Of a stretch of DNA of 48,620 nt, positions 1-48,620 are shown in pieces. The notes below the pieces were generated by a model that was not told the DNA's origin, searched no databases, and was given only the letters and a program-made list of their open reading frames with translations. Source of the DNA: a virus; IMG/VR virus record IMGVR_UViG_3300025141_000159, positions 1 to 48,620 of that record; one strand, written 5' to 3'. Numbering within the stretch: the stretch's first letter is position 1; each line of letters starts with the position of its first letter. The translations under genes and the position numbers were made by a program.

Positions 1-276
1 GCCTTCCCTGGAGCCGCCGCGCAGCTTCTTCGCCATGTCCTGCTGCTTCCCATAGATCATCTTCAGCGCGCTGCGGAGCTTGAGAAGCTGGTCGTCGGTC
101 ACGTCGATCTTCTCATCGAAGGCAAGGGTGCCCAGGAGCTGCTCGGCCGAGGACCCGCGGCCCATCGTGCTTGCGCTTCCCAGCCTCTGTCCTTGCTGAG
201 GCTGTGCCAGCGCGGGGCCTGCGATGAGAAGGGCCAGTACCAAGATGCATATGGCAGACTGCAGTTTGCGTTCCAT
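1..276 (-). CDS. Secreted bacterial-type protein, N-terminal 92 residues (partial, GC-rich)
   Basis: This open frame runs off the left edge. It begins at an ATG preceded by a textbook Shine-Dalgarno site (AAGGAGGA, 6 bases upstream). Residues 1-25 form a classical Sec signal peptide: MERK, a hydrophobic stretch of Ile, Leu, Ala and Val, then a Pro-Ala-Leu-Ala-Gln cleavage region. The mature part begins rich in Gln, Ser and Gly and later has a charged helical segment (DDQLLKLRSALKMIYGKQQD) of the kind found in small periplasmic helical proteins. I do not recognise the family. Base composition is about 60% G+C with GC-rich codons, unlike every other gene here. It may be a host gene next to a junction, an acquired cargo gene, or part of a chimeric assembly. 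Confidence 0.7.
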   Translation of the reverse strand, partial: MERKLQSAICILVLALLIAGPALAQPQQGQRLGSASTMGRGSSAEQLLGTLAFDEKIDVTDDQLLKLRSALKMIYGKQQDMAKKLRGGSREG

Positions 277-364
277 CGTGATCCTCCTTGCGGATGATGT
301 TTACTACTCTCATATTATTATTAATCAATGTTACATTAAATTTAAACTATTGTTTTGCTATGTT

Positions 365-393
365 ATTATTGTAATATATAAATATAGTGTCAA
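365..393 (-). promoter_or_regulatory. Candidate sigma70-type promoter facing the GC-rich secreted-protein gene
   Basis: On the minus strand TTGACA (393-388) is followed after exactly 17 bases by AATAAT (370-365). This is a near-consensus vegetative promoter about 90 bases ahead of the ATG at 276. The 277-405 interval between the last phage-type gene and this start is AT-rich and has no other gene that I can see. The AT-rich background makes a chance -10 match easy, but a perfect -35 at optimal spacing is less likely by chance. Whether it belongs to the phage or to the GC-rich neighbour is unknown. Confidence 0.4.
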
Positions 394-405
394 ATTTAGA
401 GAATT

Positions 406-702
406 CTACTTTTTTGTTCTTCCTTTTGTCTCTCTATTAGTTTTCCTAGACTCAGCAATCATTGATCTTCTGTTCTTGTTTTTCAATTTTGTGACATTTG
501 GTTTTCTTACACCCTTATCAATCGCAACTTGGTAACTTTCATACAGTGGGTCACTAACATTCATTTTCATAAATGTGCTATAAAGTTGCTTGAATTGCTT
601 ATTTGAAACTATAGAAGGAACAATCGGTTTTACTTTCTTCTTTTCTTTTTCTAATTCATCACTCTTCTCTGTAATGCTTTGCAAGTCTATCGACTTATTC
701 AT
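406..702 (-). CDS. Small basic hypothetical protein
   Basis: About 98 residues, rich in Lys, Arg and Asn, with a strongly basic C-terminus ending RETKGRTKK. I do not recognise it. The ATG at 702 (MNKSIDLQS) overlaps the end of the protease gene by a few bases. An in-frame GTG at 714 is an alternative start. An early Lys/Glu-rich stretch is probably helical, and no membrane segment is visible. It is the last gene on the phage-like side, ends in TAG, and is followed by the AT-rich spacer leading to the GC-rich sequence. The basic tail suggests nucleic-acid binding, which is inference only. Confidence 0.6.
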   Translation of the reverse strand: MNKSIDLQSITEKSDELEKEKKKVKPIVPSIVSNKQFKQLYSTFMKMNVSDPLYESYQVAIDKGVRKPNVTKLKNKNRRSMIAESRKTNRETKGRTKK

Positions 703-1561
703 CAATGACAACACCCTCTTTCTTTTCTAGTCTCTTTACTTCTTCAACTGCATCGTTCTTTCTCAGCTCTTCACATTGTTCTAGAGTGATTGAGGAATCA
801 AATATGAATTGGAACTTTTGTTCTTTCAAGAACCCCATAACTCTATTAGGGGGTATGAAATATCCCATCCAGTTAGCAACATCATTGAATCCTTGAAGTT
901 GAACTCTACTCGGAACTCCAATAAATTCATACTTGTCAGACTCTTCACAGTATCTAAACACAGCACCACCTGAATTTCCGAATGAGATCAAAGAAGTACC
1001 AAGCCAATATTTCTTGTTTTCAATTTCGTCATCCTGAAAAACAATAGCACCAGGAGTGGAGAATGGAGCATGAAGTAGAGTAGCACCGCAAGCATATATA
1101 TCATCATATATACAGATTTTACCAACTCTTGTTTCTGGAATCATACAAGCAATATGATCAGCAAGTCTTTCTCTATCTCTTAGTTCCAATAACGCCATAT
1201 CTTCTTCTGGTTCATAGGCAACAATATCTGCTTCAACAGAGAAACTACCTACGCATTTTGACCAATTGTTATACTTAAAGAATTGTGCTTCTGCTGTTTG
1301 TCTAATATCTTTCTTTATCTCTCTACCAAGTCTAGAGTTCCAGACCTTTCCGATATTGATTAGGTCTTCTACAACATGGTGGTTAGTGAGTACAAACGTT
1401 CTAACATTCCCTTTTACATCTTTCTTCGAATAAAGGACAGTGCCTGACCCACCTGAGTTGCCAGCACGAACCCTTACAACTGGATAAAGAACTTCTTCAT
1501 GTAATTTTACAATTCTTGGATCAACATCATCAACAACTTTCTTTGTTTCCCTCTTTGCCAT
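695..1561 (-). CDS. Trypsin-like (HtrA/S1-type) serine protease
   Basis: This 288-residue protein has all three elements of the chymotrypsin-fold catalytic triad. The histidine is in LTNHHVV (His62), the aspartate in EEDMALLEL (Asp121) and the nucleophile in ISFGNSGGAVF (Ser197). A decoy GNSGGSGTV at residues 34-42 leads into the first barrel strand. There is no signal peptide, so it should act in the cytoplasm or inside the virion. The C-terminus (about 255-288) is Glu/Lys-rich and helical, without a PDZ domain. The start has a very strong ribosome site (AAAGGAGG). The usual phage prohead proteases belong to other clans, so its substrate is unclear; candidates are head or tail maturation, or cleavage of host proteins. 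Confidence 0.85.
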   Translation of the reverse strand: MAKRETKKVVDDVDPRIVKLHEEVLYPVVRVRAGNSGGSGTVLYSKKDVKGNVRTFVLTNHHVVEDLINIGKVWNSRLGREIKKDIRQTAEAQFFKYNNWSKCVGSFSVEADIVAYEPEEDMALLELRDRERLADHIACMIPETRVGKICIYDDIYACGATLLHAPFSTPGAIVFQDDEIENKKYWLGTSLISFGNSGGAVFRYCEESDKYEFIGVPSRVQLQGFNDVANWMGYFIPPNRVMGFLKEQKFQFIFDSSITLEQCEELRKNDAVEEVKRLEKKEGVVIDE

Positions 1562-1597
1562 TTAGTCCTCCTTTATCAACCAAATTCGCTGTTTTCG

Positions 1598-1675
1598 TTA
1601 GTTCATTATAATCATGTTCCAAACAAAATTAATCTCATCTTCCCAAATTCTTACAAGTTTATATCCATTTTTTTC
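1598..1675 (-). pseudogene. 25-codon remnant resembling the C-terminus of a Vsr/DUF559-type endonuclease
   Basis: Directly after the TGA of the upstream glycosyltransferase the same frame stays open for 25 codons to a TAA. The encoded peptide contains NGYKLVRIWEDEI. That pattern (Asn-Gly-Tyr-Lys-x-x-Arg-x-Trp-Glu-x-Glu-Ile) is typical of the C-terminal part of Vsr-like, DUF559 and phage homing endonucleases. No start codon or ribosome site precedes it. It could be the stump of a decayed homing endonuclease or a readthrough extension of the glycosyltransferase. The rest of 1562-1597 holds only the protease gene's ribosome site. Confidence 0.45.
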
Positions 1676-2476
1676 TCAACCAAATTCACCATTTAAAAAT
1701 TTTGGAATTAACTGTCCTTTAGTAGTATTATATTGTTTTAACCATTCTTTCTTCTGCTCATAATCGTGAGAATGTGCTAGCGTAAACTTCTCTGTCCATC
1801 TATATCTTGGAGCCCCATCTCTTTGCATAATATGAGCAATAAATCCTGGAGGCGGTTTCAATTTAGTTTTAGTTTCTTGTAATTTACTATCAACTGATCC
1901 GTAAAACCATTCTTCCATATTCATAAAACCTAGTTCAGTTCCTTCATACATTGCTTGCAATTTTGGGTTATTCATTCTATGTTCAGCAGGTTCATCTTTC
2001 AATGGCAATATTTTCTTAAGCAAATCTCTATCAAATATCATGCAGTCTGTCATAAACAGTTGATGATCTGGAAGAAATCCTGCTGAAAAATTCTTCGGTA
2101 TATTATCACCAGCACCTTTGAATTCATTCGCTTCCAAGAAATCTTCAATACATGCTATGAATCCCTTCTCTGTAAAAAACCATACGTCGAAGTTAAAGAT
2201 CATTACTATCGGCCTGTACCCATCCGCAGCAAAACTAAGCCCATGATTGAAACCATCAAGAGCACCATACCCGTAACCCCGATTCTCTGGTACATGAATA
2301 AACGTATTTTCTCCAATACCTGACGGTAGTCCATTTGGATCTCCATTGTATACAGTTGTAATCCACAAACGATCACTGAAACTAAAATTGAATCTCAGTA
2401 TCTCCATATTCAATCTATAGTCTAATACTCGATCGTTCCCTATGAGTACAATGTGAATATCATTCGGGTCAAACAT
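1676..2476 (-). CDS. Glycosyltransferase-like protein (GT-A/GT2-like fold)
   Basis: This 266-residue protein opens with a nucleotide-sugar-binding style strand (IHIVLIGNDRVLDYRLNM). It continues with an N-R-G-Y-G-Y-G-A segment near residue 63 and an acidic motif IFNFDVWFF near residue 92, which resembles the DxD-like metal site of GT-A enzymes. A catalytic-loop-like EEWFYGSVD occurs near 190, and the C-terminal third has His/Trp-rich segments. This matches family 2-like glycosyltransferases in overall layout, but no subfamily is clear. It overlaps the preceding small gene by 8 bases. With the other transferases in 1.7-18 kb it probably adds a sugar to a surface polymer or virion component. 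Confidence 0.6.
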   Translation of the reverse strand: MFDPNDIHIVLIGNDRVLDYRLNMEILRFNFSFSDRLWITTVYNGDPNGLPSGIGENTFIHVPENRGYGYGALDGFNHGLSFAADGYRPIVMIFNFDVWFFTEKGFIACIEDFLEANEFKGAGDNIPKNFSAGFLPDHQLFMTDCMIFDRDLLKKILPLKDEPAEHRMNNPKLQAMYEGTELGFMNMEEWFYGSVDSKLQETKTKLKPPPGFIAHIMQRDGAPRYRWTEKFTLAHSHDYEQKKEWLKQYNTTKGQLIPKFLNGEFG

Positions 2477-2777
2477 TATGCTTCACATCTTTGTCAAGAT
2501 CAAGTGTATGCCAAGAAACTACTATCATATTCTCAGGTGTATAATAAGTTCTATTTGATTTCCACTTTAGATTGAATAGTGTTATTGAGGGAGCATACTT
2601 TGCTTCATCTTCTCGTTGAGAATAATAATAAGAGTATCTCCAATTGATCTTGGTTACTATACCCATTCTCATCTTACCTTCTCGGTACTTATCGTCTGAC
2701 GCAACAGCTAACATACAACCAACTTTTATCTCTCTTCCAATACGATCTTCTAATACAGCATCTTTTTCATAGTACAT
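2469..2777 (-). CDS. Small phage hypothetical protein, SH3-like beta fold likely
   Basis: 102 residues, rich in Tyr, Trp and charged residues. The pattern REIKVGCMLAVASDDKYREGKMRMGIVTKI resembles small beta-barrel 'bounded range' proteins common in phage accessory regions, here described from positions 14-43. I know no function. It starts 8 bases after the TAG of the upstream gene with a weak GGGG ribosome site, and its end overlaps the glycosyltransferase start. It has no signal peptide or membrane segment. Confidence 0.6.
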   Translation of the reverse strand: MYYEKDAVLEDRIGREIKVGCMLAVASDDKYREGKMRMGIVTKINWRYSYYYSQREDEAKYAPSITLFNLKWKSNRTYYTPENMIVVSWHTLDLDKDVKHNV

Positions 2778-2785
2778 ATTTTCCC

Positions 2786-3280
2786 CTACATTCCGTAGAT
2801 TAAAAGCTCAATTTCTGATCTTGTTTTCCAGTGCAACTTCATCTTATATTTATTAGCTTCATACCATTCCTTTGTCATAACTCCATTTTTCTGAGCCCTT
2901 CCAGCGCCTTTCCAATCACAATACATCTCCTTCATATAATTCCTATCCATTTCTAGTACTTTATCGTCATCTTCATCTTGTGTCAATACCCACCATTGCC
3001 AATGATGTGGGTTCCTGTGTTGATGAAATAACCAAGCTCTATCAAATGCATCATTACCTGATTCACCTGGTTTGTAATATCCTGTACTATTTCTACCCTT
3101 ACTTATATCATCATCTTTCTTTCCATAGAAATAATTTACATATGGAAACCATTCAGTTGGATAGAACTTTGAAATATCATGTGCTATACCACGCCAAATA
3201 AGCCCTCTCTTAAAACACTCTATCATAACAAACCATTTGTGTCTTAAGACATATGATAGATATTTGAAATGCTTTTTCAT
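2786..3280 (-). CDS. DUF5662-like phage protein
   Basis: 164 residues with the features I associate with the DUF5662 family. These are an early helical part with several histidines, the motif HDISKFYPTEWFPY near residue 34, and later WLFHQHRNPHHWQWW. The histidines and acidic residues are arranged as in a metal-binding helical (HD-like) protein, but the family has no established activity that I know of. It is frequent in large phages and prophages. Its ATG overlaps the end of the upstream zinc-ribbon gene, which suggests translational coupling. Confidence 0.65.
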   Translation of the reverse strand: MKKHFKYLSYVLRHKWFVMIECFKRGLIWRGIAHDISKFYPTEWFPYVNYFYGKKDDDISKGRNSTGYYKPGESGNDAFDRAWLFHQHRNPHHWQWWVLTQDEDDDKVLEMDRNYMKEMYCDWKGAGRAQKNGVMTKEWYEANKYKMKLHWKTRSEIELLIYGM

Positions 3281-3525
3281 ATAATTACACCCTGAGGCTT
3301 TACTATCTTCTTCTCAGTTAATCCCGATAGATCACTAAATGTTTGTTCACTCAAACTAATAGACTTACAATTTGGACATATCTGTGCTAACAATGGACCG
3401 GCTTCACCTGAAACTGCTAGAACTGCTAGCATAATACCAACAGGCTTAGCATCTGTTTCTTTATTCATCCCATATCCACAACAAGGACATTCCCAAATTG
3501 GCTCTTCTACTTCTTTCTCTTCCAT
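3277..3525 (-). CDS. Small zinc-ribbon protein
   Basis: About 82 residues with two Cys pairs, WECPCCGYGM near the N-terminus and ICPNCKSIS about 35 residues later. This is a four-cysteine zinc ribbon. The linker is small and hydrophobic (Gly, Leu, Ala, Val). The ATG at 3525 has GGGGG about 8 bases upstream. An in-frame ATG at 3540 overlapping the end of the kinase gene is the alternative. The function is unknown; such ribbons bind nucleic acid or protein. It lies tightly between the sugar kinase and the DUF5662-like gene. Confidence 0.6.
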   Translation of the reverse strand: MEEKEVEEPIWECPCCGYGMNKETDAKPVGIMLAVLAVSGEAGPLLAQICPNCKSISLSEQTFSDLSGLTEKKIVKPQGVII

Positions 3526-3530
3526 GTCTC

Positions 3531-4544
3531 TTACCCCCATTGGTATTCTTCTGTGTTCAACAAAACTCTAGTTCCATATTTATCTAGTTTTACTGGCATA
3601 AGCTTTAGATCTGGATATTCTATTCTCATGCCATTAGCAACTTCTGCCCTTCTATTAGGATGGACATACAATAGTAAGAACCCACCGCCTCCAGCTCCTG
3701 TCACCTTTCCAGCAGGCGCACCATTATGCATTGCCACTTCCAGCATTCTGTCAATATTTTCATTTGAAATTTCATTTGCAAATTGCTTCTTAAGTATCCA
3801 GTTCTTGTTCATTGCTTTAGAAATTGAATTGAATTTTCTATCAGCAAGATCTATTGCCAATTGTTGTGCTATTCTTACATTATCATGCATACCCTGCAAT
3901 TTATCAGTATTCATATTTTCAGACTGTTCTGATAAGATGTCTGATGAGTTTCGTGTTATACCAGTATAGTACATCATGATGTGTTCTGATAGATCTCTAA
4001 GTTCTTGATCTGAATAATCAAGTTTGGACACACCAACTGCTGTTGGACCATTAAAATTGAATTGCATTATATTTAACCCACCAAATGCTGCAGCAAATTG
4101 ATCTTGATAGCCCATGGGTTTATTACATCTATCAATTTCTATATAGCAAGCTTGTTCAGCTAGTCTACGCGGCTCAACTGGATTTCCATTCAGTATATGC
4201 AATGCATTTAGCAATCCAACTAGAAAACTAGATGATGAACCCAAGCCTGTTCCCTTAGTTGGTATATCTGCAAAGTTGATGATCTCTACACCATAGTTTA
4301 TATCAAGGAACTTCAAGGTCTCTCTAATAAAGTCATGTTTAATATCACAAACATTATCCACTATTTCATTTTCACTATACTTCAAATAGATTTTGTTGTC
4401 ATGTCTCTTCTTAACTAAGACATATACGTATTTATCTATCGTCGCATTAATACACCACCCAGAATACTTCTTGTCTATATATGCTGGCAAATCTGATCCG
4501 CCACCAGCGAATCCTATTCTAAGCGGGGTCTTTATTACTATCAT
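3531..4544 (-). CDS. GHMP kinase, D-glycero-D-manno-heptose 7-phosphate kinase-like (HddA type)
   Basis: A 337-residue GHMP kinase. It begins with the family's substrate loop (KTPLRIGFAGGGSDLPAY), has the ATP-binding motif GTGLGSSSSFLVGL near residue 97 and the C-terminal GAGGGGFLLLY near residue 283. CYIEID followed by MGYQDQFAAAFGG (about 132-155) and YYTGITRNSSDIL closely resemble HddA from memory of the Campylobacter enzyme. HddA phosphorylates heptose-7-phosphate at C1 on the way to GDP-heptose. A fucokinase-like or other GHMP sugar kinase is the alternative. It should act in the cytosol with the neighbouring epimerases and reductase. The guanylyltransferase expected next in that pathway is not in this window. 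Confidence 0.85.
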   Translation of the reverse strand: MIVIKTPLRIGFAGGGSDLPAYIDKKYSGWCINATIDKYVYVLVKKRHDNKIYLKYSENEIVDNVCDIKHDFIRETLKFLDINYGVEIINFADIPTKGTGLGSSSSFLVGLLNALHILNGNPVEPRRLAEQACYIEIDRCNKPMGYQDQFAAAFGGLNIMQFNFNGPTAVGVSKLDYSDQELRDLSEHIMMYYTGITRNSSDILSEQSENMNTDKLQGMHDNVRIAQQLAIDLADRKFNSISKAMNKNWILKKQFANEISNENIDRMLEVAMHNGAPAGKVTGAGGGGFLLLYVHPNRRAEVANGMRIEYPDLKLMPVKLDKYGTRVLLNTEEYQWG

Positions 4545-4663
4545 TATATCTCTCTAACTTTCCTTAAGCTATAATCATCCGGGACTGGATGAATTGATTT
4601 ATATGTTCTATTTCTTATTGAAGCAAATTGCTGTTTACAGTTCTTGCATATCCAATGTTCCAT
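4544..4663 (-). CDS. 39-residue protein with a CxxC knuckle
   Basis: A short frame lying in the gap before the sugar kinase: MEHWICKNCKQQF, then a basic stretch with YKSIHPVPDDYS. GGAG lies just upstream of the ATG. Its TAA overlaps the kinase ATG as TAATG, the junction style used throughout this genome, which supports it as real. A single CxxC pair suggests a half zinc knuckle or a dimeric zinc site. The function is unknown. The remainder of the gap (4664-4717) contains a short imperfect repeat of CTTCCTAT and nothing else that I can see. Confidence 0.5.
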   Translation of the reverse strand: MEHWICKNCKQQFASIRNRTYKSIHPVPDDYSLRKVREI

Positions 4664-4717
4664 TACTCCTATTCTTTCTATCTTCCTATCTTCCTATCTA
4701 TCATTTGAAGTTTGTGT

Positions 4718-5794
4718 TTACATTCTTCTCTTGACATCATTAATAGTTCTCCTAATTCCCTCTTCAATAGAAACCTTTGGACTCCAATCAAAAGTTCTTC
4801 TTGCTTTATTCACATCTGCTAATGTAATCTTAGCTTCATATGGTTTGTCTGGTTCGTATATTGGATGAGGAAGAGGATAAACTTTGGACAATGGAAGTTC
4901 TTTGACTATAGCACTTGCTATTATATCGTGTATTTCATTAATTGAATAATTCTCGCCAGTTCCCATATTGAATGTGTCTGTTACATTGAGGTTGATATTT
5001 CTAATATTTCTAATATTAGCTAACGGCAAAGCTTTTACAAGTAGATCAATAGCGTCATCTATGTAAATGAAATCTCTTCTCTTGCTTCCATCTCCATAGA
5101 TTGTTGGAGATTGATTCTTGAGCAACTTAACAGCAATACTTCCGATAACTGGTGGAATATCTCTATCAAGATTCATTGATGGACCATATACATTAAATGG
5201 TCTGAACAGTGTTGATCTGACATTGTTTTCTATTGACCAAGCTCTTACAAATTGTGATGCAGTCATCTTGGTGATAGAATATATTCCCATCGGAGTGTGT
5301 TGATTTGGAGCATCATCCTCATCAGTTGGATACCAATCTTTACCTGTTAACCCATCATATTCTGCTGATGTATCTGCAAAGACAAAGTGGGAACAGTTAG
5401 TGGTTTTAGCAAATTCTAACATTCTCAATGTCCCGTTAACATTTACATCAACTGCTTCTGATGGATTCTCTTGGCACCAGTAAGTCTCACCTCTAGCTGC
5501 TAAATGATATACAACATCAAAATCATTCCAAGATGATCCAAACTTTGCCATAGAGCTTAGCTTGTGATCTCTAATATCAGCTATACAATAGTTCCACGCT
5601 GAATGCTGTGGTATAAACCTAGATGTGTTATCTTCTGGACCATGAGAAATATATTCAGTTAAATCATCAATATTCTCTTTAAACCCGACTGACAAATCAT
5701 CTATGCCTCTAACTGTATGACCTAGTTTCAATAGTCTTCTACATAGATGGGAGCCGATGAAACCCGCGCAACCTGTTACAAGCACTTTAGCCAT
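4718..5794 (-). CDS. NAD-dependent sugar-nucleotide epimerase/dehydratase
   Basis: 358 residues of the extended short-chain dehydrogenase family. The Rossmann motif TGCAGFIGSHL is at residues 7-17, a YHLAA segment is near 95, an active-site Ser/Thr region (FADTSAEYDG) near 142, and the catalytic YSITK near 170. RPFNVYGP and a YGDGSKRRDFIYIDD segment follow, as in UDP/GDP-sugar epimerases and 4,6-dehydratases. The exact substrate cannot be read from sequence; UDP-glucose 4-epimerase-like or GDP-heptose/GDP-mannose 4,6-dehydratase-like are both possible. The ATG has AAAGGG at good spacing and overlaps the end of the upstream nuclease-like gene by 19 bases. Confidence 0.85.
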   Translation of the reverse strand: MAKVLVTGCAGFIGSHLCRRLLKLGHTVRGIDDLSVGFKENIDDLTEYISHGPEDNTSRFIPQHSAWNYCIADIRDHKLSSMAKFGSSWNDFDVVYHLAARGETYWCQENPSEAVDVNVNGTLRMLEFAKTTNCSHFVFADTSAEYDGLTGKDWYPTDEDDAPNQHTPMGIYSITKMTASQFVRAWSIENNVRSTLFRPFNVYGPSMNLDRDIPPVIGSIAVKLLKNQSPTIYGDGSKRRDFIYIDDAIDLLVKALPLANIRNIRNINLNVTDTFNMGTGENYSINEIHDIIASAIVKELPLSKVYPLPHPIYEPDKPYEAKITLADVNKARRTFDWSPKVSIEEGIRRTINDVKRRM

Positions 5795-6048
5795 TCTCTA
5801 TACCCTTTCATGTCGCTCTGTTTGATCCAATTGAAAATATAACCATTTTTTAAACAATACTCTTTCATTGCTAGCATCTTCAAGTCAGCATATCTATCCC
5901 ACCCTTTAGTTTCTTCTAAAACTAAGATGCCGTTTTTGTATTCAATCAAAAAATCAGGGACAAAATTTCTTCCATTTGGAAGTTTTATCTTTATTTTATG
6001 CCTTTTAGTCCAACCAACTACAGTATCATCGTTATCTAATTGTTGCAT
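5776..6048 (-). CDS. PD-(D/E)XK-like small nuclease-fold protein
   Basis: 90 residues with the core of the PD-(D/E)XK fold. FVPDFLIEY (Asp near residue 32) is followed about 13 residues later by LVLEETKGWD, where a Glu and the Lys fit the ExK signature. KLPNGRNFVPDF and CLKNGYIFNWI complete the pattern seen in TnsA-N-like, Vsr-like and phage nuclease proteins. It is short for a stand-alone enzyme but has the catalytic residues. It starts inside the end of the preceding 41-residue frame and overlaps the epimerase start. It may be a nicking or homing-type nuclease, or a fragment of one. Confidence 0.6.
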   Translation of the reverse strand: MQQLDNDDTVVGWTKRHKIKIKLPNGRNFVPDFLIEYKNGILVLEETKGWDRYADLKMLAMKEYCLKNGYIFNWIKQSDMKGYREWLKCL

Positions 6049-6169
6049 TTACATAACCAGATGCATTAGGTCTACTTACAAAAGCAATGCACAAGTCAAT
6101 TATTGTTTTTCTTAATGCACCAACATTAGCACATAAATCATTTAAGTTGATATGACTATCTTTTTCCAT
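6044..6169 (-). CDS. 41-residue hypothetical protein
   Basis: A short frame that fills the gap between thyX and the nuclease-like gene. It starts with ATG overlapping the thyX stop (TAATG) and ends with TAA just inside the next gene. The product begins MEKDSHINLNDLCANVGAL and contains a hydrophobic helix TIIDLCIAF, too short to be certain as a membrane segment. I do not recognise it. The overlap at both ends, as elsewhere in this genome, is the main support. Confidence 0.45.
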
Positions 6170-6771
6170 TATAAGTCACCGAACAATACTGGGAATTTCT
6201 CTTTCAACTCTTCTAACAACGGCGTCATCAAACCAACCATCTGAGGATGAGCAGCCTTGTTACACCTTAGCTTAAAGATATGACGCCATTCTCTTACATT
6301 AGCTTTCACTACAATCTCAGCCTTTAGAGAATTTGGAAGAATCGATCTTGCTTGTTGCGGTTTTGAACCAAGTTCTATAAGAGAGTTATAGCGATCTCCT
6401 ACCCAACACATTTGCTCTTTCCATATTGTTCTCTCAATAGGGCTCCATTCATCCCACCAAACTGGCTTTATAAATTCAAAGCCTTTGTTATTATAATTTA
6501 CATATCTAGTCGATTCCTGAGCGAATGAGCATAGTCTATGTCTTACAATTTCATGTGCAACACCGCGATCTGTAATGAACTTGACTGCAATATGGCCAAA
6601 CTCTATCATTGCATCATGACCACGATTTAGCAAACTAGATACTAGCTTTTCAGCAGAATCTTCTGTGATTCTTTCTTCAGATTTATAGCAAGTTCTTGCT
6701 GCCAATTCCATATTCTGCAACATGTTTTCATCATGATACAATATCTCATGACTCTGCTCAATAACTTTCAT
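6169..6771 (-). CDS. thyX: Flavin-dependent thymidylate synthase ThyX
   Basis: 200 residues with the ThyX signature RHRxxSxxxxSxR, seen as RHRLCSFAQESTRY near residue 77. NVREWRHIFKLRC and AHPQM near the C-terminus match the family's conserved C-terminal block. ThyX methylates dUMP to dTMP using FAD, NADPH and methylene-tetrahydrofolate, and supplies thymidylate for phage DNA synthesis. Its length is normal for a short phage-type ThyX. It lies among glycan and accessory genes rather than beside other nucleotide-metabolism genes. The start has an AAGGAGAAG ribosome site. Confidence 0.95.
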   Translation of the reverse strand: MKVIEQSHEILYHDENMLQNMELAARTCYKSEERITEDSAEKLVSSLLNRGHDAMIEFGHIAVKFITDRGVAHEIVRHRLCSFAQESTRYVNYNNKGFEFIKPVWWDEWSPIERTIWKEQMCWVGDRYNSLIELGSKPQQARSILPNSLKAEIVVKANVREWRHIFKLRCNKAAHPQMVGLMTPLLEELKEKFPVLFGDL

Positions 6772-6780
6772 AGCTTCTCC

Positions 6781-7797
6781 TTACAACTTTTTATAGATGT
6801 CTAATTGTTGATTTGCTATATCTTCAGCTTGGCAAGTATTTTTCCAGTTATCCAATGCATTCCTTGATAGATTATAATAATTTATAGTACCATCTATAAA
6901 CCTTTCCATGATCCTAGCATATTCATTTACATCTTCTGGAGCTACACAAAAACCACAGTTTTTTATTACCTCTACATGTCCATTAAACGGTAAACCATAA
7001 TGGGACACAATTGGTTTACCATGAGCCATAGCTTCCCACATAACTGCAGGATTGCATTCGCCATCCTTTCTAGAATGTGCTAGAACGTCTATTGTGTTGT
7101 AGAATTTTGATAGAAATGTTTCATCTGTAGTTGCTGGTATCATATCAATATTCTTTATGCCTAGTTCTTTTATGCTATTATTCACCATTGGGTTTTGTGG
7201 TAACCATAAGAACATTGTGTTTTCATTCTCGATCTTCTTATAAGCCCGAAGATTAGTATCAGAATATGTGTTAGCATCCGGTCGGCCTATATGTCCAAAG
7301 ACGAATTTATCTTTCAGTTCTGGGAATAGTACTTCATCTGTGTACGGAGCTTCTATGGCATTTCTGACAACGATATACTTCGGATCAAACCTTTGAGCCA
7401 AGTGTTGTATATGTTTGCTGACAAAAATGACTTTTGAAATGTCAATTGTGTCGTCTTGATTGCCGAATACTGAAGTGGAGACAAAGTGTTTTGTGTGTAC
7501 TTTAACGGGAGCAACGAAAGGGAATTCAGGTATTCCAGCTGAGTATCGATGAATGCAAAAAGGCTTGAGCTTCCCAACGATGGCAACAAACTCGGGATAA
7601 CTTGCGTAGGCAATGAGCTTGTTTTCTCCCATGATTTCTCTGAAGTATTCTTCACGATCTCTTCTCCCTTGTGCTCGATATGCTAGAACATGATTGTAAG
7701 TACCTTCTTTTACAAAGTACTTCATCATGATCTGAAGCATCTTCTCCGTACCCCCAAGGCACAATTCGTTTAAGTGGTGTATTATTATTGGTCGCAT
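6781..7797 (-). CDS. GT-B glycosyltransferase, family 4-like
   Basis: A 338-residue GT-B enzyme. The N-terminal Rossmann half begins with a glycine-rich acceptor loop (HHLNELCLGGTEKML). The C-terminal half contains VFGHIGRPD near residue 175, and the donor-site ExxxxxxxE motif in GECNPAVMWEAMAHGKPIVS (about 258-277), both typical of family 4 retaining transferases. No membrane segment is visible, so it is a cytosolic enzyme. It starts 13 bases inside the end of the upstream zinc-binding gene and is followed after 9 bases by thyX. The acceptor and donor are unknown. Confidence 0.85.
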   Translation of the reverse strand: MRPIIIHHLNELCLGGTEKMLQIMMKYFVKEGTYNHVLAYRAQGRRDREEYFREIMGENKLIAYASYPEFVAIVGKLKPFCIHRYSAGIPEFPFVAPVKVHTKHFVSTSVFGNQDDTIDISKVIFVSKHIQHLAQRFDPKYIVVRNAIEAPYTDEVLFPELKDKFVFGHIGRPDANTYSDTNLRAYKKIENENTMFLWLPQNPMVNNSIKELGIKNIDMIPATTDETFLSKFYNTIDVLAHSRKDGECNPAVMWEAMAHGKPIVSHYGLPFNGHVEVIKNCGFCVAPEDVNEYARIMERFIDGTINYYNLSRNALDNWKNTCQAEDIANQQLDIYKKL

Positions 7798-8018
7798 AAA
7801 AATTCTTCATCCTTTCCAACTTCTCTGAGCCAGTAATGCATTGTTCCGCACCTATTTTTGCACCCTTGTTTATTTGAAAATGCTCCATTACCGATATATT
7901 CATACCAACCACACTTAGTACACCATCTTATTTTATCATGATTTTTACATGAAAGAATAAATGTTACTGTTTCTGGAAATTTTAATATCTCTTTATTACT
8001 CCATATTTCCGTTCTCAT
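7785..8018 (-). CDS. Small Cys-rich (zinc-binding) hypothetical protein
   Basis: 77 residues with cysteines at about positions 24, 33, 36, 53, 57 and 75, including WCTKCGWYE and GCKNRCGTM. The spacing fits a small treble-clef or zinc-ribbon protein. The function is unknown. Its ATG overlaps the TGA of the frameshifted upstream gene (ATGA), and its end overlaps the glycosyltransferase start. Confidence 0.6.
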   Translation of the reverse strand: MRTEIWSNKEILKFPETVTFILSCKNHDKIRWCTKCGWYEYIGNGAFSNKQGCKNRCGTMHYWLREVGKDEEFLCDQ

Positions 8019-8255
8019 AAAATTATCACTCTAGGTTCTTCCTCTCCAGCTACTTCAGTTAATATAAGTTCGTTTGATTTCTCTTCAACATTGTATCCAA
8101 CTCTTCCTTTGCTTGGACTTTCGAACCATTCAACTCTCATAAATGATTCCGTTGGTGGACCACAAGAGTATACAGTACTGAAACTTATATATTCACATGT
8201 TACTTTATTAGCAACTTTTTTTTGCTAAATCTAAATGATCAATTGACAAGCTCAT
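8015..8255 (-). pseudogene. Small gene split by one extra base in a run of eight A
   Basis: An ATG at 8255 with GGAG eight bases upstream opens MSLSIDHLDLAKK. The frame then meets a run of eight A (plus-strand T run at 8216-8223) and stops three codons later. If one A is skipped the reading continues for about 66 codons through VANKVTCEYISFSTVYSCG and MRVEWFESPSKGRVGY to a TGA that overlaps the next gene's ATG. The good ribosome site at one end and the ATGA junction at the other suggest one gene of about 79 residues. Possible causes are a homopolymer sequencing error, slippage at the A run, or a real disabling mutation. The product is not recognised. Confidence 0.55.
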
Positions 8256-8472
8256 AATCTCTTCTCCATTTAATATATCCTCTTATATTCAATATAATTG
8301 CTATTCCACAAACTAACAATAAACCGTAAGTTGAATCAGATACAAACACATAAGCTATCCATAGAACATTACCTATAGCACTTGCTATAAAGCCTAGTTT
8401 CTTCTTATCACCAAGAAACTTAACACCTAATAATTCAAATATAGCAGGGATAAATGTTAGCCAGTTAATCAT
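8239..8472 (-). CDS. Small PnuC-like membrane protein
   Basis: About 77 residues from the ATG at 8472 (MINWLTFIPAIFELLG). Three hydrophobic segments are visible, near residues 4-16, 26-45 (IASAIGNVLWIAYVFV) and 50-62, and the protein ends IRGYIKWRRDYELVN. This pattern resembles the short PnuC-type nicotinamide-riboside transporter proteins found in many phages, which are truncated relative to bacterial PnuC (about 200 residues). Transport activity cannot be assumed from such a short version. It should sit in the inner membrane. A further upstream in-frame start at 8526 lies inside the previous gene and is less likely. Confidence 0.6.
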   Translation of the reverse strand: MINWLTFIPAIFELLGVKFLGDKKKLGFIASAIGNVLWIAYVFVSDSTYGLLLVCGIAIILNIRGYIKWRRDYELVN

Positions 8473-8671
8473 TATGTATATACCTTCTATATCGTCTATA
8501 TCGTTTCTTTTGTGGACGTACCTCATAAGGATCTGCTAGTTGTTGTATTGGTTGAGGGACAGATACACGAACAGCACTGCAATCATTGTCAACAATTTTT
8601 ACACGCAAAGCTCCATCATCACTAACATGAACTGCCGATCCCGTTGAAGTATATTGATCCATTATTTTCAT
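8465..8671 (-). CDS. Small hypothetical protein with basic Arg/Tyr-rich tail
   Basis: 68 residues. The N-terminal half is beta-type (GSAVHVSDDGALRVKIVD). The C-terminus is a basic repeat-like stretch of Lys, Arg and Tyr (QKKRYRRYRRYIHND). I do not recognise it. The start overlaps the previous stop by one base, and the end overlaps the PnuC-like start by 8 bases. The basic tail could bind nucleic acid or a membrane surface, which is inference. Confidence 0.5.
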   Translation of the reverse strand: MKIMDQYTSTGSAVHVSDDGALRVKIVDNDCSAVRVSVPQPIQQLADPYEVRPQKKRYRRYRRYIHND

Positions 8672-8928
8672 TACACTTCCCTATAAGATGTTATTTCAAC
8701 TAATTTAGTTACAGGTTTAACTTGATGAGTATTATAATCGCCTTCTCTTAGTCCGTGGTAATCTCCGTTAGGTGAGGAGTTGTATGAAACAGTCCAATAT
8801 GTATTATCAGATTCTCTCAAAAACACTTCTGTGATATAACAACCATGTCGCCATCCATCTTTAGATTCTCTATCTTGTAAAACCAATCCGTCTTCATCTA
8901 ATAATTCTTCTTGTGTTGGCTCATTCAT
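8671..8928 (-). CDS. Small acidic hypothetical protein
   Basis: 85 residues, acidic at the N-terminus (NEPTQEELLDEDGLVL), then a likely beta-rich segment (CYITEVFLRES, YWTVSYNSS). No family is recognised. It overlaps its upstream neighbour by 8 bases and touches the next gene, so it belongs to the same tightly packed transcription unit. Confidence 0.55.
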   Translation of the reverse strand: MNEPTQEELLDEDGLVLQDRESKDGWRHGCYITEVFLRESDNTYWTVSYNSSPNGDYHGLREGDYNTHQVKPVTKLVEITSYREV

Positions 8929-9349
8929 AACTTATCTCCTCCATTACAATATCGTAATCATCTGGATGCAATTGCTTTTTAGATTTATGTGGCTTTCCAT
9001 CTCTATCAAACCAAAAATATCTTGGATCTATTAGCCCATCATCTTCAAAATAGTTCGGAGGATAATCACTTTTACGATATCTATTAATATACATCCCTTC
9101 TTCTATTTTTGATTCAATCAATCTAGACCAATCTCTTTCCTCCTTAAATTTCAGTTCTGCCCAATGTGTAGGTTTCTCAGAAGAGGAGTATCCATCACAT
9201 TCCCAATGCCATTCTCTTGGTTCATCAAAACCTGGTCTATCATATATACAAGTGCCTAATCTGAATACTTGATCTTTATGATGAGTGCTAGGATAATACA
9301 AGAGTAGTTTTGTATTCATCGGAGCAGATTTTATTTTATGCCATTGCAT
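8921..9349 (-). CDS. DUF551-like phage protein
   Basis: About 142 residues from the ATG at 9349. The N-terminal part has the DUF551 signature: WHKIKSAPMNTKLLLYYP at the start, then a WHWECDG region, and PTHWAEL near residue 62. DUF551 proteins are small phage/prophage proteins of unknown function. The remaining 75 residues are charged, with Tyr and Asp (YDIVMEEISYE). AGGAAT lies upstream of the chosen start, and an in-frame ATG at 9373 is an alternative. Confidence 0.65.
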   Translation of the reverse strand: MQWHKIKSAPMNTKLLLYYPSTHHKDQVFRLGTCIYDRPGFDEPREWHWECDGYSSSEKPTHWAELKFKEERDWSRLIESKIEEGMYINRYRKSDYPPNYFEDDGLIDPRYFWFDRDGKPHKSKKQLHPDDYDIVMEEISYE

Positions 9350-9551
9350 TCGCAGAATTCCTTTCATAATCATCTATGGAATCTAATAACATTTCTACAG
9401 TCCGCCTGGCGAGACCGGTCAGATGAGCTGGACCAATTCCTCCCAGGATTAAACCATCAACTTCCAATGGAGAACTTCTAGATGCTTTGTAGCTTTTGTT
9501 TAATTCATCCCAAGTTATTGTCCATTCTCCGTATGTTAGAATTCTATTCAT
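9336..9551 (-). CDS. Small hypothetical protein
   Basis: About 71 residues starting MNRILTYGEWTITW, with a central Gly-rich loop (GLILGGIGPAHLTGLARR) and a helical acidic C-terminus. No family is recognised. The chosen ATG at 9551 overlaps the TAG of the upstream glycosyltransferase; an ATG at 9569 lies deeper inside that gene. Its end overlaps the DUF551-like gene. Confidence 0.5.
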   Translation of the reverse strand: MNRILTYGEWTITWDELNKSYKASRSSPLEVDGLILGGIGPAHLTGLARRTVEMLLDSIDDYERNSANAMA

Positions 9552-11109
9552 CTTTAGTAACCTTTTCATATACCTTCTCTGCTTCTATCTCATACTGTTT
9601 TCGTTCTCTATCCAAACCACGTTGTTGCCTGGACTTAGTTTTAGGGTGTATGCAATGCACACCTTTGAGATGTCGTTCTTTAGAATATCCAACGATTCTT
9701 TCGTGAGTTCTCCCGACAAACTTACATTGATCTGTAAAGAGTCTTTGTTGCGAATCTGGGTAATTGATCCATCTGAATCCTGAAATGTTCCAACCATTTT
9801 CCTTGGCGTAATTTCCAAGTTCGTTATCGTCCAATCCCTCAATAGTATTGATTCTTGGCACCCAAAGGCATTCCACATCTTCTTTTTCAGCTTGCCAAAT
9901 ATACCAAGAGATTTGGTTCCAGAACAGATGTTCATAGGTTTCGTCTGCATCGATCCATAACCTCCATTTGTGTTTGGCTTGGTCTAGAGCATAGTTCTTT
10001 TGGACTTCAAAATCATCTGCCCAGAGTTTATCAATCAAGTTCAAATTATAGAAATCACTAAGGTAAACAAGATGATGCTTAGTACTATCTTTTGAACCAC
10101 CATCAACCACAACGAATTCTTCTGGTTTGTAAGCTGCTACATTATTACAAGTTGTACGAACACAATCTTCATCATTGTATGTAATCATACATACAGAATA
10201 CTCTACTTCTGGTCTTTTCTGATTGTCATACATATACTTCCATGTATCATATACTCTATCTGGATCAGCTTCATTATCTGTTTCTATATAGCAAGTATCA
10301 AAGAATTCTGATGGTCCATCTGGAATATGGTTCTGAATGAAGAAGTGGTTTTTCAAATATAGACAAACAGTTGGTTTCATATGCCTTGATGCAACTTCCC
10401 AAGTCCAAGAGTTAGTTGCTATACAACCATTACATACTTTTAGAAACTCCATTGTGGAAACAATATTAGCTCCCATCATATCATAATACTTGATTCCTTT
10501 GTTGTCACACTCTTCTCTTAGTCCCCAGTCTTCATCACCAATTCCAGTGAAAACAGGAATCAGTTCATCATCATGCATTCTTTCTAATACTCTTATCCAA
10601 TTTTCTCTAGTCCAAAATCTATTCTGTTGAACATCATGCTCAAACCCTTCAGCGTTGCCAGATTTTGTTAGAGGCTGGATTGCTATAGCATTCTTATTCT
10701 TAAAGAGTGCTTCAGACATATCGTTATTATATACAGCTGATATAGAAGTAGTATAGCTGTATGAAATCTGCACAGGATATTGCATGAAGATGGGAGTTTT
10801 GTTAACGAATATCTCTTCACAGAAAGACCAATCTTCGAACATGTCTCCCTCTTCAACAAGACTATCCTGAATAAACTTACGCATTTCAGGAAGCTGATTA
10901 TGGAATGTTAGGTTCTTTATGATACTAGCTTCACAACCTTCACGCTCAAGTTGTTCCTTGGAGAATTGAACAGCCTTACCAAATCCTCCTAACCAGAACT
11001 TGATATCATAGTCTTCTCTTGGGTACTTTTCTCTTAAAGCTGGTAGTCTAGTTATGTGGGATAGAATATCGCCGTAACCTGCTAGACATAATATATGAAA
11101 CGTTTTCAT
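9544..11109 (-). CDS. Two-domain glycosyltransferase: GT9-like N-terminus fused to GT2
   Basis: 521 residues in two parts. Residues 1-295 resemble a heptosyltransferase-type (family 9) GT-B enzyme: CLAGYGDILSHITRLPALR at 8-26, AIAIQPLTKSG near 141, and ATNSWTWEVASRHMKPTVCL near 231, equivalent to the GT9 donor loop. Residues 303-521 are a GT2 domain: YSVCMITYNDEDC, then FVVVDGGSKDST at 332-343 and the metal motif LWIDADETYE with Asp387 and Asp389, then RTHERIVGY. One polypeptide could therefore add two sugars. It lies in the glycan island after the membrane protein gene. A tiny frame of 18 codons at 11110-11151 precedes it and may only be a leader. Confidence 0.8.
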   Translation of the reverse strand: MKTFHILCLAGYGDILSHITRLPALREKYPREDYDIKFWLGGFGKAVQFSKEQLEREGCEASIIKNLTFHNQLPEMRKFIQDSLVEEGDMFEDWSFCEEIFVNKTPIFMQYPVQISYSYTTSISAVYNNDMSEALFKNKNAIAIQPLTKSGNAEGFEHDVQQNRFWTRENWIRVLERMHDDELIPVFTGIGDEDWGLREECDNKGIKYYDMMGANIVSTMEFLKVCNGCIATNSWTWEVASRHMKPTVCLYLKNHFFIQNHIPDGPSEFFDTCYIETDNEADPDRVYDTWKYMYDNQKRPEVEYSVCMITYNDEDCVRTTCNNVAAYKPEEFVVVDGGSKDSTKHHLVYLSDFYNLNLIDKLWADDFEVQKNYALDQAKHKWRLWIDADETYEHLFWNQISWYIWQAEKEDVECLWVPRINTIEGLDDNELGNYAKENGWNISGFRWINYPDSQQRLFTDQCKFVGRTHERIVGYSKERHLKGVHCIHPKTKSRQQRGLDRERKQYEIEAEKVYEKVTKDE

Positions 11110-11168
11110 TCAATACCTTTCTCTATTTCAATGTATTCTCTATCTTCTTTTTCTCTGAACATTCTGGT

Positions 11169-11522
11169 TTATTCATGCCGATAATTTATCTTATATAACG
11201 GACACACTTTTCTATGGGCAGAACGGAAATAGTCTGCTACCAAACTCCAGAAACCACTAGGCTTATCATACTTTCCTAATGTAATCTCTTTTTCCGGAAA
11301 TATATATCTATATGACTTCCTACAAACATATTCAACTCCGATACATGAATATGCAATACATGCACTTAGTGCAAACACAATACCAACTACAAAGCCAGCC
11401 GGAATTGAAAGAACGCACTTCCAGAAATATTCACATAAACTTACTCTAACTTTTCCTCGTAGTCCTTGGAATACGAAGCTTACATATCTAAAATGCCACG
11501 ACCTCCCATTAATACTTTTCAT
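11169..11522 (-). CDS. Small phage membrane protein
   Basis: 117 residues with one strong, long hydrophobic region at about residues 34-62, including SIPAGFVVGIVFALSACIA. It is preceded by CEYFWK and followed by a basic stretch (CRKSYRYIF). N- and C-terminal parts are basic with aromatic residues (SWHFRYVSF, VADYFRSAH). I recall similar 'CxYFW' membrane proteins in T4-like and cyanophage genomes, without known function. It should sit in the inner membrane during infection. Confidence 0.6.
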   Translation of the reverse strand: MKSINGRSWHFRYVSFVFQGLRGKVRVSLCEYFWKCVLSIPAGFVVGIVFALSACIAYSCIGVEYVCRKSYRYIFPEKEITLGKYDKPSGFWSLVADYFRSAHRKVCPLYKINYRHE

Positions 11523-11537
11523 AAAACCCCCTATAGA

Positions 11538-11864
11538 TTAATACACCTTGGCTTTCAAGACATCAACAACGTCTTGGTCGATTGCTCCCGACAATGATTC
11601 GTTATTGATATTGTCACTTAATCTATTATAAATGCTTACAAGTTTCTTCTCTTGTTTCAATGTTTGTCTATTCGCTATCACTTGCTCTATTGCTTCTTTC
11701 ACTTGCTTAACATAATTACCAGCAGCTGATAATGATGAAATAGGGACATCATTGAATTCTATATCTAATATTCCCTTTTCATCGAACTCTTGTTCTGTTC
11801 CAGTTACTCTCAAGAAATCATTACCTGATTCTTGAACTCTTACTACAGTATAAAATACTTCCAT
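11538..11864 (-). CDS. Hypothetical protein
   Basis: 108 residues. An N-terminal beta-like segment (MEVFYTVVRVQES) is followed by a long probable helix with repeated Gln/Lys/Glu (YVKQVKEAIEQVIANRQTLK), possibly a short coiled coil. I do not recognise the family. It starts one base before the epimerase stop region, so the two are translationally coupled. Confidence 0.6.
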   Translation of the reverse strand: MEVFYTVVRVQESGNDFLRVTGTEQEFDEKGILDIEFNDVPISSLSAAGNYVKQVKEAIEQVIANRQTLKQEKKLVSIYNRLSDNINNESLSGAIDQDVVDVLKAKVY

Positions 11865-13001
11865 TTATTTTCTCTCTTTAAGAATTTTTCTCACTGTTGT
11901 ATCAATTCCGTAGTCTACTTCAATCTGGTGCTTACCCAATAATTCATGCATAAGTTTTACATCACATTGTCTTCTTCTAACTAATGCTGGATCATGAGGT
12001 ATTTTCTTTAACTCAGATCTTCCTACATCTATTCCTTGTGCTGCTAAACTTAGCTTAATCATTTCATACAATTCTATCACTGATGTTTGAATGCCAGTTC
12101 CAATGTTTATGAATCCTTGAAATATATAATCGTCTTTCAACATCACTCCTCTAGCCACTGATGACTTAGACATAGCAGTTACATTCATCATTCCTACATC
12201 ATAGCCGTGAATCATATCCATAGTTTGTTCACCATCGCCATATAATTCTATTGGCTTTCCATCTATGAAAGCGTTTATCCATTTTGGAACAATCTGCGTA
12301 TATAGATTCAAAGTTGATTGACGATATCCATACACATTAAAATATCTAAGACCAACTAGTTTTAAATCACACTGATCTGCATATGATTTAGCTAGAAACT
12401 CATTGGCTACTTTTGTTGCTCCATATAATATAGAACAGTTATTGAAATCATGACTCTCATCTACAGGAATATAGTTTGGATCACCGAATACGCTTGCTGA
12501 TGAAGCAAAGACTAGTTTTCTTGTATTACTCTGTACACAAGCTTCTAGAACATTTACAAAACCAACAATATTTACATCAATTGCTCTTTTCCTATATTTA
12601 GCAGAATCTTGTGTAAGCATTGAAGCTTGATGGTATACGTAATGTGGTTCAAACTTATCGAATACTGTATACAAAGCTTCTTCATCAGCTATATCTACAT
12701 GTTCCATTATAATTTCATTTTGTCTAGCAGCAGCTTTTGATGCAGCAGGACTTATATTTTCTCTCTTACCATTATAGTGATTATCAACCACAATGATCTT
12801 AGCATTCTCTCTTGATCCTGCTAGATACTCGACAATATAAGAACCAATGTGACCTAAACCCCCAGTAACAAGATGAACTTCCTTGTCAACACCATTAAAG
12901 ATTGATGGCTCTTTTGCTTGCTTAAGTATCTCCATTACTTTTGTATGTTGTTCATCAGCTTGAGCTTTCAATTTTTCTGTGTCATTGTATAGATTTGCCA
13001 T
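11865..13001 (-). CDS. NAD-dependent sugar-nucleotide epimerase with N-terminal extension
   Basis: 378 residues. Residues 1-42 are a charged helical extension absent from typical enzymes. The SDR fold then begins with VTGGLGHIGSYIVEYL at about 45-60. It has NHYNGKREN for the cofactor, HQASM near 126, FASSASVFGD near 165, the catalytic YGATK near 193 and LRYFNVYG near 216. This is the pattern of UDP-glucose 4-epimerase and ADP-heptose epimerase-like proteins. The substrate cannot be fixed from sequence. It overlaps the upstream small gene by 20 bases and has a GGAAAG ribosome site. Confidence 0.85.
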   Translation of the reverse strand: MANLYNDTEKLKAQADEQHTKVMEILKQAKEPSIFNGVDKEVHLVTGGLGHIGSYIVEYLAGSRENAKIIVVDNHYNGKRENISPAASKAAARQNEIIMEHVDIADEEALYTVFDKFEPHYVYHQASMLTQDSAKYRKRAIDVNIVGFVNVLEACVQSNTRKLVFASSASVFGDPNYIPVDESHDFNNCSILYGATKVANEFLAKSYADQCDLKLVGLRYFNVYGYRQSTLNLYTQIVPKWINAFIDGKPIELYGDGEQTMDMIHGYDVGMMNVTAMSKSSVARGVMLKDDYIFQGFINIGTGIQTSVIELYEMIKLSLAAQGIDVGRSELKKIPHDPALVRRRQCDVKLMHELLGKHQIEVDYGIDTTVRKILKERK

Positions 13002-13206
13002 GCTCTATTCTTTCCGTTATAAGCTCTTTAAACATATCATTGTCATATATAAAATGTTCTATAAATTCTGTTGTAATTTCTACACCTGATTCTTCGTGTC
13101 TATATAAATACCAGACACTATCGAATCGAAATCCTAAAGATTTAAGAAAGTCTGTTCTTTCTAACTTTAGATCTACCTTTGTCTTCTTTCTCTTAGTGAA
13201 AGTCAT
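12982..13206 (-). CDS. Small basic hypothetical protein
   Basis: 74 residues with a basic N-terminus (TFTKRKKTKVDLKLER) and a mixed aromatic, acidic centre (FDSVWYLYRHEESGVEI). It is linked by ATGA overlap to the cupin gene upstream and overlaps the epimerase downstream. No family is recognised. Confidence 0.5.
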   Translation of the reverse strand: MTFTKRKKTKVDLKLERTDFLKSLGFRFDSVWYLYRHEESGVEITTEFIEHFIYDNDMFKELITERIEHGKSIQ

Positions 13207-13775
13207 TTAGCTTTCCGTTCGTAATCCCACCCCATCAATTCAGGACTACAGCGCTCTTCATCTGGTTTTAGTATTTCATATTTTTTTGTTATATGATAAA
13301 CAAGAACTGCCTCTTTATTTGTGAAGTTATAGCATCCATGCCATAATCCTGCAGGTATGAATAATGGCCCTAGATGCGCATTGTGTTCTGAATAATATTC
13401 CCAATTGCAATGAGGTTCATTCTTATATTTTTCTACAAAATCTATTATACTACTAGAATATTCAACATTTTCATTTGGTTGACAATATGCATTCATGAAT
13501 ATTTCTCTATATTCTTGCCTCCATTCTATTTGCATTTTATCTATTTTATCTAAATCAAAAACACTATTAGCAACATAACGATCATCATTTGGCATATTAC
13601 ATATACCGATTTGAAGAGCTCCCTTAACCACAAATTGGAAATCATTCTGATACTTATGTCTATGCCATAATGCTGCAGCCCCTGGTTGAACTACAGTGAT
13701 GTTAATATCACCTTTTCCTATAGCTGGAAAGACATCACAATATCTCATGCCTCTATTGTCTTGGTGATATCTCAT
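13203..13775 (-). CDS. Cupin-fold sugar epimerase/isomerase-like protein (RmlC-like)
   Basis: About 190 residues. The cupin signature appears as WHRHKYQNDFQFVVKGAL (residues 37-54), with two His and a Gln/Asp pair. A second conserved segment, FIPAGLWHGCYNF, carries His near 147. This resembles dTDP-4-dehydrorhamnose 3,5-epimerase and WxcM-like proteins. It is close to RmlC in length and sits directly beside an RmlD-like reductase, so a sugar-nucleotide epimerase role is likely. The start at 13775 has GAGGAGG at ideal spacing. An upstream in-frame ATG at 13808 would only add a Lys/Arg-rich leader lying inside the previous gene. Confidence 0.7.
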   Translation of the reverse strand: MRYHQDNRGMRYCDVFPAIGKGDINITVVQPGAAALWHRHKYQNDFQFVVKGALQIGICNMPNDDRYVANSVFDLDKIDKMQIEWRQEYREIFMNAYCQPNENVEYSSSIIDFVEKYKNEPHCNWEYYSEHNAHLGPLFIPAGLWHGCYNFTNKEAVLVYHITKKYEILKPDEERCSPELMGWDYERKAK

Positions 13776-14082
13776 CTTCTTCTTCCTCCTCATCTTCTTC
13801 GTCTTCATCTTCTTCGTCTAACTCGTCGTAAACATCATCAAATACAATTTCAACATCTTTAATTTGCTCTTCCTTTATCTCATTTTCATATTCCTCACCT
13901 TTTGTAGAATACAACACTTTCTTTACAACGCAAAAACAAAATACGAACTCCTCTGCTACACTACCTCTTGTTACTGCATCAATAACTTGGCAATATAGAT
14001 CTGGAAAAGGGCCCAAATACTCATACCCTATTTCGTCTTTTGGTGCTTGCTCTATATTGGCAGCCTGCACGATTGTCATCAT
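13753..14082 (-). CDS. Acidic-tailed hypothetical protein
   Basis: 109 residues. The first 75 form a small mixed domain (GYEYLGPFPDLYCQVIDAV, then FVFCFCVVKKVLYS). Residues 80-104 are almost all Asp and Glu. The GAG/GAA/GAT run that encodes the acidic tail also supplies the Shine-Dalgarno site of the overlapping downstream cupin gene. No family is recognised. Such tails often mimic nucleic acid or bind basic proteins, but that is inference. It overlaps the reductase by ATGA. Confidence 0.55.
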   Translation of the reverse strand: MMTIVQAANIEQAPKDEIGYEYLGPFPDLYCQVIDAVTRGSVAEEFVFCFCVVKKVLYSTKGEEYENEIKEEQIKDVEIVFDDVYDELDEEDEDEEDEEEEEDEISPRQ

Positions 14083-15047
14083 AACTCATCTATCTCCTTA
14101 AGAAATCTAACTATAGCAGATTGCCATGTTGGTAGTAATTCAGTTTGTGTATTAACAATAGCAGAATACATAGCTCTTTTTGCTCCATCATAATGCTTAC
14201 TACTAGTTATTGCTTTAAGAACTTTGCTGGGATTATAGCCTTTTAGTTCTACTATGAAATGTGCCAAGTCATACCAAGTTAAATCACCTTGATTGACTAA
14301 GTGATATACAGTGCCTAATTGAGATATATCTTTCTCCAACAGTTTAACAAGTGCTCTAGCGATATCTACAGTATATCCTACATTCATTACTTGATCAACA
14401 ACGACTTCAAGTTCTTTGTCATTTTCTAGCTTATCTAGAATAACCATTGGAAAGTTTGTGTTATTCTTAGCTCTACTACCAGTCTTCCCAAACAAACCAG
14501 CAACTCTAATATTTGTATAGCTATCACACTCATTAGCAACTGTAGTTTCACCAGCAGCTTTTATGATTCCATACATATTAGTTGGTGACATAGAACTGTC
14601 TTCAGCATAGGGACCTGCTTTCTCTTGTCCACCAAAAACATAATTTGTAGAAATATTGATAAAAGTTGTATTATGCTTATTGCATAATTTAGCTATCCTG
14701 CTTGGTGCAACTACATTAACCTCAAATGCTCTTGAAGGATCTGATTCTATATCATCTACTGAATGGATAGAAGCTCCATTGATATAGATGTCAGGATCAT
14801 GATTTTCAAATAGTACTTTAGTTGCAGTGTCATCTGTTATGTCCCATTGTTGTCTGTTACACGAATGCAGAGTTAAATGACCACCTTTGCCTGACAAATG
14901 AGTTTTCTTATTAGAAAAATTGTTTGTAGTAGTAAATCCTGTAAGGGAGTGGACAATCAAATTATGTTCATGAACTTTATCAATAATGTCATTCATGAGT
15001 TGTCCAGCGCAACCACTCATTAAAATTGTTTTCGAACCATTAATCAT
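14079..15047 (-). CDS. RmlD-like dTDP-4-dehydrorhamnose/sugar-nucleotide reductase
   Basis: 322 residues of the RmlD branch of the SDR family. The N-terminal motif is MSGCAGQLMNDI. WDITDDTAT (the typical 'D-I-T-D' strand) is near residue 68. YINGASIHSVDDIESDP followed by AFEVNV matches RmlD's 'NAAAYT.VD.AE..' block. Catalytic STNYVFGG and YGIIKAAGE follow, and later VDQVMNVGYTVDIARAL. RmlD reduces the 4-keto sugar in deoxysugar synthesis with NADPH. Next to a cupin epimerase it suggests a 6-deoxysugar or modified heptose. RmlA and RmlB are not recognisable in the window, although one of the two SDR proteins might act as the dehydratase. Confidence 0.85.
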   Translation of the reverse strand: MINGSKTILMSGCAGQLMNDIIDKVHEHNLIVHSLTGFTTTNNFSNKKTHLSGKGGHLTLHSCNRQQWDITDDTATKVLFENHDPDIYINGASIHSVDDIESDPSRAFEVNVVAPSRIAKLCNKHNTTFINISTNYVFGGQEKAGPYAEDSSMSPTNMYGIIKAAGETTVANECDSYTNIRVAGLFGKTGSRAKNNTNFPMVILDKLENDKELEVVVDQVMNVGYTVDIARALVKLLEKDISQLGTVYHLVNQGDLTWYDLAHFIVELKGYNPSKVLKAITSSKHYDGAKRAMYSAIVNTQTELLPTWQSAIVRFLKEIDEL

Positions 15048-15525
15048 GTATACTCACTTTCATTGAAAAATCAATTAACTCATCAATCTTATCAATCAAG
15101 TCATTACGTTTCTTGTTGTCAATTGAAACTGCATCGGCAGCTGCAAGTCTTTCTTTGTCACTAAGAGTCGTATCTCTTCTTTTGTCTTCTAGACCCCATA
15201 AGTTTCCATTAACTATATCTAATAGCAAAATCAAACTAAGCAAATCAGAAGTGCGATCTTCTTTAACATCTTTGTCATATACTTTATGCTTCTTAAATAT
15301 TGCTGGTCTTTCTTTATTTCCTATTGAAACAATTATTCTACCAAGCTCTCTTATCAACCAACCTCTTTGGTTATTCAATTGCACAAGTGTTTTATCTAGA
15401 TTGTTAATACTAACATTTGATTTAAGTTCAAGATCTAGATTTAGATTATTTATCTTTTCATTGATGCTACGCATTCGTTTTTCTAGAATGCTTAACTTGT
15501 CAAATATACTACCCACTGTCTCCAT
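15040..15525 (-). CDS. DUF4254-like protein linked to glycan synthesis
   Basis: 161 residues, helical. Its N-terminus VGSIFDKLSILEKRM matches the 'IxxLIDKLSIVxxK' start I associate with DUF4254. LNNQRGWLIRELGRI (about 51-65) corresponds to the conserved 'LNxQRNxLIxEID' helix. The family is found beside or fused to glycosyltransferases in bacterial surface-polysaccharide loci, with no proven activity known to me. Its position directly upstream of the RmlD-like reductase fits this. It overlaps its neighbours by 8 bases or fewer. Confidence 0.6.
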   Translation of the reverse strand: METVGSIFDKLSILEKRMRSINEKINNLNLDLELKSNVSINNLDKTLVQLNNQRGWLIRELGRIIVSIGNKERPAIFKKHKVYDKDVKEDRTSDLLSLILLLDIVNGNLWGLEDKRRDTTLSDKERLAAADAVSIDNKKRNDLIDKIDELIDFSMKVSIHD

Positions 15526-15761
15526 TATGAAACCTCCTCATATATTAGATCAAACTCATCTTTAGCTATAGGATAAGGGAAGCCCCTTGCATCAATTGCA
15601 AGATAACCATCTTCACATTTCATTATGCCCTCTGCTGTTTCTACTTCAAAGGACTCATACATTCTACAAGCTTTAGTAGTAGTTTTCTTTTTGAACATCT
15701 TCCATTCCCTGTCAAAGATAACATCACCTGATTCAAGTACCTCTTTAGTTATTCTAATCAT
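15525..15761 (-). CDS. Small conserved phage protein
   Basis: 78 residues. The second half (GIMKCEDGYLAIDARGFPYPIAKDEFDLIYEEV without gaps, residues 45-77) resembles small phage proteins of the type '...GDYxV...G..YPI..D.F...Y', whose role is unknown. The N-terminus is basic. It is the first gene after a short intergenic stretch with a promoter-like motif, so it may begin a transcription unit leading into the RmlD/cupin genes. Confidence 0.55.
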   Translation of the reverse strand: MIRITKEVLESGDVIFDREWKMFKKKTTTKACRMYESFEVETAEGIMKCEDGYLAIDARGFPYPIAKDEFDLIYEEVS

Positions 15762-15780
15762 AATGCAACTTCCTTATCTA

Positions 15781-15809
15781 GTTATAAGCACATTTAGTAT
15801 TGCTTTAAA
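15781..15809 (-). promoter_or_regulatory. Candidate phage promoter (TTTAAA-17-TATAAC)
   Basis: On the minus strand TTTAAA (15809-15804) is followed after 17 bases by TATAAC (15786-15781) within GCTTATAA. It lies about 20 bases ahead of the ATG at 15761, in one of the few free intergenic spaces. A very similar arrangement occurs at 18798-18769, and GCTTATAA also occurs in the gap at 22836-22899. Recurrence in the only spacious gaps supports a shared promoter. Confidence 0.45.
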
Positions 15810-15825
15810 CAGTTATAGTATAAGT

Positions 15826-18297
15826 TTATTTTTTCCATGCTTTAACAAAAATGCCTTTCCCTGTATCTTGAAGATGCTCATATTCAAATCCAGTTTCTAG
15901 CATCAGATAATCAAATGACTTATTCGTAGGAATCCAAGTATATTCTCCCTTTCCCATTGTCTGCCATCTATGCCATTTGTTTCTAGCATCTTCTTCGTCG
16001 AATGAAGGGCAGTCGATGAAGAGTAGGCCGTTGTTATTCAAAACTTTTTTACAAACATTTAGAAATTCTACAGGATTAGAAATATGTTCTAAAGTTTGGT
16101 TACAAGCTAGTATATCAAATCTATTTGCATCATCTTTATATCGCTCAGCAAAATCTCCTTTTACTAATCGCGGTAGCATTAGCTTGTTGTCATCAGTGGT
16201 ATCATGATTCTCGATCAGATCATCAAATAGTTCTATACCTTTATCGATAGATTTCTCATTAATATCGATACCATAAGCATGAAACCCTTTTTGTAGCGCT
16301 GCTTTAACTACCAATCCGATACTACATCCAACATCAAGAAATGTTAAACCACTCTGCATTCCACCAAGTTTCTTCTCCATTTCTTCATAAACAGTATCTA
16401 CAAAGGGGATCGAGTAATCGTTAAAGACCTGTTCCCATCTTTCGGAATATTCTTTGTGCAATTCATCTGTTTGATCTGGATGATCTTCAGGAATTTCTCT
16501 TTGAATGAGATCCATCTCTTCTTCCCTATAATACGAATACCCAGGAATATTAAAGTAAAAACTAGTGGGCTTGCCAGAAATAATAGAATTCGGCTTAGAC
16601 GTAAACTTCTCAATTGCTTTGATAACATGTTCGGCTCCTATAGCTGACATGCAAATACCTTGATTTTCATTTACACACGTAGGAACAAACGTTATAGAGT
16701 TTCCGTTTCTTAAGAAAAATGATTTGTGCTTGCAACCCAAGCACTCAAGTGAGTTATCTTGAACATAGAATACATTTTCTCTATTTGGATTAGATATATA
16801 TGGCAATGCAGCACCAGCAATCAGAATCCTGGGGATATTAAGCGCACTTGCTATATGCATCGGTCCATTGTCTGTCCCAATATAAAATGCACAGTTCTGT
16901 ATTAATGCAACCATATTGTCTAAACTACATTTATGGTATTTTGCATCAACGGCTGTTACGTCATATCCAGGTTCAACTACTGCATAGTTCATCTCCTTTA
17001 AATACTCAATAACTTTAGCATAACTCTCCTTTTGCCAAGTCTTTCCCATCCAACCTGATCCATCACCAACTACTACAACATACGGTTCTTTTGGAAGGTA
17101 GGCACTATAGTCATCCACCATCTTAGCAAACTGTGGAATCTTGTCTTTCCAATCATCGAATTCTACACCACAAGCTGAAGCATAAGCATCAATGAATGGA
17201 GTATCAATTCTAGATTCATATGCTAAATCTAAATCGAACTTCACTTGACAATCAGAATCTGCTAAACCATCCTGAAGCAAAGCATTTTCATCAATCTTCA
17301 CTACCTCGTTGGGCTCATTTTTGAAGTATTTTACTACGTCTGGTTTTGCAGTGAAGAATGTTAGCTCTGCTTCAGGATATTTTTGTTTGAGTTTCTTTAT
17401 AATTGGCTCACATAGAACGACATCACCCATTCCAATTGTTCTTTTCAAACCAATTGAGTTAACGCCTTCTGTAGTGCTTATGATGTTTCTTATATTATTA
17501 TTATACTCTTCATCTAGAAAAGCATTACCCATAACAGTTGGAATTGATCTTACAACTTCAATATTTCCATCAACCAGCTTGTTCTCTTCTTTCAATTCAG
17601 CATTAGCAGGTCTTCCAATTTGCTTCTCTACACCCTCAGGTGTTTGGCTATCTTCTTGTTCACCACCAAACTTAATCCACTGTGCTATCGTTATTTCTTC
17701 AGGCATTACTCCAACTACATTATCCTCAGTCCATTTCTTTATTATTCCTGAGGGTTCGAAAAGTTTTTGCCCATCTTTCTCAACTATACAAGACTCCCAA
17801 TCAACTGTTATACTTCTATGATGACACAATTCATCAACAATTATTTTCTCAAGTGGTGGCGGATTCTCGATCCTAAATCCAATAGTGTTTAAGGGATGAT
17901 CTGGATTATCAACGTCCCTATATTCTATATGACTAAGTGACCATTTGCATTTCTTCTTTTGCTTGAGTTCTTTAATATGTGCTTGTATATGTCTAGGAAA
18001 CCACAAGACATTAGTAACAGTCTTATAGAAAATGAATTCACCTTTTGCTTTTTTAACAACGTCATTTATATAAGACACACCTTGCTCTGATTGCTTGAAA
18101 CTGATCTTCCAGTTGTTCTTATACTTTTCTTTCAACTCAGTGAAATCAAAAGAAGCACATACAATCAACTCAAAATTTTCATGTATCTGTTGTAGAATAT
18201 TATTTATTGAAGCTCTAGTCTGTTCAACTTCAGTATCTTCAGCTAAAAGAATTATAGAAGCTAAAACATCATCGAATCTATTACTATTAACTTTCAT
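15826..18297 (-). CDS. Three-domain GT2-GT9-methyltransferase fusion
   Basis: 823 residues in three parts. Residues 10-200 look like a divergent GT2 domain (VLASIILLAEDTEVEQTRAS, then KGEFIFYKTVTNVLWFPRHI), with the DxD region degraded. Residues 280-565 are a heptosyltransferase-like GT9 domain: IGLKRTIGMGDVVLCEPII at 282-300, then VVVVGDGSGWMGKTW, and the donor loop FYIGTDNGPMHIASAL at 471-486. Residues 650-823 are a class I SAM methyltransferase: FLDVGCSIGLVVKAAL at 653-668, GIDI at 676, and FDILACNQTLEHISNP at 728-743. Such a protein could transfer a heptose-like sugar and then methylate it. It is preceded by a 7-base gap and a small conserved phage gene. Confidence 0.85.
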   Translation of the reverse strand: MKVNSNRFDDVLASIILLAEDTEVEQTRASINNILQQIHENFELIVCASFDFTELKEKYKNNWKISFKQSEQGVSYINDVVKKAKGEFIFYKTVTNVLWFPRHIQAHIKELKQKKKCKWSLSHIEYRDVDNPDHPLNTIGFRIENPPPLEKIIVDELCHHRSITVDWESCIVEKDGQKLFEPSGIIKKWTEDNVVGVMPEEITIAQWIKFGGEQEDSQTPEGVEKQIGRPANAELKEENKLVDGNIEVVRSIPTVMGNAFLDEEYNNNIRNIISTTEGVNSIGLKRTIGMGDVVLCEPIIKKLKQKYPEAELTFFTAKPDVVKYFKNEPNEVVKIDENALLQDGLADSDCQVKFDLDLAYESRIDTPFIDAYASACGVEFDDWKDKIPQFAKMVDDYSAYLPKEPYVVVVGDGSGWMGKTWQKESYAKVIEYLKEMNYAVVEPGYDVTAVDAKYHKCSLDNMVALIQNCAFYIGTDNGPMHIASALNIPRILIAGAALPYISNPNRENVFYVQDNSLECLGCKHKSFFLRNGNSITFVPTCVNENQGICMSAIGAEHVIKAIEKFTSKPNSIISGKPTSFYFNIPGYSYYREEEMDLIQREIPEDHPDQTDELHKEYSERWEQVFNDYSIPFVDTVYEEMEKKLGGMQSGLTFLDVGCSIGLVVKAALQKGFHAYGIDINEKSIDKGIELFDDLIENHDTTDDNKLMLPRLVKGDFAERYKDDANRFDILACNQTLEHISNPVEFLNVCKKVLNNNGLLFIDCPSFDEEDARNKWHRWQTMGKGEYTWIPTNKSFDYLMLETGFEYEHLQDTGKGIFVKAWKK

Positions 18298-18304
18298 ATT
18301 TTTT

Positions 18305-18730
18305 TTATTTCCTTAATTCAATTACTTTTTCTAAAGTAGTATTGATTTTCCTTAACTCAACATCTTCGCTCCCCTCAACCACATACTTTGTAAGAAGTAT
18401 GCAATTTTCATAGCCTTCCCAGTCAACTGTAAATGTGTGATCTAAAGACCCATTTTGAACACAAACTAATTCATTCAATGCATTCAGTGTATATAAAGTG
18501 TTAGTTTCTCGTTTCCTATGTAATGATATAGTATTTCTAATCACATCAGAAAAAGCAACATCCTTCTTTATGACATTGAATGTTAGAATATAATCGTTTT
18601 CTTTATCTGCATCTTTCAATAGAAAGACTTTATTATTTATCACTTCAAAATTTGCAGCTATAAGCTTTAATATTGAACTAACTTTTCTCCTATGGTTAAC
18701 AAATGTTGCTAAAAGAACTGTATTTCTCAT
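18305..18730 (-). CDS. Conserved small phage protein of unknown function
   Basis: 141 residues. The segment ISLHRKRETNTLYTLNALNE, followed by VDWEGYENCILLT and LRKINT, matches from memory a small protein widespread in T4-like and other large phages, where it has no assigned role. The fold is probably alpha/beta. The start has a strong AAAGGAGAAG ribosome site and a candidate promoter directly upstream, so it likely begins the transcript that continues into the three-domain transferase. Confidence 0.6.
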   Translation of the reverse strand: MRNTVLLATFVNHRRKVSSILKLIAANFEVINNKVFLLKDADKENDYILTFNVIKKDVAFSDVIRNTISLHRKRETNTLYTLNALNELVCVQNGSLDHTFTVDWEGYENCILLTKYVVEGSEDVELRKINTTLEKVIELRK

Positions 18731-18768
18731 ATAACTTCTCCTTTTATATTAACATTATTACTTATTAG

Positions 18769-18798
18769 ATTATAAGCAAAAATCAATACTACTTTAAA
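18769..18798 (-). promoter_or_regulatory. Candidate phage promoter (TTTAAA-18-TATAAT)
   Basis: On the minus strand TTTAAA (18798-18793) and TATAAT (18774-18769) are separated by 18 bases, inside a 68-base gap. The -10 is embedded in GCTTATAATCTA, nearly identical to GCTTATAACTAG at the 15.8 kb site. The following 40 bases lead to the ribosome site of the gene at 18730. Confidence 0.5.
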
Positions 18799-20793
18799 CT
18801 ATTTTTGAAAATTTGGTCTTAATCCTGGGTAACCTTGATCACATTTTGCATCAACAACTCTGTTGCCCTCTATCTTTGGCACTACAGCATATTTTTCTTC
18901 TGCTCTCATTTGATTTGTTTTAGGTTTACCTTCTGCATTAAAGCTAATCCCATTTTTATCAATATTGACTAAGAAATACTCAACAGGTATTTCAACATCA
19001 GTCTTTTTCATTATATCATTAGTTGAATTTATCATTAAATCTCTAAACATAATCTCTCTAACAAACGGGGCCACAGCAGAGAAATCTTTATCTAATCCTT
19101 TGTTTTTAGAATACAATTTCTTAAGAGCTCTATCTATCTTAGCTTTAGTTTTCTTTGCTTGCTCCTCATCAAACATTTTATCAACTAGTGATTGCGCTTC
19201 ATCTAAACTCCCCATGTTGTCTACACCCTCTATAGCACTTACTTTCTTTCTCATACTAGGTGACATTTCACTTTGATCTACATTTGATAGTTTTGATGCG
19301 TATAACTGTAGTGCATCATTAAATTGAGTTCTCAATTCTTTGTTGTCTTTATATCTCTCTTCAAGTAATTCCATATAAGCTTTAGCAGAACTAGCTGCAC
19401 CCTCACTTGAGCCTGGATATTTTGACTTTATTGAAATTGCATGTAACTTCATAGCATCCTTATCAACTCTTAACAAATCAGCAAGTTGAAAATTTCCAGT
19501 TTTTGGGACATATATCTCTTCACCTCTTGCTAGCATCTCCATAGTTGATCCGATCTCTCCCCAGTCTGCTAAGAAACTAGCAGCTTCTTCCGGGGCGACT
19601 TCGCTAGCAGATTCATACGCATCGACAAAAGCAGCCGGCATAACTCTCCTTAATTGCTTCATTTTGTCTTCTGGACTCATTTTAGATCTTGTCACTTTTG
19701 CAATTGCATTTGTATAATTTTTCATATATTTCTTTGTTACATCTTCTCCACTATCATTGACTTTTTCAGCTGCTGAAGTTACATACTCGTCAATTGCATT
19801 TATGAACGTCTCTGGTCTATCTCTATCAAGTTTACCATCAAACAATTCAATGTCTTTGACTTTGTCAACAGTTGAACCACTTAACCTTGCCAAATATTCC
19901 ATAGTAGCAGGAGGTAACACATCTGATGCTTTAGAGGTGTCCATGTTTCCTAATAAGTTTTGCGGCTTAAATGATATGCTCTTGTATCCAATATCAGAAG
20001 TTACTCCCCCTTTTGTTTTGAAGTTCGGTTTGAAATTGGGTATTTTCTCTTTAAGCGTTTCTATGTTATCTAACACTGTGTTCTTAAATTCAACTGGCGA
20101 CATACCCGGCACTTCATCAACTTTGAATGCTCCTGATTTAGACAGATTATCAGCACTCGTATATAGTCTACCTGAAACTGGAGTTGCTGATATCACTAAT
20201 GAATTAGCTGCCTTAAGGTCTTCCTTTGAAAACTCTACATCAGCACCACTACCCAATAATGCTAATTTCACCATTGCTTTCTTTTGTGGACTAAGAAGTT
20301 TGCTATTTGCCATAGATGTAAGTCTAGACAATTGTTCATCATTGAATGTAGTCTGGGTTTCCTCGGGTTTTTCTTCACTTGCTCCACCACCTTCAGCAGG
20401 CTTCTTACTTTGTACATCATTTTGTGAAGCAGTACCCCAGCCCTGTTTTGTGCCATATCCTTTTGTCACTAAATGCAAGTCATTACTCTTGTCAACAAAA
20501 TAGAATCTTTCAGTTCCTGCTTTTGTTTCAGGGCCTTTCAAGAGTTTGTCTTGCTTTTTTGTCTTCTTGGCAACAGCTTTCGTTTTTGCTTCTTGCAACA
20601 TAAACAGAGCAGAGCCTTCTAAAATAGCTAGTGCAGCAAACTCACCACTCTTATTTATGAAACAACCATTCCCAACATACTTTAGTTTTCCTTCCATAGC
20701 TTTCTTGTAAGCAAAGCTATTTTTACTTATGTTTAAAGCTATCTCTTCAACTTTCAGTTTTCTCAATTTCTTTCTCCGAGTCATTAGTTTCAT
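18799..20793 (-). CDS. Large unrecognised protein, possible virion component
   Basis: 664 residues. The N-terminus is basic (RRKKLRKLKVEEI). Residues 45-125 contain two short domains with Gly/Tyr/Phe (FYFVDKSNDLHLVTKGYGT), followed by an acidic, low-complexity linker and a long, mostly helical region rich in Ala, Ser, Lys and Glu. It has no enzymatic signature that I recognise. Size and composition fit an internal head or structural protein, but this is inference. Two starts are possible: ATG at 20793 (MKLMTRR), or TTG at 20766 with a GGAGA site 8 bases upstream. Both overlap the upstream gene. Confidence 0.6.
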   Translation of the reverse strand: MKLMTRRKKLRKLKVEEIALNISKNSFAYKKAMEGKLKYVGNGCFINKSGEFAALAILEGSALFMLQEAKTKAVAKKTKKQDKLLKGPETKAGTERFYFVDKSNDLHLVTKGYGTKQGWGTASQNDVQSKKPAEGGGASEEKPEETQTTFNDEQLSRLTSMANSKLLSPQKKAMVKLALLGSGADVEFSKEDLKAANSLVISATPVSGRLYTSADNLSKSGAFKVDEVPGMSPVEFKNTVLDNIETLKEKIPNFKPNFKTKGGVTSDIGYKSISFKPQNLLGNMDTSKASDVLPPATMEYLARLSGSTVDKVKDIELFDGKLDRDRPETFINAIDEYVTSAAEKVNDSGEDVTKKYMKNYTNAIAKVTRSKMSPEDKMKQLRRVMPAAFVDAYESASEVAPEEAASFLADWGEIGSTMEMLARGEEIYVPKTGNFQLADLLRVDKDAMKLHAISIKSKYPGSSEGAASSAKAYMELLEERYKDNKELRTQFNDALQLYASKLSNVDQSEMSPSMRKKVSAIEGVDNMGSLDEAQSLVDKMFDEEQAKKTKAKIDRALKKLYSKNKGLDKDFSAVAPFVREIMFRDLMINSTNDIMKKTDVEIPVEYFLVNIDKNGISFNAEGKPKTNQMRAEEKYAVVPKIEGNRVVDAKCDQGYPGLRPNFQK

Positions 20794-21439
20794 CTACAGT
20801 TTCTGTTATTCTATCCCAAATTTGTTCTACAACATCTTCTGAAAAACCGAAAGTTTTTAGTTTATCTAAATCTTCTTTTACAAATTCTCCATCTTTGATT
20901 ACGCTATCAATAACATAATCAACAACTTCACTATCAGATAGTTCTACATTTTCAATAAATTGCTTATCATTCAAAACTGACTTATTCTCATCATCATCTT
21001 TCTTACCCTGTAATACTAAATTCAACTCATCAACAATATTTCTTATCAATCTTATTTGATTGCTCTTGTTGCTAACAACCCAATCATCATATTCGTCTTT
21101 ATCACCACTAAATGTAACTAAGTCACCAACCTTCAAATAAACTCTTCCATCTGAAGTAGTACGAATTTTGTTTTGAACATGGCTCTTAAGCAAATTGACA
21201 GTTTTCTTAAACAACTTGTCGTTGTGTATAAAGTTTCTTCTCATGTCAATAGCAGAATTATTGATGACCCAAGAGTAGATGTTCTGTATCTTTCTCAATA
21301 TATTCAATGTTGAATATGCAACCTCTTTTGCATTCTTCGGTTCAAATTTCTCTTCCTCTTCATCTGTGTATTGCTTTATATAATCTCTAAAATCATCTAC
21401 TGTCTTCTCTTTGTTTATTGCAAAGTTAGTATCCTCCAT
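20747..21439 (-). CDS. Acidic hypothetical protein
   Basis: 230 residues, strongly acidic at both ends (FRDYIKQYTDEEEEKFEPK and a C-terminal Glu/Asp/Ser tail). A middle part has helical segments and a short beta-like KVGDLVTFSGDKDEYDDWVV, which resembles a small SH3/KOW-like patch. I do not recognise the family. It lies directly after the DNA polymerase (overlap 14 bases). A role with the polymerase is conceivable but unsupported beyond position. Confidence 0.6.
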   Translation of the reverse strand: MEDTNFAINKEKTVDDFRDYIKQYTDEEEEKFEPKNAKEVAYSTLNILRKIQNIYSWVINNSAIDMRRNFIHNDKLFKKTVNLLKSHVQNKIRTTSDGRVYLKVGDLVTFSGDKDEYDDWVVSNKSNQIRLIRNIVDELNLVLQGKKDDDENKSVLNDKQFIENVELSDSEVVDYVIDSVIKDGEFVKEDLDKLKTFGFSEDVVEQIWDRITETVDETNDSEKEIEKTES

Positions 21440-22835
21440 GTTTAAACTCCTTTAAATTTTTTCCTATTTCAACTGCACAATCAAAGTTCACATCTACATC
21501 ATTCAAATAATTTTTTCTCATTGCTTCAATTGCTATGTTTTTCACAATATCAACTTCACCTGGAGCAACATCAATAATTATTTCATCATAGACAGTTGCT
21601 ACAACAGCTGATTTTGTTTTTACAATTAAGCCATTCATCATGTCACATACAGTATATAAGCATTGCACTGTAGATAAATTCTGAAACATGTTGTTCACTG
21701 ATTTGTTTCTAGCTTCTTCTTGTGTTTTGTATTTAATCACCTTACCTTTTTTAGTATCGCATTTCAACTCTCTAACACATTCACTTCTGAAATCTTCAAC
21801 TTCATTTCCTATCTTATACCACTTCTTTAGCAAATCAATAACACCACTATCATATTGTTCTGATCCATACATCCACTTTATTATTGTGTTTTTTACGTAG
21901 TTTCTATTTTTATTAGTTGCTATTGAATTGTCTATTAAAGTGTATATATCAGAGTCTATACATTTTATTCCAAAATAAGAGAATAACACTTTCAATTCAA
22001 AGCAGTTCCAGTCAAACTTGAGGAAACAACCATCATTATATCTTGGAACTATCGCATCTCCATATTCACTCTTCTGGAAATTATGGAATCTAGAAGACAG
22101 TCTTCCTGTACTAGTATGATCAAAATCATAATTTATAAATGCTTTGTATTTTTTGTAGTCAATATCAATGAATTTGTTTTCAATTTTCTCTGAATAGGTG
22201 TCAAACAAGTTTGTTAACTTGAAGCCTGTTTGTTCTATTATTGCGTAGTAAAAAGAAGCAATATGAAGCAAATTGAAATATTCGTTATTGACTGAAGGTA
22301 AAAATGAACTTAGTTTTTCTATTGTTTGTAATTCAGTTGCTACTAGCAGGCGTAGTCTTTGTTTTCCTAGCACCTGATGTGGAAAGAAAAAACAGTCAGA
22401 ATAGATTTTTCTATAATCTGATTCTATGTTTTGTACTTTTTCTAGATTTGCATAGTTTACTACGCCTTCATCATATATTTCGATATACCTATTGAATAGA
22501 TTGTATAGATATAGTCTTATATCGTGGAGTTTATACGTAGCAGTATATGCAAGTCCCTTGCTTACTTCATTGTTAAACAATACCTTGAAAAAATATTTCA
22601 GGTCATTAACATAGATCTTTATTTTCTTGCTTTCTATGATTGAAAATAAAGTTTCAAAGAAGTATTTAGTATTTAGAATCTTTATTAGATAAGTAGTATT
22701 ATCAAATAAGATTCCAAAGCATATTATTCTTTCTAGCTTATTATCTGATTTGATAGAAACAAAAGCAGTATTAGTGCTAGATGATTGTAGTTCTGTTAAA
22801 ACGTCATATTCGTTTACATCTTTTATAATGTCCAA
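21426..22835 (-). CDS. Compact family A DNA polymerase with degenerate exonuclease domain
   Basis: 469 residues. The polymerase half keeps the PolA core: TSTGRLSS at 241-248, motif A FLKFDWNCFELKVL with Asp275, the O-helix RNYVKNTIIKWMYG with Arg311, Lys315 and Tyr323 at the Pol I spacing (0, +4, +12), and motif C VYDEI with Asp417. The +8 position, Phe or Tyr in Pol I-type enzymes, is Ile319. The N-terminal 170 residues look like an exonuclease domain in which the usual D-x-E is VSIKS and the second Asp in NDLKYFFKVL is Phe, so proofreading is probably lost. It is shorter than T7 DNA polymerase (about 700). It sits next to tail-fibre genes. Confidence 0.8.
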   Translation of the reverse strand: MDIIKDVNEYDVLTELQSSSTNTAFVSIKSDNKLERIICFGILFDNTTYLIKILNTKYFFETLFSIIESKKIKIYVNDLKYFFKVLFNNEVSKGLAYTATYKLHDIRLYLYNLFNRYIEIYDEGVVNYANLEKVQNIESDYRKIYSDCFFFPHQVLGKQRLRLLVATELQTIEKLSSFLPSVNNEYFNLLHIASFYYAIIEQTGFKLTNLFDTYSEKIENKFIDIDYKKYKAFINYDFDHTSTGRLSSRFHNFQKSEYGDAIVPRYNDGCFLKFDWNCFELKVLFSYFGIKCIDSDIYTLIDNSIATNKNRNYVKNTIIKWMYGSEQYDSGVIDLLKKWYKIGNEVEDFRSECVRELKCDTKKGKVIKYKTQEEARNKSVNNMFQNLSTVQCLYTVCDMMNGLIVKTKSAVVATVYDEIIIDVAPGEVDIVKNIAIEAMRKNYLNDVDVNFDCAVEIGKNLKEFKHGGY

Positions 22836-22858
22836 TTTTAAAAACCCTTTTGTTTTGT

Positions 22859-22866
22859 TTATAAGC
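22859..22866 (-). promoter_or_regulatory. GCTTATAA motif ahead of the DNA polymerase gene
   Basis: The 64-base gap between the LamG protein gene (ending at 22900) and the polymerase start at 22835 contains GCTTATAA, the same core seen in the two stronger candidate promoters at 15.8 and 18.8 kb. No convincing -35 hexamer stands 17-18 bases upstream. The polymerase start itself has only a weak AAGGG site. Confidence 0.3.
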
Positions 22867-22899
22867 TTATTGATAACGATCTCTATATAGTAATATATT

Positions 22900-24066
22900 C
22901 TAACCGATCTTTAAACTATCATGTACTGCCATTGATGGAATCGTTGCTAGATAATTCAACATAATCTCAGTCGCTGATAACGGTCTGTTGAAAACTCTAG
23001 TCAATCCAACAACTCCAGTCAGGCTTGAAGTAGATAAGCTTAATTCTCTACCAATCACTAGCCTTGTGTCTGAATTCACCACTGGTAAGGCTCGCATGTT
23101 TGCACTAAAGGAGGCACTGTTTCCATTTACATAAACCCATGACCCTGAATTGCTAGCAGTAGTATTGTGACACACACTTGCTATATGGTACCATCTTCCT
23201 ACTTCTAGATTAGCAGCTGTAACTGAGCTAGCTCCGATAGTAAGTTCGAGGACACCACCATTTTCTTTTAGAGTCATTACTTCTGTAGCACTCGATCCAA
23301 TTGTAAATATATTTGTATTTCCTGTGTTAGATAGTTTAACATGCATCATTACAGATAACCCATCAGCTGTATTAGCATTGAAGTGATGGCTGCTTAAACT
23401 TTCTATCCAGCTTTCTCCATTTAGTCTGAATCCACCTTCTACAGGTCCATAAGTCCAGCCTGTTATTGTGGCACTAGTTCCATCACCAGATGATGTGCCT
23501 TTAACATCTGCTGAAATAGAATTATTTGAACGATCTTCAACTCCTGTCAATTGTGATCCGAGTTCTTCTCTATTGTAGGTGTATAACAATACTTGGCTTT
23601 TTCCAGTAACACCATTGGGTGGAGTGGCTTCAGGTCCTGGTCTCATTCCTGTTCCGATGAAGTTCAAACTCTCACTCATCTTAGTTAGGGCGGTGATAGT
23701 CATATCACCGAAGAATACTTCACTGTCTTTTATGATGACGTCAAGTCTATCACCATCAGTCATTGCTGTGCTTATTATATATTGATTTTGAGTTGCTGTA
23801 CTTGAATTATCATCTGCTGTTACTGATAGTGGATATATTGGATTTGATCCAGTAGCAGAAACCAAGCCGGCTGTTGAACCATAGAACAACGATAACTGTC
23901 CAGAGACTGCTTCTGTTGTTGTGCTTCTAGTTCTCACTAAAGCTAGAAAGTTATTACCAGTCAATGACTCATTGTTACTTAAAACAAACAGTGGTTGCTC
24001 ATTGAAATAGCCAGTGTTTCCAGCAAATCTTAATTTATTTTCTACTATAAAGTTTGTGCTTTCCAT
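22900..24066 (-). CDS. Tail-fibre-type protein with C-terminal LamG-like domain
   Basis: About 388 residues from the ATG at 24066 (MESTNFIVENKLRF), which overlaps the upstream stop as TAATG. The N-terminal 175 residues are Ser/Thr-rich beta structure with no clear family. Residues 200-385 form a concanavalin/LamG-like jelly roll: GFRLNGESWIESL, LSVMMHVKLSNTGNTNIF, EVGRWYHIASVCHN, VYVNGNSASF and LTRVFNRPLSATEIMLNY, the classic order of that fold. It probably binds a glycan or surface protein at the tail tip. It is the last gene of the tail module. Confidence 0.75.
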   Translation of the reverse strand: MESTNFIVENKLRFAGNTGYFNEQPLFVLSNNESLTGNNFLALVRTRSTTTEAVSGQLSLFYGSTAGLVSATGSNPIYPLSVTADDNSSTATQNQYIISTAMTDGDRLDVIIKDSEVFFGDMTITALTKMSESLNFIGTGMRPGPEATPPNGVTGKSQVLLYTYNREELGSQLTGVEDRSNNSISADVKGTSSGDGTSATITGWTYGPVEGGFRLNGESWIESLSSHHFNANTADGLSVMMHVKLSNTGNTNIFTIGSSATEVMTLKENGGVLELTIGASSVTAANLEVGRWYHIASVCHNTTASNSGSWVYVNGNSASFSANMRALPVVNSDTRLVIGRELSLSTSSLTGVVGLTRVFNRPLSATEIMLNYLATIPSMAVHDSLKIG

Positions 24067-24560
24067 TACGCATCCCAATCTATTCGTATGTCAATATCCC
24101 AATCTGTAAGAATACTATCTAACTCTTTTGCTGATTTCATAATTGTTTTTATTGTGCTTTGTTTAATTCTTTTCCTATCAGATTGTATTCCACCTGATAT
24201 GCGCTTCATATTTGGATTGACGAACACACTAAATGTAGCCCATCCTACATAATTCATAATATTACGAGCTGTATCTTGATTCATATAACCATCATCTGCT
24301 TCTTCATCACCATCTTCATAAAATTGGTCTTTCGATTTGATGTATTTTATAAGATTAGTTTTTTCTCTATCATTCATTTTCTTTACTATTTGCTGAGCAT
24401 AAGTTTCAATAATCTCCATATGTGGTTGCATTTCATAAAACATATCGTCTACTTTCCCACTTGGTGTTATTACAAAATGAAGTTCGGCATCTCGTTTTTT
24501 GTTTGCATATGGAAGAATCTTATCAACAAAATTCTTTTCAATTGCTTCAATTAGTTTCAT
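24066..24560 (-). CDS. Small MKL-leader protein of unknown function
   Basis: 164 residues from the ATG at 24560 with a GAGAGAGA box just upstream. It begins MKLIEAIEKNFVDK, the amphipathic leader shared with other small genes in this module. The body has FVITPSGKVDDMFYEMQP, an acidic Asp/Glu stretch, and a C-terminus ending DIDIRIDWDA. No family is recognised. It lies between two LamG tail proteins. An in-frame ATG at 24587 lies inside the previous gene and would disrupt the leader pattern. Confidence 0.6.
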   Translation of the reverse strand: MKLIEAIEKNFVDKILPYANKKRDAELHFVITPSGKVDDMFYEMQPHMEIIETYAQQIVKKMNDREKTNLIKYIKSKDQFYEDGDEEADDGYMNQDTARNIMNYVGWATFSVFVNPNMKRISGGIQSDRKRIKQSTIKTIMKSAKELDSILTDWDIDIRIDWDA

Positions 24561-24568
24561 TCTCTCTC

Positions 24569-26056
24569 TCAATCTAAAACAGGCCAAAATAATTGTCCGG
24601 ACTTTCTTATTCTACTATGTGCTATGAATGCAGAAGGATAATCACCTTCAATGACTTGTAAGCCATCTATATGAAATAGAGCACCTGCGCCACCACCTGC
24701 ATCAAGCTGTATGATTTCAACTCTACCTGTTGCTGTTCCGGTAAGTGTGTTTCTTACTATAATAGGTTTCCAATTAGTTGTATCAGTCATGCCTGTTACA
24801 GTAGCAGTGCTATCACCTAAGATGAAATTAAATCTAGCTGATGTAGATCCTGAAACAGACCTATATCTAAGACTCATTGTGTAAGTGTTATTGTTGAATA
24901 GCAATGCTGAATTCGATATGTCTTGGTATGCACCTTGTCCATTTGAAGCTGTGTTAATCTTAACTCCCGATGATCCATAGAAAATATTATTGTTATCAGC
25001 TGCAATTACAACCCCAACTCCAGATGCTGTCCATGCATCAAAGGATTCATCAATTAAGTTTTCTGAACCATTTTCTAAAAGAAGAGTGTTATCAGTAGGA
25101 TCAATAGCAATCAATGCTCCGTGATCTAGACTCCCACCTTCCAAGCTTCTCAAATCACCTGAAGCAGATATACCATCAATGATTGTTAGTTCTGATGAAA
25201 CATTATCTGATCCAGTAAATCCCGATGGAGTTCCAGTGACACCATTTGTGCTACTATCTAATATTGATCCTGCAATTGCAGAGAACAACTGCACAGCTGA
25301 TACTGATTCAAATCTCCACCAAGCAGCAAGTGTATCAGCAGTTGGTTGAAAGTCATTTAATGGAGGGTTGAGATCTTCTGGAGAGCTTCCTATTCCTGAA
25401 ACTGCTCCAATTTGTCCGATAGAAGAAGCCGAGCCAGTTGCAATCCACATCCTCATCTCATCAAGTCTTCCACCAAAGTTTATTCCTCTTTCTCCAAGTG
25501 GACTTCCTGTTACAACTTCTGTTAAAGTACTTGAACTATCTAGAACTCGATCAATGAATATTCTCATAGTTTGTGAACCTGAAGCGAAATCACAATATAT
25601 ATGATGCCAAGCAGTTGTAGTTATTTGAGTGCTTGATGTCAAAACATATTCTGCTACTTGATCATGAGACATTCTAAATTCTATGTACTCATTCCCACCT
25701 GTTAAAATTGTACTTACAATATAGTCACCATCATACCCTGATGTATTTGCACTAATATCTCTAGCTATAACCATGTCAAAGAACGTTGCTCTTGCAACAC
25801 CAGTTGCTGTATCGTGTTTTATCCATGCATCTATTGCAACATTTGTAGCTGATGCGCCTGAAACACCAATAGAACCCACATCAATATAGTTTGTAAATGT
25901 TATTGAGTCGTCTATACCATCAAATGGTATAGATTGATACGACAATGGTCCTGGAGTATCAGAAGTTAGATCAATCGTTTCTGGATCTTCTATAGTTCTA
26001 TTGAATAGAGTTTGATGAAAGCCTGTACTTGAGCTCTCTATAAACTTAAAAGCCAT
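24569..26056 (-). CDS. LamG-domain tail-fibre/adhesin protein
   Basis: 495 residues. Residues 40-240 form a LamG/concanavalin-like fold: SIPFDGIDDSITFTNYIDVG, VAIDAWIKHD, AWHHIYCDFASGSQTMRIF, then GGRLDEMRMWI. Residues 320-490 form a second beta domain like carbohydrate-binding modules (NLIDESFDAWTASGVGVVI, then YTMSLRYRS and FHIDGLQVIEGDYPSAFI). The two domains suggest a multivalent glycan-binding fibre or tip protein. It starts after a 19-base gap with a TAGGAAA ribosome site. Confidence 0.75.
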   Translation of the reverse strand: MAFKFIESSSTGFHQTLFNRTIEDPETIDLTSDTPGPLSYQSIPFDGIDDSITFTNYIDVGSIGVSGASATNVAIDAWIKHDTATGVARATFFDMVIARDISANTSGYDGDYIVSTILTGGNEYIEFRMSHDQVAEYVLTSSTQITTTAWHHIYCDFASGSQTMRIFIDRVLDSSSTLTEVVTGSPLGERGINFGGRLDEMRMWIATGSASSIGQIGAVSGIGSSPEDLNPPLNDFQPTADTLAAWWRFESVSAVQLFSAIAGSILDSSTNGVTGTPSGFTGSDNVSSELTIIDGISASGDLRSLEGGSLDHGALIAIDPTDNTLLLENGSENLIDESFDAWTASGVGVVIAADNNNIFYGSSGVKINTASNGQGAYQDISNSALLFNNNTYTMSLRYRSVSGSTSARFNFILGDSTATVTGMTDTTNWKPIIVRNTLTGTATGRVEIIQLDAGGGAGALFHIDGLQVIEGDYPSAFIAHSRIRKSGQLFWPVLD

Positions 26057-26075
26057 ATTGTTTTTCCTAGACTTA

Positions 26076-26477
26076 TTATAATGTATTAAGAAATTTCTTG
26101 CTTGTTAGTTTAGTATTTTTCATGCCAAATTCAGTATATACAATCTTTATGTCACGATTTTGTATTACATTTTTTAAAGACTTAACAGCACTACTTGTTA
26201 TAGCTTTTGGATCATATTCAATAGAAGCTTCATATCCAAAATCATCTTTATATCTTGCAATTGTCATTCTCACCCAACCTCTTTTATCTATAACTTCATT
26301 CCAAGCTCTTCGCAGGGAAGCTGTACTTTCAGGATCTTTATTTCCAAAAAAACTTTTTTCAAGAAACTTATGTAACACTTCATCATGATCTAAAGATGAA
26401 GGTACAGTTATTAATTTCCCTTTGTCATTTATCCAATATTTCTTATATGATTCTTTTAGTACATCTCTAAGCTTCAT
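26076..26477 (-). CDS. Small MKL-leader protein of unknown function
   Basis: 133 residues beginning MKLRDVLKESYKKYW. The body includes KVLITVP-like beta strands and IARYKDDFGYEASIEYDP near residue 81. A GAGATAT box lies directly upstream, as at the gene starting at 37747. It sits between two tail proteins and shares only the leader with its counterparts. The alternative ATG at 26489 would overlap the previous stop. Confidence 0.6.
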   Translation of the reverse strand: MKLRDVLKESYKKYWINDKGKLITVPSSLDHDEVLHKFLEKSFFGNKDPESTASLRRAWNEVIDKRGWVRMTIARYKDDFGYEASIEYDPKAITSSAVKSLKNVIQNRDIKIVYTEFGMKNTKLTSKKFLNTL

Positions 26478-26485
26478 TAGATATC

Positions 26486-27307
26486 TCACAAATCTATTTG
26501 TAAACGTATTGTCATTGGTAAGTCTGTACTCTTCTTCAAAGGTTTAGACAATTTTGCAATTGCTAACAACTCATTACTATCATTATATAATCCAACGCTT
26601 GTTACATGTGGTTGCCAATTTATCCCACTTGAAACTAAGACCGGACTATATTCTGATGCACAAGTAGATGATGTCAAAGGACCAGTTGTATATGAATAAT
26701 TCAAAGTTGTAAGGTTCAGACTAGATGGATTCAAAGAGAAGTTCAATTCATCTGGCTTACATTTACAAAAGACACTTAGCTCAGTATGCTCTACAACAGC
26801 TTGATATCTAATTGAAGTTACTGATTGTACTATACTGGTCAATGAAGATGAAGTTGAAGTGACAACTGCCATACCGAGATCTTCCATAAATGCTCCAACT
26901 GTTATGTTTCCTCCACCTTTTCTCTTAAACTCTCCAGACCCAGAATCATAATAGTCATCTGCATGAGCACCTGTTACAGTAGCTGTAAATGAGCCCCGTT
27001 TTATCTTACAATCAAAGTATCTCTTCTTAAGTGTAAAGATTCCAATGTCACCAGTTAGAGCTGTAAAGGTATTTTCTAGCTTAAAATTGTATAGCATTTG
27101 TCTAGTTGAATTGTAGTATGCAGAATTCGTACCAGTTATGCTAGCTGTAGTGCTGAAAACAGTGTTATACATTGTATCTGCAGTTGTAAATGTCTTCAGT
27201 TTTGATGACTCAAAATTTGAATACACTACATCCCTGTTCTCTATTTCTACATAAGCACTCTGTATATCTCTATTTACTTTTACTGGTAGCTCTGGTGTAG
27301 TTATCAT
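26486..27307 (-). CDS. Tail structural protein with conserved C-terminal domain
   Basis: About 273 residues from the ATG at 27307 (MITTPELPVKVNRD), which begins one base after the previous stop. The middle part has beta-rich segments (FTLKKRYFDCKIKRG, RYQAVVEHTEL). The C-terminal 45 residues, including VGLYNDSNELLAIAKLS and KKSTDLPMTIRLQI, are a module shared with the proteins ending at 27309 and 29848. This module is common at the end of large-phage tail proteins. An upstream in-frame ATG at 27352 lies inside the previous gene. Confidence 0.65.
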   Translation of the reverse strand: MITTPELPVKVNRDIQSAYVEIENRDVVYSNFESSKLKTFTTADTMYNTVFSTTASITGTNSAYYNSTRQMLYNFKLENTFTALTGDIGIFTLKKRYFDCKIKRGSFTATVTGAHADDYYDSGSGEFKRKGGGNITVGAFMEDLGMAVVTSTSSSLTSIVQSVTSIRYQAVVEHTELSVFCKCKPDELNFSLNPSSLNLTTLNYSYTTGPLTSSTCASEYSPVLVSSGINWQPHVTSVGLYNDSNELLAIAKLSKPLKKSTDLPMTIRLQIDL

Positions 27308-27308
27308 G

Positions 27309-29504
27309 TTAGAAATCCATCTTAGTTTGTACAATAAGCTCTCTTGTTTCATCTTTCCTAACTGGTACTGAGAGTTTTGAAACAGCTAATAGATCACCTT
27401 CGTTATTATATAGTCCAACTGTGGTTATATACCCTGCAGGATCATCTAACATATGATCACCTGTTTCTGGATTAACACCAGTTGGGTTTTCAGTGTAGTT
27501 GAATTCATTGCCTCCTGCATGGGCATTAAGCATAAGTCTTCCTCTGTTATCAACTGAATTGAAAACACACCTTTCAATGTTAAGAGCTGAATTGTTTATT
27601 GCTGTTACTGAAAATCCAAAATCACCAGTCGTACCCGATGATGGCCATAGGAAATTGAGCTTAGCATTAGCATCATCTGAATCTAAAACTATAACTCCTA
27701 GCTCATAATATACAATACCAACTCTATGTTGTGATCCGTCAAAAGATCTTCTTACTATTCTGCCTTGACTGTATTCATTGTTAATAACTTTGTTTTCTGG
27801 TATATCTATATACTGAAATGTTCTTGTGACACTAGAAATTGAACTATCAGTTTCTGCACTCTCTGCTGTTATAGCAATGTCTTTTATGTCATATAGGTTT
27901 ATACTTCCTCTACCGACAATTTCTCCAGTATTTGAGAATGTCGATCCATCATCAGCAGTTAGTGTATTTAATTCATTAAAGTTCCACCAAGCAACTAGAT
28001 TAGCAGAAATATTTTCACCTGCAGTTAGTGATGCATCTCTAAAGTTGTTGAAACTTATTCCCGCTGTACTACTTTCTGTAACTTTCTGCGAATGACTATC
28101 TTTAACTCCAGTTGTTCCATCATCAAATCTAACATTCCACATCCTTACATGTTCTATTTGACCATCATAACCACCTTGTAGTTTATCATCACCGGAAGCA
28201 GCTAGCCCATCTGGTTTATCACCAACTGTGTCATTAAGTGCTCTATTGAAATTAGAAACTCCAATGTATAGATTATTTCCTGCTGCTGTAGCACCATCCT
28301 CTGGATCGTTATGAGTAATTGGACTTCTTCTTATTGGAAACCTTTGCTCAAACATGTTTGATTGTACAGTAGGCCCTCCAGCAGAATCAGCTCCACCAAG
28401 TCTAGGATCTGTTTCTTCTCTATTCAAAAGTTTAAATCCATCTATGTAACCGAAAACTGCACCAGCACCTGATTCCACAGTTGTTGAGCCGTCTATCCCT
28501 TCTGTTCCCCAAGTAGTAACTATGTGGTGAAATTTACCATCGAACAAATTTACTCCAACATCACCTGGCACAAATAAACCAGAAGCTTGAACATCATTCT
28601 GTGCAAATGATTCAGTAAATTCTCCGTTAGCTGATACAGATCTTATATACAACCTAAATGCATTTTGTGCATTATTCGAGCTCTTTGTTAATTCTAATTT
28701 TATGAATGCATCTTGAGTTTCTCTTGTAGAACCAGCCCAGGCAGAAGATGCTAGTCTTTTCCATAATACAACAGAGTTAGGATCATAAGGCCTTATGATT
28801 GCTTCTATAGTCAAAGCTGTAGTGCATGTATCAATACTACCACTTGCTCCCGAAGTCAAAGAGCCCCAAGGTGAACCAAAGAACGAATTTTCAGACATAC
28901 CAATTTTACCACCATATGGATTCTTCAAATCTAGTGCAGTTGTTAAACCTGTAGAAGCTCCAGTAGCAATTCCAGTTGATGAAGTATTAGAAAGATTCAT
29001 TTCAATTCTAACTGAGTTCTGATCAATTGTAGAATTAAACATATCTCTTCTAATTGTTATAACACGAACAACAGAAATATCAGCTGCAGTACTAGCACTT
29101 CTTAAACTAGTAACACCGCCTGTAAATCCTAGATCATTTCTATATAGATAGCCTTGAGTATAATTGAATAGAGCTTGGTGCCCTGCTAATGAAGCGCTAT
29201 TTGATGAGCTCTTGTAGTACATGTCGGGATTTGACAAAAATATACCAGCACTTCTTTCAGCTGTAGTAGAAGATCCAGGCACAGTTGTTTTGTCAAATAA
29301 AAACTGATATTTCAACTCTCTTGTTTTAGTCAAACCAAAAGAAGATGGAGTTGAAACATCAAATAATTTGATCTTGCCTAATGATCTAATACCAGTAAAG
29401 AAATGTATATTGGTAGCTGATGGACTAGCTGTTGATACACTTATAGTGCGTTTATCTGGAAACTGTATAGGTACTATTTCTATTTCATCAAATGCTTTGA
29501 ACAT
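27309..29504 (-). CDS. Large tail protein with inserted LamG-like domain and conserved C-terminal module
   Basis: 731 residues. An N-terminal beta region is followed by RVITIRRDMFNSTI near 150, a stretch related to the other two proteins with this C-terminus. Residues 190-460 hold a LamG-like fold: LTIEAIIRPYDPNSVVLW, FDGKFHHIVTTWG, FGYIDGFKLLN and YDGQIEHVRMWNV. The C-terminus has EFNYTENPTG and TTVGLYNNEGDLLAVSKLSV. Compared with its 273- and 288-residue relatives it looks like the same scaffold with a jelly roll inserted. Probable role: tail tip or fibre component in receptor binding. It has a GGAAGA ribosome site overlapping the end of the upstream TAG-interrupted gene. Confidence 0.75.
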   Translation of the reverse strand: MFKAFDEIEIVPIQFPDKRTISVSTASPSATNIHFFTGIRSLGKIKLFDVSTPSSFGLTKTRELKYQFLFDKTTVPGSSTTAERSAGIFLSNPDMYYKSSSNSASLAGHQALFNYTQGYLYRNDLGFTGGVTSLRSASTAADISVVRVITIRRDMFNSTIDQNSVRIEMNLSNTSSTGIATGASTGLTTALDLKNPYGGKIGMSENSFFGSPWGSLTSGASGSIDTCTTALTIEAIIRPYDPNSVVLWKRLASSAWAGSTRETQDAFIKLELTKSSNNAQNAFRLYIRSVSANGEFTESFAQNDVQASGLFVPGDVGVNLFDGKFHHIVTTWGTEGIDGSTTVESGAGAVFGYIDGFKLLNREETDPRLGGADSAGGPTVQSNMFEQRFPIRRSPITHNDPEDGATAAGNNLYIGVSNFNRALNDTVGDKPDGLAASGDDKLQGGYDGQIEHVRMWNVRFDDGTTGVKDSHSQKVTESSTAGISFNNFRDASLTAGENISANLVAWWNFNELNTLTADDGSTFSNTGEIVGRGSINLYDIKDIAITAESAETDSSISSVTRTFQYIDIPENKVINNEYSQGRIVRRSFDGSQHRVGIVYYELGVIVLDSDDANAKLNFLWPSSGTTGDFGFSVTAINNSALNIERCVFNSVDNRGRLMLNAHAGGNEFNYTENPTGVNPETGDHMLDDPAGYITTVGLYNNEGDLLAVSKLSVPVRKDETRELIVQTKMDF

Positions 29505-29831
29505 TTATCTTCCTTTTCTACTAAAGAAGCTTCTTATTCTGCCTTTTTTCTTTGTTTTGTTGTTCTCAACTTTAGCAATGTTAGTGGGGTCTACTGGTGC
29601 TGGAATCCCATTGTTGTCAATTTTAATAATTGTCTTTGATGGAAATTCTTTACTCGGTTTGCTACCTGAGTCTATTATTCTAACAATTTTCTAAAGACCA
29701 GCTTTTCGCACTCCAATAGCTTTCATTGCAATTCTATTGATGTGAATTAAATCACCTACACTTAATTTTCCAAATTTCTTAGTTTTGATTTTAGAATGTA
29801 CACGTTCTTCTAGTACTTGCTGGAGTTTCAA
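29505..29831 (-). CDS. MKL-leader small protein interrupted by an in-frame TAG
   Basis: With TTG at 29831 read as the start, 16 bases after the upstream stop, the product begins (M)KLQQVLEERVHSK, matching the leader of the other small proteins. The 46-residue frame ends at TAG (29693-29691). The same frame then stays open for another 60 codons (IVRIIDSGSKPSKEF, then NGIPAPVDPTNI and a basic KKKGRIRSFFSRKGR) to a TAA abutting the next ATG. The downstream part has no ATG, GTG or TTG codon, so it cannot start on its own. Readthrough, a suppressor tRNA, or a nonsense mutation are possible. TAG ends other genes normally here (2786, 22900, 9544), so genome-wide recoding is unlikely. Confidence 0.6.
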
Positions 29832-29847
29832 TTTATCACTTGTAGGG

Positions 29848-30714
29848 TCAATACTGTAATTGGACTGAGAAAATTTTCTCTTTAGTAAAATCTTTTTCAA
29901 CAGGAGGAGATACTTTAGAAATAGCTAGCAAGTCACCATCATCACTATAAAGTCCTACAGATGTTATATATGTTCTTGGATTGGCTGTTAATGAGCTAGT
30001 TATTGTTCCCAAAGTAGAATTAGAAATGCCTGTTGGGTTATTAGTGTAATTGAATTCTTTGTTGAATGCTCTACAGAAGAAATTTGTTCTCTTTAGTATA
30101 CTCATTGATTTCCAAGATAGTTGTGTGCATACAACATATCCAGCAGAAGCAGCTCCAAAAGTCATACCTGAAGCAGATGTGATTAAGAAATGAGGCCAAC
30201 CTGTTCCACCGTGGAATACAAGCATTCCAGACTCATAAAATACAGTTCCAACAACGTTAGAAGTATTTCCTTGAGATACTAACGAACCCTTTCTTCCAAC
30301 ACTACCTGTGATTGTAGTTTCAGGTTGATCAATGTATGTGTTGTTCGCTGTTGTTCCGAAAGCAAAAATAGCAGTAACAGTACCTGAGACAACATTGTCA
30401 TCCATAGTAGTTCTTCCTATGGTGATAGCTCTAAGTAAACTAGTGAATGAAGTGTTGTCATTTGCAATAGGTATATTTGTACCAGCTGTAGAAGAGAAAT
30501 AGTAATTAGCTATATGTCTGAATGCACTGCTAAGTGGAATAGTAGTGGCAGTCCCTTGAGCATTATTTAGATACCCTGTACTGGTAGATTCAGCAACAAA
30601 TGAGTTGATGTTTTTATTTTGTGCAGCTGTCAAAGATGTAATTTCATAAGTTGTTTTAGTCTCAACATCTTCTTGAGCAATATCACGATCTTGGTCAAAG
30701 TTTACTAAACTCAT
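29848..30714 (-). CDS. Tail structural protein with conserved C-terminal domain
   Basis: 288 residues. Residues 85-130 (LLRAITIGRTTMDDNVVSG) and the C-terminal KEFNYTNNPTGIS and TSVGLYSDDGDLLAISKV, then EKDFTKEKIFSV, match the pattern of two neighbouring tail proteins and many large-phage structural proteins. It lacks the LamG insertion of the 731-residue relative. The start has AAGGAGA at proper spacing. Confidence 0.65.
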   Translation of the reverse strand: MSLVNFDQDRDIAQEDVETKTTYEITSLTAAQNKNINSFVAESTSTGYLNNAQGTATTIPLSSAFRHIANYYFSSTAGTNIPIANDNTSFTSLLRAITIGRTTMDDNVVSGTVTAIFAFGTTANNTYIDQPETTITGSVGRKGSLVSQGNTSNVVGTVFYESGMLVFHGGTGWPHFLITSASGMTFGAASAGYVVCTQLSWKSMSILKRTNFFCRAFNKEFNYTNNPTGISNSTLGTITSSLTANPRTYITSVGLYSDDGDLLAISKVSPPVEKDFTKEKIFSVQLQY

Positions 30715-30725
30715 TTACTATCTCC

Positions 30726-31286
30726 TTATGTTCCTGAAGCTGACACTGTCAATTCAACAGTATTGCGAGCTCCAGTATTTATGCCAGTAACATCAATGTA
30801 AACTAAGCCAGATTTCGAACCAGCATTAACACCTGTCAATATTCGGAATGTGCCAATATTGTTCTCAGGGGTTGCTCTACTATCAGTAAGAACTGCTATA
30901 TCAGTGTCTCTAGAAACAGCTCCCCAACCCTGTGATTCTTCACCGTTTTCAGTTTCTACAGTAAAAGAAAATGTGTCACTAAAATTAACAGTTGCTTTAG
31001 TTGGCTTTAGCGATAATGTTGCAACTTTCAATGATCCCTTTGGCAAAGTAATCAATCTATATAATTGTGCAACAGATTCATTAGATACTGGTTCTAGTAC
31101 CGGTAGATTTGTTATGTCAGCATCTGGATTAGAAGCAGAGGAATCGTATAGCTGATAGTTTATTTCATCATCACCAAAAGCATATCTAGTTACTTTGAAA
31201 CTTCCATCATTCCTTGCTAACAGCTCTCTTCCTTTTCTAGTAAGCACTGCATCTATCACAGCAGTTGAGGAATCCAAAAACGCCAT
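30726..31286 (-). CDS. Conserved phage structural protein
   Basis: 186 residues. The N-terminus contains AVLTRKGRELLARNDGS and then FKVTRYAFGDDEINYQLY, a motif I know from structural proteins of many large phages. The C-terminal half is a bacterial Ig-like beta domain (SGLVYIDVTGINTGARN), suitable for virion decoration or fibre attachment. A GGAG ribosome site lies 10 bases upstream of the ATG. Confidence 0.65.
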   Translation of the reverse strand: MAFLDSSTAVIDAVLTRKGRELLARNDGSFKVTRYAFGDDEINYQLYDSSASNPDADITNLPVLEPVSNESVAQLYRLITLPKGSLKVATLSLKPTKATVNFSDTFSFTVETENGEESQGWGAVSRDTDIAVLTDSRATPENNIGTFRILTGVNAGSKSGLVYIDVTGINTGARNTVELTVSASGT

Positions 31287-31297
31287 AATATGTTCTC

Positions 31298-31984
31298 CTA
31301 TTTCTTTTCAGTATTATCTACTATTGTAGTTTTGGTTTTGCTTTTGTTTGTATCTACTATTTTTACCTGTTTCTTATCTTCTTCTATATAAATATTTTCT
31401 TTCTTAGGTTTTGCTTTACTCTTTTTCTCTATAAAGACGATACAATAGCCATTCGGACTCTCTTCATTGTCTGAAGTCTTTATAATCTCAGTAGAGTATT
31501 TCTTTGAAATTTTTGTAATAAGACTCTTAACTTTCATAGTCTCTGAATCTTCACATAATGCATCATGAAACATAACTATACAAACATTTGGCAAAGAGGG
31601 CTCTATAGTTCTCCAAAGGTCATGTACTTCTTCATGACATCCATCAATGTATACGAAATCAGACTCTTTAACAATCTTCTTAGCTCGCTCCTTAAGTTCT
31701 TTATAGTAATCGAAGTTCTCTAGCAACACATTATTGATCTTGTTAGTTTCTAACACCCTTCCTATATTTCCACTTTCAGCATTCTCAAAATCAAGAGAAA
31801 AGAATGTTGTTTCTTCATCAAAGTTTTCAAGTGCTTTGCAAATATAAGCAGTTGAGAGACCTGTATATCTACCTATCTCTAATACTGTCGTAGGCTTAAA
31901 TTTCATTATGCTATCAAAGAGAATATGTGCTTCTTCATCAGTTATATTTTTCCCATTTCTAAATTCTATTGCAGGGTATTTCAT
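31298..31984 (-). CDS. Class I SAM-dependent methyltransferase (Methyltransf_24-like)
   Basis: 228 residues. The SAM-binding motif I is TVLEIGRYTGLSTAYICKAL near residue 34, with FFSLDFENAE after it. The FVYIDGCHEEVHDLW motif near 110, followed by NVCIVMFHDAL, is typical of the Methyltransf_24/O-methyltransferase group. The last 35 residues are a Lys-rich tail. A very strong AGGAGG ribosome site is present. The substrate is unknown; lying between tail genes it might modify a virion protein, a fibre glycan or a small molecule. Confidence 0.8.
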   Translation of the reverse strand: MKYPAIEFRNGKNITDEEAHILFDSIMKFKPTTVLEIGRYTGLSTAYICKALENFDEETTFFSLDFENAESGNIGRVLETNKINNVLLENFDYYKELKERAKKIVKESDFVYIDGCHEEVHDLWRTIEPSLPNVCIVMFHDALCEDSETMKVKSLITKISKKYSTEIIKTSDNEESPNGYCIVFIEKKSKAKPKKENIYIEEDKKQVKIVDTNKSKTKTTIVDNTEKK

Positions 31985-31995
31985 GATTCCTCCTA

Positions 31996-34953
31996 TTAGC
32001 TTTGTATTGTTGTTCCACCTTGCCCACCAAACTCGTTGTAAAGTTCATCTCTATTCCCTATAGCAAGTCTGACAACTTGTGAGGCGTTACTGAATAAGTT
32101 TGTTACTACAAAGTCTACAACACCAATTTCACCTGAAAGAGTATTCGGATCACTTGTTGCAGACTTCACCAATTCAGAGAGTTGTAGTTTGATTTGTATG
32201 TCATCTTCATCTAATTTCGAAGTGAATAAATTATCTTTCCCACTAATAACTCTACCCTTACCGTTGTCAATATCTCCCACTTCAGCTACAAAATAGTTTG
32301 TTCCATCTGAAGAACTAGGGAATTCAAACTTTATTGCAGGTTGATCAGTCTTAAATGACTTGCCTGCTCTGAGCATTTTTACAGTTCCATCGATATAACC
32401 GTTAGTGGCTGACGATGAAGCAGTAGGTGATATAAGTCTTCTTGACAACGTTATACTTACTTCAGTTGCTGAAGGTGTTGAGGGCAATATTTTTACAGGA
32501 ATAAATCTTCCAACTCTTGTTGCTGAGAATCTTGGAACATTTATTGAGTCATTATCTTTATTTGAAAGAGGCACAATTGCTTGAGAGGTTATAGTATCTT
32601 TGATAAATTCTTGCACACCATTGTTGTATTTGTAACCCTCAAAGGATGCTGTTGTTGTTCCTGAAGCAGCTGTTGAGTCGAATTCTAAGTAGTGAGTATT
32701 TATTTTAGCTGAAACAGCCTGTTGTTCAACTAAGTCATATTCCTTTCTTCTTATTTTTGGCCTCTCTAATATGTGTGGTTCAACAAGTAAACCTTTAGAT
32801 AGTATATTAGATTTCGCTGGAATAAACTGCTCCATGAATTCGAATATGCCACCAAGGACATCGTTAAAGTTGTCCATTGCATCTACAAATGTATTGATCT
32901 CAGCAATGTCTTTGCCGTTATATCTAGTAGTAACATCTTGAAGAGTGTTTTGTAGACTTCCGGAATAACTATCTTCATATAGCGCTTCCGGATCACCTAA
33001 CATATGTTTGATATTGACATCTTGTATGCAGTTTCTTATATCTCTATTAACAGCATTTATTGGAGTGAGATGTATTGATATGTCACCTGGATCATCTAGG
33101 AATTTCTCATCATCAGTAGACTGTCTTACTTTATCATTGTCTATAAACAATGCAGAAGGATACCAATGACTAAATTTCTGTTGATTTGTAAATACTTTGT
33201 ATCTCTTTGTAGATTGGTTTTCAAAGTTGATAGGGTTAGCAGTATTTCCAGCAGTAGTAGAATCAATTATGTAGTTATATCCACCTGTAAGAATAATGTC
33301 TTCTTTAAGTTTCCAATGTGCTGATAGACTTCCATAACCAGCTCCATTAGAAGCTGTTGAGTTTATAAACGATATTGATTCAAAATTTCTTACATGTTCT
33401 TTCAAATCCTCTTCTTCAAGAGGCACTGTCCAAGATCTTACTTCGTGAATGTAACCATTGAATGAGCCAGATCCTGGGAAGTAAGCTCCAAAAGAAGCAG
33501 ATCCACCCGATGAATCGAAATTAACGGCTTGGACACCTGTTGTCACTGCAGAGGCTAGCATGACAATGTCATCACCACCAGAACCAGAACCAGATAGTCC
33601 CATTGTCCAGATCTTCAAGTTGTCACCAGTTCTAGATGCTATGACGTGGATGAAGTTGTCTTTCTTCTGGATGAATGAAGATATTGATGATTGCACTGTA
33701 CTAGCTGTTGTTCCGGCTTCTACTTCAAAATGTGCTTGACCTGATGCATCTAACTTGATTTGATATAGAGGATGTTGTAATAGAATATGTTCTGTAGCAG
33801 ATGTTACAGAAACTCTTATTTCTATTGTAAAGTCTCTTGATCCATCAAAGTCTAATGCTGACACACTTCCTGTAGGCATTTGAACATACACATCACCAGT
33901 AGAGAATAATGTAGGGACATCAACTTCTTCTGGAACTTTTATCCTTCTATCTCGCTCAAGGATAGTATACTCATCAACTTTTAAGAAGTTGTGATCAACA
34001 CCGTACATCCTTCCGATAGCCTCTAAGCACTCTCTCGTCCCTTTGTTCTTAAGTATATAAGCAAGGTTGTTTACAATTCTGTTCCAAATGCTATAAGCTA
34101 TATCTTGTGTTGTAACAGCAGTTGAAGACTGCATTAGAAATGATGACAGTGCAGCATTTACAGCTGATTGGTATAGGTTTATTCCGAAGTGGTTTGCCAG
34201 AACAGGAAGGAACTTGTTTGGTGTTCTATCATGATCTTCATAGCTTGTATGCTTCAAATAAGACATCTGATCAACAAACGATTTTATTTCATCCAAACTA
34301 TCTGCAAATGCTTGTAATGTTTTTTCAAGAAGATAGTTTTCATCGTTATAGAACAATACTTCTGGTAACATGTTTCTAAACTTTGGTGTCCTTGTTACAT
34401 AACTCTCTGCAGTCCCCGCCCAAGCATAATGATCGTTTGCAGAGCCAGCACTATGTGGTACAATTTCGTAGTTTTGCTCTTCAAAGTTATGAGCTGAAGC
34501 TGAAATAGAATTTACAGTTGCTGTTTGCGAACCAGTTATAGTATTGCTTTGATCTCTTATGATGTATGTTAAATTAACAGTTTCACCTAATTGGTTTGTT
34601 GATGAAGCTGTTATAGAACTAGTTAGACTTAATTGATCTAGTAACCACAAATCAAATCCTGAAGATTCTTTTTTCCATTGGTCAACTTTGTATACGTTTT
34701 CTGCACATAACGAAGAGACATCTCCACCTGACAATCCAATTGGATATATGTTCTCAATTCTACTTAATGAATTTCTGAACTTTCTTATTGCGTCAGCAAA
34801 GAATACGTGATTAGACCATCTACCATAATCTACTGCTGGAACAACTCTTGCTTGGCTTCCTGTTAATGCCAAGTCAGCATAGTTAGATGAAGTCGATCCT
34901 ATTCCTGATAGTGACTCAATCAGCGAATTAAATGTATATCCTACTTCTGGCAT
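31996..34953 (-). CDS. gpI/gp7-like baseplate protein with LamG insertion
   Basis: 985 residues. Residues 170-345 resemble phage tail protein I: FRNMLPEVLFYNDENYLLEK, LQAFADSLDEIKSFVDQM, DHDRTPNKFLPVLANHFG, and KNKGTRECLEAIGRMYGV. Residues 365-530 are a LamG-like jelly roll (FTIEIRVSVTSATEHIL, NFIHVIASRTGDNLKI, NGYIHEVRSWTVPL). A helical region and a Ser/Thr-rich C-terminus follow. By position after gpJ/gp6 it should link the baseplate wedge to the fibres. Its start has the GAGAGA box seen at several late genes. Confidence 0.75.
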   Translation of the reverse strand: MPEVGYTFNSLIESLSGIGSTSSNYADLALTGSQARVVPAVDYGRWSNHVFFADAIRKFRNSLSRIENIYPIGLSGGDVSSLCAENVYKVDQWKKESSGFDLWLLDQLSLTSSITASSTNQLGETVNLTYIIRDQSNTITGSQTATVNSISASAHNFEEQNYEIVPHSAGSANDHYAWAGTAESYVTRTPKFRNMLPEVLFYNDENYLLEKTLQAFADSLDEIKSFVDQMSYLKHTSYEDHDRTPNKFLPVLANHFGINLYQSAVNAALSSFLMQSSTAVTTQDIAYSIWNRIVNNLAYILKNKGTRECLEAIGRMYGVDHNFLKVDEYTILERDRRIKVPEEVDVPTLFSTGDVYVQMPTGSVSALDFDGSRDFTIEIRVSVTSATEHILLQHPLYQIKLDASGQAHFEVEAGTTASTVQSSISSFIQKKDNFIHVIASRTGDNLKIWTMGLSGSGSGGDDIVMLASAVTTGVQAVNFDSSGGSASFGAYFPGSGSFNGYIHEVRSWTVPLEEEDLKEHVRNFESISFINSTASNGAGYGSLSAHWKLKEDIILTGGYNYIIDSTTAGNTANPINFENQSTKRYKVFTNQQKFSHWYPSALFIDNDKVRQSTDDEKFLDDPGDISIHLTPINAVNRDIRNCIQDVNIKHMLGDPEALYEDSYSGSLQNTLQDVTTRYNGKDIAEINTFVDAMDNFNDVLGGIFEFMEQFIPAKSNILSKGLLVEPHILERPKIRRKEYDLVEQQAVSAKINTHYLEFDSTAASGTTTASFEGYKYNNGVQEFIKDTITSQAIVPLSNKDNDSINVPRFSATRVGRFIPVKILPSTPSATEVSITLSRRLISPTASSSATNGYIDGTVKMLRAGKSFKTDQPAIKFEFPSSSDGTNYFVAEVGDIDNGKGRVISGKDNLFTSKLDEDDIQIKLQLSELVKSATSDPNTLSGEIGVVDFVVTNLFSNASQVVRLAIGNRDELYNEFGGQGGTTIQS

Positions 34954-35564
34954 ATATTCTCTCTAACGTCTGTTATCTTACCTGCTGATGGATTGTCGCC
35001 TAAATCTATAGCAACATATCTATTACCCTTCTTCATAACGTTTCCGCCATGTAAATCCCATCCTTGTATACCGATCTTCTTTATATGCAATGCAGCTTTC
35101 ATCAAGTCGTCATATAGTTTCAATGCATCTTTGCTCATGTTCTGTTTTATTGTTGCTCTTGTTTTAACTAAGTTTTCTTTTGAATTTGTGCCATTTATGT
35201 AGCTTGTAAGTTCAAGATGCATATCACTTCTTTTCTTATTTGTACCCATGTTGAAATTCTGCTCAATTATCTCATCTGTTTTCTCACCATCAATTTTCTT
35301 CAATTTGTCTATTTCAATGAAGTAAACACCTTTGATAGATTTATAGCGCCAGGCTTTGTGCACCTTGACAATATAAGGGCTTGGGTTGTCTCTAACTAAA
35401 GACATTGCTTTTGCTTCTTCTTTGTCTGTAGTAATTTTGAGAACTCTACTAGCATTTCCTTTAATTTCAAAGACACTACCGAAAAACCCTTTGCCTAGTT
35501 TCTTCCCTAATACATAACCGTCATTTTCTAGTTTAGATAAAGCTTTTTGAGTAGCTCTACTCAT
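34941..35564 (-). CDS. Protein kinase-like protein (Ser/Thr kinase fold)
   Basis: 207 residues, close to a minimal kinase domain. The glycine-rich loop is LGKGFFGSVFEI (23-34) and the VAIK-type lysine is Lys43 in RVLKIT. The catalytic loop is GWDLHGGNVM, with Asp170 and Asn175, where the usual HRD histidine is replaced. The DFG-like motif is IDLGDN with Asp187. All metal and phosphate-transfer residues are present, so activity is plausible. A region with Asn, Lys and Thr (about 100-140) is unusual. It lies between two tail-structure genes and overlaps both, so it is produced with virion proteins. Confidence 0.75.
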   Translation of the reverse strand: MSRATQKALSKLENDGYVLGKKLGKGFFGSVFEIKGNASRVLKITTDKEEAKAMSLVRDNPSPYIVKVHKAWRYKSIKGVYFIEIDKLKKIDGEKTDEIIEQNFNMGTNKKRSDMHLELTSYINGTNSKENLVKTRATIKQNMSKDALKLYDDLMKAALHIKKIGIQGWDLHGGNVMKKGNRYVAIDLGDNPSAGKITDVRENICQK

Positions 35565-36955
35565 TATATAATCTCAAAGTTTTTCTTCTGATCTCTCAAA
35601 TATATAGTTTCACCACGTATATTGAGTTTAATCACTGGATAGTATTTGAATCCTGTATATAGATTTGTTGTATCGATAACAAAGAAGTTCCCGTTTTTAT
35701 CGTATGACAAATTCTCAGCAGGTATTTCAACTTCATCCGTATTAGCTTCTCTTATTTCAAAAGTTGCATCAGTGCAAGTAAATGTGTTTGTTGCTGTAGT
35801 TGCAGCTGTCATTGGTACCCAAGTGATAGAATCATCTTTTATGTTTACAAATATTCTAGTTTTAGAGTTTTCTTCATATTCGTTCTTTAGATTTCTAAGA
35901 ACTATCTTATAAGATGATGTTTGAAATTCATCAAATCCAGAACTAGCATTAGTTGTTGTAAAATCAAATGTATAGTTTGCTGTAGGAGAAGCAGAAACAA
36001 ACCAGTTGTCCTTGAATGCTGTATACGTATTAGCGGTTAGAGCCAAGGTGCCAATGTTACATTTGTATATCCCTTTAGAATGTCTAGCAGCTGTTAGATT
36101 CGTTGTAATAGAAGTACCACTGTCAGCTGTACCCGATCCTTGTGTAGATGATGTTAAGCCACTTAACGTAATATTACCAGGAAAATCACTTGTTGAGTTT
36201 AAATCCTGGAGCTGGCCATTTATAATATTATAGAACCACAACAAACCTGTGCTGTTAAATGCTATAGAACTTCTATCATCTTTAATTGAGTTGTCCCATT
36301 CTAATGCAATGTATGGTCTCTTTCTAGTATTTGTTGTTCTACCGTAGAACTTCTTGTAGTACAAACTGTTTGCTGATGTTGAGCCAGTCTTTATCTCTTC
36401 TGTATCTGTCATTTTGAGAATGACACCAAAGTTACCAGTATTACCGGCGTACCATTCGTTGAATAGATTTGTTATGTTTACCTTAAGGTCTTCTTCACCG
36501 TGATCAAATGATTGAGTTGCAGAGTTAGCATCAACTTCAAATGTTCCACCTGTTGTTGTCCAAGCATTAGTTGAATCAGCTGATACAGCATTTGCATAGC
36601 CTGTTTCTGTTAAATCGTCTAAGTCTAACCCATTTCCTTCAGTCCATTCTTGTGTTAATGGATGGACATTTACGCTGAAAGAGGTAGCTTGCTCATCACC
36701 GTGTTTGCAATTATACACATATAGATACGTTGTTACAGTAGAATCAGTTGCAGGATCAGGGAGATTTCCTGCACTTATGTCACCTGTAATAGCCGAAAGA
36801 TTGAACTTCATTAGAATCCTTGAAAACTGCTTACGTTCTTTAGCAGTATCGAATAGATTCTCTAATTGCAATATTGGTGCTAAGCCCACGTTTGATGTCA
36901 GACTTCTTTCGAATATACTTGTATCTTGACTTCCGAATGCTCGTTTCTGACTCAT
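35564..36955 (-). CDS. Tail structural protein with DNRLRE-like domain
   Basis: 463 residues. Residues 60-225 contain the pattern of DNRLRE/disaggregatase-related beta domains: TYLYVYNCKHGDEQ, VHPLTQEWTEGNG, then LKVNITNLFNEWYAGNTGNF and YYKKFYGRTTNTRKRPYIAL. The C-terminal half is Thr/Ser/Asn-rich beta structure with short repeats. It precedes the kinase and gpI-like genes and follows the paralogous small pair, so a fibre or tail-tip role is likely. The ATG overlaps the upstream TAG. Confidence 0.65.
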   Translation of the reverse strand: MSQKRAFGSQDTSIFERSLTSNVGLAPILQLENLFDTAKERKQFSRILMKFNLSAITGDISAGNLPDPATDSTVTTYLYVYNCKHGDEQATSFSVNVHPLTQEWTEGNGLDLDDLTETGYANAVSADSTNAWTTTGGTFEVDANSATQSFDHGEEDLKVNITNLFNEWYAGNTGNFGVILKMTDTEEIKTGSTSANSLYYKKFYGRTTNTRKRPYIALEWDNSIKDDRSSIAFNSTGLLWFYNIINGQLQDLNSTSDFPGNITLSGLTSSTQGSGTADSGTSITTNLTAARHSKGIYKCNIGTLALTANTYTAFKDNWFVSASPTANYTFDFTTTNASSGFDEFQTSSYKIVLRNLKNEYEENSKTRIFVNIKDDSITWVPMTAATTATNTFTCTDATFEIREANTDEVEIPAENLSYDKNGNFFVIDTTNLYTGFKYYPVIKLNIRGETIYLRDQKKNFEII

Positions 36956-37360
36956 CTATTTTCTCACTAGTTCAAATTCACCAGTTGGTTGTTTTGTTGC
37001 ATAATATCCCATTTTGTTAGCAAACTTGTCAATTAATCTTCTATACAATTTATTTCTACTTTTTTCTTTAGCTGTGAAATATAATCTCTCTGGCTCGATT
37101 TCTTTCAAAAATTCTGTCACTACAGCAATAACTGTAGCGAATACTCTGAACTCGTCGCCTGTATTTAATACTCCTTCTGGTTCATCATATCCGCTTACAT
37201 TTCCGAAAGATAACATCCAAGCTTCATCATCAGCACTATAAAACAAAACTATATGATATTGCTCTCCCACATCAGTTTTGAATAGAATCCCCCATTCACG
37301 TTTTGACTTCTTATGAAATTTCCATTTATATGGTTTGTTTAATACTTCATTCAATAACAT
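36956..37360 (-). CDS. MKL-leader small phage protein, paralogue A
   Basis: 134 residues starting MLLNEVLNKPYKWKFHKKSK. The centre has FYSADDEAWMLSFGNVSG and a conserved block TGDEFRVFATVIAVV followed by PERLYFTAKEKSRNKLYRRL. This block is repeated in the neighbouring gene and, from memory, in many large-phage hypothetical proteins. The function is unknown. Both the start and the preceding gene's end share the local sequence context with the paralogue, indicating tandem duplication. Confidence 0.65.
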   Translation of the reverse strand: MLLNEVLNKPYKWKFHKKSKREWGILFKTDVGEQYHIVLFYSADDEAWMLSFGNVSGYDEPEGVLNTGDEFRVFATVIAVVTEFLKEIEPERLYFTAKEKSRNKLYRRLIDKFANKMGYYATKQPTGEFELVRK

Positions 37361-37747
37361 CTATTTTCTCACTAGTATATAATCACCGTATTTTGACCTT
37401 TTTGCTTTATATCCAAGCTTGCTGCCAATAACTTTCACAAATTTGTTATACAACTTGATTCTGCTATTTTCTTTAGCAGTAAACTCAAGTCTTTTTGGTT
37501 TATGTATCTTTATAAAGTTTTTTATGATATCAATAACAGTTGCAAACACTTTAAATTCATCACCTTCACCTGATACTTCTTCATCACTATCAATTGCGAA
37601 AGCTATGCTCCATTCTCCTGGATGTTCTTGTTTGAAATCAATGTATCCTTCTTTTCCATCAACATCAAACATAGCATCCCAAAAGTCTTTTCTTTTTTCA
37701 TGCCATTTCCAGGGAAGTGGTTTGTCGAATAATTCTTGAAGTTTCAT
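37361..37747 (-). CDS. MKL-leader small phage protein, paralogue B
   Basis: 128 residues starting MKLQELFDKPLPWKWHEKRK. It shares GDEFKVFATVIDIIKNF and PKRLEFTAKENSRIKLYNKF, and the LVRK C-terminus, with the following gene. The leader, the KP-x-x-WK-x-H block and the FATV/FTAKE-x-SR block are conserved between the two, while the middle part differs. An AGAGATATCTA box precedes the ATG. The function is unknown. Confidence 0.65.
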   Translation of the reverse strand: MKLQELFDKPLPWKWHEKRKDFWDAMFDVDGKEGYIDFKQEHPGEWSIAFAIDSDEEVSGEGDEFKVFATVIDIIKNFIKIHKPKRLEFTAKENSRIKLYNKFVKVIGSKLGYKAKRSKYGDYILVRK

Positions 37748-37756
37748 TAGATATCT

Positions 37757-37936
37757 CTATTCATAGCTCTTTATTTCATCAACAGCTAGCTCCAACATCT
37801 TCGCTGCTTTCTTTACAAGAATCTGTGTTGACATCTGTTGCATAGATCTTTCATTCTTAACCATCATACGTAACTGAGTGATCATTGAATCAATTTTCTT
37901 AGATGACGTTTCTAATTTAGCTTCTGATAGTTTCAT
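37757..37936 (-). CDS. Small helical MKL-leader protein
   Basis: 59 residues, wholly helical by composition (MKLSEAKLETSSKKIDSM, then QLRMMVKNERSMQQMS and AAKMLELAVDEIKSYE). The ATG at 37936 overlaps the TAA of the gp6-like gene (TAATG), with GGGAGAG upstream. It shares the MKL-x-E leader with the next two genes. It may be a small virion-internal or chaperone-like protein. An upstream in-frame ATG at 37990 lies inside the gp6-like gene. Confidence 0.6.
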   Translation of the reverse strand: MKLSEAKLETSSKKIDSMITQLRMMVKNERSMQQMSTQILVKKAAKMLELAVDEIKSYE

Positions 37937-39738
37937 TATATCGCTCTCCCAACTATGTCGAAGTTTAGATATTTTATTTCCCAAACACAATCCTCTGGGA
38001 GATATATAATTTTGTTTCTAGTATTTGATTCTACATTAAACTCTACATTTGAATAAGTTCTACCGTCAACTGTGTTCCTGATATTTGTTATATTGAATGA
38101 GGATACTGCTTTGATTTTGTCAACACTCTGTAACTTACTTTCAATATCAGATAGAACTATTATGTCACCAAAGTTAGAGTTCTGGCTATCAAGTTCTCTC
38201 TTCAAAATATAGAATGCTTCAAGCAATGCTTCATTAGCATTACTATTAGGCTCTGGCACTATAGAGAAATCAACTTTTAAGTTTACAATCTTTCCATCAG
38301 TTAGTTTTATAGAATCAGAAAACGATTTGAATCTACTTAGATATGTTTCAATGTTATTTTTGAGTACTGCTTGAGGGGCTGTAACGTATCCATCTGAATC
38401 CTTTGCAGCAAGAAAGATCTCAACTCCCAATTTGTTTGATGGATCTTTTCTAGCATAAGTTCTATATACTGTCCCAAATTTAGATGGCATACTCATTGTT
38501 ATGATCTGATAATCTTGTAATGTAACAGCTCTATTTTGTGCTCCAAAGAAAGCAAGTGCATTCTCACTCATCTCTTCATTGGTTTCTCTTTCATGACCAC
38601 CTGTTGCTTGTTTTTCATTTGAAGTTGACAAATTAACTCTGATCGTTTCTGTTTCAGAAGGATATAGAGTTTCAAAATTCGGTGTTTTAAATGTCATACT
38701 TCTTTCTCTAATTTCAGTAAGCAAATTAGAACCAACATTAGTAGTTATTCCTCCTCCATATCTATATGTCACATCAAGAGAAACGTCTGCAGGAGCAATG
38801 CCCAAAGTTTTAGTATCCAAGAACGTTGCTGAATTTATAGTTGTAGGAGAGAAACTAGATGCTGAACCTCTTAACGTAGGAGGCAATACAAAGTCTTCTG
38901 GGTTTGGTACCACTTCAGAGTCTTCTAGTGTTAACTTACCAGAGCCAAATCTAATTGAAGTTAGATCACCCGGTTCTCTTTCAACAACAAATCTTCTAGG
39001 AACTCTCTTCATCTTCATTACATAAGGAACTGTTGCTGAGGATGATGTGTTATTGTTTTCACCAATGAACACTGTATCCTGTGCCAAGTACTCAGTTTCA
39101 AACCATTCATTACCATCTGAGCTAGTCAATGAAACAATCTCTGTTATATCTTGATCGGGTAATGTAATCTTTAAGTACTTAGTGGGCTGTCCAACTGTGT
39201 AATTGAATGTTCTAGTTCTACCTGCAACAGCAGAGACACTTGAAATAGAAGCTGTTGTGAATGTTCCATCAGATGTAACTGATCTATTAGCTGTGACAGA
39301 AAAATCAACATCTTCTATTATCTCAAAAGAAACACTAGAGTCTAGATTAGAAACAACTCTTGTACCCTTATTTAGTACGAAAAGTGAAGTAGCAGAACTT
39401 GCTTGCGTCATAACTGAGCTTACTGATAGATTGACAACTGCAGGAGTTACAAACTTTGGTTTCCTTCCAAGGGTTTTAGACAATCCCATTATATTTTTTC
39501 TTTCAACAGCTCTATTGATAAACGTTTCATTTGCTTGTCTATCAATATAGAACGACATTAAATCTCCAACATAGGCAATCATTTCAAGGAGTGCCATACC
39601 ACCTGAAGCTTCATTGAAGTCTTGCCATTCATCTGGGAAATTCTGTTGTAAGAAATTTATTAGATCTTGTTTTATTGAGTCAAAGTCTTTACTCAAATAA
39701 TTTATGTTTCGCACTTCTTTTAAAGATGTAGTTGCCAT
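37936..39738 (-). CDS. Baseplate wedge protein, gp6/gpJ-like (baseplate J family)
   Basis: 600 residues. The N-terminus is the hallmark of the gp6/gpJ family: INYLSKDFDSIKQDLINFLQ, then WQDFNEASGGMALLEMIAYV and GDLMSFYIDRQANETFINRA (residues 12-85). The C-terminal part contains ARKDPSNKLGVEIFLAAKDS and an F-x-x-I-K-x-x-D-x-S-I-like region for the J-family fold. gp6 rings form the wedge backbone of the contractile baseplate. It lies directly after the gp25/gpW gene, as in T4, Mu and P2 order. A GAGAGA box precedes the start. Confidence 0.9.
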   Translation of the reverse strand: MATTSLKEVRNINYLSKDFDSIKQDLINFLQQNFPDEWQDFNEASGGMALLEMIAYVGDLMSFYIDRQANETFINRAVERKNIMGLSKTLGRKPKFVTPAVVNLSVSSVMTQASSATSLFVLNKGTRVVSNLDSSVSFEIIEDVDFSVTANRSVTSDGTFTTASISSVSAVAGRTRTFNYTVGQPTKYLKITLPDQDITEIVSLTSSDGNEWFETEYLAQDTVFIGENNNTSSSATVPYVMKMKRVPRRFVVEREPGDLTSIRFGSGKLTLEDSEVVPNPEDFVLPPTLRGSASSFSPTTINSATFLDTKTLGIAPADVSLDVTYRYGGGITTNVGSNLLTEIRERSMTFKTPNFETLYPSETETIRVNLSTSNEKQATGGHERETNEEMSENALAFFGAQNRAVTLQDYQIITMSMPSKFGTVYRTYARKDPSNKLGVEIFLAAKDSDGYVTAPQAVLKNNIETYLSRFKSFSDSIKLTDGKIVNLKVDFSIVPEPNSNANEALLEAFYILKRELDSQNSNFGDIIVLSDIESKLQSVDKIKAVSSFNITNIRNTVDGRTYSNVEFNVESNTRNKIIYLPEDCVWEIKYLNFDIVGRAI

Positions 39739-39747
39739 TTACTCTCT

Positions 39748-40149
39748 CTATCCAATAGTAAATTGTACAGAATCTGTAGCAGATTCAGCATTTTTAAGTT
39801 TGTATTCCATCCTAACTCTCACCTGTGAATAGCTCAAACTAGCATCTTCATCTCTAGTTAGAACTGCTATGTCACTTAATATTACATTTGGCATCCATTT
39901 TTCTAGAGCACTTGTTATTTCATTTCTAACAATAACTTTCATTTCAGTTCTATCAATTTGTTCGAATAATATGCCATCAAATACTGGAATGTTTGTACCA
40001 AGATCTACATTAATTACTCTTTCACCTTTCATAGTAAGCAGCAACACTTTTATGTCTTCTTTGACAGCATCTAATGTAGTGTCATTTGCCATAAAGAAAC
40101 CTCTATCAAATTTTCTTAGAGGAAATTTCAAGTTTATTGTTTTAGCCAT
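39748..40149 (-). CDS. Baseplate wedge protein gp25/gpW-like
   Basis: 133 residues, the same size as T4 gp25. FPLRKFDRGFFMANDT is followed by VKEDIKVLLLTMKGERVINV near residue 30 (the conserved 'T..GER' block) and FEQIDRTEMKVIVRNEI. The domain resembles the GPW/gp25 family, which connects the hub to the wedge and contacts the sheath initiator. Its order, between an OB-fold spike gene and gp6/gpJ, is the canonical one. Confidence 0.9.
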   Translation of the reverse strand: MAKTINLKFPLRKFDRGFFMANDTTLDAVKEDIKVLLLTMKGERVINVDLGTNIPVFDGILFEQIDRTEMKVIVRNEITSALEKWMPNVILSDIAVLTRDEDASLSYSQVRVRMEYKLKNAESATDSVQFTIG

Positions 40150-40158
40150 TAGAATTTC

Positions 40159-41322
40159 TCAATTAATGTATTGATGATTGCTAAGGTGATCATTTATAGT
40201 TTCACGTAGTTTATTGATATCTTGTGCTATAGTTTCAATATTACCAGCAGCATTCCTTGCATTAAGAATACTCATGTCATCTATGATTGTCTTTGTTTCT
40301 GGTATATCTACAACAACATCAAAACTTACTGCTTCTTCCCCTAACTTAATACTTACTTTCTGAACACTTTTGAAAGCAGGGACTGTTTGTTGTGTTGTTG
40401 AAATTGCAATTACATCACCAGCTACATTAACTAACTGAGCAAGTTTTATGCTCATTGTATCTAGCCATTCATTTAGCTTATCACCGAGAACTTGTCTATC
40501 TAATGTATCAGATGAATCTGGTAAGGTTGATACGTTAGCTAACACTTCAGCTTCATTGTAGAAATAACTTCTATCTTTTGAATCACCATTGTCATTTTCA
40601 ATAGTTTTTACAGAGACATCACTAAGATTTGCTTTACCTACTTGTAAATTCTTTGTCTTGGTTTTTCCGATAGTTGTTCCAGGGAGTCTTTCATATCTTG
40701 TTCTTTCTTTTATACCACTTTCTAAAACTCCCTCTTGATTGACGGGGTTAAATGAATGCCTTATGAAACTATCACTTCTACCTTGCTGAATAACATCACC
40801 AGGTCTGAATGGAATTGAAAATACAGCTGCTTTTGTTTGTGTTACTTCTTCAGCTATGTCTTCAACTCTGAAATTTAATTGATATCTATACAAGCCAGGC
40901 TGTAGAGCTCTATCTTCTCTTGCTAATACTTTATTTATGTAACTAGAATCTGTTACTCTGTTTATCCAATAAAGTTGAGAACCCCATACATCTGTCTCTC
41001 TAGTTACCCAAACTTCTTCTCCAATTTCTGGTATTGATATATTATGGAATGTAAATAGAGGTATTGCCCATTTGTTTTTGTCAGCTACAGGATTTTTGCT
41101 AGATTGATCCTCTCCAATTACTTTGACAAATAAACTTCCAGGAGGGGTTACTGGTGAAGCAGCACCTTTGTCAATAGATAGATCCACCCCTAAAACTATA
41201 GCTCTGCTCAGAATAAATATCTGATCTTTGTTAGTTTTCCATCCTTCTGCAGCTTCCATGGTCTTTTTTACAAATCGTCTGGATGGGGTGACTATATTAT
41301 CTAAGCTTGGAGGCCTGTTCAT
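40159..41322 (-). CDS. Baseplate spike/hub protein with gp5/gpV-like OB fold
   Basis: 387 residues. Residues 40-130 are OB-fold-like: GSLFVKVIGEDQSS, WAIPLFTFHNISIPEIGEEV, then WVTRETDVWGSQLYWINRV. This fits the N-terminal OB domain of gp5/gpV/Mu gp45. The C-terminal half is helical and lacks a lysozyme domain or obvious beta-helix needle. The helical part (IAISTTQQTVPAFKSVQKV, then DINKLRETINDHL) may trimerise. By position between the hub and gp25-like genes it is the tail spike protein. Confidence 0.65.
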   Translation of the reverse strand: MNRPPSLDNIVTPSRRFVKKTMEAAEGWKTNKDQIFILSRAIVLGVDLSIDKGAASPVTPPGSLFVKVIGEDQSSKNPVADKNKWAIPLFTFHNISIPEIGEEVWVTRETDVWGSQLYWINRVTDSSYINKVLAREDRALQPGLYRYQLNFRVEDIAEEVTQTKAAVFSIPFRPGDVIQQGRSDSFIRHSFNPVNQEGVLESGIKERTRYERLPGTTIGKTKTKNLQVGKANLSDVSVKTIENDNGDSKDRSYFYNEAEVLANVSTLPDSSDTLDRQVLGDKLNEWLDTMSIKLAQLVNVAGDVIAISTTQQTVPAFKSVQKVSIKLGEEAVSFDVVVDIPETKTIIDDMSILNARNAAGNIETIAQDINKLRETINDHLSNHQYIN

Positions 41323-41999
41323 TAAATATCTCTAGTTTCATAGAACTCTTTTTTTGTTGCTTGATACAACATTCGAACTTTTTGAAGAGTTCTTGTAATC
41401 TTTTTCGATTGCAGTCCAGTACCTTCTCTTATATATACATAGACCTGCTTCTTATTATAAATATTAAACATATTGTAATTTTCAAGGAGGTTGACCACAA
41501 TTGAAAGAACTGATTTGTCATCTTCATTTAGATTTGTTTTATTCTCATAAGCAGATGACAGAGAATTTCTAAGAAAGTTTATGAATTCAGCGTCTTCTTC
41601 ATTCTTAACATCCTTAGTATACTCATTTATACTGAGAGTTTTTATGAGGTCGACTTTCTCATCCTCATCTATTGAAACTCTCTTCTTTGCTTGATTAGAT
41701 TTCTGTATGAGCCAGTTCTTAGTAACTGTTCCAAAAAACGAAAATGCTTTAGTCTCTCTTGTAACATCAAATTTGTCAATCCTTTCAAATAGATGTATCA
41801 TAAGCTCATCTCTTATGTCTTCAAGAGAGCCCAATGTTGTATTAAAATTATAAGTGAAAAATATGTTTTCAATTAATTCATTAAATGCAGGTCTTATTAA
41901 AATTGTAAACAAATTGTTTCGCTCATCAATACTTTCACAATGTATATAATCCTTTACTGCTTGTTCTTCTTCAGCACCAAAGTATTTCTTTTTTTTCAT
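41322..41999 (-). CDS. Late-transcription sigma factor, T4 gp55-like
   Basis: 225 residues, related to sigma70 region 2 in the way of T4 gp55. LEDIRDELMIHLFERIDKFD near residue 58, and then KAFSFFGTVTKNWLIQKSNQ near 82, match the region 2 helices that recognise the -10. The C-terminus (KQVYVYIREGTGLQSKKITR) is a helix-turn-helix-like unit. In T4 gp55 directs late transcription with gp33 and the sliding clamp, and recognises TATAAATA. I see no TATAAATA in the right orientation upstream of these genes. It lies between the hub and spike genes with its own AT-rich leader. Confidence 0.8.
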   Translation of the reverse strand: MKKKKYFGAEEEQAVKDYIHCESIDERNNLFTILIRPAFNELIENIFFTYNFNTTLGSLEDIRDELMIHLFERIDKFDVTRETKAFSFFGTVTKNWLIQKSNQAKKRVSIDEDEKVDLIKTLSINEYTKDVKNEEDAEFINFLRNSLSSAYENKTNLNEDDKSVLSIVVNLLENYNMFNIYNKKQVYVYIREGTGLQSKKITRTLQKVRMLYQATKKEFYETRDI

Positions 42000-42073
42000 T
42001 ACTTACCTTTCTTATTAAAGACTAGTTATACATTGTAAATTATAATACATTATACAAACTTTTATAAACTTAT
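42000..42073 (-). promoter_or_regulatory. AT-rich leader with -10-like boxes ahead of the sigma factor gene
   Basis: This 74-base gap is the widest inside the tail module. On the minus strand it has two TATAAT-like boxes (GTATAATG and TTATAATT) and TATAAC, then an AAAGG site before the ATG at 41999. No -35 hexamer at good spacing is clear. It could be a separate promoter for the sigma factor. Confidence 0.35.
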
Positions 42074-44113
42074 TCATTCTTTTTCGTCAAATGATTTTCT
42101 AAGTACTGCTTCTAAAATTGTTGTATAAGAAGTTGGTGTTATTTGATCAGTGACTTGTGTGATATTATATATTCCATGTAACCTTTCTATAACACCTCTA
42201 ACAACGACATAGTTATATGCATTTATTCCAGCTGTCCCATGTATTTGTATAGTCGTCCTTTTCAAATAATGCCCTAGCAAGTTCCAGGTCAAATCAAATT
42301 CATTACTCAATGCTCTTGCAATTCTCATATAATTTTGTGAATCTTGTTGCATCAATTTGTTTGCAATAGAAGAAGCATCGACTTTATATCCTTCTACAGT
42401 TGCACCTTCATCTCTTATTCTTCTTGCACTAGCTCCCAATCTAGTGTCTACTTTATTAATTTCTCGGATAAAATCTTCAACTGTTATGTCTTTAACACCG
42501 GCAGCTAATATTGGGGAGCTATATATTTCAAAACCTAAAGAGTCCATTTTGGAAGTAAGATCGAGATTTTCACACAATGAATCATTTGTTCCAAAATTTA
42601 TCACCATTGCTTTATCAGATGTTTCTGCAAACTTGATGTTGTTTTCTATTTCAGTTTCTATATCATCAACTGTTGCACTAGCAACAAATATGTGAGTAGC
42701 TCCATCTTTAACTTTTACACCCAACTTTATTTCATTTGACAATGCATGGCTTTCTACTACTGTTCTTATGAATTCTATTATCGACATATTACTTGGGGTA
42801 AACAAACCCTCTTCACCAACTACTAGATTGTAATCTACTGGTATTTCAAACACATTAGTCAATGTTTCAGCAAACACTATATTTTGATTGTCTGTCACTG
42901 ATTTATAAAACTTGTTGTATATGTTTACTATAGATGTGTTATTCGGTATATCCTCATATTTGAAATCTAAAGCTTCTGAATTTGAATTTTGATGAACAGC
43001 ATATTTAACTAATTCTAATACCCAGCCTAAATAGAAATATTGTGGCTCTTCAGCAGTTTTCTGCTCAGGTACTGCTGGAGTTTTTTGCTGACCAGCTGAT
43101 AAGTCATCTCTGGGATTAGCATTTCGAATAGGTTGCTCATTAGTCCATCTCATGAAAGCTTCAGAACCTTGTTCTTCTAATATCTTTTGCCCCTCTTCAA
43201 ACTGGTCAATTGTTGATTCACCTAAATCACCTAAGTTTAAAGCACTATTTGCTGGTGGCGTAGGAACTGGAACAGTAGCATCTATCGTTGCTTTCTTTAA
43301 ATTTGGGTTTGTTTCTAACAAACTTTTTACATTGCCTAGTGTGTCATCTAATCTTACAATAGTATTACTTCTTGTTGCTGTATCTAAGAGGAGTTTAGCC
43401 ACATCTGTTTGTTTTTCGAGAATATCTTTTACTTCATAAGATATACCAGCAATTTTCAAAAATGTAAGCAATGAATTGTGTGGTGATGCCAAATTAATAG
43501 TGACAGCCACTTGCCCTATTTCATTGAAACTAAAATCAAATTTATATAATTTACATATTTCTGCTTTCCAATAACCTTTATTTTTACTTTTAAGATCTAT
43601 TTTTAGCAGATTCTGATTAGTGTTTTCCAATACAGGCGGCCCAACAAAGTCCCTACCACCTGTCCAACCATATATCAAAAGAAATGGAGCATTCAAAAAT
43701 ATGAGAGTTGAATATTCTGGTCTTCTATTGAAAACTTCAGGATCCATAATTGTTAATTTCAACTCATATCTTACATTAAATGCTTCTTCTGTTCCTCTTG
43801 TAATATCTAATGATTCGATACCTACAACATCATTGTCTCTGCCCGATTGAATGTCCAATGTTGCAAGAGGTGTAGCAAGTGTAGTAGTTTGATCAGCTGC
43901 ACCAAGTAAGTTAGAATCATCATTGACAAGATCTAAATTAATTACATTTCTAAATTTGCTAGCGTCTTCTCCCATACTGCTAGCTGTGTCACTGTCTAGT
44001 ATAGATATTAGATTCACAAAAGGAGTTAACCCAGATAAATCTAAATTTGAAAGTGCGCGTTTCTCATTCCAACCTTTTATAACTTCGTTTGTTACAGCAT
44101 ATAGATCACTCAT
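42074..44113 (-). CDS. Baseplate hub protein, gp27/gpD-like by position
   Basis: 679 residues. Residues 105-235 look like a beta-barrel hub domain (RYELKLTIMDPEVFNRRPEY, then FLLIYGWTGG and YKFDFSFNEIGQVAVTINL). A linker with Pro/Gln (about 320-350) precedes a C-terminal part with alternating strands and helices, ending RRTTIQIHGTAGINAYNYV near 640. I do not see a direct family signature. The gene order (tape measure, tube adaptor, LysM protein, this, spike, gp25, gp6) places it at the hub position of P2 gpD, Mu gp44 and T4 gp27, and the size allows such a fold with an insertion. Confidence 0.5.
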   Translation of the reverse strand: MSDLYAVTNEVIKGWNEKRALSNLDLSGLTPFVNLISILDSDTASSMGEDASKFRNVINLDLVNDDSNLLGAADQTTTLATPLATLDIQSGRDNDVVGIESLDITRGTEEAFNVRYELKLTIMDPEVFNRRPEYSTLIFLNAPFLLIYGWTGGRDFVGPPVLENTNQNLLKIDLKSKNKGYWKAEICKLYKFDFSFNEIGQVAVTINLASPHNSLLTFLKIAGISYEVKDILEKQTDVAKLLLDTATRSNTIVRLDDTLGNVKSLLETNPNLKKATIDATVPVPTPPANSALNLGDLGESTIDQFEEGQKILEEQGSEAFMRWTNEQPIRNANPRDDLSAGQQKTPAVPEQKTAEEPQYFYLGWVLELVKYAVHQNSNSEALDFKYEDIPNNTSIVNIYNKFYKSVTDNQNIVFAETLTNVFEIPVDYNLVVGEEGLFTPSNMSIIEFIRTVVESHALSNEIKLGVKVKDGATHIFVASATVDDIETEIENNIKFAETSDKAMVINFGTNDSLCENLDLTSKMDSLGFEIYSSPILAAGVKDITVEDFIREINKVDTRLGASARRIRDEGATVEGYKVDASSIANKLMQQDSQNYMRIARALSNEFDLTWNLLGHYLKRTTIQIHGTAGINAYNYVVVRGVIERLHGIYNITQVTDQITPTSYTTILEAVLRKSFDEKE

Positions 44114-44436
44114 TCTTTGCTATCCAATTTGTTTTTTATGTAATTAGAAATACTACTAATATTTGTTGGTATTCTTAATCTAGTTCCTGGCTCTAAAAGA
44201 CCACCGAATGGCAAGCTTAAATCATTGAGTAAACAAATTGCCCACCAATATCTACCATCGCCCAAATAGTCAAAAGCTATTTTATCGAGTCTATCACCAT
44301 CTCTGTACTCAATTATTATATCATTATTCGGGTCTTCTATTTCACTTGCTCTTACAGTAGGAAATGTCTCAAGACGTAGCACTCCTTTTGCTTCATCTCT
44401 AACTGTTCTAAATCCATCGTATCTAGATATAGCCAT
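44110..44436 (-). CDS. LysM-like baseplate protein (gp53/gpX-like)
   Basis: 108 residues with a LysM-type core: IEYRDGDRLDKIAFDYLGDG (residues 41-60), RYWWAICLLNDLSLPFGGL, and LEPGTRLRIPTN. This is the gp53/gpX pattern, in which the LysM domain binds other baseplate parts, not peptidoglycan. It has an AAGGAG ribosome site and overlaps the hub gene by ATGA. The order fits the canonical contractile tail cluster. Confidence 0.8.
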   Translation of the reverse strand: MAISRYDGFRTVRDEAKGVLRLETFPTVRASEIEDPNNDIIIEYRDGDRLDKIAFDYLGDGRYWWAICLLNDLSLPFGGLLEPGTRLRIPTNISSISNYIKNKLDSKE

Positions 44437-44480
44437 ATTACTCCTTAAGTTACTGTCACCAAGATTATTCGTTCCATTGT

Positions 44481-47400
44481 CTACACTAACACTAGTTCTT
44501 GCAGATCTTGTGTTCCCTCTACTGCTGGTACTTCATTGTTAGAATAGAAAGTTGAATATTGGTCAACTTCACTATCTGATACTGGAACAGCACTACCTAT
44601 TTGTCTGACATAAGAATCTTCATTGCTTTCTTTATTCCTGTTAGTCTGTATCAACCCACCGCCCATTCCTTTTGCCAAGCCCCAATAGAAGTTCATATCT
44701 CTATCTGGCATATCAGGATGAATAATTTGGTAGCTCAAAGATACTTGACAACTTACAGGCATTTTTAAGCTTTCAGTTATTTCCCATTTTCCACCAGCTC
44801 CTGAGTGGTCCCAGTTCAAACTAAGATTTCTTATATACCCTGGAACTCTTTGGAGCATGTCACCAATTGTCAATCTCACTAATGGACCAGCCCCAAGTCT
44901 ATTTACTGCTTGACCGTATGCTTCATATTGACCATATGTTTGTTGTGCTAACCAATTGACCCTTTCATAAACATTTTGAAGTTGTCTTATTGAATCAGCA
45001 AATATTACAAACTGTATATCTAATACTCTATCTGTTTCTGTGTATGTGTAAACCTTTTCAGTTCTACCAAAGAACGATTTACCAGTCCAGTTTGGTGCAT
45101 ATGATTCTTGTATCTGGTTAAGCGTAGCTTGTAAGAAACATGTTTGTTTCTTATAACCTCCTGTTGATGTTTTACGATTATCAGTCTCAAACAAGAATGG
45201 AAAATATTGTTGATTTCCTGCACCTATTACACCAGCAACATCTTGCAATGCATCTGTTTGTTGGACAGCTGGGCTAGCTTTAGGGCTGCCAGCACTAATA
45301 TTTTGTGTAAATCCTCTATCAATTCCATGAATTAATTTCCTATCATCTGCATAAGAAAACACCTTATCTAATGTGCCTTCTTCGCCGGGTGATGAACCTT
45401 CTTGTACTCCCCTCAAAGGCACACCCGACATCATTCCCTCTGGATAATCTACAGTAACCCTTCTATTGTTTGTATATAATTGATCAAATACGGGTCTTCC
45501 GTCTGCTTTTGGATGTGTAGGAGGTAGTAATAAGTTATCAATGTCTTGTAATACATCAGAAGGGGTAAGACGAGTAACTAAACCTGTGTCATCAGCTTTA
45601 CGTTCGTCATAAGGTTGTTCAACAGTCGATGTAAATTCTGAAGAATTAGAATTTGAAGCAACTGCTGTTGTTGGCGTAGGTGCCATTAATGAACTTAACG
45701 AAAGAATTCTACTTACTGGAGATGGATTATCTTCATCGCTTTTAATATATGGATTATTTCCCGAATATTCATTTTCATTGTTGGGCACATAATTTTTGCC
45801 TACATGTTTCAATTTGCTTTCTTCACCAGCAATATATGGTGCATTTTCCGTATATACATTCTCATTAGTAGATTCAAACACTTCATTTATATCTGTTAAA
45901 TTACTTTCATCACCTTTAACAACATATGGAACGTCATCTGTATAGTCATTTTTATTAGTAGACAAATGTTCTTTGCCTAAATCTTTCAATCTACTTTCTT
46001 CATCTGCAACATATGGAACGTCATCTGTATAGTCGTTTTTATTAGTAGTTTCAAATTCTTCATTCAAATCTGTTATGTCGCTTCTCTTCCCTTTGTATTG
46101 ATCAGCTCCTGTATATTTGTTTGTATTAGTGGGTACATAATTTTCATCTATATCTGTTATGTCACTCCTCTTCCCTTTGTATTGATCAGCTCCTGTATAT
46201 TTGTTTTCATTAGCATGTACAAATTCTTCATTTATATCTGTTATATCACTTCTTATCCCTTTGTATTGATCACTAATGCTATATCTATTTATTTTTATTG
46301 CTACTGTAAGAGCCCCTTGTCTAGAATCACTTGCGTCAACTAAACTAGGTTCTGTTGCAGTATTATACATATCATCACTTGTATACCTTCTCAACATCAT
46401 AGTGAGCAATAAATTTTTGAGTGGTATATTACCACTTAAAGCTCTTATATTCGATAGAACAAAAGAGCTTATGTTTGATGAAGGGATAGTTGGTTTTGTA
46501 GCTGGAGTCAAGCGCCATTGAACTAGTTCTGGAGCCAATTGTTTATCTTTTCCAATAATTGCCCCTTTTGTTTTTAAGATCTCCTGAAGTTCTTTGTTAC
46601 CACTTTCTGCACTATAAGGTTCTCTTTTACTGTAGTCTGTTGTATCATCTCTTACAATTTTAGCTTTAGCTCGATTGAGTGTATCAAATCCCTTGCTGTC
46701 TCCTGTGCTGTAAGAATCTCTTTTACTGTAGTCGTCTGTGCCATCTCTTACAATTTTACCAGTTCCAGTACCGAGTGCACCTTTAAGTGCTTCACTTCTT
46801 TCTTCACTTCTTTTTATTGTAAATAAGTCACCATGAAGAGCTTTTGAATATTGTTGAGCCCATGCAACATAAGCATCATAACCTTTTTCTCTAAATATTC
46901 TCTGTCCCTCTGTAAGTACTTGCTGTTCTGTTATTACTGGTGGTGGTGCAGTAGTTCCATGGTCTCTTTGTATTTCATAATTCACTGACAATCTTCTGAT
47001 TTGACTATCCCAAATTGTGGGTTGTATAGAAGGGTTAACCTTCATTGTCCCTGCTTTTATTCTTTTATCAAGTTCTTGTGCAAATTCAGAATATGCTGGA
47101 AACCCTCCTGATCGGAAACGTGCTATAGCTTCAGCTTCCACTTCAGCAGCAGACACCTGAGTTCTTTCAAAAAATGGAACTTCCCCTCCTTCAGCATTAA
47201 CCCTTTCGTTATTTCTATTTATTTCAGCTTCACTAACGTTTGCTCCAGTATTAACTCTTATCGGATCAGTAGATGACGTGCCTCCTGTGGTTACTACAAC
47301 TCCTCCCACTTCTACAGTTGGGGTTGGAGGAGGAGGCTTTGGTTTTGGTTTATATGTTCTAATATATTCATCTGGATCAGCAAGGTATTTATTTAGCTCA

Positions 47401-48038
47401 CCTACATCTTGAAATACATTAGCATTATAAAGTTGTAATGCTGCACTTTTAAACCCTACTGAAAGTGTTGTAAGTGAATCTTGAAATTGCTGAGCCAATC
47501 CTAATGGTGTTGCAGGCTCGACTATGGCAACTTCTTTATTAGCATCAGCTATTTTTTTTGCCCAAGCTGAATATGCACTAAAACCACCTTCATCAAATAC
47601 TTTTTTCCCTTCTGCTAGCAGTTGCTCTCTAGTTTTAGGGGGCTGAGGCTTAGATTTGTTTCTTCTAGACCAGTCTATTACCCATTTAGTGTAGCCTGAG
47701 GGTCCTTCACTATTTATTATATTCATTGCAGCTATAGCATCTGATTCACTTATTCCAGGAAGTTTTACCTTTATTTCTTCTAATGTATACTGTTTGAATT
47801 TTTTTCGTTTCTCTCTTTCTGCTTTTTGACGAGCTTGAAGATCTGATTTAGCTTTTTCTTTTTCTGCTTTTTCTGCATTAAATTTTATTCTTTTTTCTGC
47901 TTTGATAGTATCTGTTGCTAATATATCAGATGGCACAGTAATAGCTTTGAACTCTACTTCTGTTATCTTCTTCTGACGTTTAAGCTGCATCAATGTATTT
48001 AATGATACTCTTCTTCCGTCATAATAATATGTAGGCAT
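44481..48038 (-). CDS. Large repeat-containing tail tube/baseplate adaptor protein
   Basis: 1185 residues. Residues 1-95 are charged and helical. Residues 100-400 hold four loosely repeated 'EG-x-x-x-F-x-x-GG-F-x-AY-x-x-WA' motifs. Residues 428-475 have two KIVRD-(G/D)T-x-DYSKR copies. Residues 586-770 form 28-30-residue tandem repeats. Residues 950-1120 are the likely functional domain (TCFLQATLNQIQESYAPNW, FFGRTEKVYTYTETDRVLDI, VNWLAQQTYGQYEAYGQ, GPLVRLTIGDMLQRVPGYI). That part resembles tail-tube-adaptor/DNA circulation (Mu gp43-like, P2 gpU-like) proteins. By position after the tape measure it caps the tube at the baseplate. The repeats are not usual for that family. Confidence 0.65.
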   Translation of the reverse strand: MPTYYYDGRRVSLNTLMQLKRQKKITEVEFKAITVPSDILATDTIKAEKRIKFNAEKAEKEKAKSDLQARQKAEREKRKKFKQYTLEEIKVKLPGISESDAIAAMNIINSEGPSGYTKWVIDWSRRNKSKPQPPKTREQLLAEGKKVFDEGGFSAYSAWAKKIADANKEVAIVEPATPLGLAQQFQDSLTTLSVGFKSAALQLYNANVFQDVGELNKYLADPDEYIRTYKPKPKPPPPTPTVEVGGVVVTTGGTSSTDPIRVNTGANVSEAEINRNNERVNAEGGEVPFFERTQVSAAEVEAEAIARFRSGGFPAYSEFAQELDKRIKAGTMKVNPSIQPTIWDSQIRRLSVNYEIQRDHGTTAPPPVITEQQVLTEGQRIFREKGYDAYVAWAQQYSKALHGDLFTIKRSEERSEALKGALGTGTGKIVRDGTDDYSKRDSYSTGDSKGFDTLNRAKAKIVRDDTTDYSKREPYSAESGNKELQEILKTKGAIIGKDKQLAPELVQWRLTPATKPTIPSSNISSFVLSNIRALSGNIPLKNLLLTMMLRRYTSDDMYNTATEPSLVDASDSRQGALTVAIKINRYSISDQYKGIRSDITDINEEFVHANENKYTGADQYKGKRSDITDIDENYVPTNTNKYTGADQYKGKRSDITDLNEEFETTNKNDYTDDVPYVADEESRLKDLGKEHLSTNKNDYTDDVPYVVKGDESNLTDINEVFESTNENVYTENAPYIAGEESKLKHVGKNYVPNNENEYSGNNPYIKSDEDNPSPVSRILSLSSLMAPTPTTAVASNSNSSEFTSTVEQPYDERKADDTGLVTRLTPSDVLQDIDNLLLPPTHPKADGRPVFDQLYTNNRRVTVDYPEGMMSGVPLRGVQEGSSPGEEGTLDKVFSYADDRKLIHGIDRGFTQNISAGSPKASPAVQQTDALQDVAGVIGAGNQQYFPFLFETDNRKTSTGGYKKQTCFLQATLNQIQESYAPNWTGKSFFGRTEKVYTYTETDRVLDIQFVIFADSIRQLQNVYERVNWLAQQTYGQYEAYGQAVNRLGAGPLVRLTIGDMLQRVPGYIRNLSLNWDHSGAGGKWEITESLKMPVSCQVSLSYQIIHPDMPDRDMNFYWGLAKGMGGGLIQTNRNKESNEDSYVRQIGSAVPVSDSEVDQYSTFYSNNEVPAVEGTQDLQELVLV
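45723..46283 (-). repeat. Tandem 84-90 bp repeats encoding 28-30-residue units
   Basis: Inside the adaptor protein, the plus-strand motif ccctttgtattgatca recurs at 46089, 46173 and 46257, exactly 84 bases apart. The encoded units read YxGADQYKGKRSDITD-like in the first three copies. They then drift to YTDDVPYVxxxES in three to four 29-30-residue units, keeping the T/S-N-x-N-x-Y joint. In all there are about seven copies over residues 586-772. Confidence 0.85.
46839..47741 (-). repeat. Dispersed WA-motif repeats within the adaptor protein
   Basis: Residues 100-400 of the large protein contain four related segments: around 104-124 (EGPSGYTKWVIDW), 142-161 (EGKKVFDEGGFSAYSAWA), 302-321 (EAIARFRSGGFPAYSEFA) and 376-395 (TEGQRIFREKGYDAYVAWA). 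They share the pattern Glu/Ala, Phe, Gly-(F/Y), Ala-Tyr and Trp/Phe-Ala, separated by low-complexity linkers. They look like a small repeated helical domain. Confidence 0.6.
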
Positions 48039-48076
48039 TTATTCTCTCTATAATTTTTCTAGGTCTTTTTTATAAA

Positions 48077-48620
48077 TTACTGTTGCGCCATTTCAAAGAA
48101 GTTCTCAGATACTACTGCTGAAACTCTTCTTCCATCCATTACAATTGGCCTATTTGCCAATGCTTGTATATCTTTTCTTAAACCATTTATTGCACCAAGT
48201 AAATCATTACTTCCACCTCCACCAAGAGGTACAACTGCTTCTGGTCCTGATTCTCCTACAACAGCAAGTGTAGGTCTACTGACAATTCCACCAGCAGCCA
48301 TAGCTGGAACACCCCATATCTGCGCAGAACGTTGTAATGCCCAATCTTTCCAGTTGGCTGTTCTTGCCATTTGCTTTTCTTCTTTTTCTTCACCGCCTTT
48401 AACATTATACTTTGAGAATCCATCTTTAGACCCGGGAACATATCCTCCAGCAAATCCTAAAGATTGATTAATTCTTTTAATTTCTTTTTTCTTTACTTTA
48501 TCTCTTAATTTATATCTATTTGCAAATAGATGTGCTAGTAATGCTGGGTGCCAAGATGTTTCTATTGTAGCTTTCTTTCCTAGTCCAAACATCCTACCAA
48601 CAGCACCGGCAGATCCTTTT
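48077..48620 (-). CDS. Tail tape measure protein, C-terminal part (5' end beyond window)
   Basis: The frame is open across the right edge, so this is the last ~180 residues of a longer protein. It has the C-terminal signature of tape measure proteins, AAGGIVSRPTLAVVGESGPE followed by AVVPL near residues 95-119. A basic, Gly-rich preceding region (LGFAGGYVPGSKDGFSK) and a terminal helix (LLGAINGLRKDIQALANR) follow the usual layout. The tape measure sets tail length and is ejected on DNA entry. The next gene downstream is the tube adaptor, as expected. Confidence 0.85.
   Translation of the reverse strand, partial: KGSAGAVGRMFGLGKKATIETSWHPALLAHLFANRYKLRDKVKKKEIKRINQSLGFAGGYVPGSKDGFSKYNVKGGEEKEEKQMARTANWKDWALQRSAQIWGVPAMAAGGIVSRPTLAVVGESGPEAVVPLGGGGSNDLLGAINGLRKDIQALANRPIVMDGRRVSAVVSENFFEMAQQ

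Follow-up and report, generated by a model that had tools for sequence, protein, structure and literature searches.

In a widespread group of uncultured phages, a predicted tail-tube initiator carries a long N-terminal arm that has been built by repeated, independent tandem duplication. In related phages, this arm holds other repeats, differing from group to group, and this points to a tether whose length can be adjusted. All tube-initiator structures that we compared are compact, while the arms in this group reach ∼2,200 residues; if the arms matter, the base of contractile tails would have a component that has gone unrecognised. The initiator domain itself belongs to a known type of protein. 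For the arm with its repeats, Pfam and PHROGs gave no matching family, and the literature that we searched describes neither arm nor repeats. The stretch of DNA that we analysed, here called the window, is a 48,620-base IMG/VR virus fragment, in one protein of which an earlier note had pointed out tandem repeats (Table 1).

Table 1. Features of the array-bearing gene and its neighbours in the window
Feature	Position	Strand	Residues	Basis or remark
Gene of the array, predicted tail-tube initiator with ∼950-residue N-terminal extension	44481..48038	-	1185 aa	ORF/translation, C-terminal fold, synteny
Predicted tail-tube initiator barrel	44631..45203	-	946-1136	AlphaFold2 core pLDDT >90 and Foldseek (6j0n_b, 9qgl_7A, 8kea_P, 5iv5_BE)
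Stretch without predicted secondary structure save some short helices close to the C-terminal side	45207..46829	-	404-944	Holds the array; AlphaFold2 pLDDT mostly 24-44, shallow alignment
Repeat unit 1	46206..46289	-	584-611	NRYSISDQYKGIRSDITDINEEFVHANE
Repeat unit 2	46122..46205	-	612-639	NKYTGADQYKGKRSDITDIDENYVPTNT
Repeat unit 3	46038..46121	-	640-667	NKYTGADQYKGKRSDITDLNEEFETTNK
Repeat unit 4	45951..46037	-	668-696	NDYTDDVPYVADEESRLKDLGKEHLSTNK
Repeat unit 5	45861..45950	-	697-726	NDYTDDVPYVVKGDESNLTDINEVFESTNE
Repeat unit 6	45774..45860	-	727-755	NVYTENAPYIAGEESKLKHVGKNYVPNNE
Repeat unit 7	45687..45773	-	756-784	Degenerate past first half
Lone joint YTSDDMY and spacer up to array	46290..46385	-	552-558 (joint)	
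Two further 32-residue units, joints YSKRDSY and YSKREPY	46539..46730	-	437-500	Joint search; self-similarity at lag 32 (residues 428-476)
Helix-hairpin motif, four copies	46827..47756	-	95-128, 138-170, 298-331, 372-404	Consensus roughly EGxxIFxxxGFxAYxxWAxxI
Tape-measure gene, 3' end	48077..48592	-		Frame open to window edge; PHROG tape-measure matches
gp53-like LysM baseplate protein	44110..44436	-		Directly downstream of initiator; phrog_7145 baseplate wedge subunit E = 2.6e-11, LysM E = 0.0023

By modelled fold and gene order, the C-terminal barrel of the window protein is a predicted tail-tube initiator. When modelled with AlphaFold2 from 38 aligned C-terminal domains, its core reached pLDDT values above 90, and Foldseek matched the model to a Pvc7-type initiator (6j0n_b, E = 1.3e-7), to Anabaena phage A-1(L) (8kea_P, E = 6e-7) and to T4 (5iv5_BE, E = 6e-5), with further matches to 9qgl_7A and the Afp chain 6rao_G. 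The barrel and the solved initiators have a tube-type beta-barrel fold in common (E values of 1e-7 to 6e-5, TM scores of about 0.4 to 0.5). A tape-measure-like open reading frame lies directly upstream of the initiator gene in the window and in most of 80 related loci, and a gene for a gp53-like LysM protein of ∼100 residues follows it in nearly all of these loci for which flanking sequence is available. The fold matches and the gene order thus bear out, in kind, the assignment of the earlier note, which had spoken of a baseplate or tube adaptor.

Alignment with T4 gp48 and gp54 by hhalign was weak (E = 0.15 and 0.45, respectively), so that homology to gp48 is suggestive only, and a single one of 40 family members matched the "baseplate tail tube cap" family phrog_230 (E = 0.21). 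Neither Pfam nor PHROGs gave an informative match for the window protein or its relatives, and PDB sequence searches with the window protein and two profiles gave no match. Apparent matches of the homologue from Microcystis phage Mel-JY01 to WDGH, W2 and other families were sums over its repeats, with no single stretch passing alone, and were rejected. We also dropped VrlC of pelagimyophages and cyanophages as a possible identity, since this baseplate protein substitutes for T4 gp7 (PMC7029224) and a gp7 substitute does not fit a tube initiator.

Several other genes of the window deserve mention. A possible sigma-70 region 2 protein (41322-41999), which might be a sigma factor for late transcription, is encoded inside the baseplate operon (E = 0.0098, which misses the Pfam cut-off), and a small protein encoded among the tail genes (34941-35564) looks kinase-like by eye (GKGFFGSVFEI...DLHGGNV...IDLGD), with no Pfam match at 0.01. 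Two neighbouring paralogous open reading frames of ∼130 codons lie at 36956-37747, the second of which matches DUF6934 (E = 2e-7). Sugar and surface-modification genes occupy 9544-18297, including a family 2 glycosyltransferase, an NAD epimerase/GDP-mannose dehydratase-like protein and a heptosyltransferase-methyltransferase fusion.

The array itself consists of seven tandem units of 28, 28, 28, 29, 30, 29 and ∼29 residues (residues 584-784; window 45687-46289). Tandem Repeats Finder reported it as two overlapping arrays, one at 46025-46272 (period 84, 84% matches, score 361) and one at 45807-46071 (period 87, 71% matches, score 231). At the protein level, the self-similarity score at lag 28 was 191, while 30 shuffles reached 29.5 at most, and the joint Y[ST]xxxxY occurred 10 times, compared with a shuffle mean of 0.39 and a maximum of 4. 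Three of these joints lie upstream of the array, with their first codons at 46730, 46634 and 46385; the former two belong to the pair of 32-residue units. We thus conclude that the repeats are real and far beyond chance.

Several details of the earlier description needed correction. The three "exact 84-base periods" are exact in the spacing of units 1 to 3, but their sequences have pairwise DNA identities of only 74%, 76% and 86%; the gene is on the minus strand, which puts these 84-base units at the N-terminal end of the array (46038-46289). The "three to four" diverging units of 29 to 30 residues proved to be four, the last of about 29 residues. A T/S-N-x-N-x-Y joint had been described for all units; four of the six inter-unit joints do read T-N-x-N-x-Y, but the other two begin with A-N or N-N. 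The array had been placed at 45723-46283, and its true span is slightly longer.

Among the window units, DNA divergence ranges from 14 to 57%, and dS is about 1 or more, that is, near or beyond saturation, for several unit pairs, indicating that the array is old. In three independent unit pairs pooled, pS was 0.39 and pN 0.23 (Fisher p = 0.04), suggesting modest, marginally significant constraint at the protein level.

The array makes up more than one-third of a stretch of ∼540 residues (404-944) for which the full-length AlphaFold2 model contains only a few short helices, all after residue 825. Ahead of this stretch, predicted helices (residues 45-128, 137-170, 297-328 and 371-402) coincide with the copies of the hairpin motif, which score 53 to 63 bits against a profile made from the same four copies. 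A single weak match to this motif, EGQKILEEQGSEAFMRWT (E = 0.7), is present in the neighbouring hub open reading frame (42074-44113). The full-length model was built from 11 sequences and has low overall confidence, with even the barrel scoring poorly; with so shallow an alignment, the low scores of the array argue only weakly for disorder. The array also falls on the disordered side of the charge-hydropathy plot, and its region is acidic (net charge of -21 across residues 600-800). The earlier suggestion of a flexible tether is thus backed by prediction.

Relatives were collected by searching IMG/VR with the C-terminal domain, using as seeds Mel-JY01, Flavobacterium phage immuto and LR756508, which yielded 80 loci out of 225 matches. 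A profile of the close clade added 18 new loci with 49 to 63% identity, so that about 100 IMG/VR loci were examined in all. A single-sequence IMG/VR search with the whole window protein returned no relatives, no same-species relative was found, and a scan of genome contigs gave no match. In four of the collected loci (L016 to L019), barrel and extension lie in different frames, the upstream open reading frame ending in DFIPFKFKDAVNNK; this frameshift may be real or sequencing derived.

The extension varies in length from almost none (in L016) to ∼2,200 residues. Clear tandem repeats are present in 24 of the 82 distinct members of the tree, or about one-third of the distinct members with a complete N-terminus, and their units measure 15, 17, 28, 39, 41, 42, 44, 47, 49, 57, 60, 61, 68 or 93 residues. 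Phage immuto has a 68-residue duplication. The arrays sit in the same extension, and their unit sequences are mostly unrelated between groups. The tree requires at least 14 changes between the repeat and the no-repeat state, indicating that arrays came and went many times. Copy number also shifts by whole units between close relatives: L064 lacks exactly one 42-residue unit that L058 and L084 have, and L118, which is 92% identical to L115, lacks one 44-residue and two 20-residue units that L115 has. The earlier note had proposed that copy number may vary between isolates, and such variation is seen here among relatives. The remark that such repeats are not typical of tail tube adaptors is therefore right for the characterised initiators but not for this uncatalogued family.

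The closest relatives of the window protein have extensions of 380 to 520 residues without its 28-residue array. None of the other complete members of its clade has this array, and L092 to L094 have a two-copy 93-residue repeat instead. Neither of the two observations that the earlier note had named as refuting was made: the divergence of the window units makes a simple collapse or expansion of identical copies unlikely, and relatives with other arrays exist, although the nearest relatives lack the window's own unit. A profile of this unit found nothing in the relatives above shuffled controls. Two candidate origins of the unit were rejected because the unit profile did no better than shuffles: an amplified block of the clade (KYTHRNNYVK in L092, SKYTYDNDYV in L090), which had looked good by eye and in a MAFFT alignment, and the RYGSDKPYITK peptide that is conserved at the N-terminus in the immuto group. 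A 39/44-residue unit of the NATGFT type is common to L020, Mel-JY01, L072 and others; with a profile built from the L020 units (E < 0.01), seven members had 13 to 20 units each and the window protein had none. The initiator of L020 (5290-10047), with ∼16 copies of a 39-residue unit, also gave an OmpA-like match past its barrel, at an E value (0.0006) that does not reach the cut-off. A peptide of the LIDLxSDLS type occurs within the first 30 residues in 36 of 76 relatives, compared with a shuffle mean of 0.67, and is absent from the window protein. In much of the family, both ends are therefore conserved and the middle is free.

Conserved ends and a variable middle suit a tether, and the reading that we favour, at about even confidence, is that the array-bearing arm is a flexible tether, which repeated tandem duplication has lengthened while the protein sequence was under modest constraint. 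According to this model, the C-terminal barrel would form the first ring on which the contractile tail tube grows, as its fold and synteny suggest. The arm ahead of it would consist of helix-hairpin modules near the N-terminus followed by the ∼540 residues predicted to be disordered, in which the array would serve as an adjustable spacer, lengthened by tandem duplication in a tolerant linker. With six subunits per ring, for which T4 and A-1(L) provide the precedent, there would be six arms per baseplate, which would keep the helical N-terminal part tied to the tube base while the tail is assembled or in the finished particle. The tyrosine joint might be retained because each unit acts as a weak sticker or sets the compactness of the chain. 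Against a tether, the closest relatives manage without the array and the window protein lacks the LIDLxSDLS peptide, a candidate N-terminal anchor.

Alternatively, the linker may be little constrained, with recombination or replication slippage making repeats come and go without any specific function. We regard this near-neutral expansion as a possible but distinctly less probable account. The wholly different unit sequences of most groups, the sister lineages with and without arrays (the L058 group and L054; L074 and L081) and the lack of any counterpart of the window unit above shuffles in relatives would all be expected from it. It accounts less readily for the tyrosine joint kept over 7 to 10 copies in the window with pN below pS (p = 0.04), for the 39/44-residue unit that is recognisable in very divergent phages with 13 to 20 units each, and for arrays of up to ∼680 residues kept in compact genomes.

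The location of a tape-measure-like gene immediately upstream in most loci raises the question whether six acidic arms hold or chaperone the tape-measure protein at the initiator ring before the growing tube encloses it. The acidity of the window array region, the |net charge| of 0.32 per residue of the LR756508 array and the length of the extension in the 44-residue group, 1.45 to 1.50 times that of the tape measure in eight of eight phages (L112, L115, L116, L118, L122, L038, L051 and Mel-JY01), are in line with such a role, which we nevertheless consider rather unlikely. Many arrays in other members are uncharged, and the relation between extension and tape-measure length in the window's own clade is, if anything, negative. 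Over the family, the two lengths are weakly correlated (raw rho of 0.32 to 0.38; contrasts r = 0.44, p = 0.027), compared with r = 0.97 (p about 0.03) for contrasts within the 44-residue group. The arm could even be imagined as a second, repeat-encoded ruler or sleeve, with six arms that run next to the tape measure along the tube as it grows. Each tube ring would then correspond to roughly one unit in phages with 39- to 44-residue units, tail length and repeat number would co-evolve, and the window lineage would have, in its 28-residue array, a young or incomplete form of the ruler. However, the tape-measure length differences among L115, L118 and L122 lie in a low-complexity Gly/Thr-rich C-terminal linker and not in the helical body, which also speaks against the holding role; together with the reversed relation in the window's clade, this means that a second ruler is not the best reading, and we consider it very improbable.

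The suggestion that the repeats form a host-contact surface found no support. An adhesive arm exposed at the baseplate, of a length suited to the cell surface, might well have aromatic, Asn/Thr-rich repeats whose copy number varies between relatives, yet no adhesin, lectin or glycan-binding family was matched, the OmpA-like match being confined to L020 and lying beyond its barrel. Moreover, initiator rings are located inside the baseplate (PMC10966104), and a LamG-containing protein and other candidate contact proteins are encoded by separate genes in the window, all of which makes this role highly unlikely. Although the array is tandem DNA in a metagenomic contig, its origin by repeat collapse or expansion during assembly is the least credible possibility of all, since the ∼600-base array is not made of identical copies, with units at least 14% apart in DNA, its frame is intact over 1185 codons, and analogous arrays occur in independent contigs.

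Among known systems, gp18 of the Anabaena myophage A-1(L) (PDB 8kea; PMC10966104) has the same barrel fold (Foldseek E = 6e-7) and works with a small LysM protein, the counterpart of which in the window is the next gene. The barrel of gp18 starts at Ser2, with an alpha/beta domain after it (PMC10966104), whereas in the window protein ∼950 additional residues, repeats included, precede the barrel and no domain is confidently recognised after it. T4 gp48 and gp54, the platform for tube growth (PMC3004832), resemble the window protein in their position after the tape measure (29-48-54), in the fold match to 5iv5_BE and in a weak gp48 profile alignment; at 364 and 320 residues, they lack arrays, and their sequence homology to the window protein is not significant. 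The best fold matches to the barrel were initiators of the Pvc7/Afp7 type from extracellular contractile injection systems (6j0n, 9qgl and 6rao), whose matched chains, however, have only 223 to 224 residues and no long N-terminal repeat arm. Another long initiator, still uncharacterised, is that of Microcystis phage Mel-JY01 (WWT39329.1; 2,255 residues in total), with a C-terminal domain homologous to that of the window protein (25% identity, E = 5e-12), the same gene order and 44-residue tandem units in its extension, the sequence of which is unrelated to the window unit. Since cultured hosts exist for Mel-JY01 and for Flavobacterium phage immuto, the role of the arm is testable.
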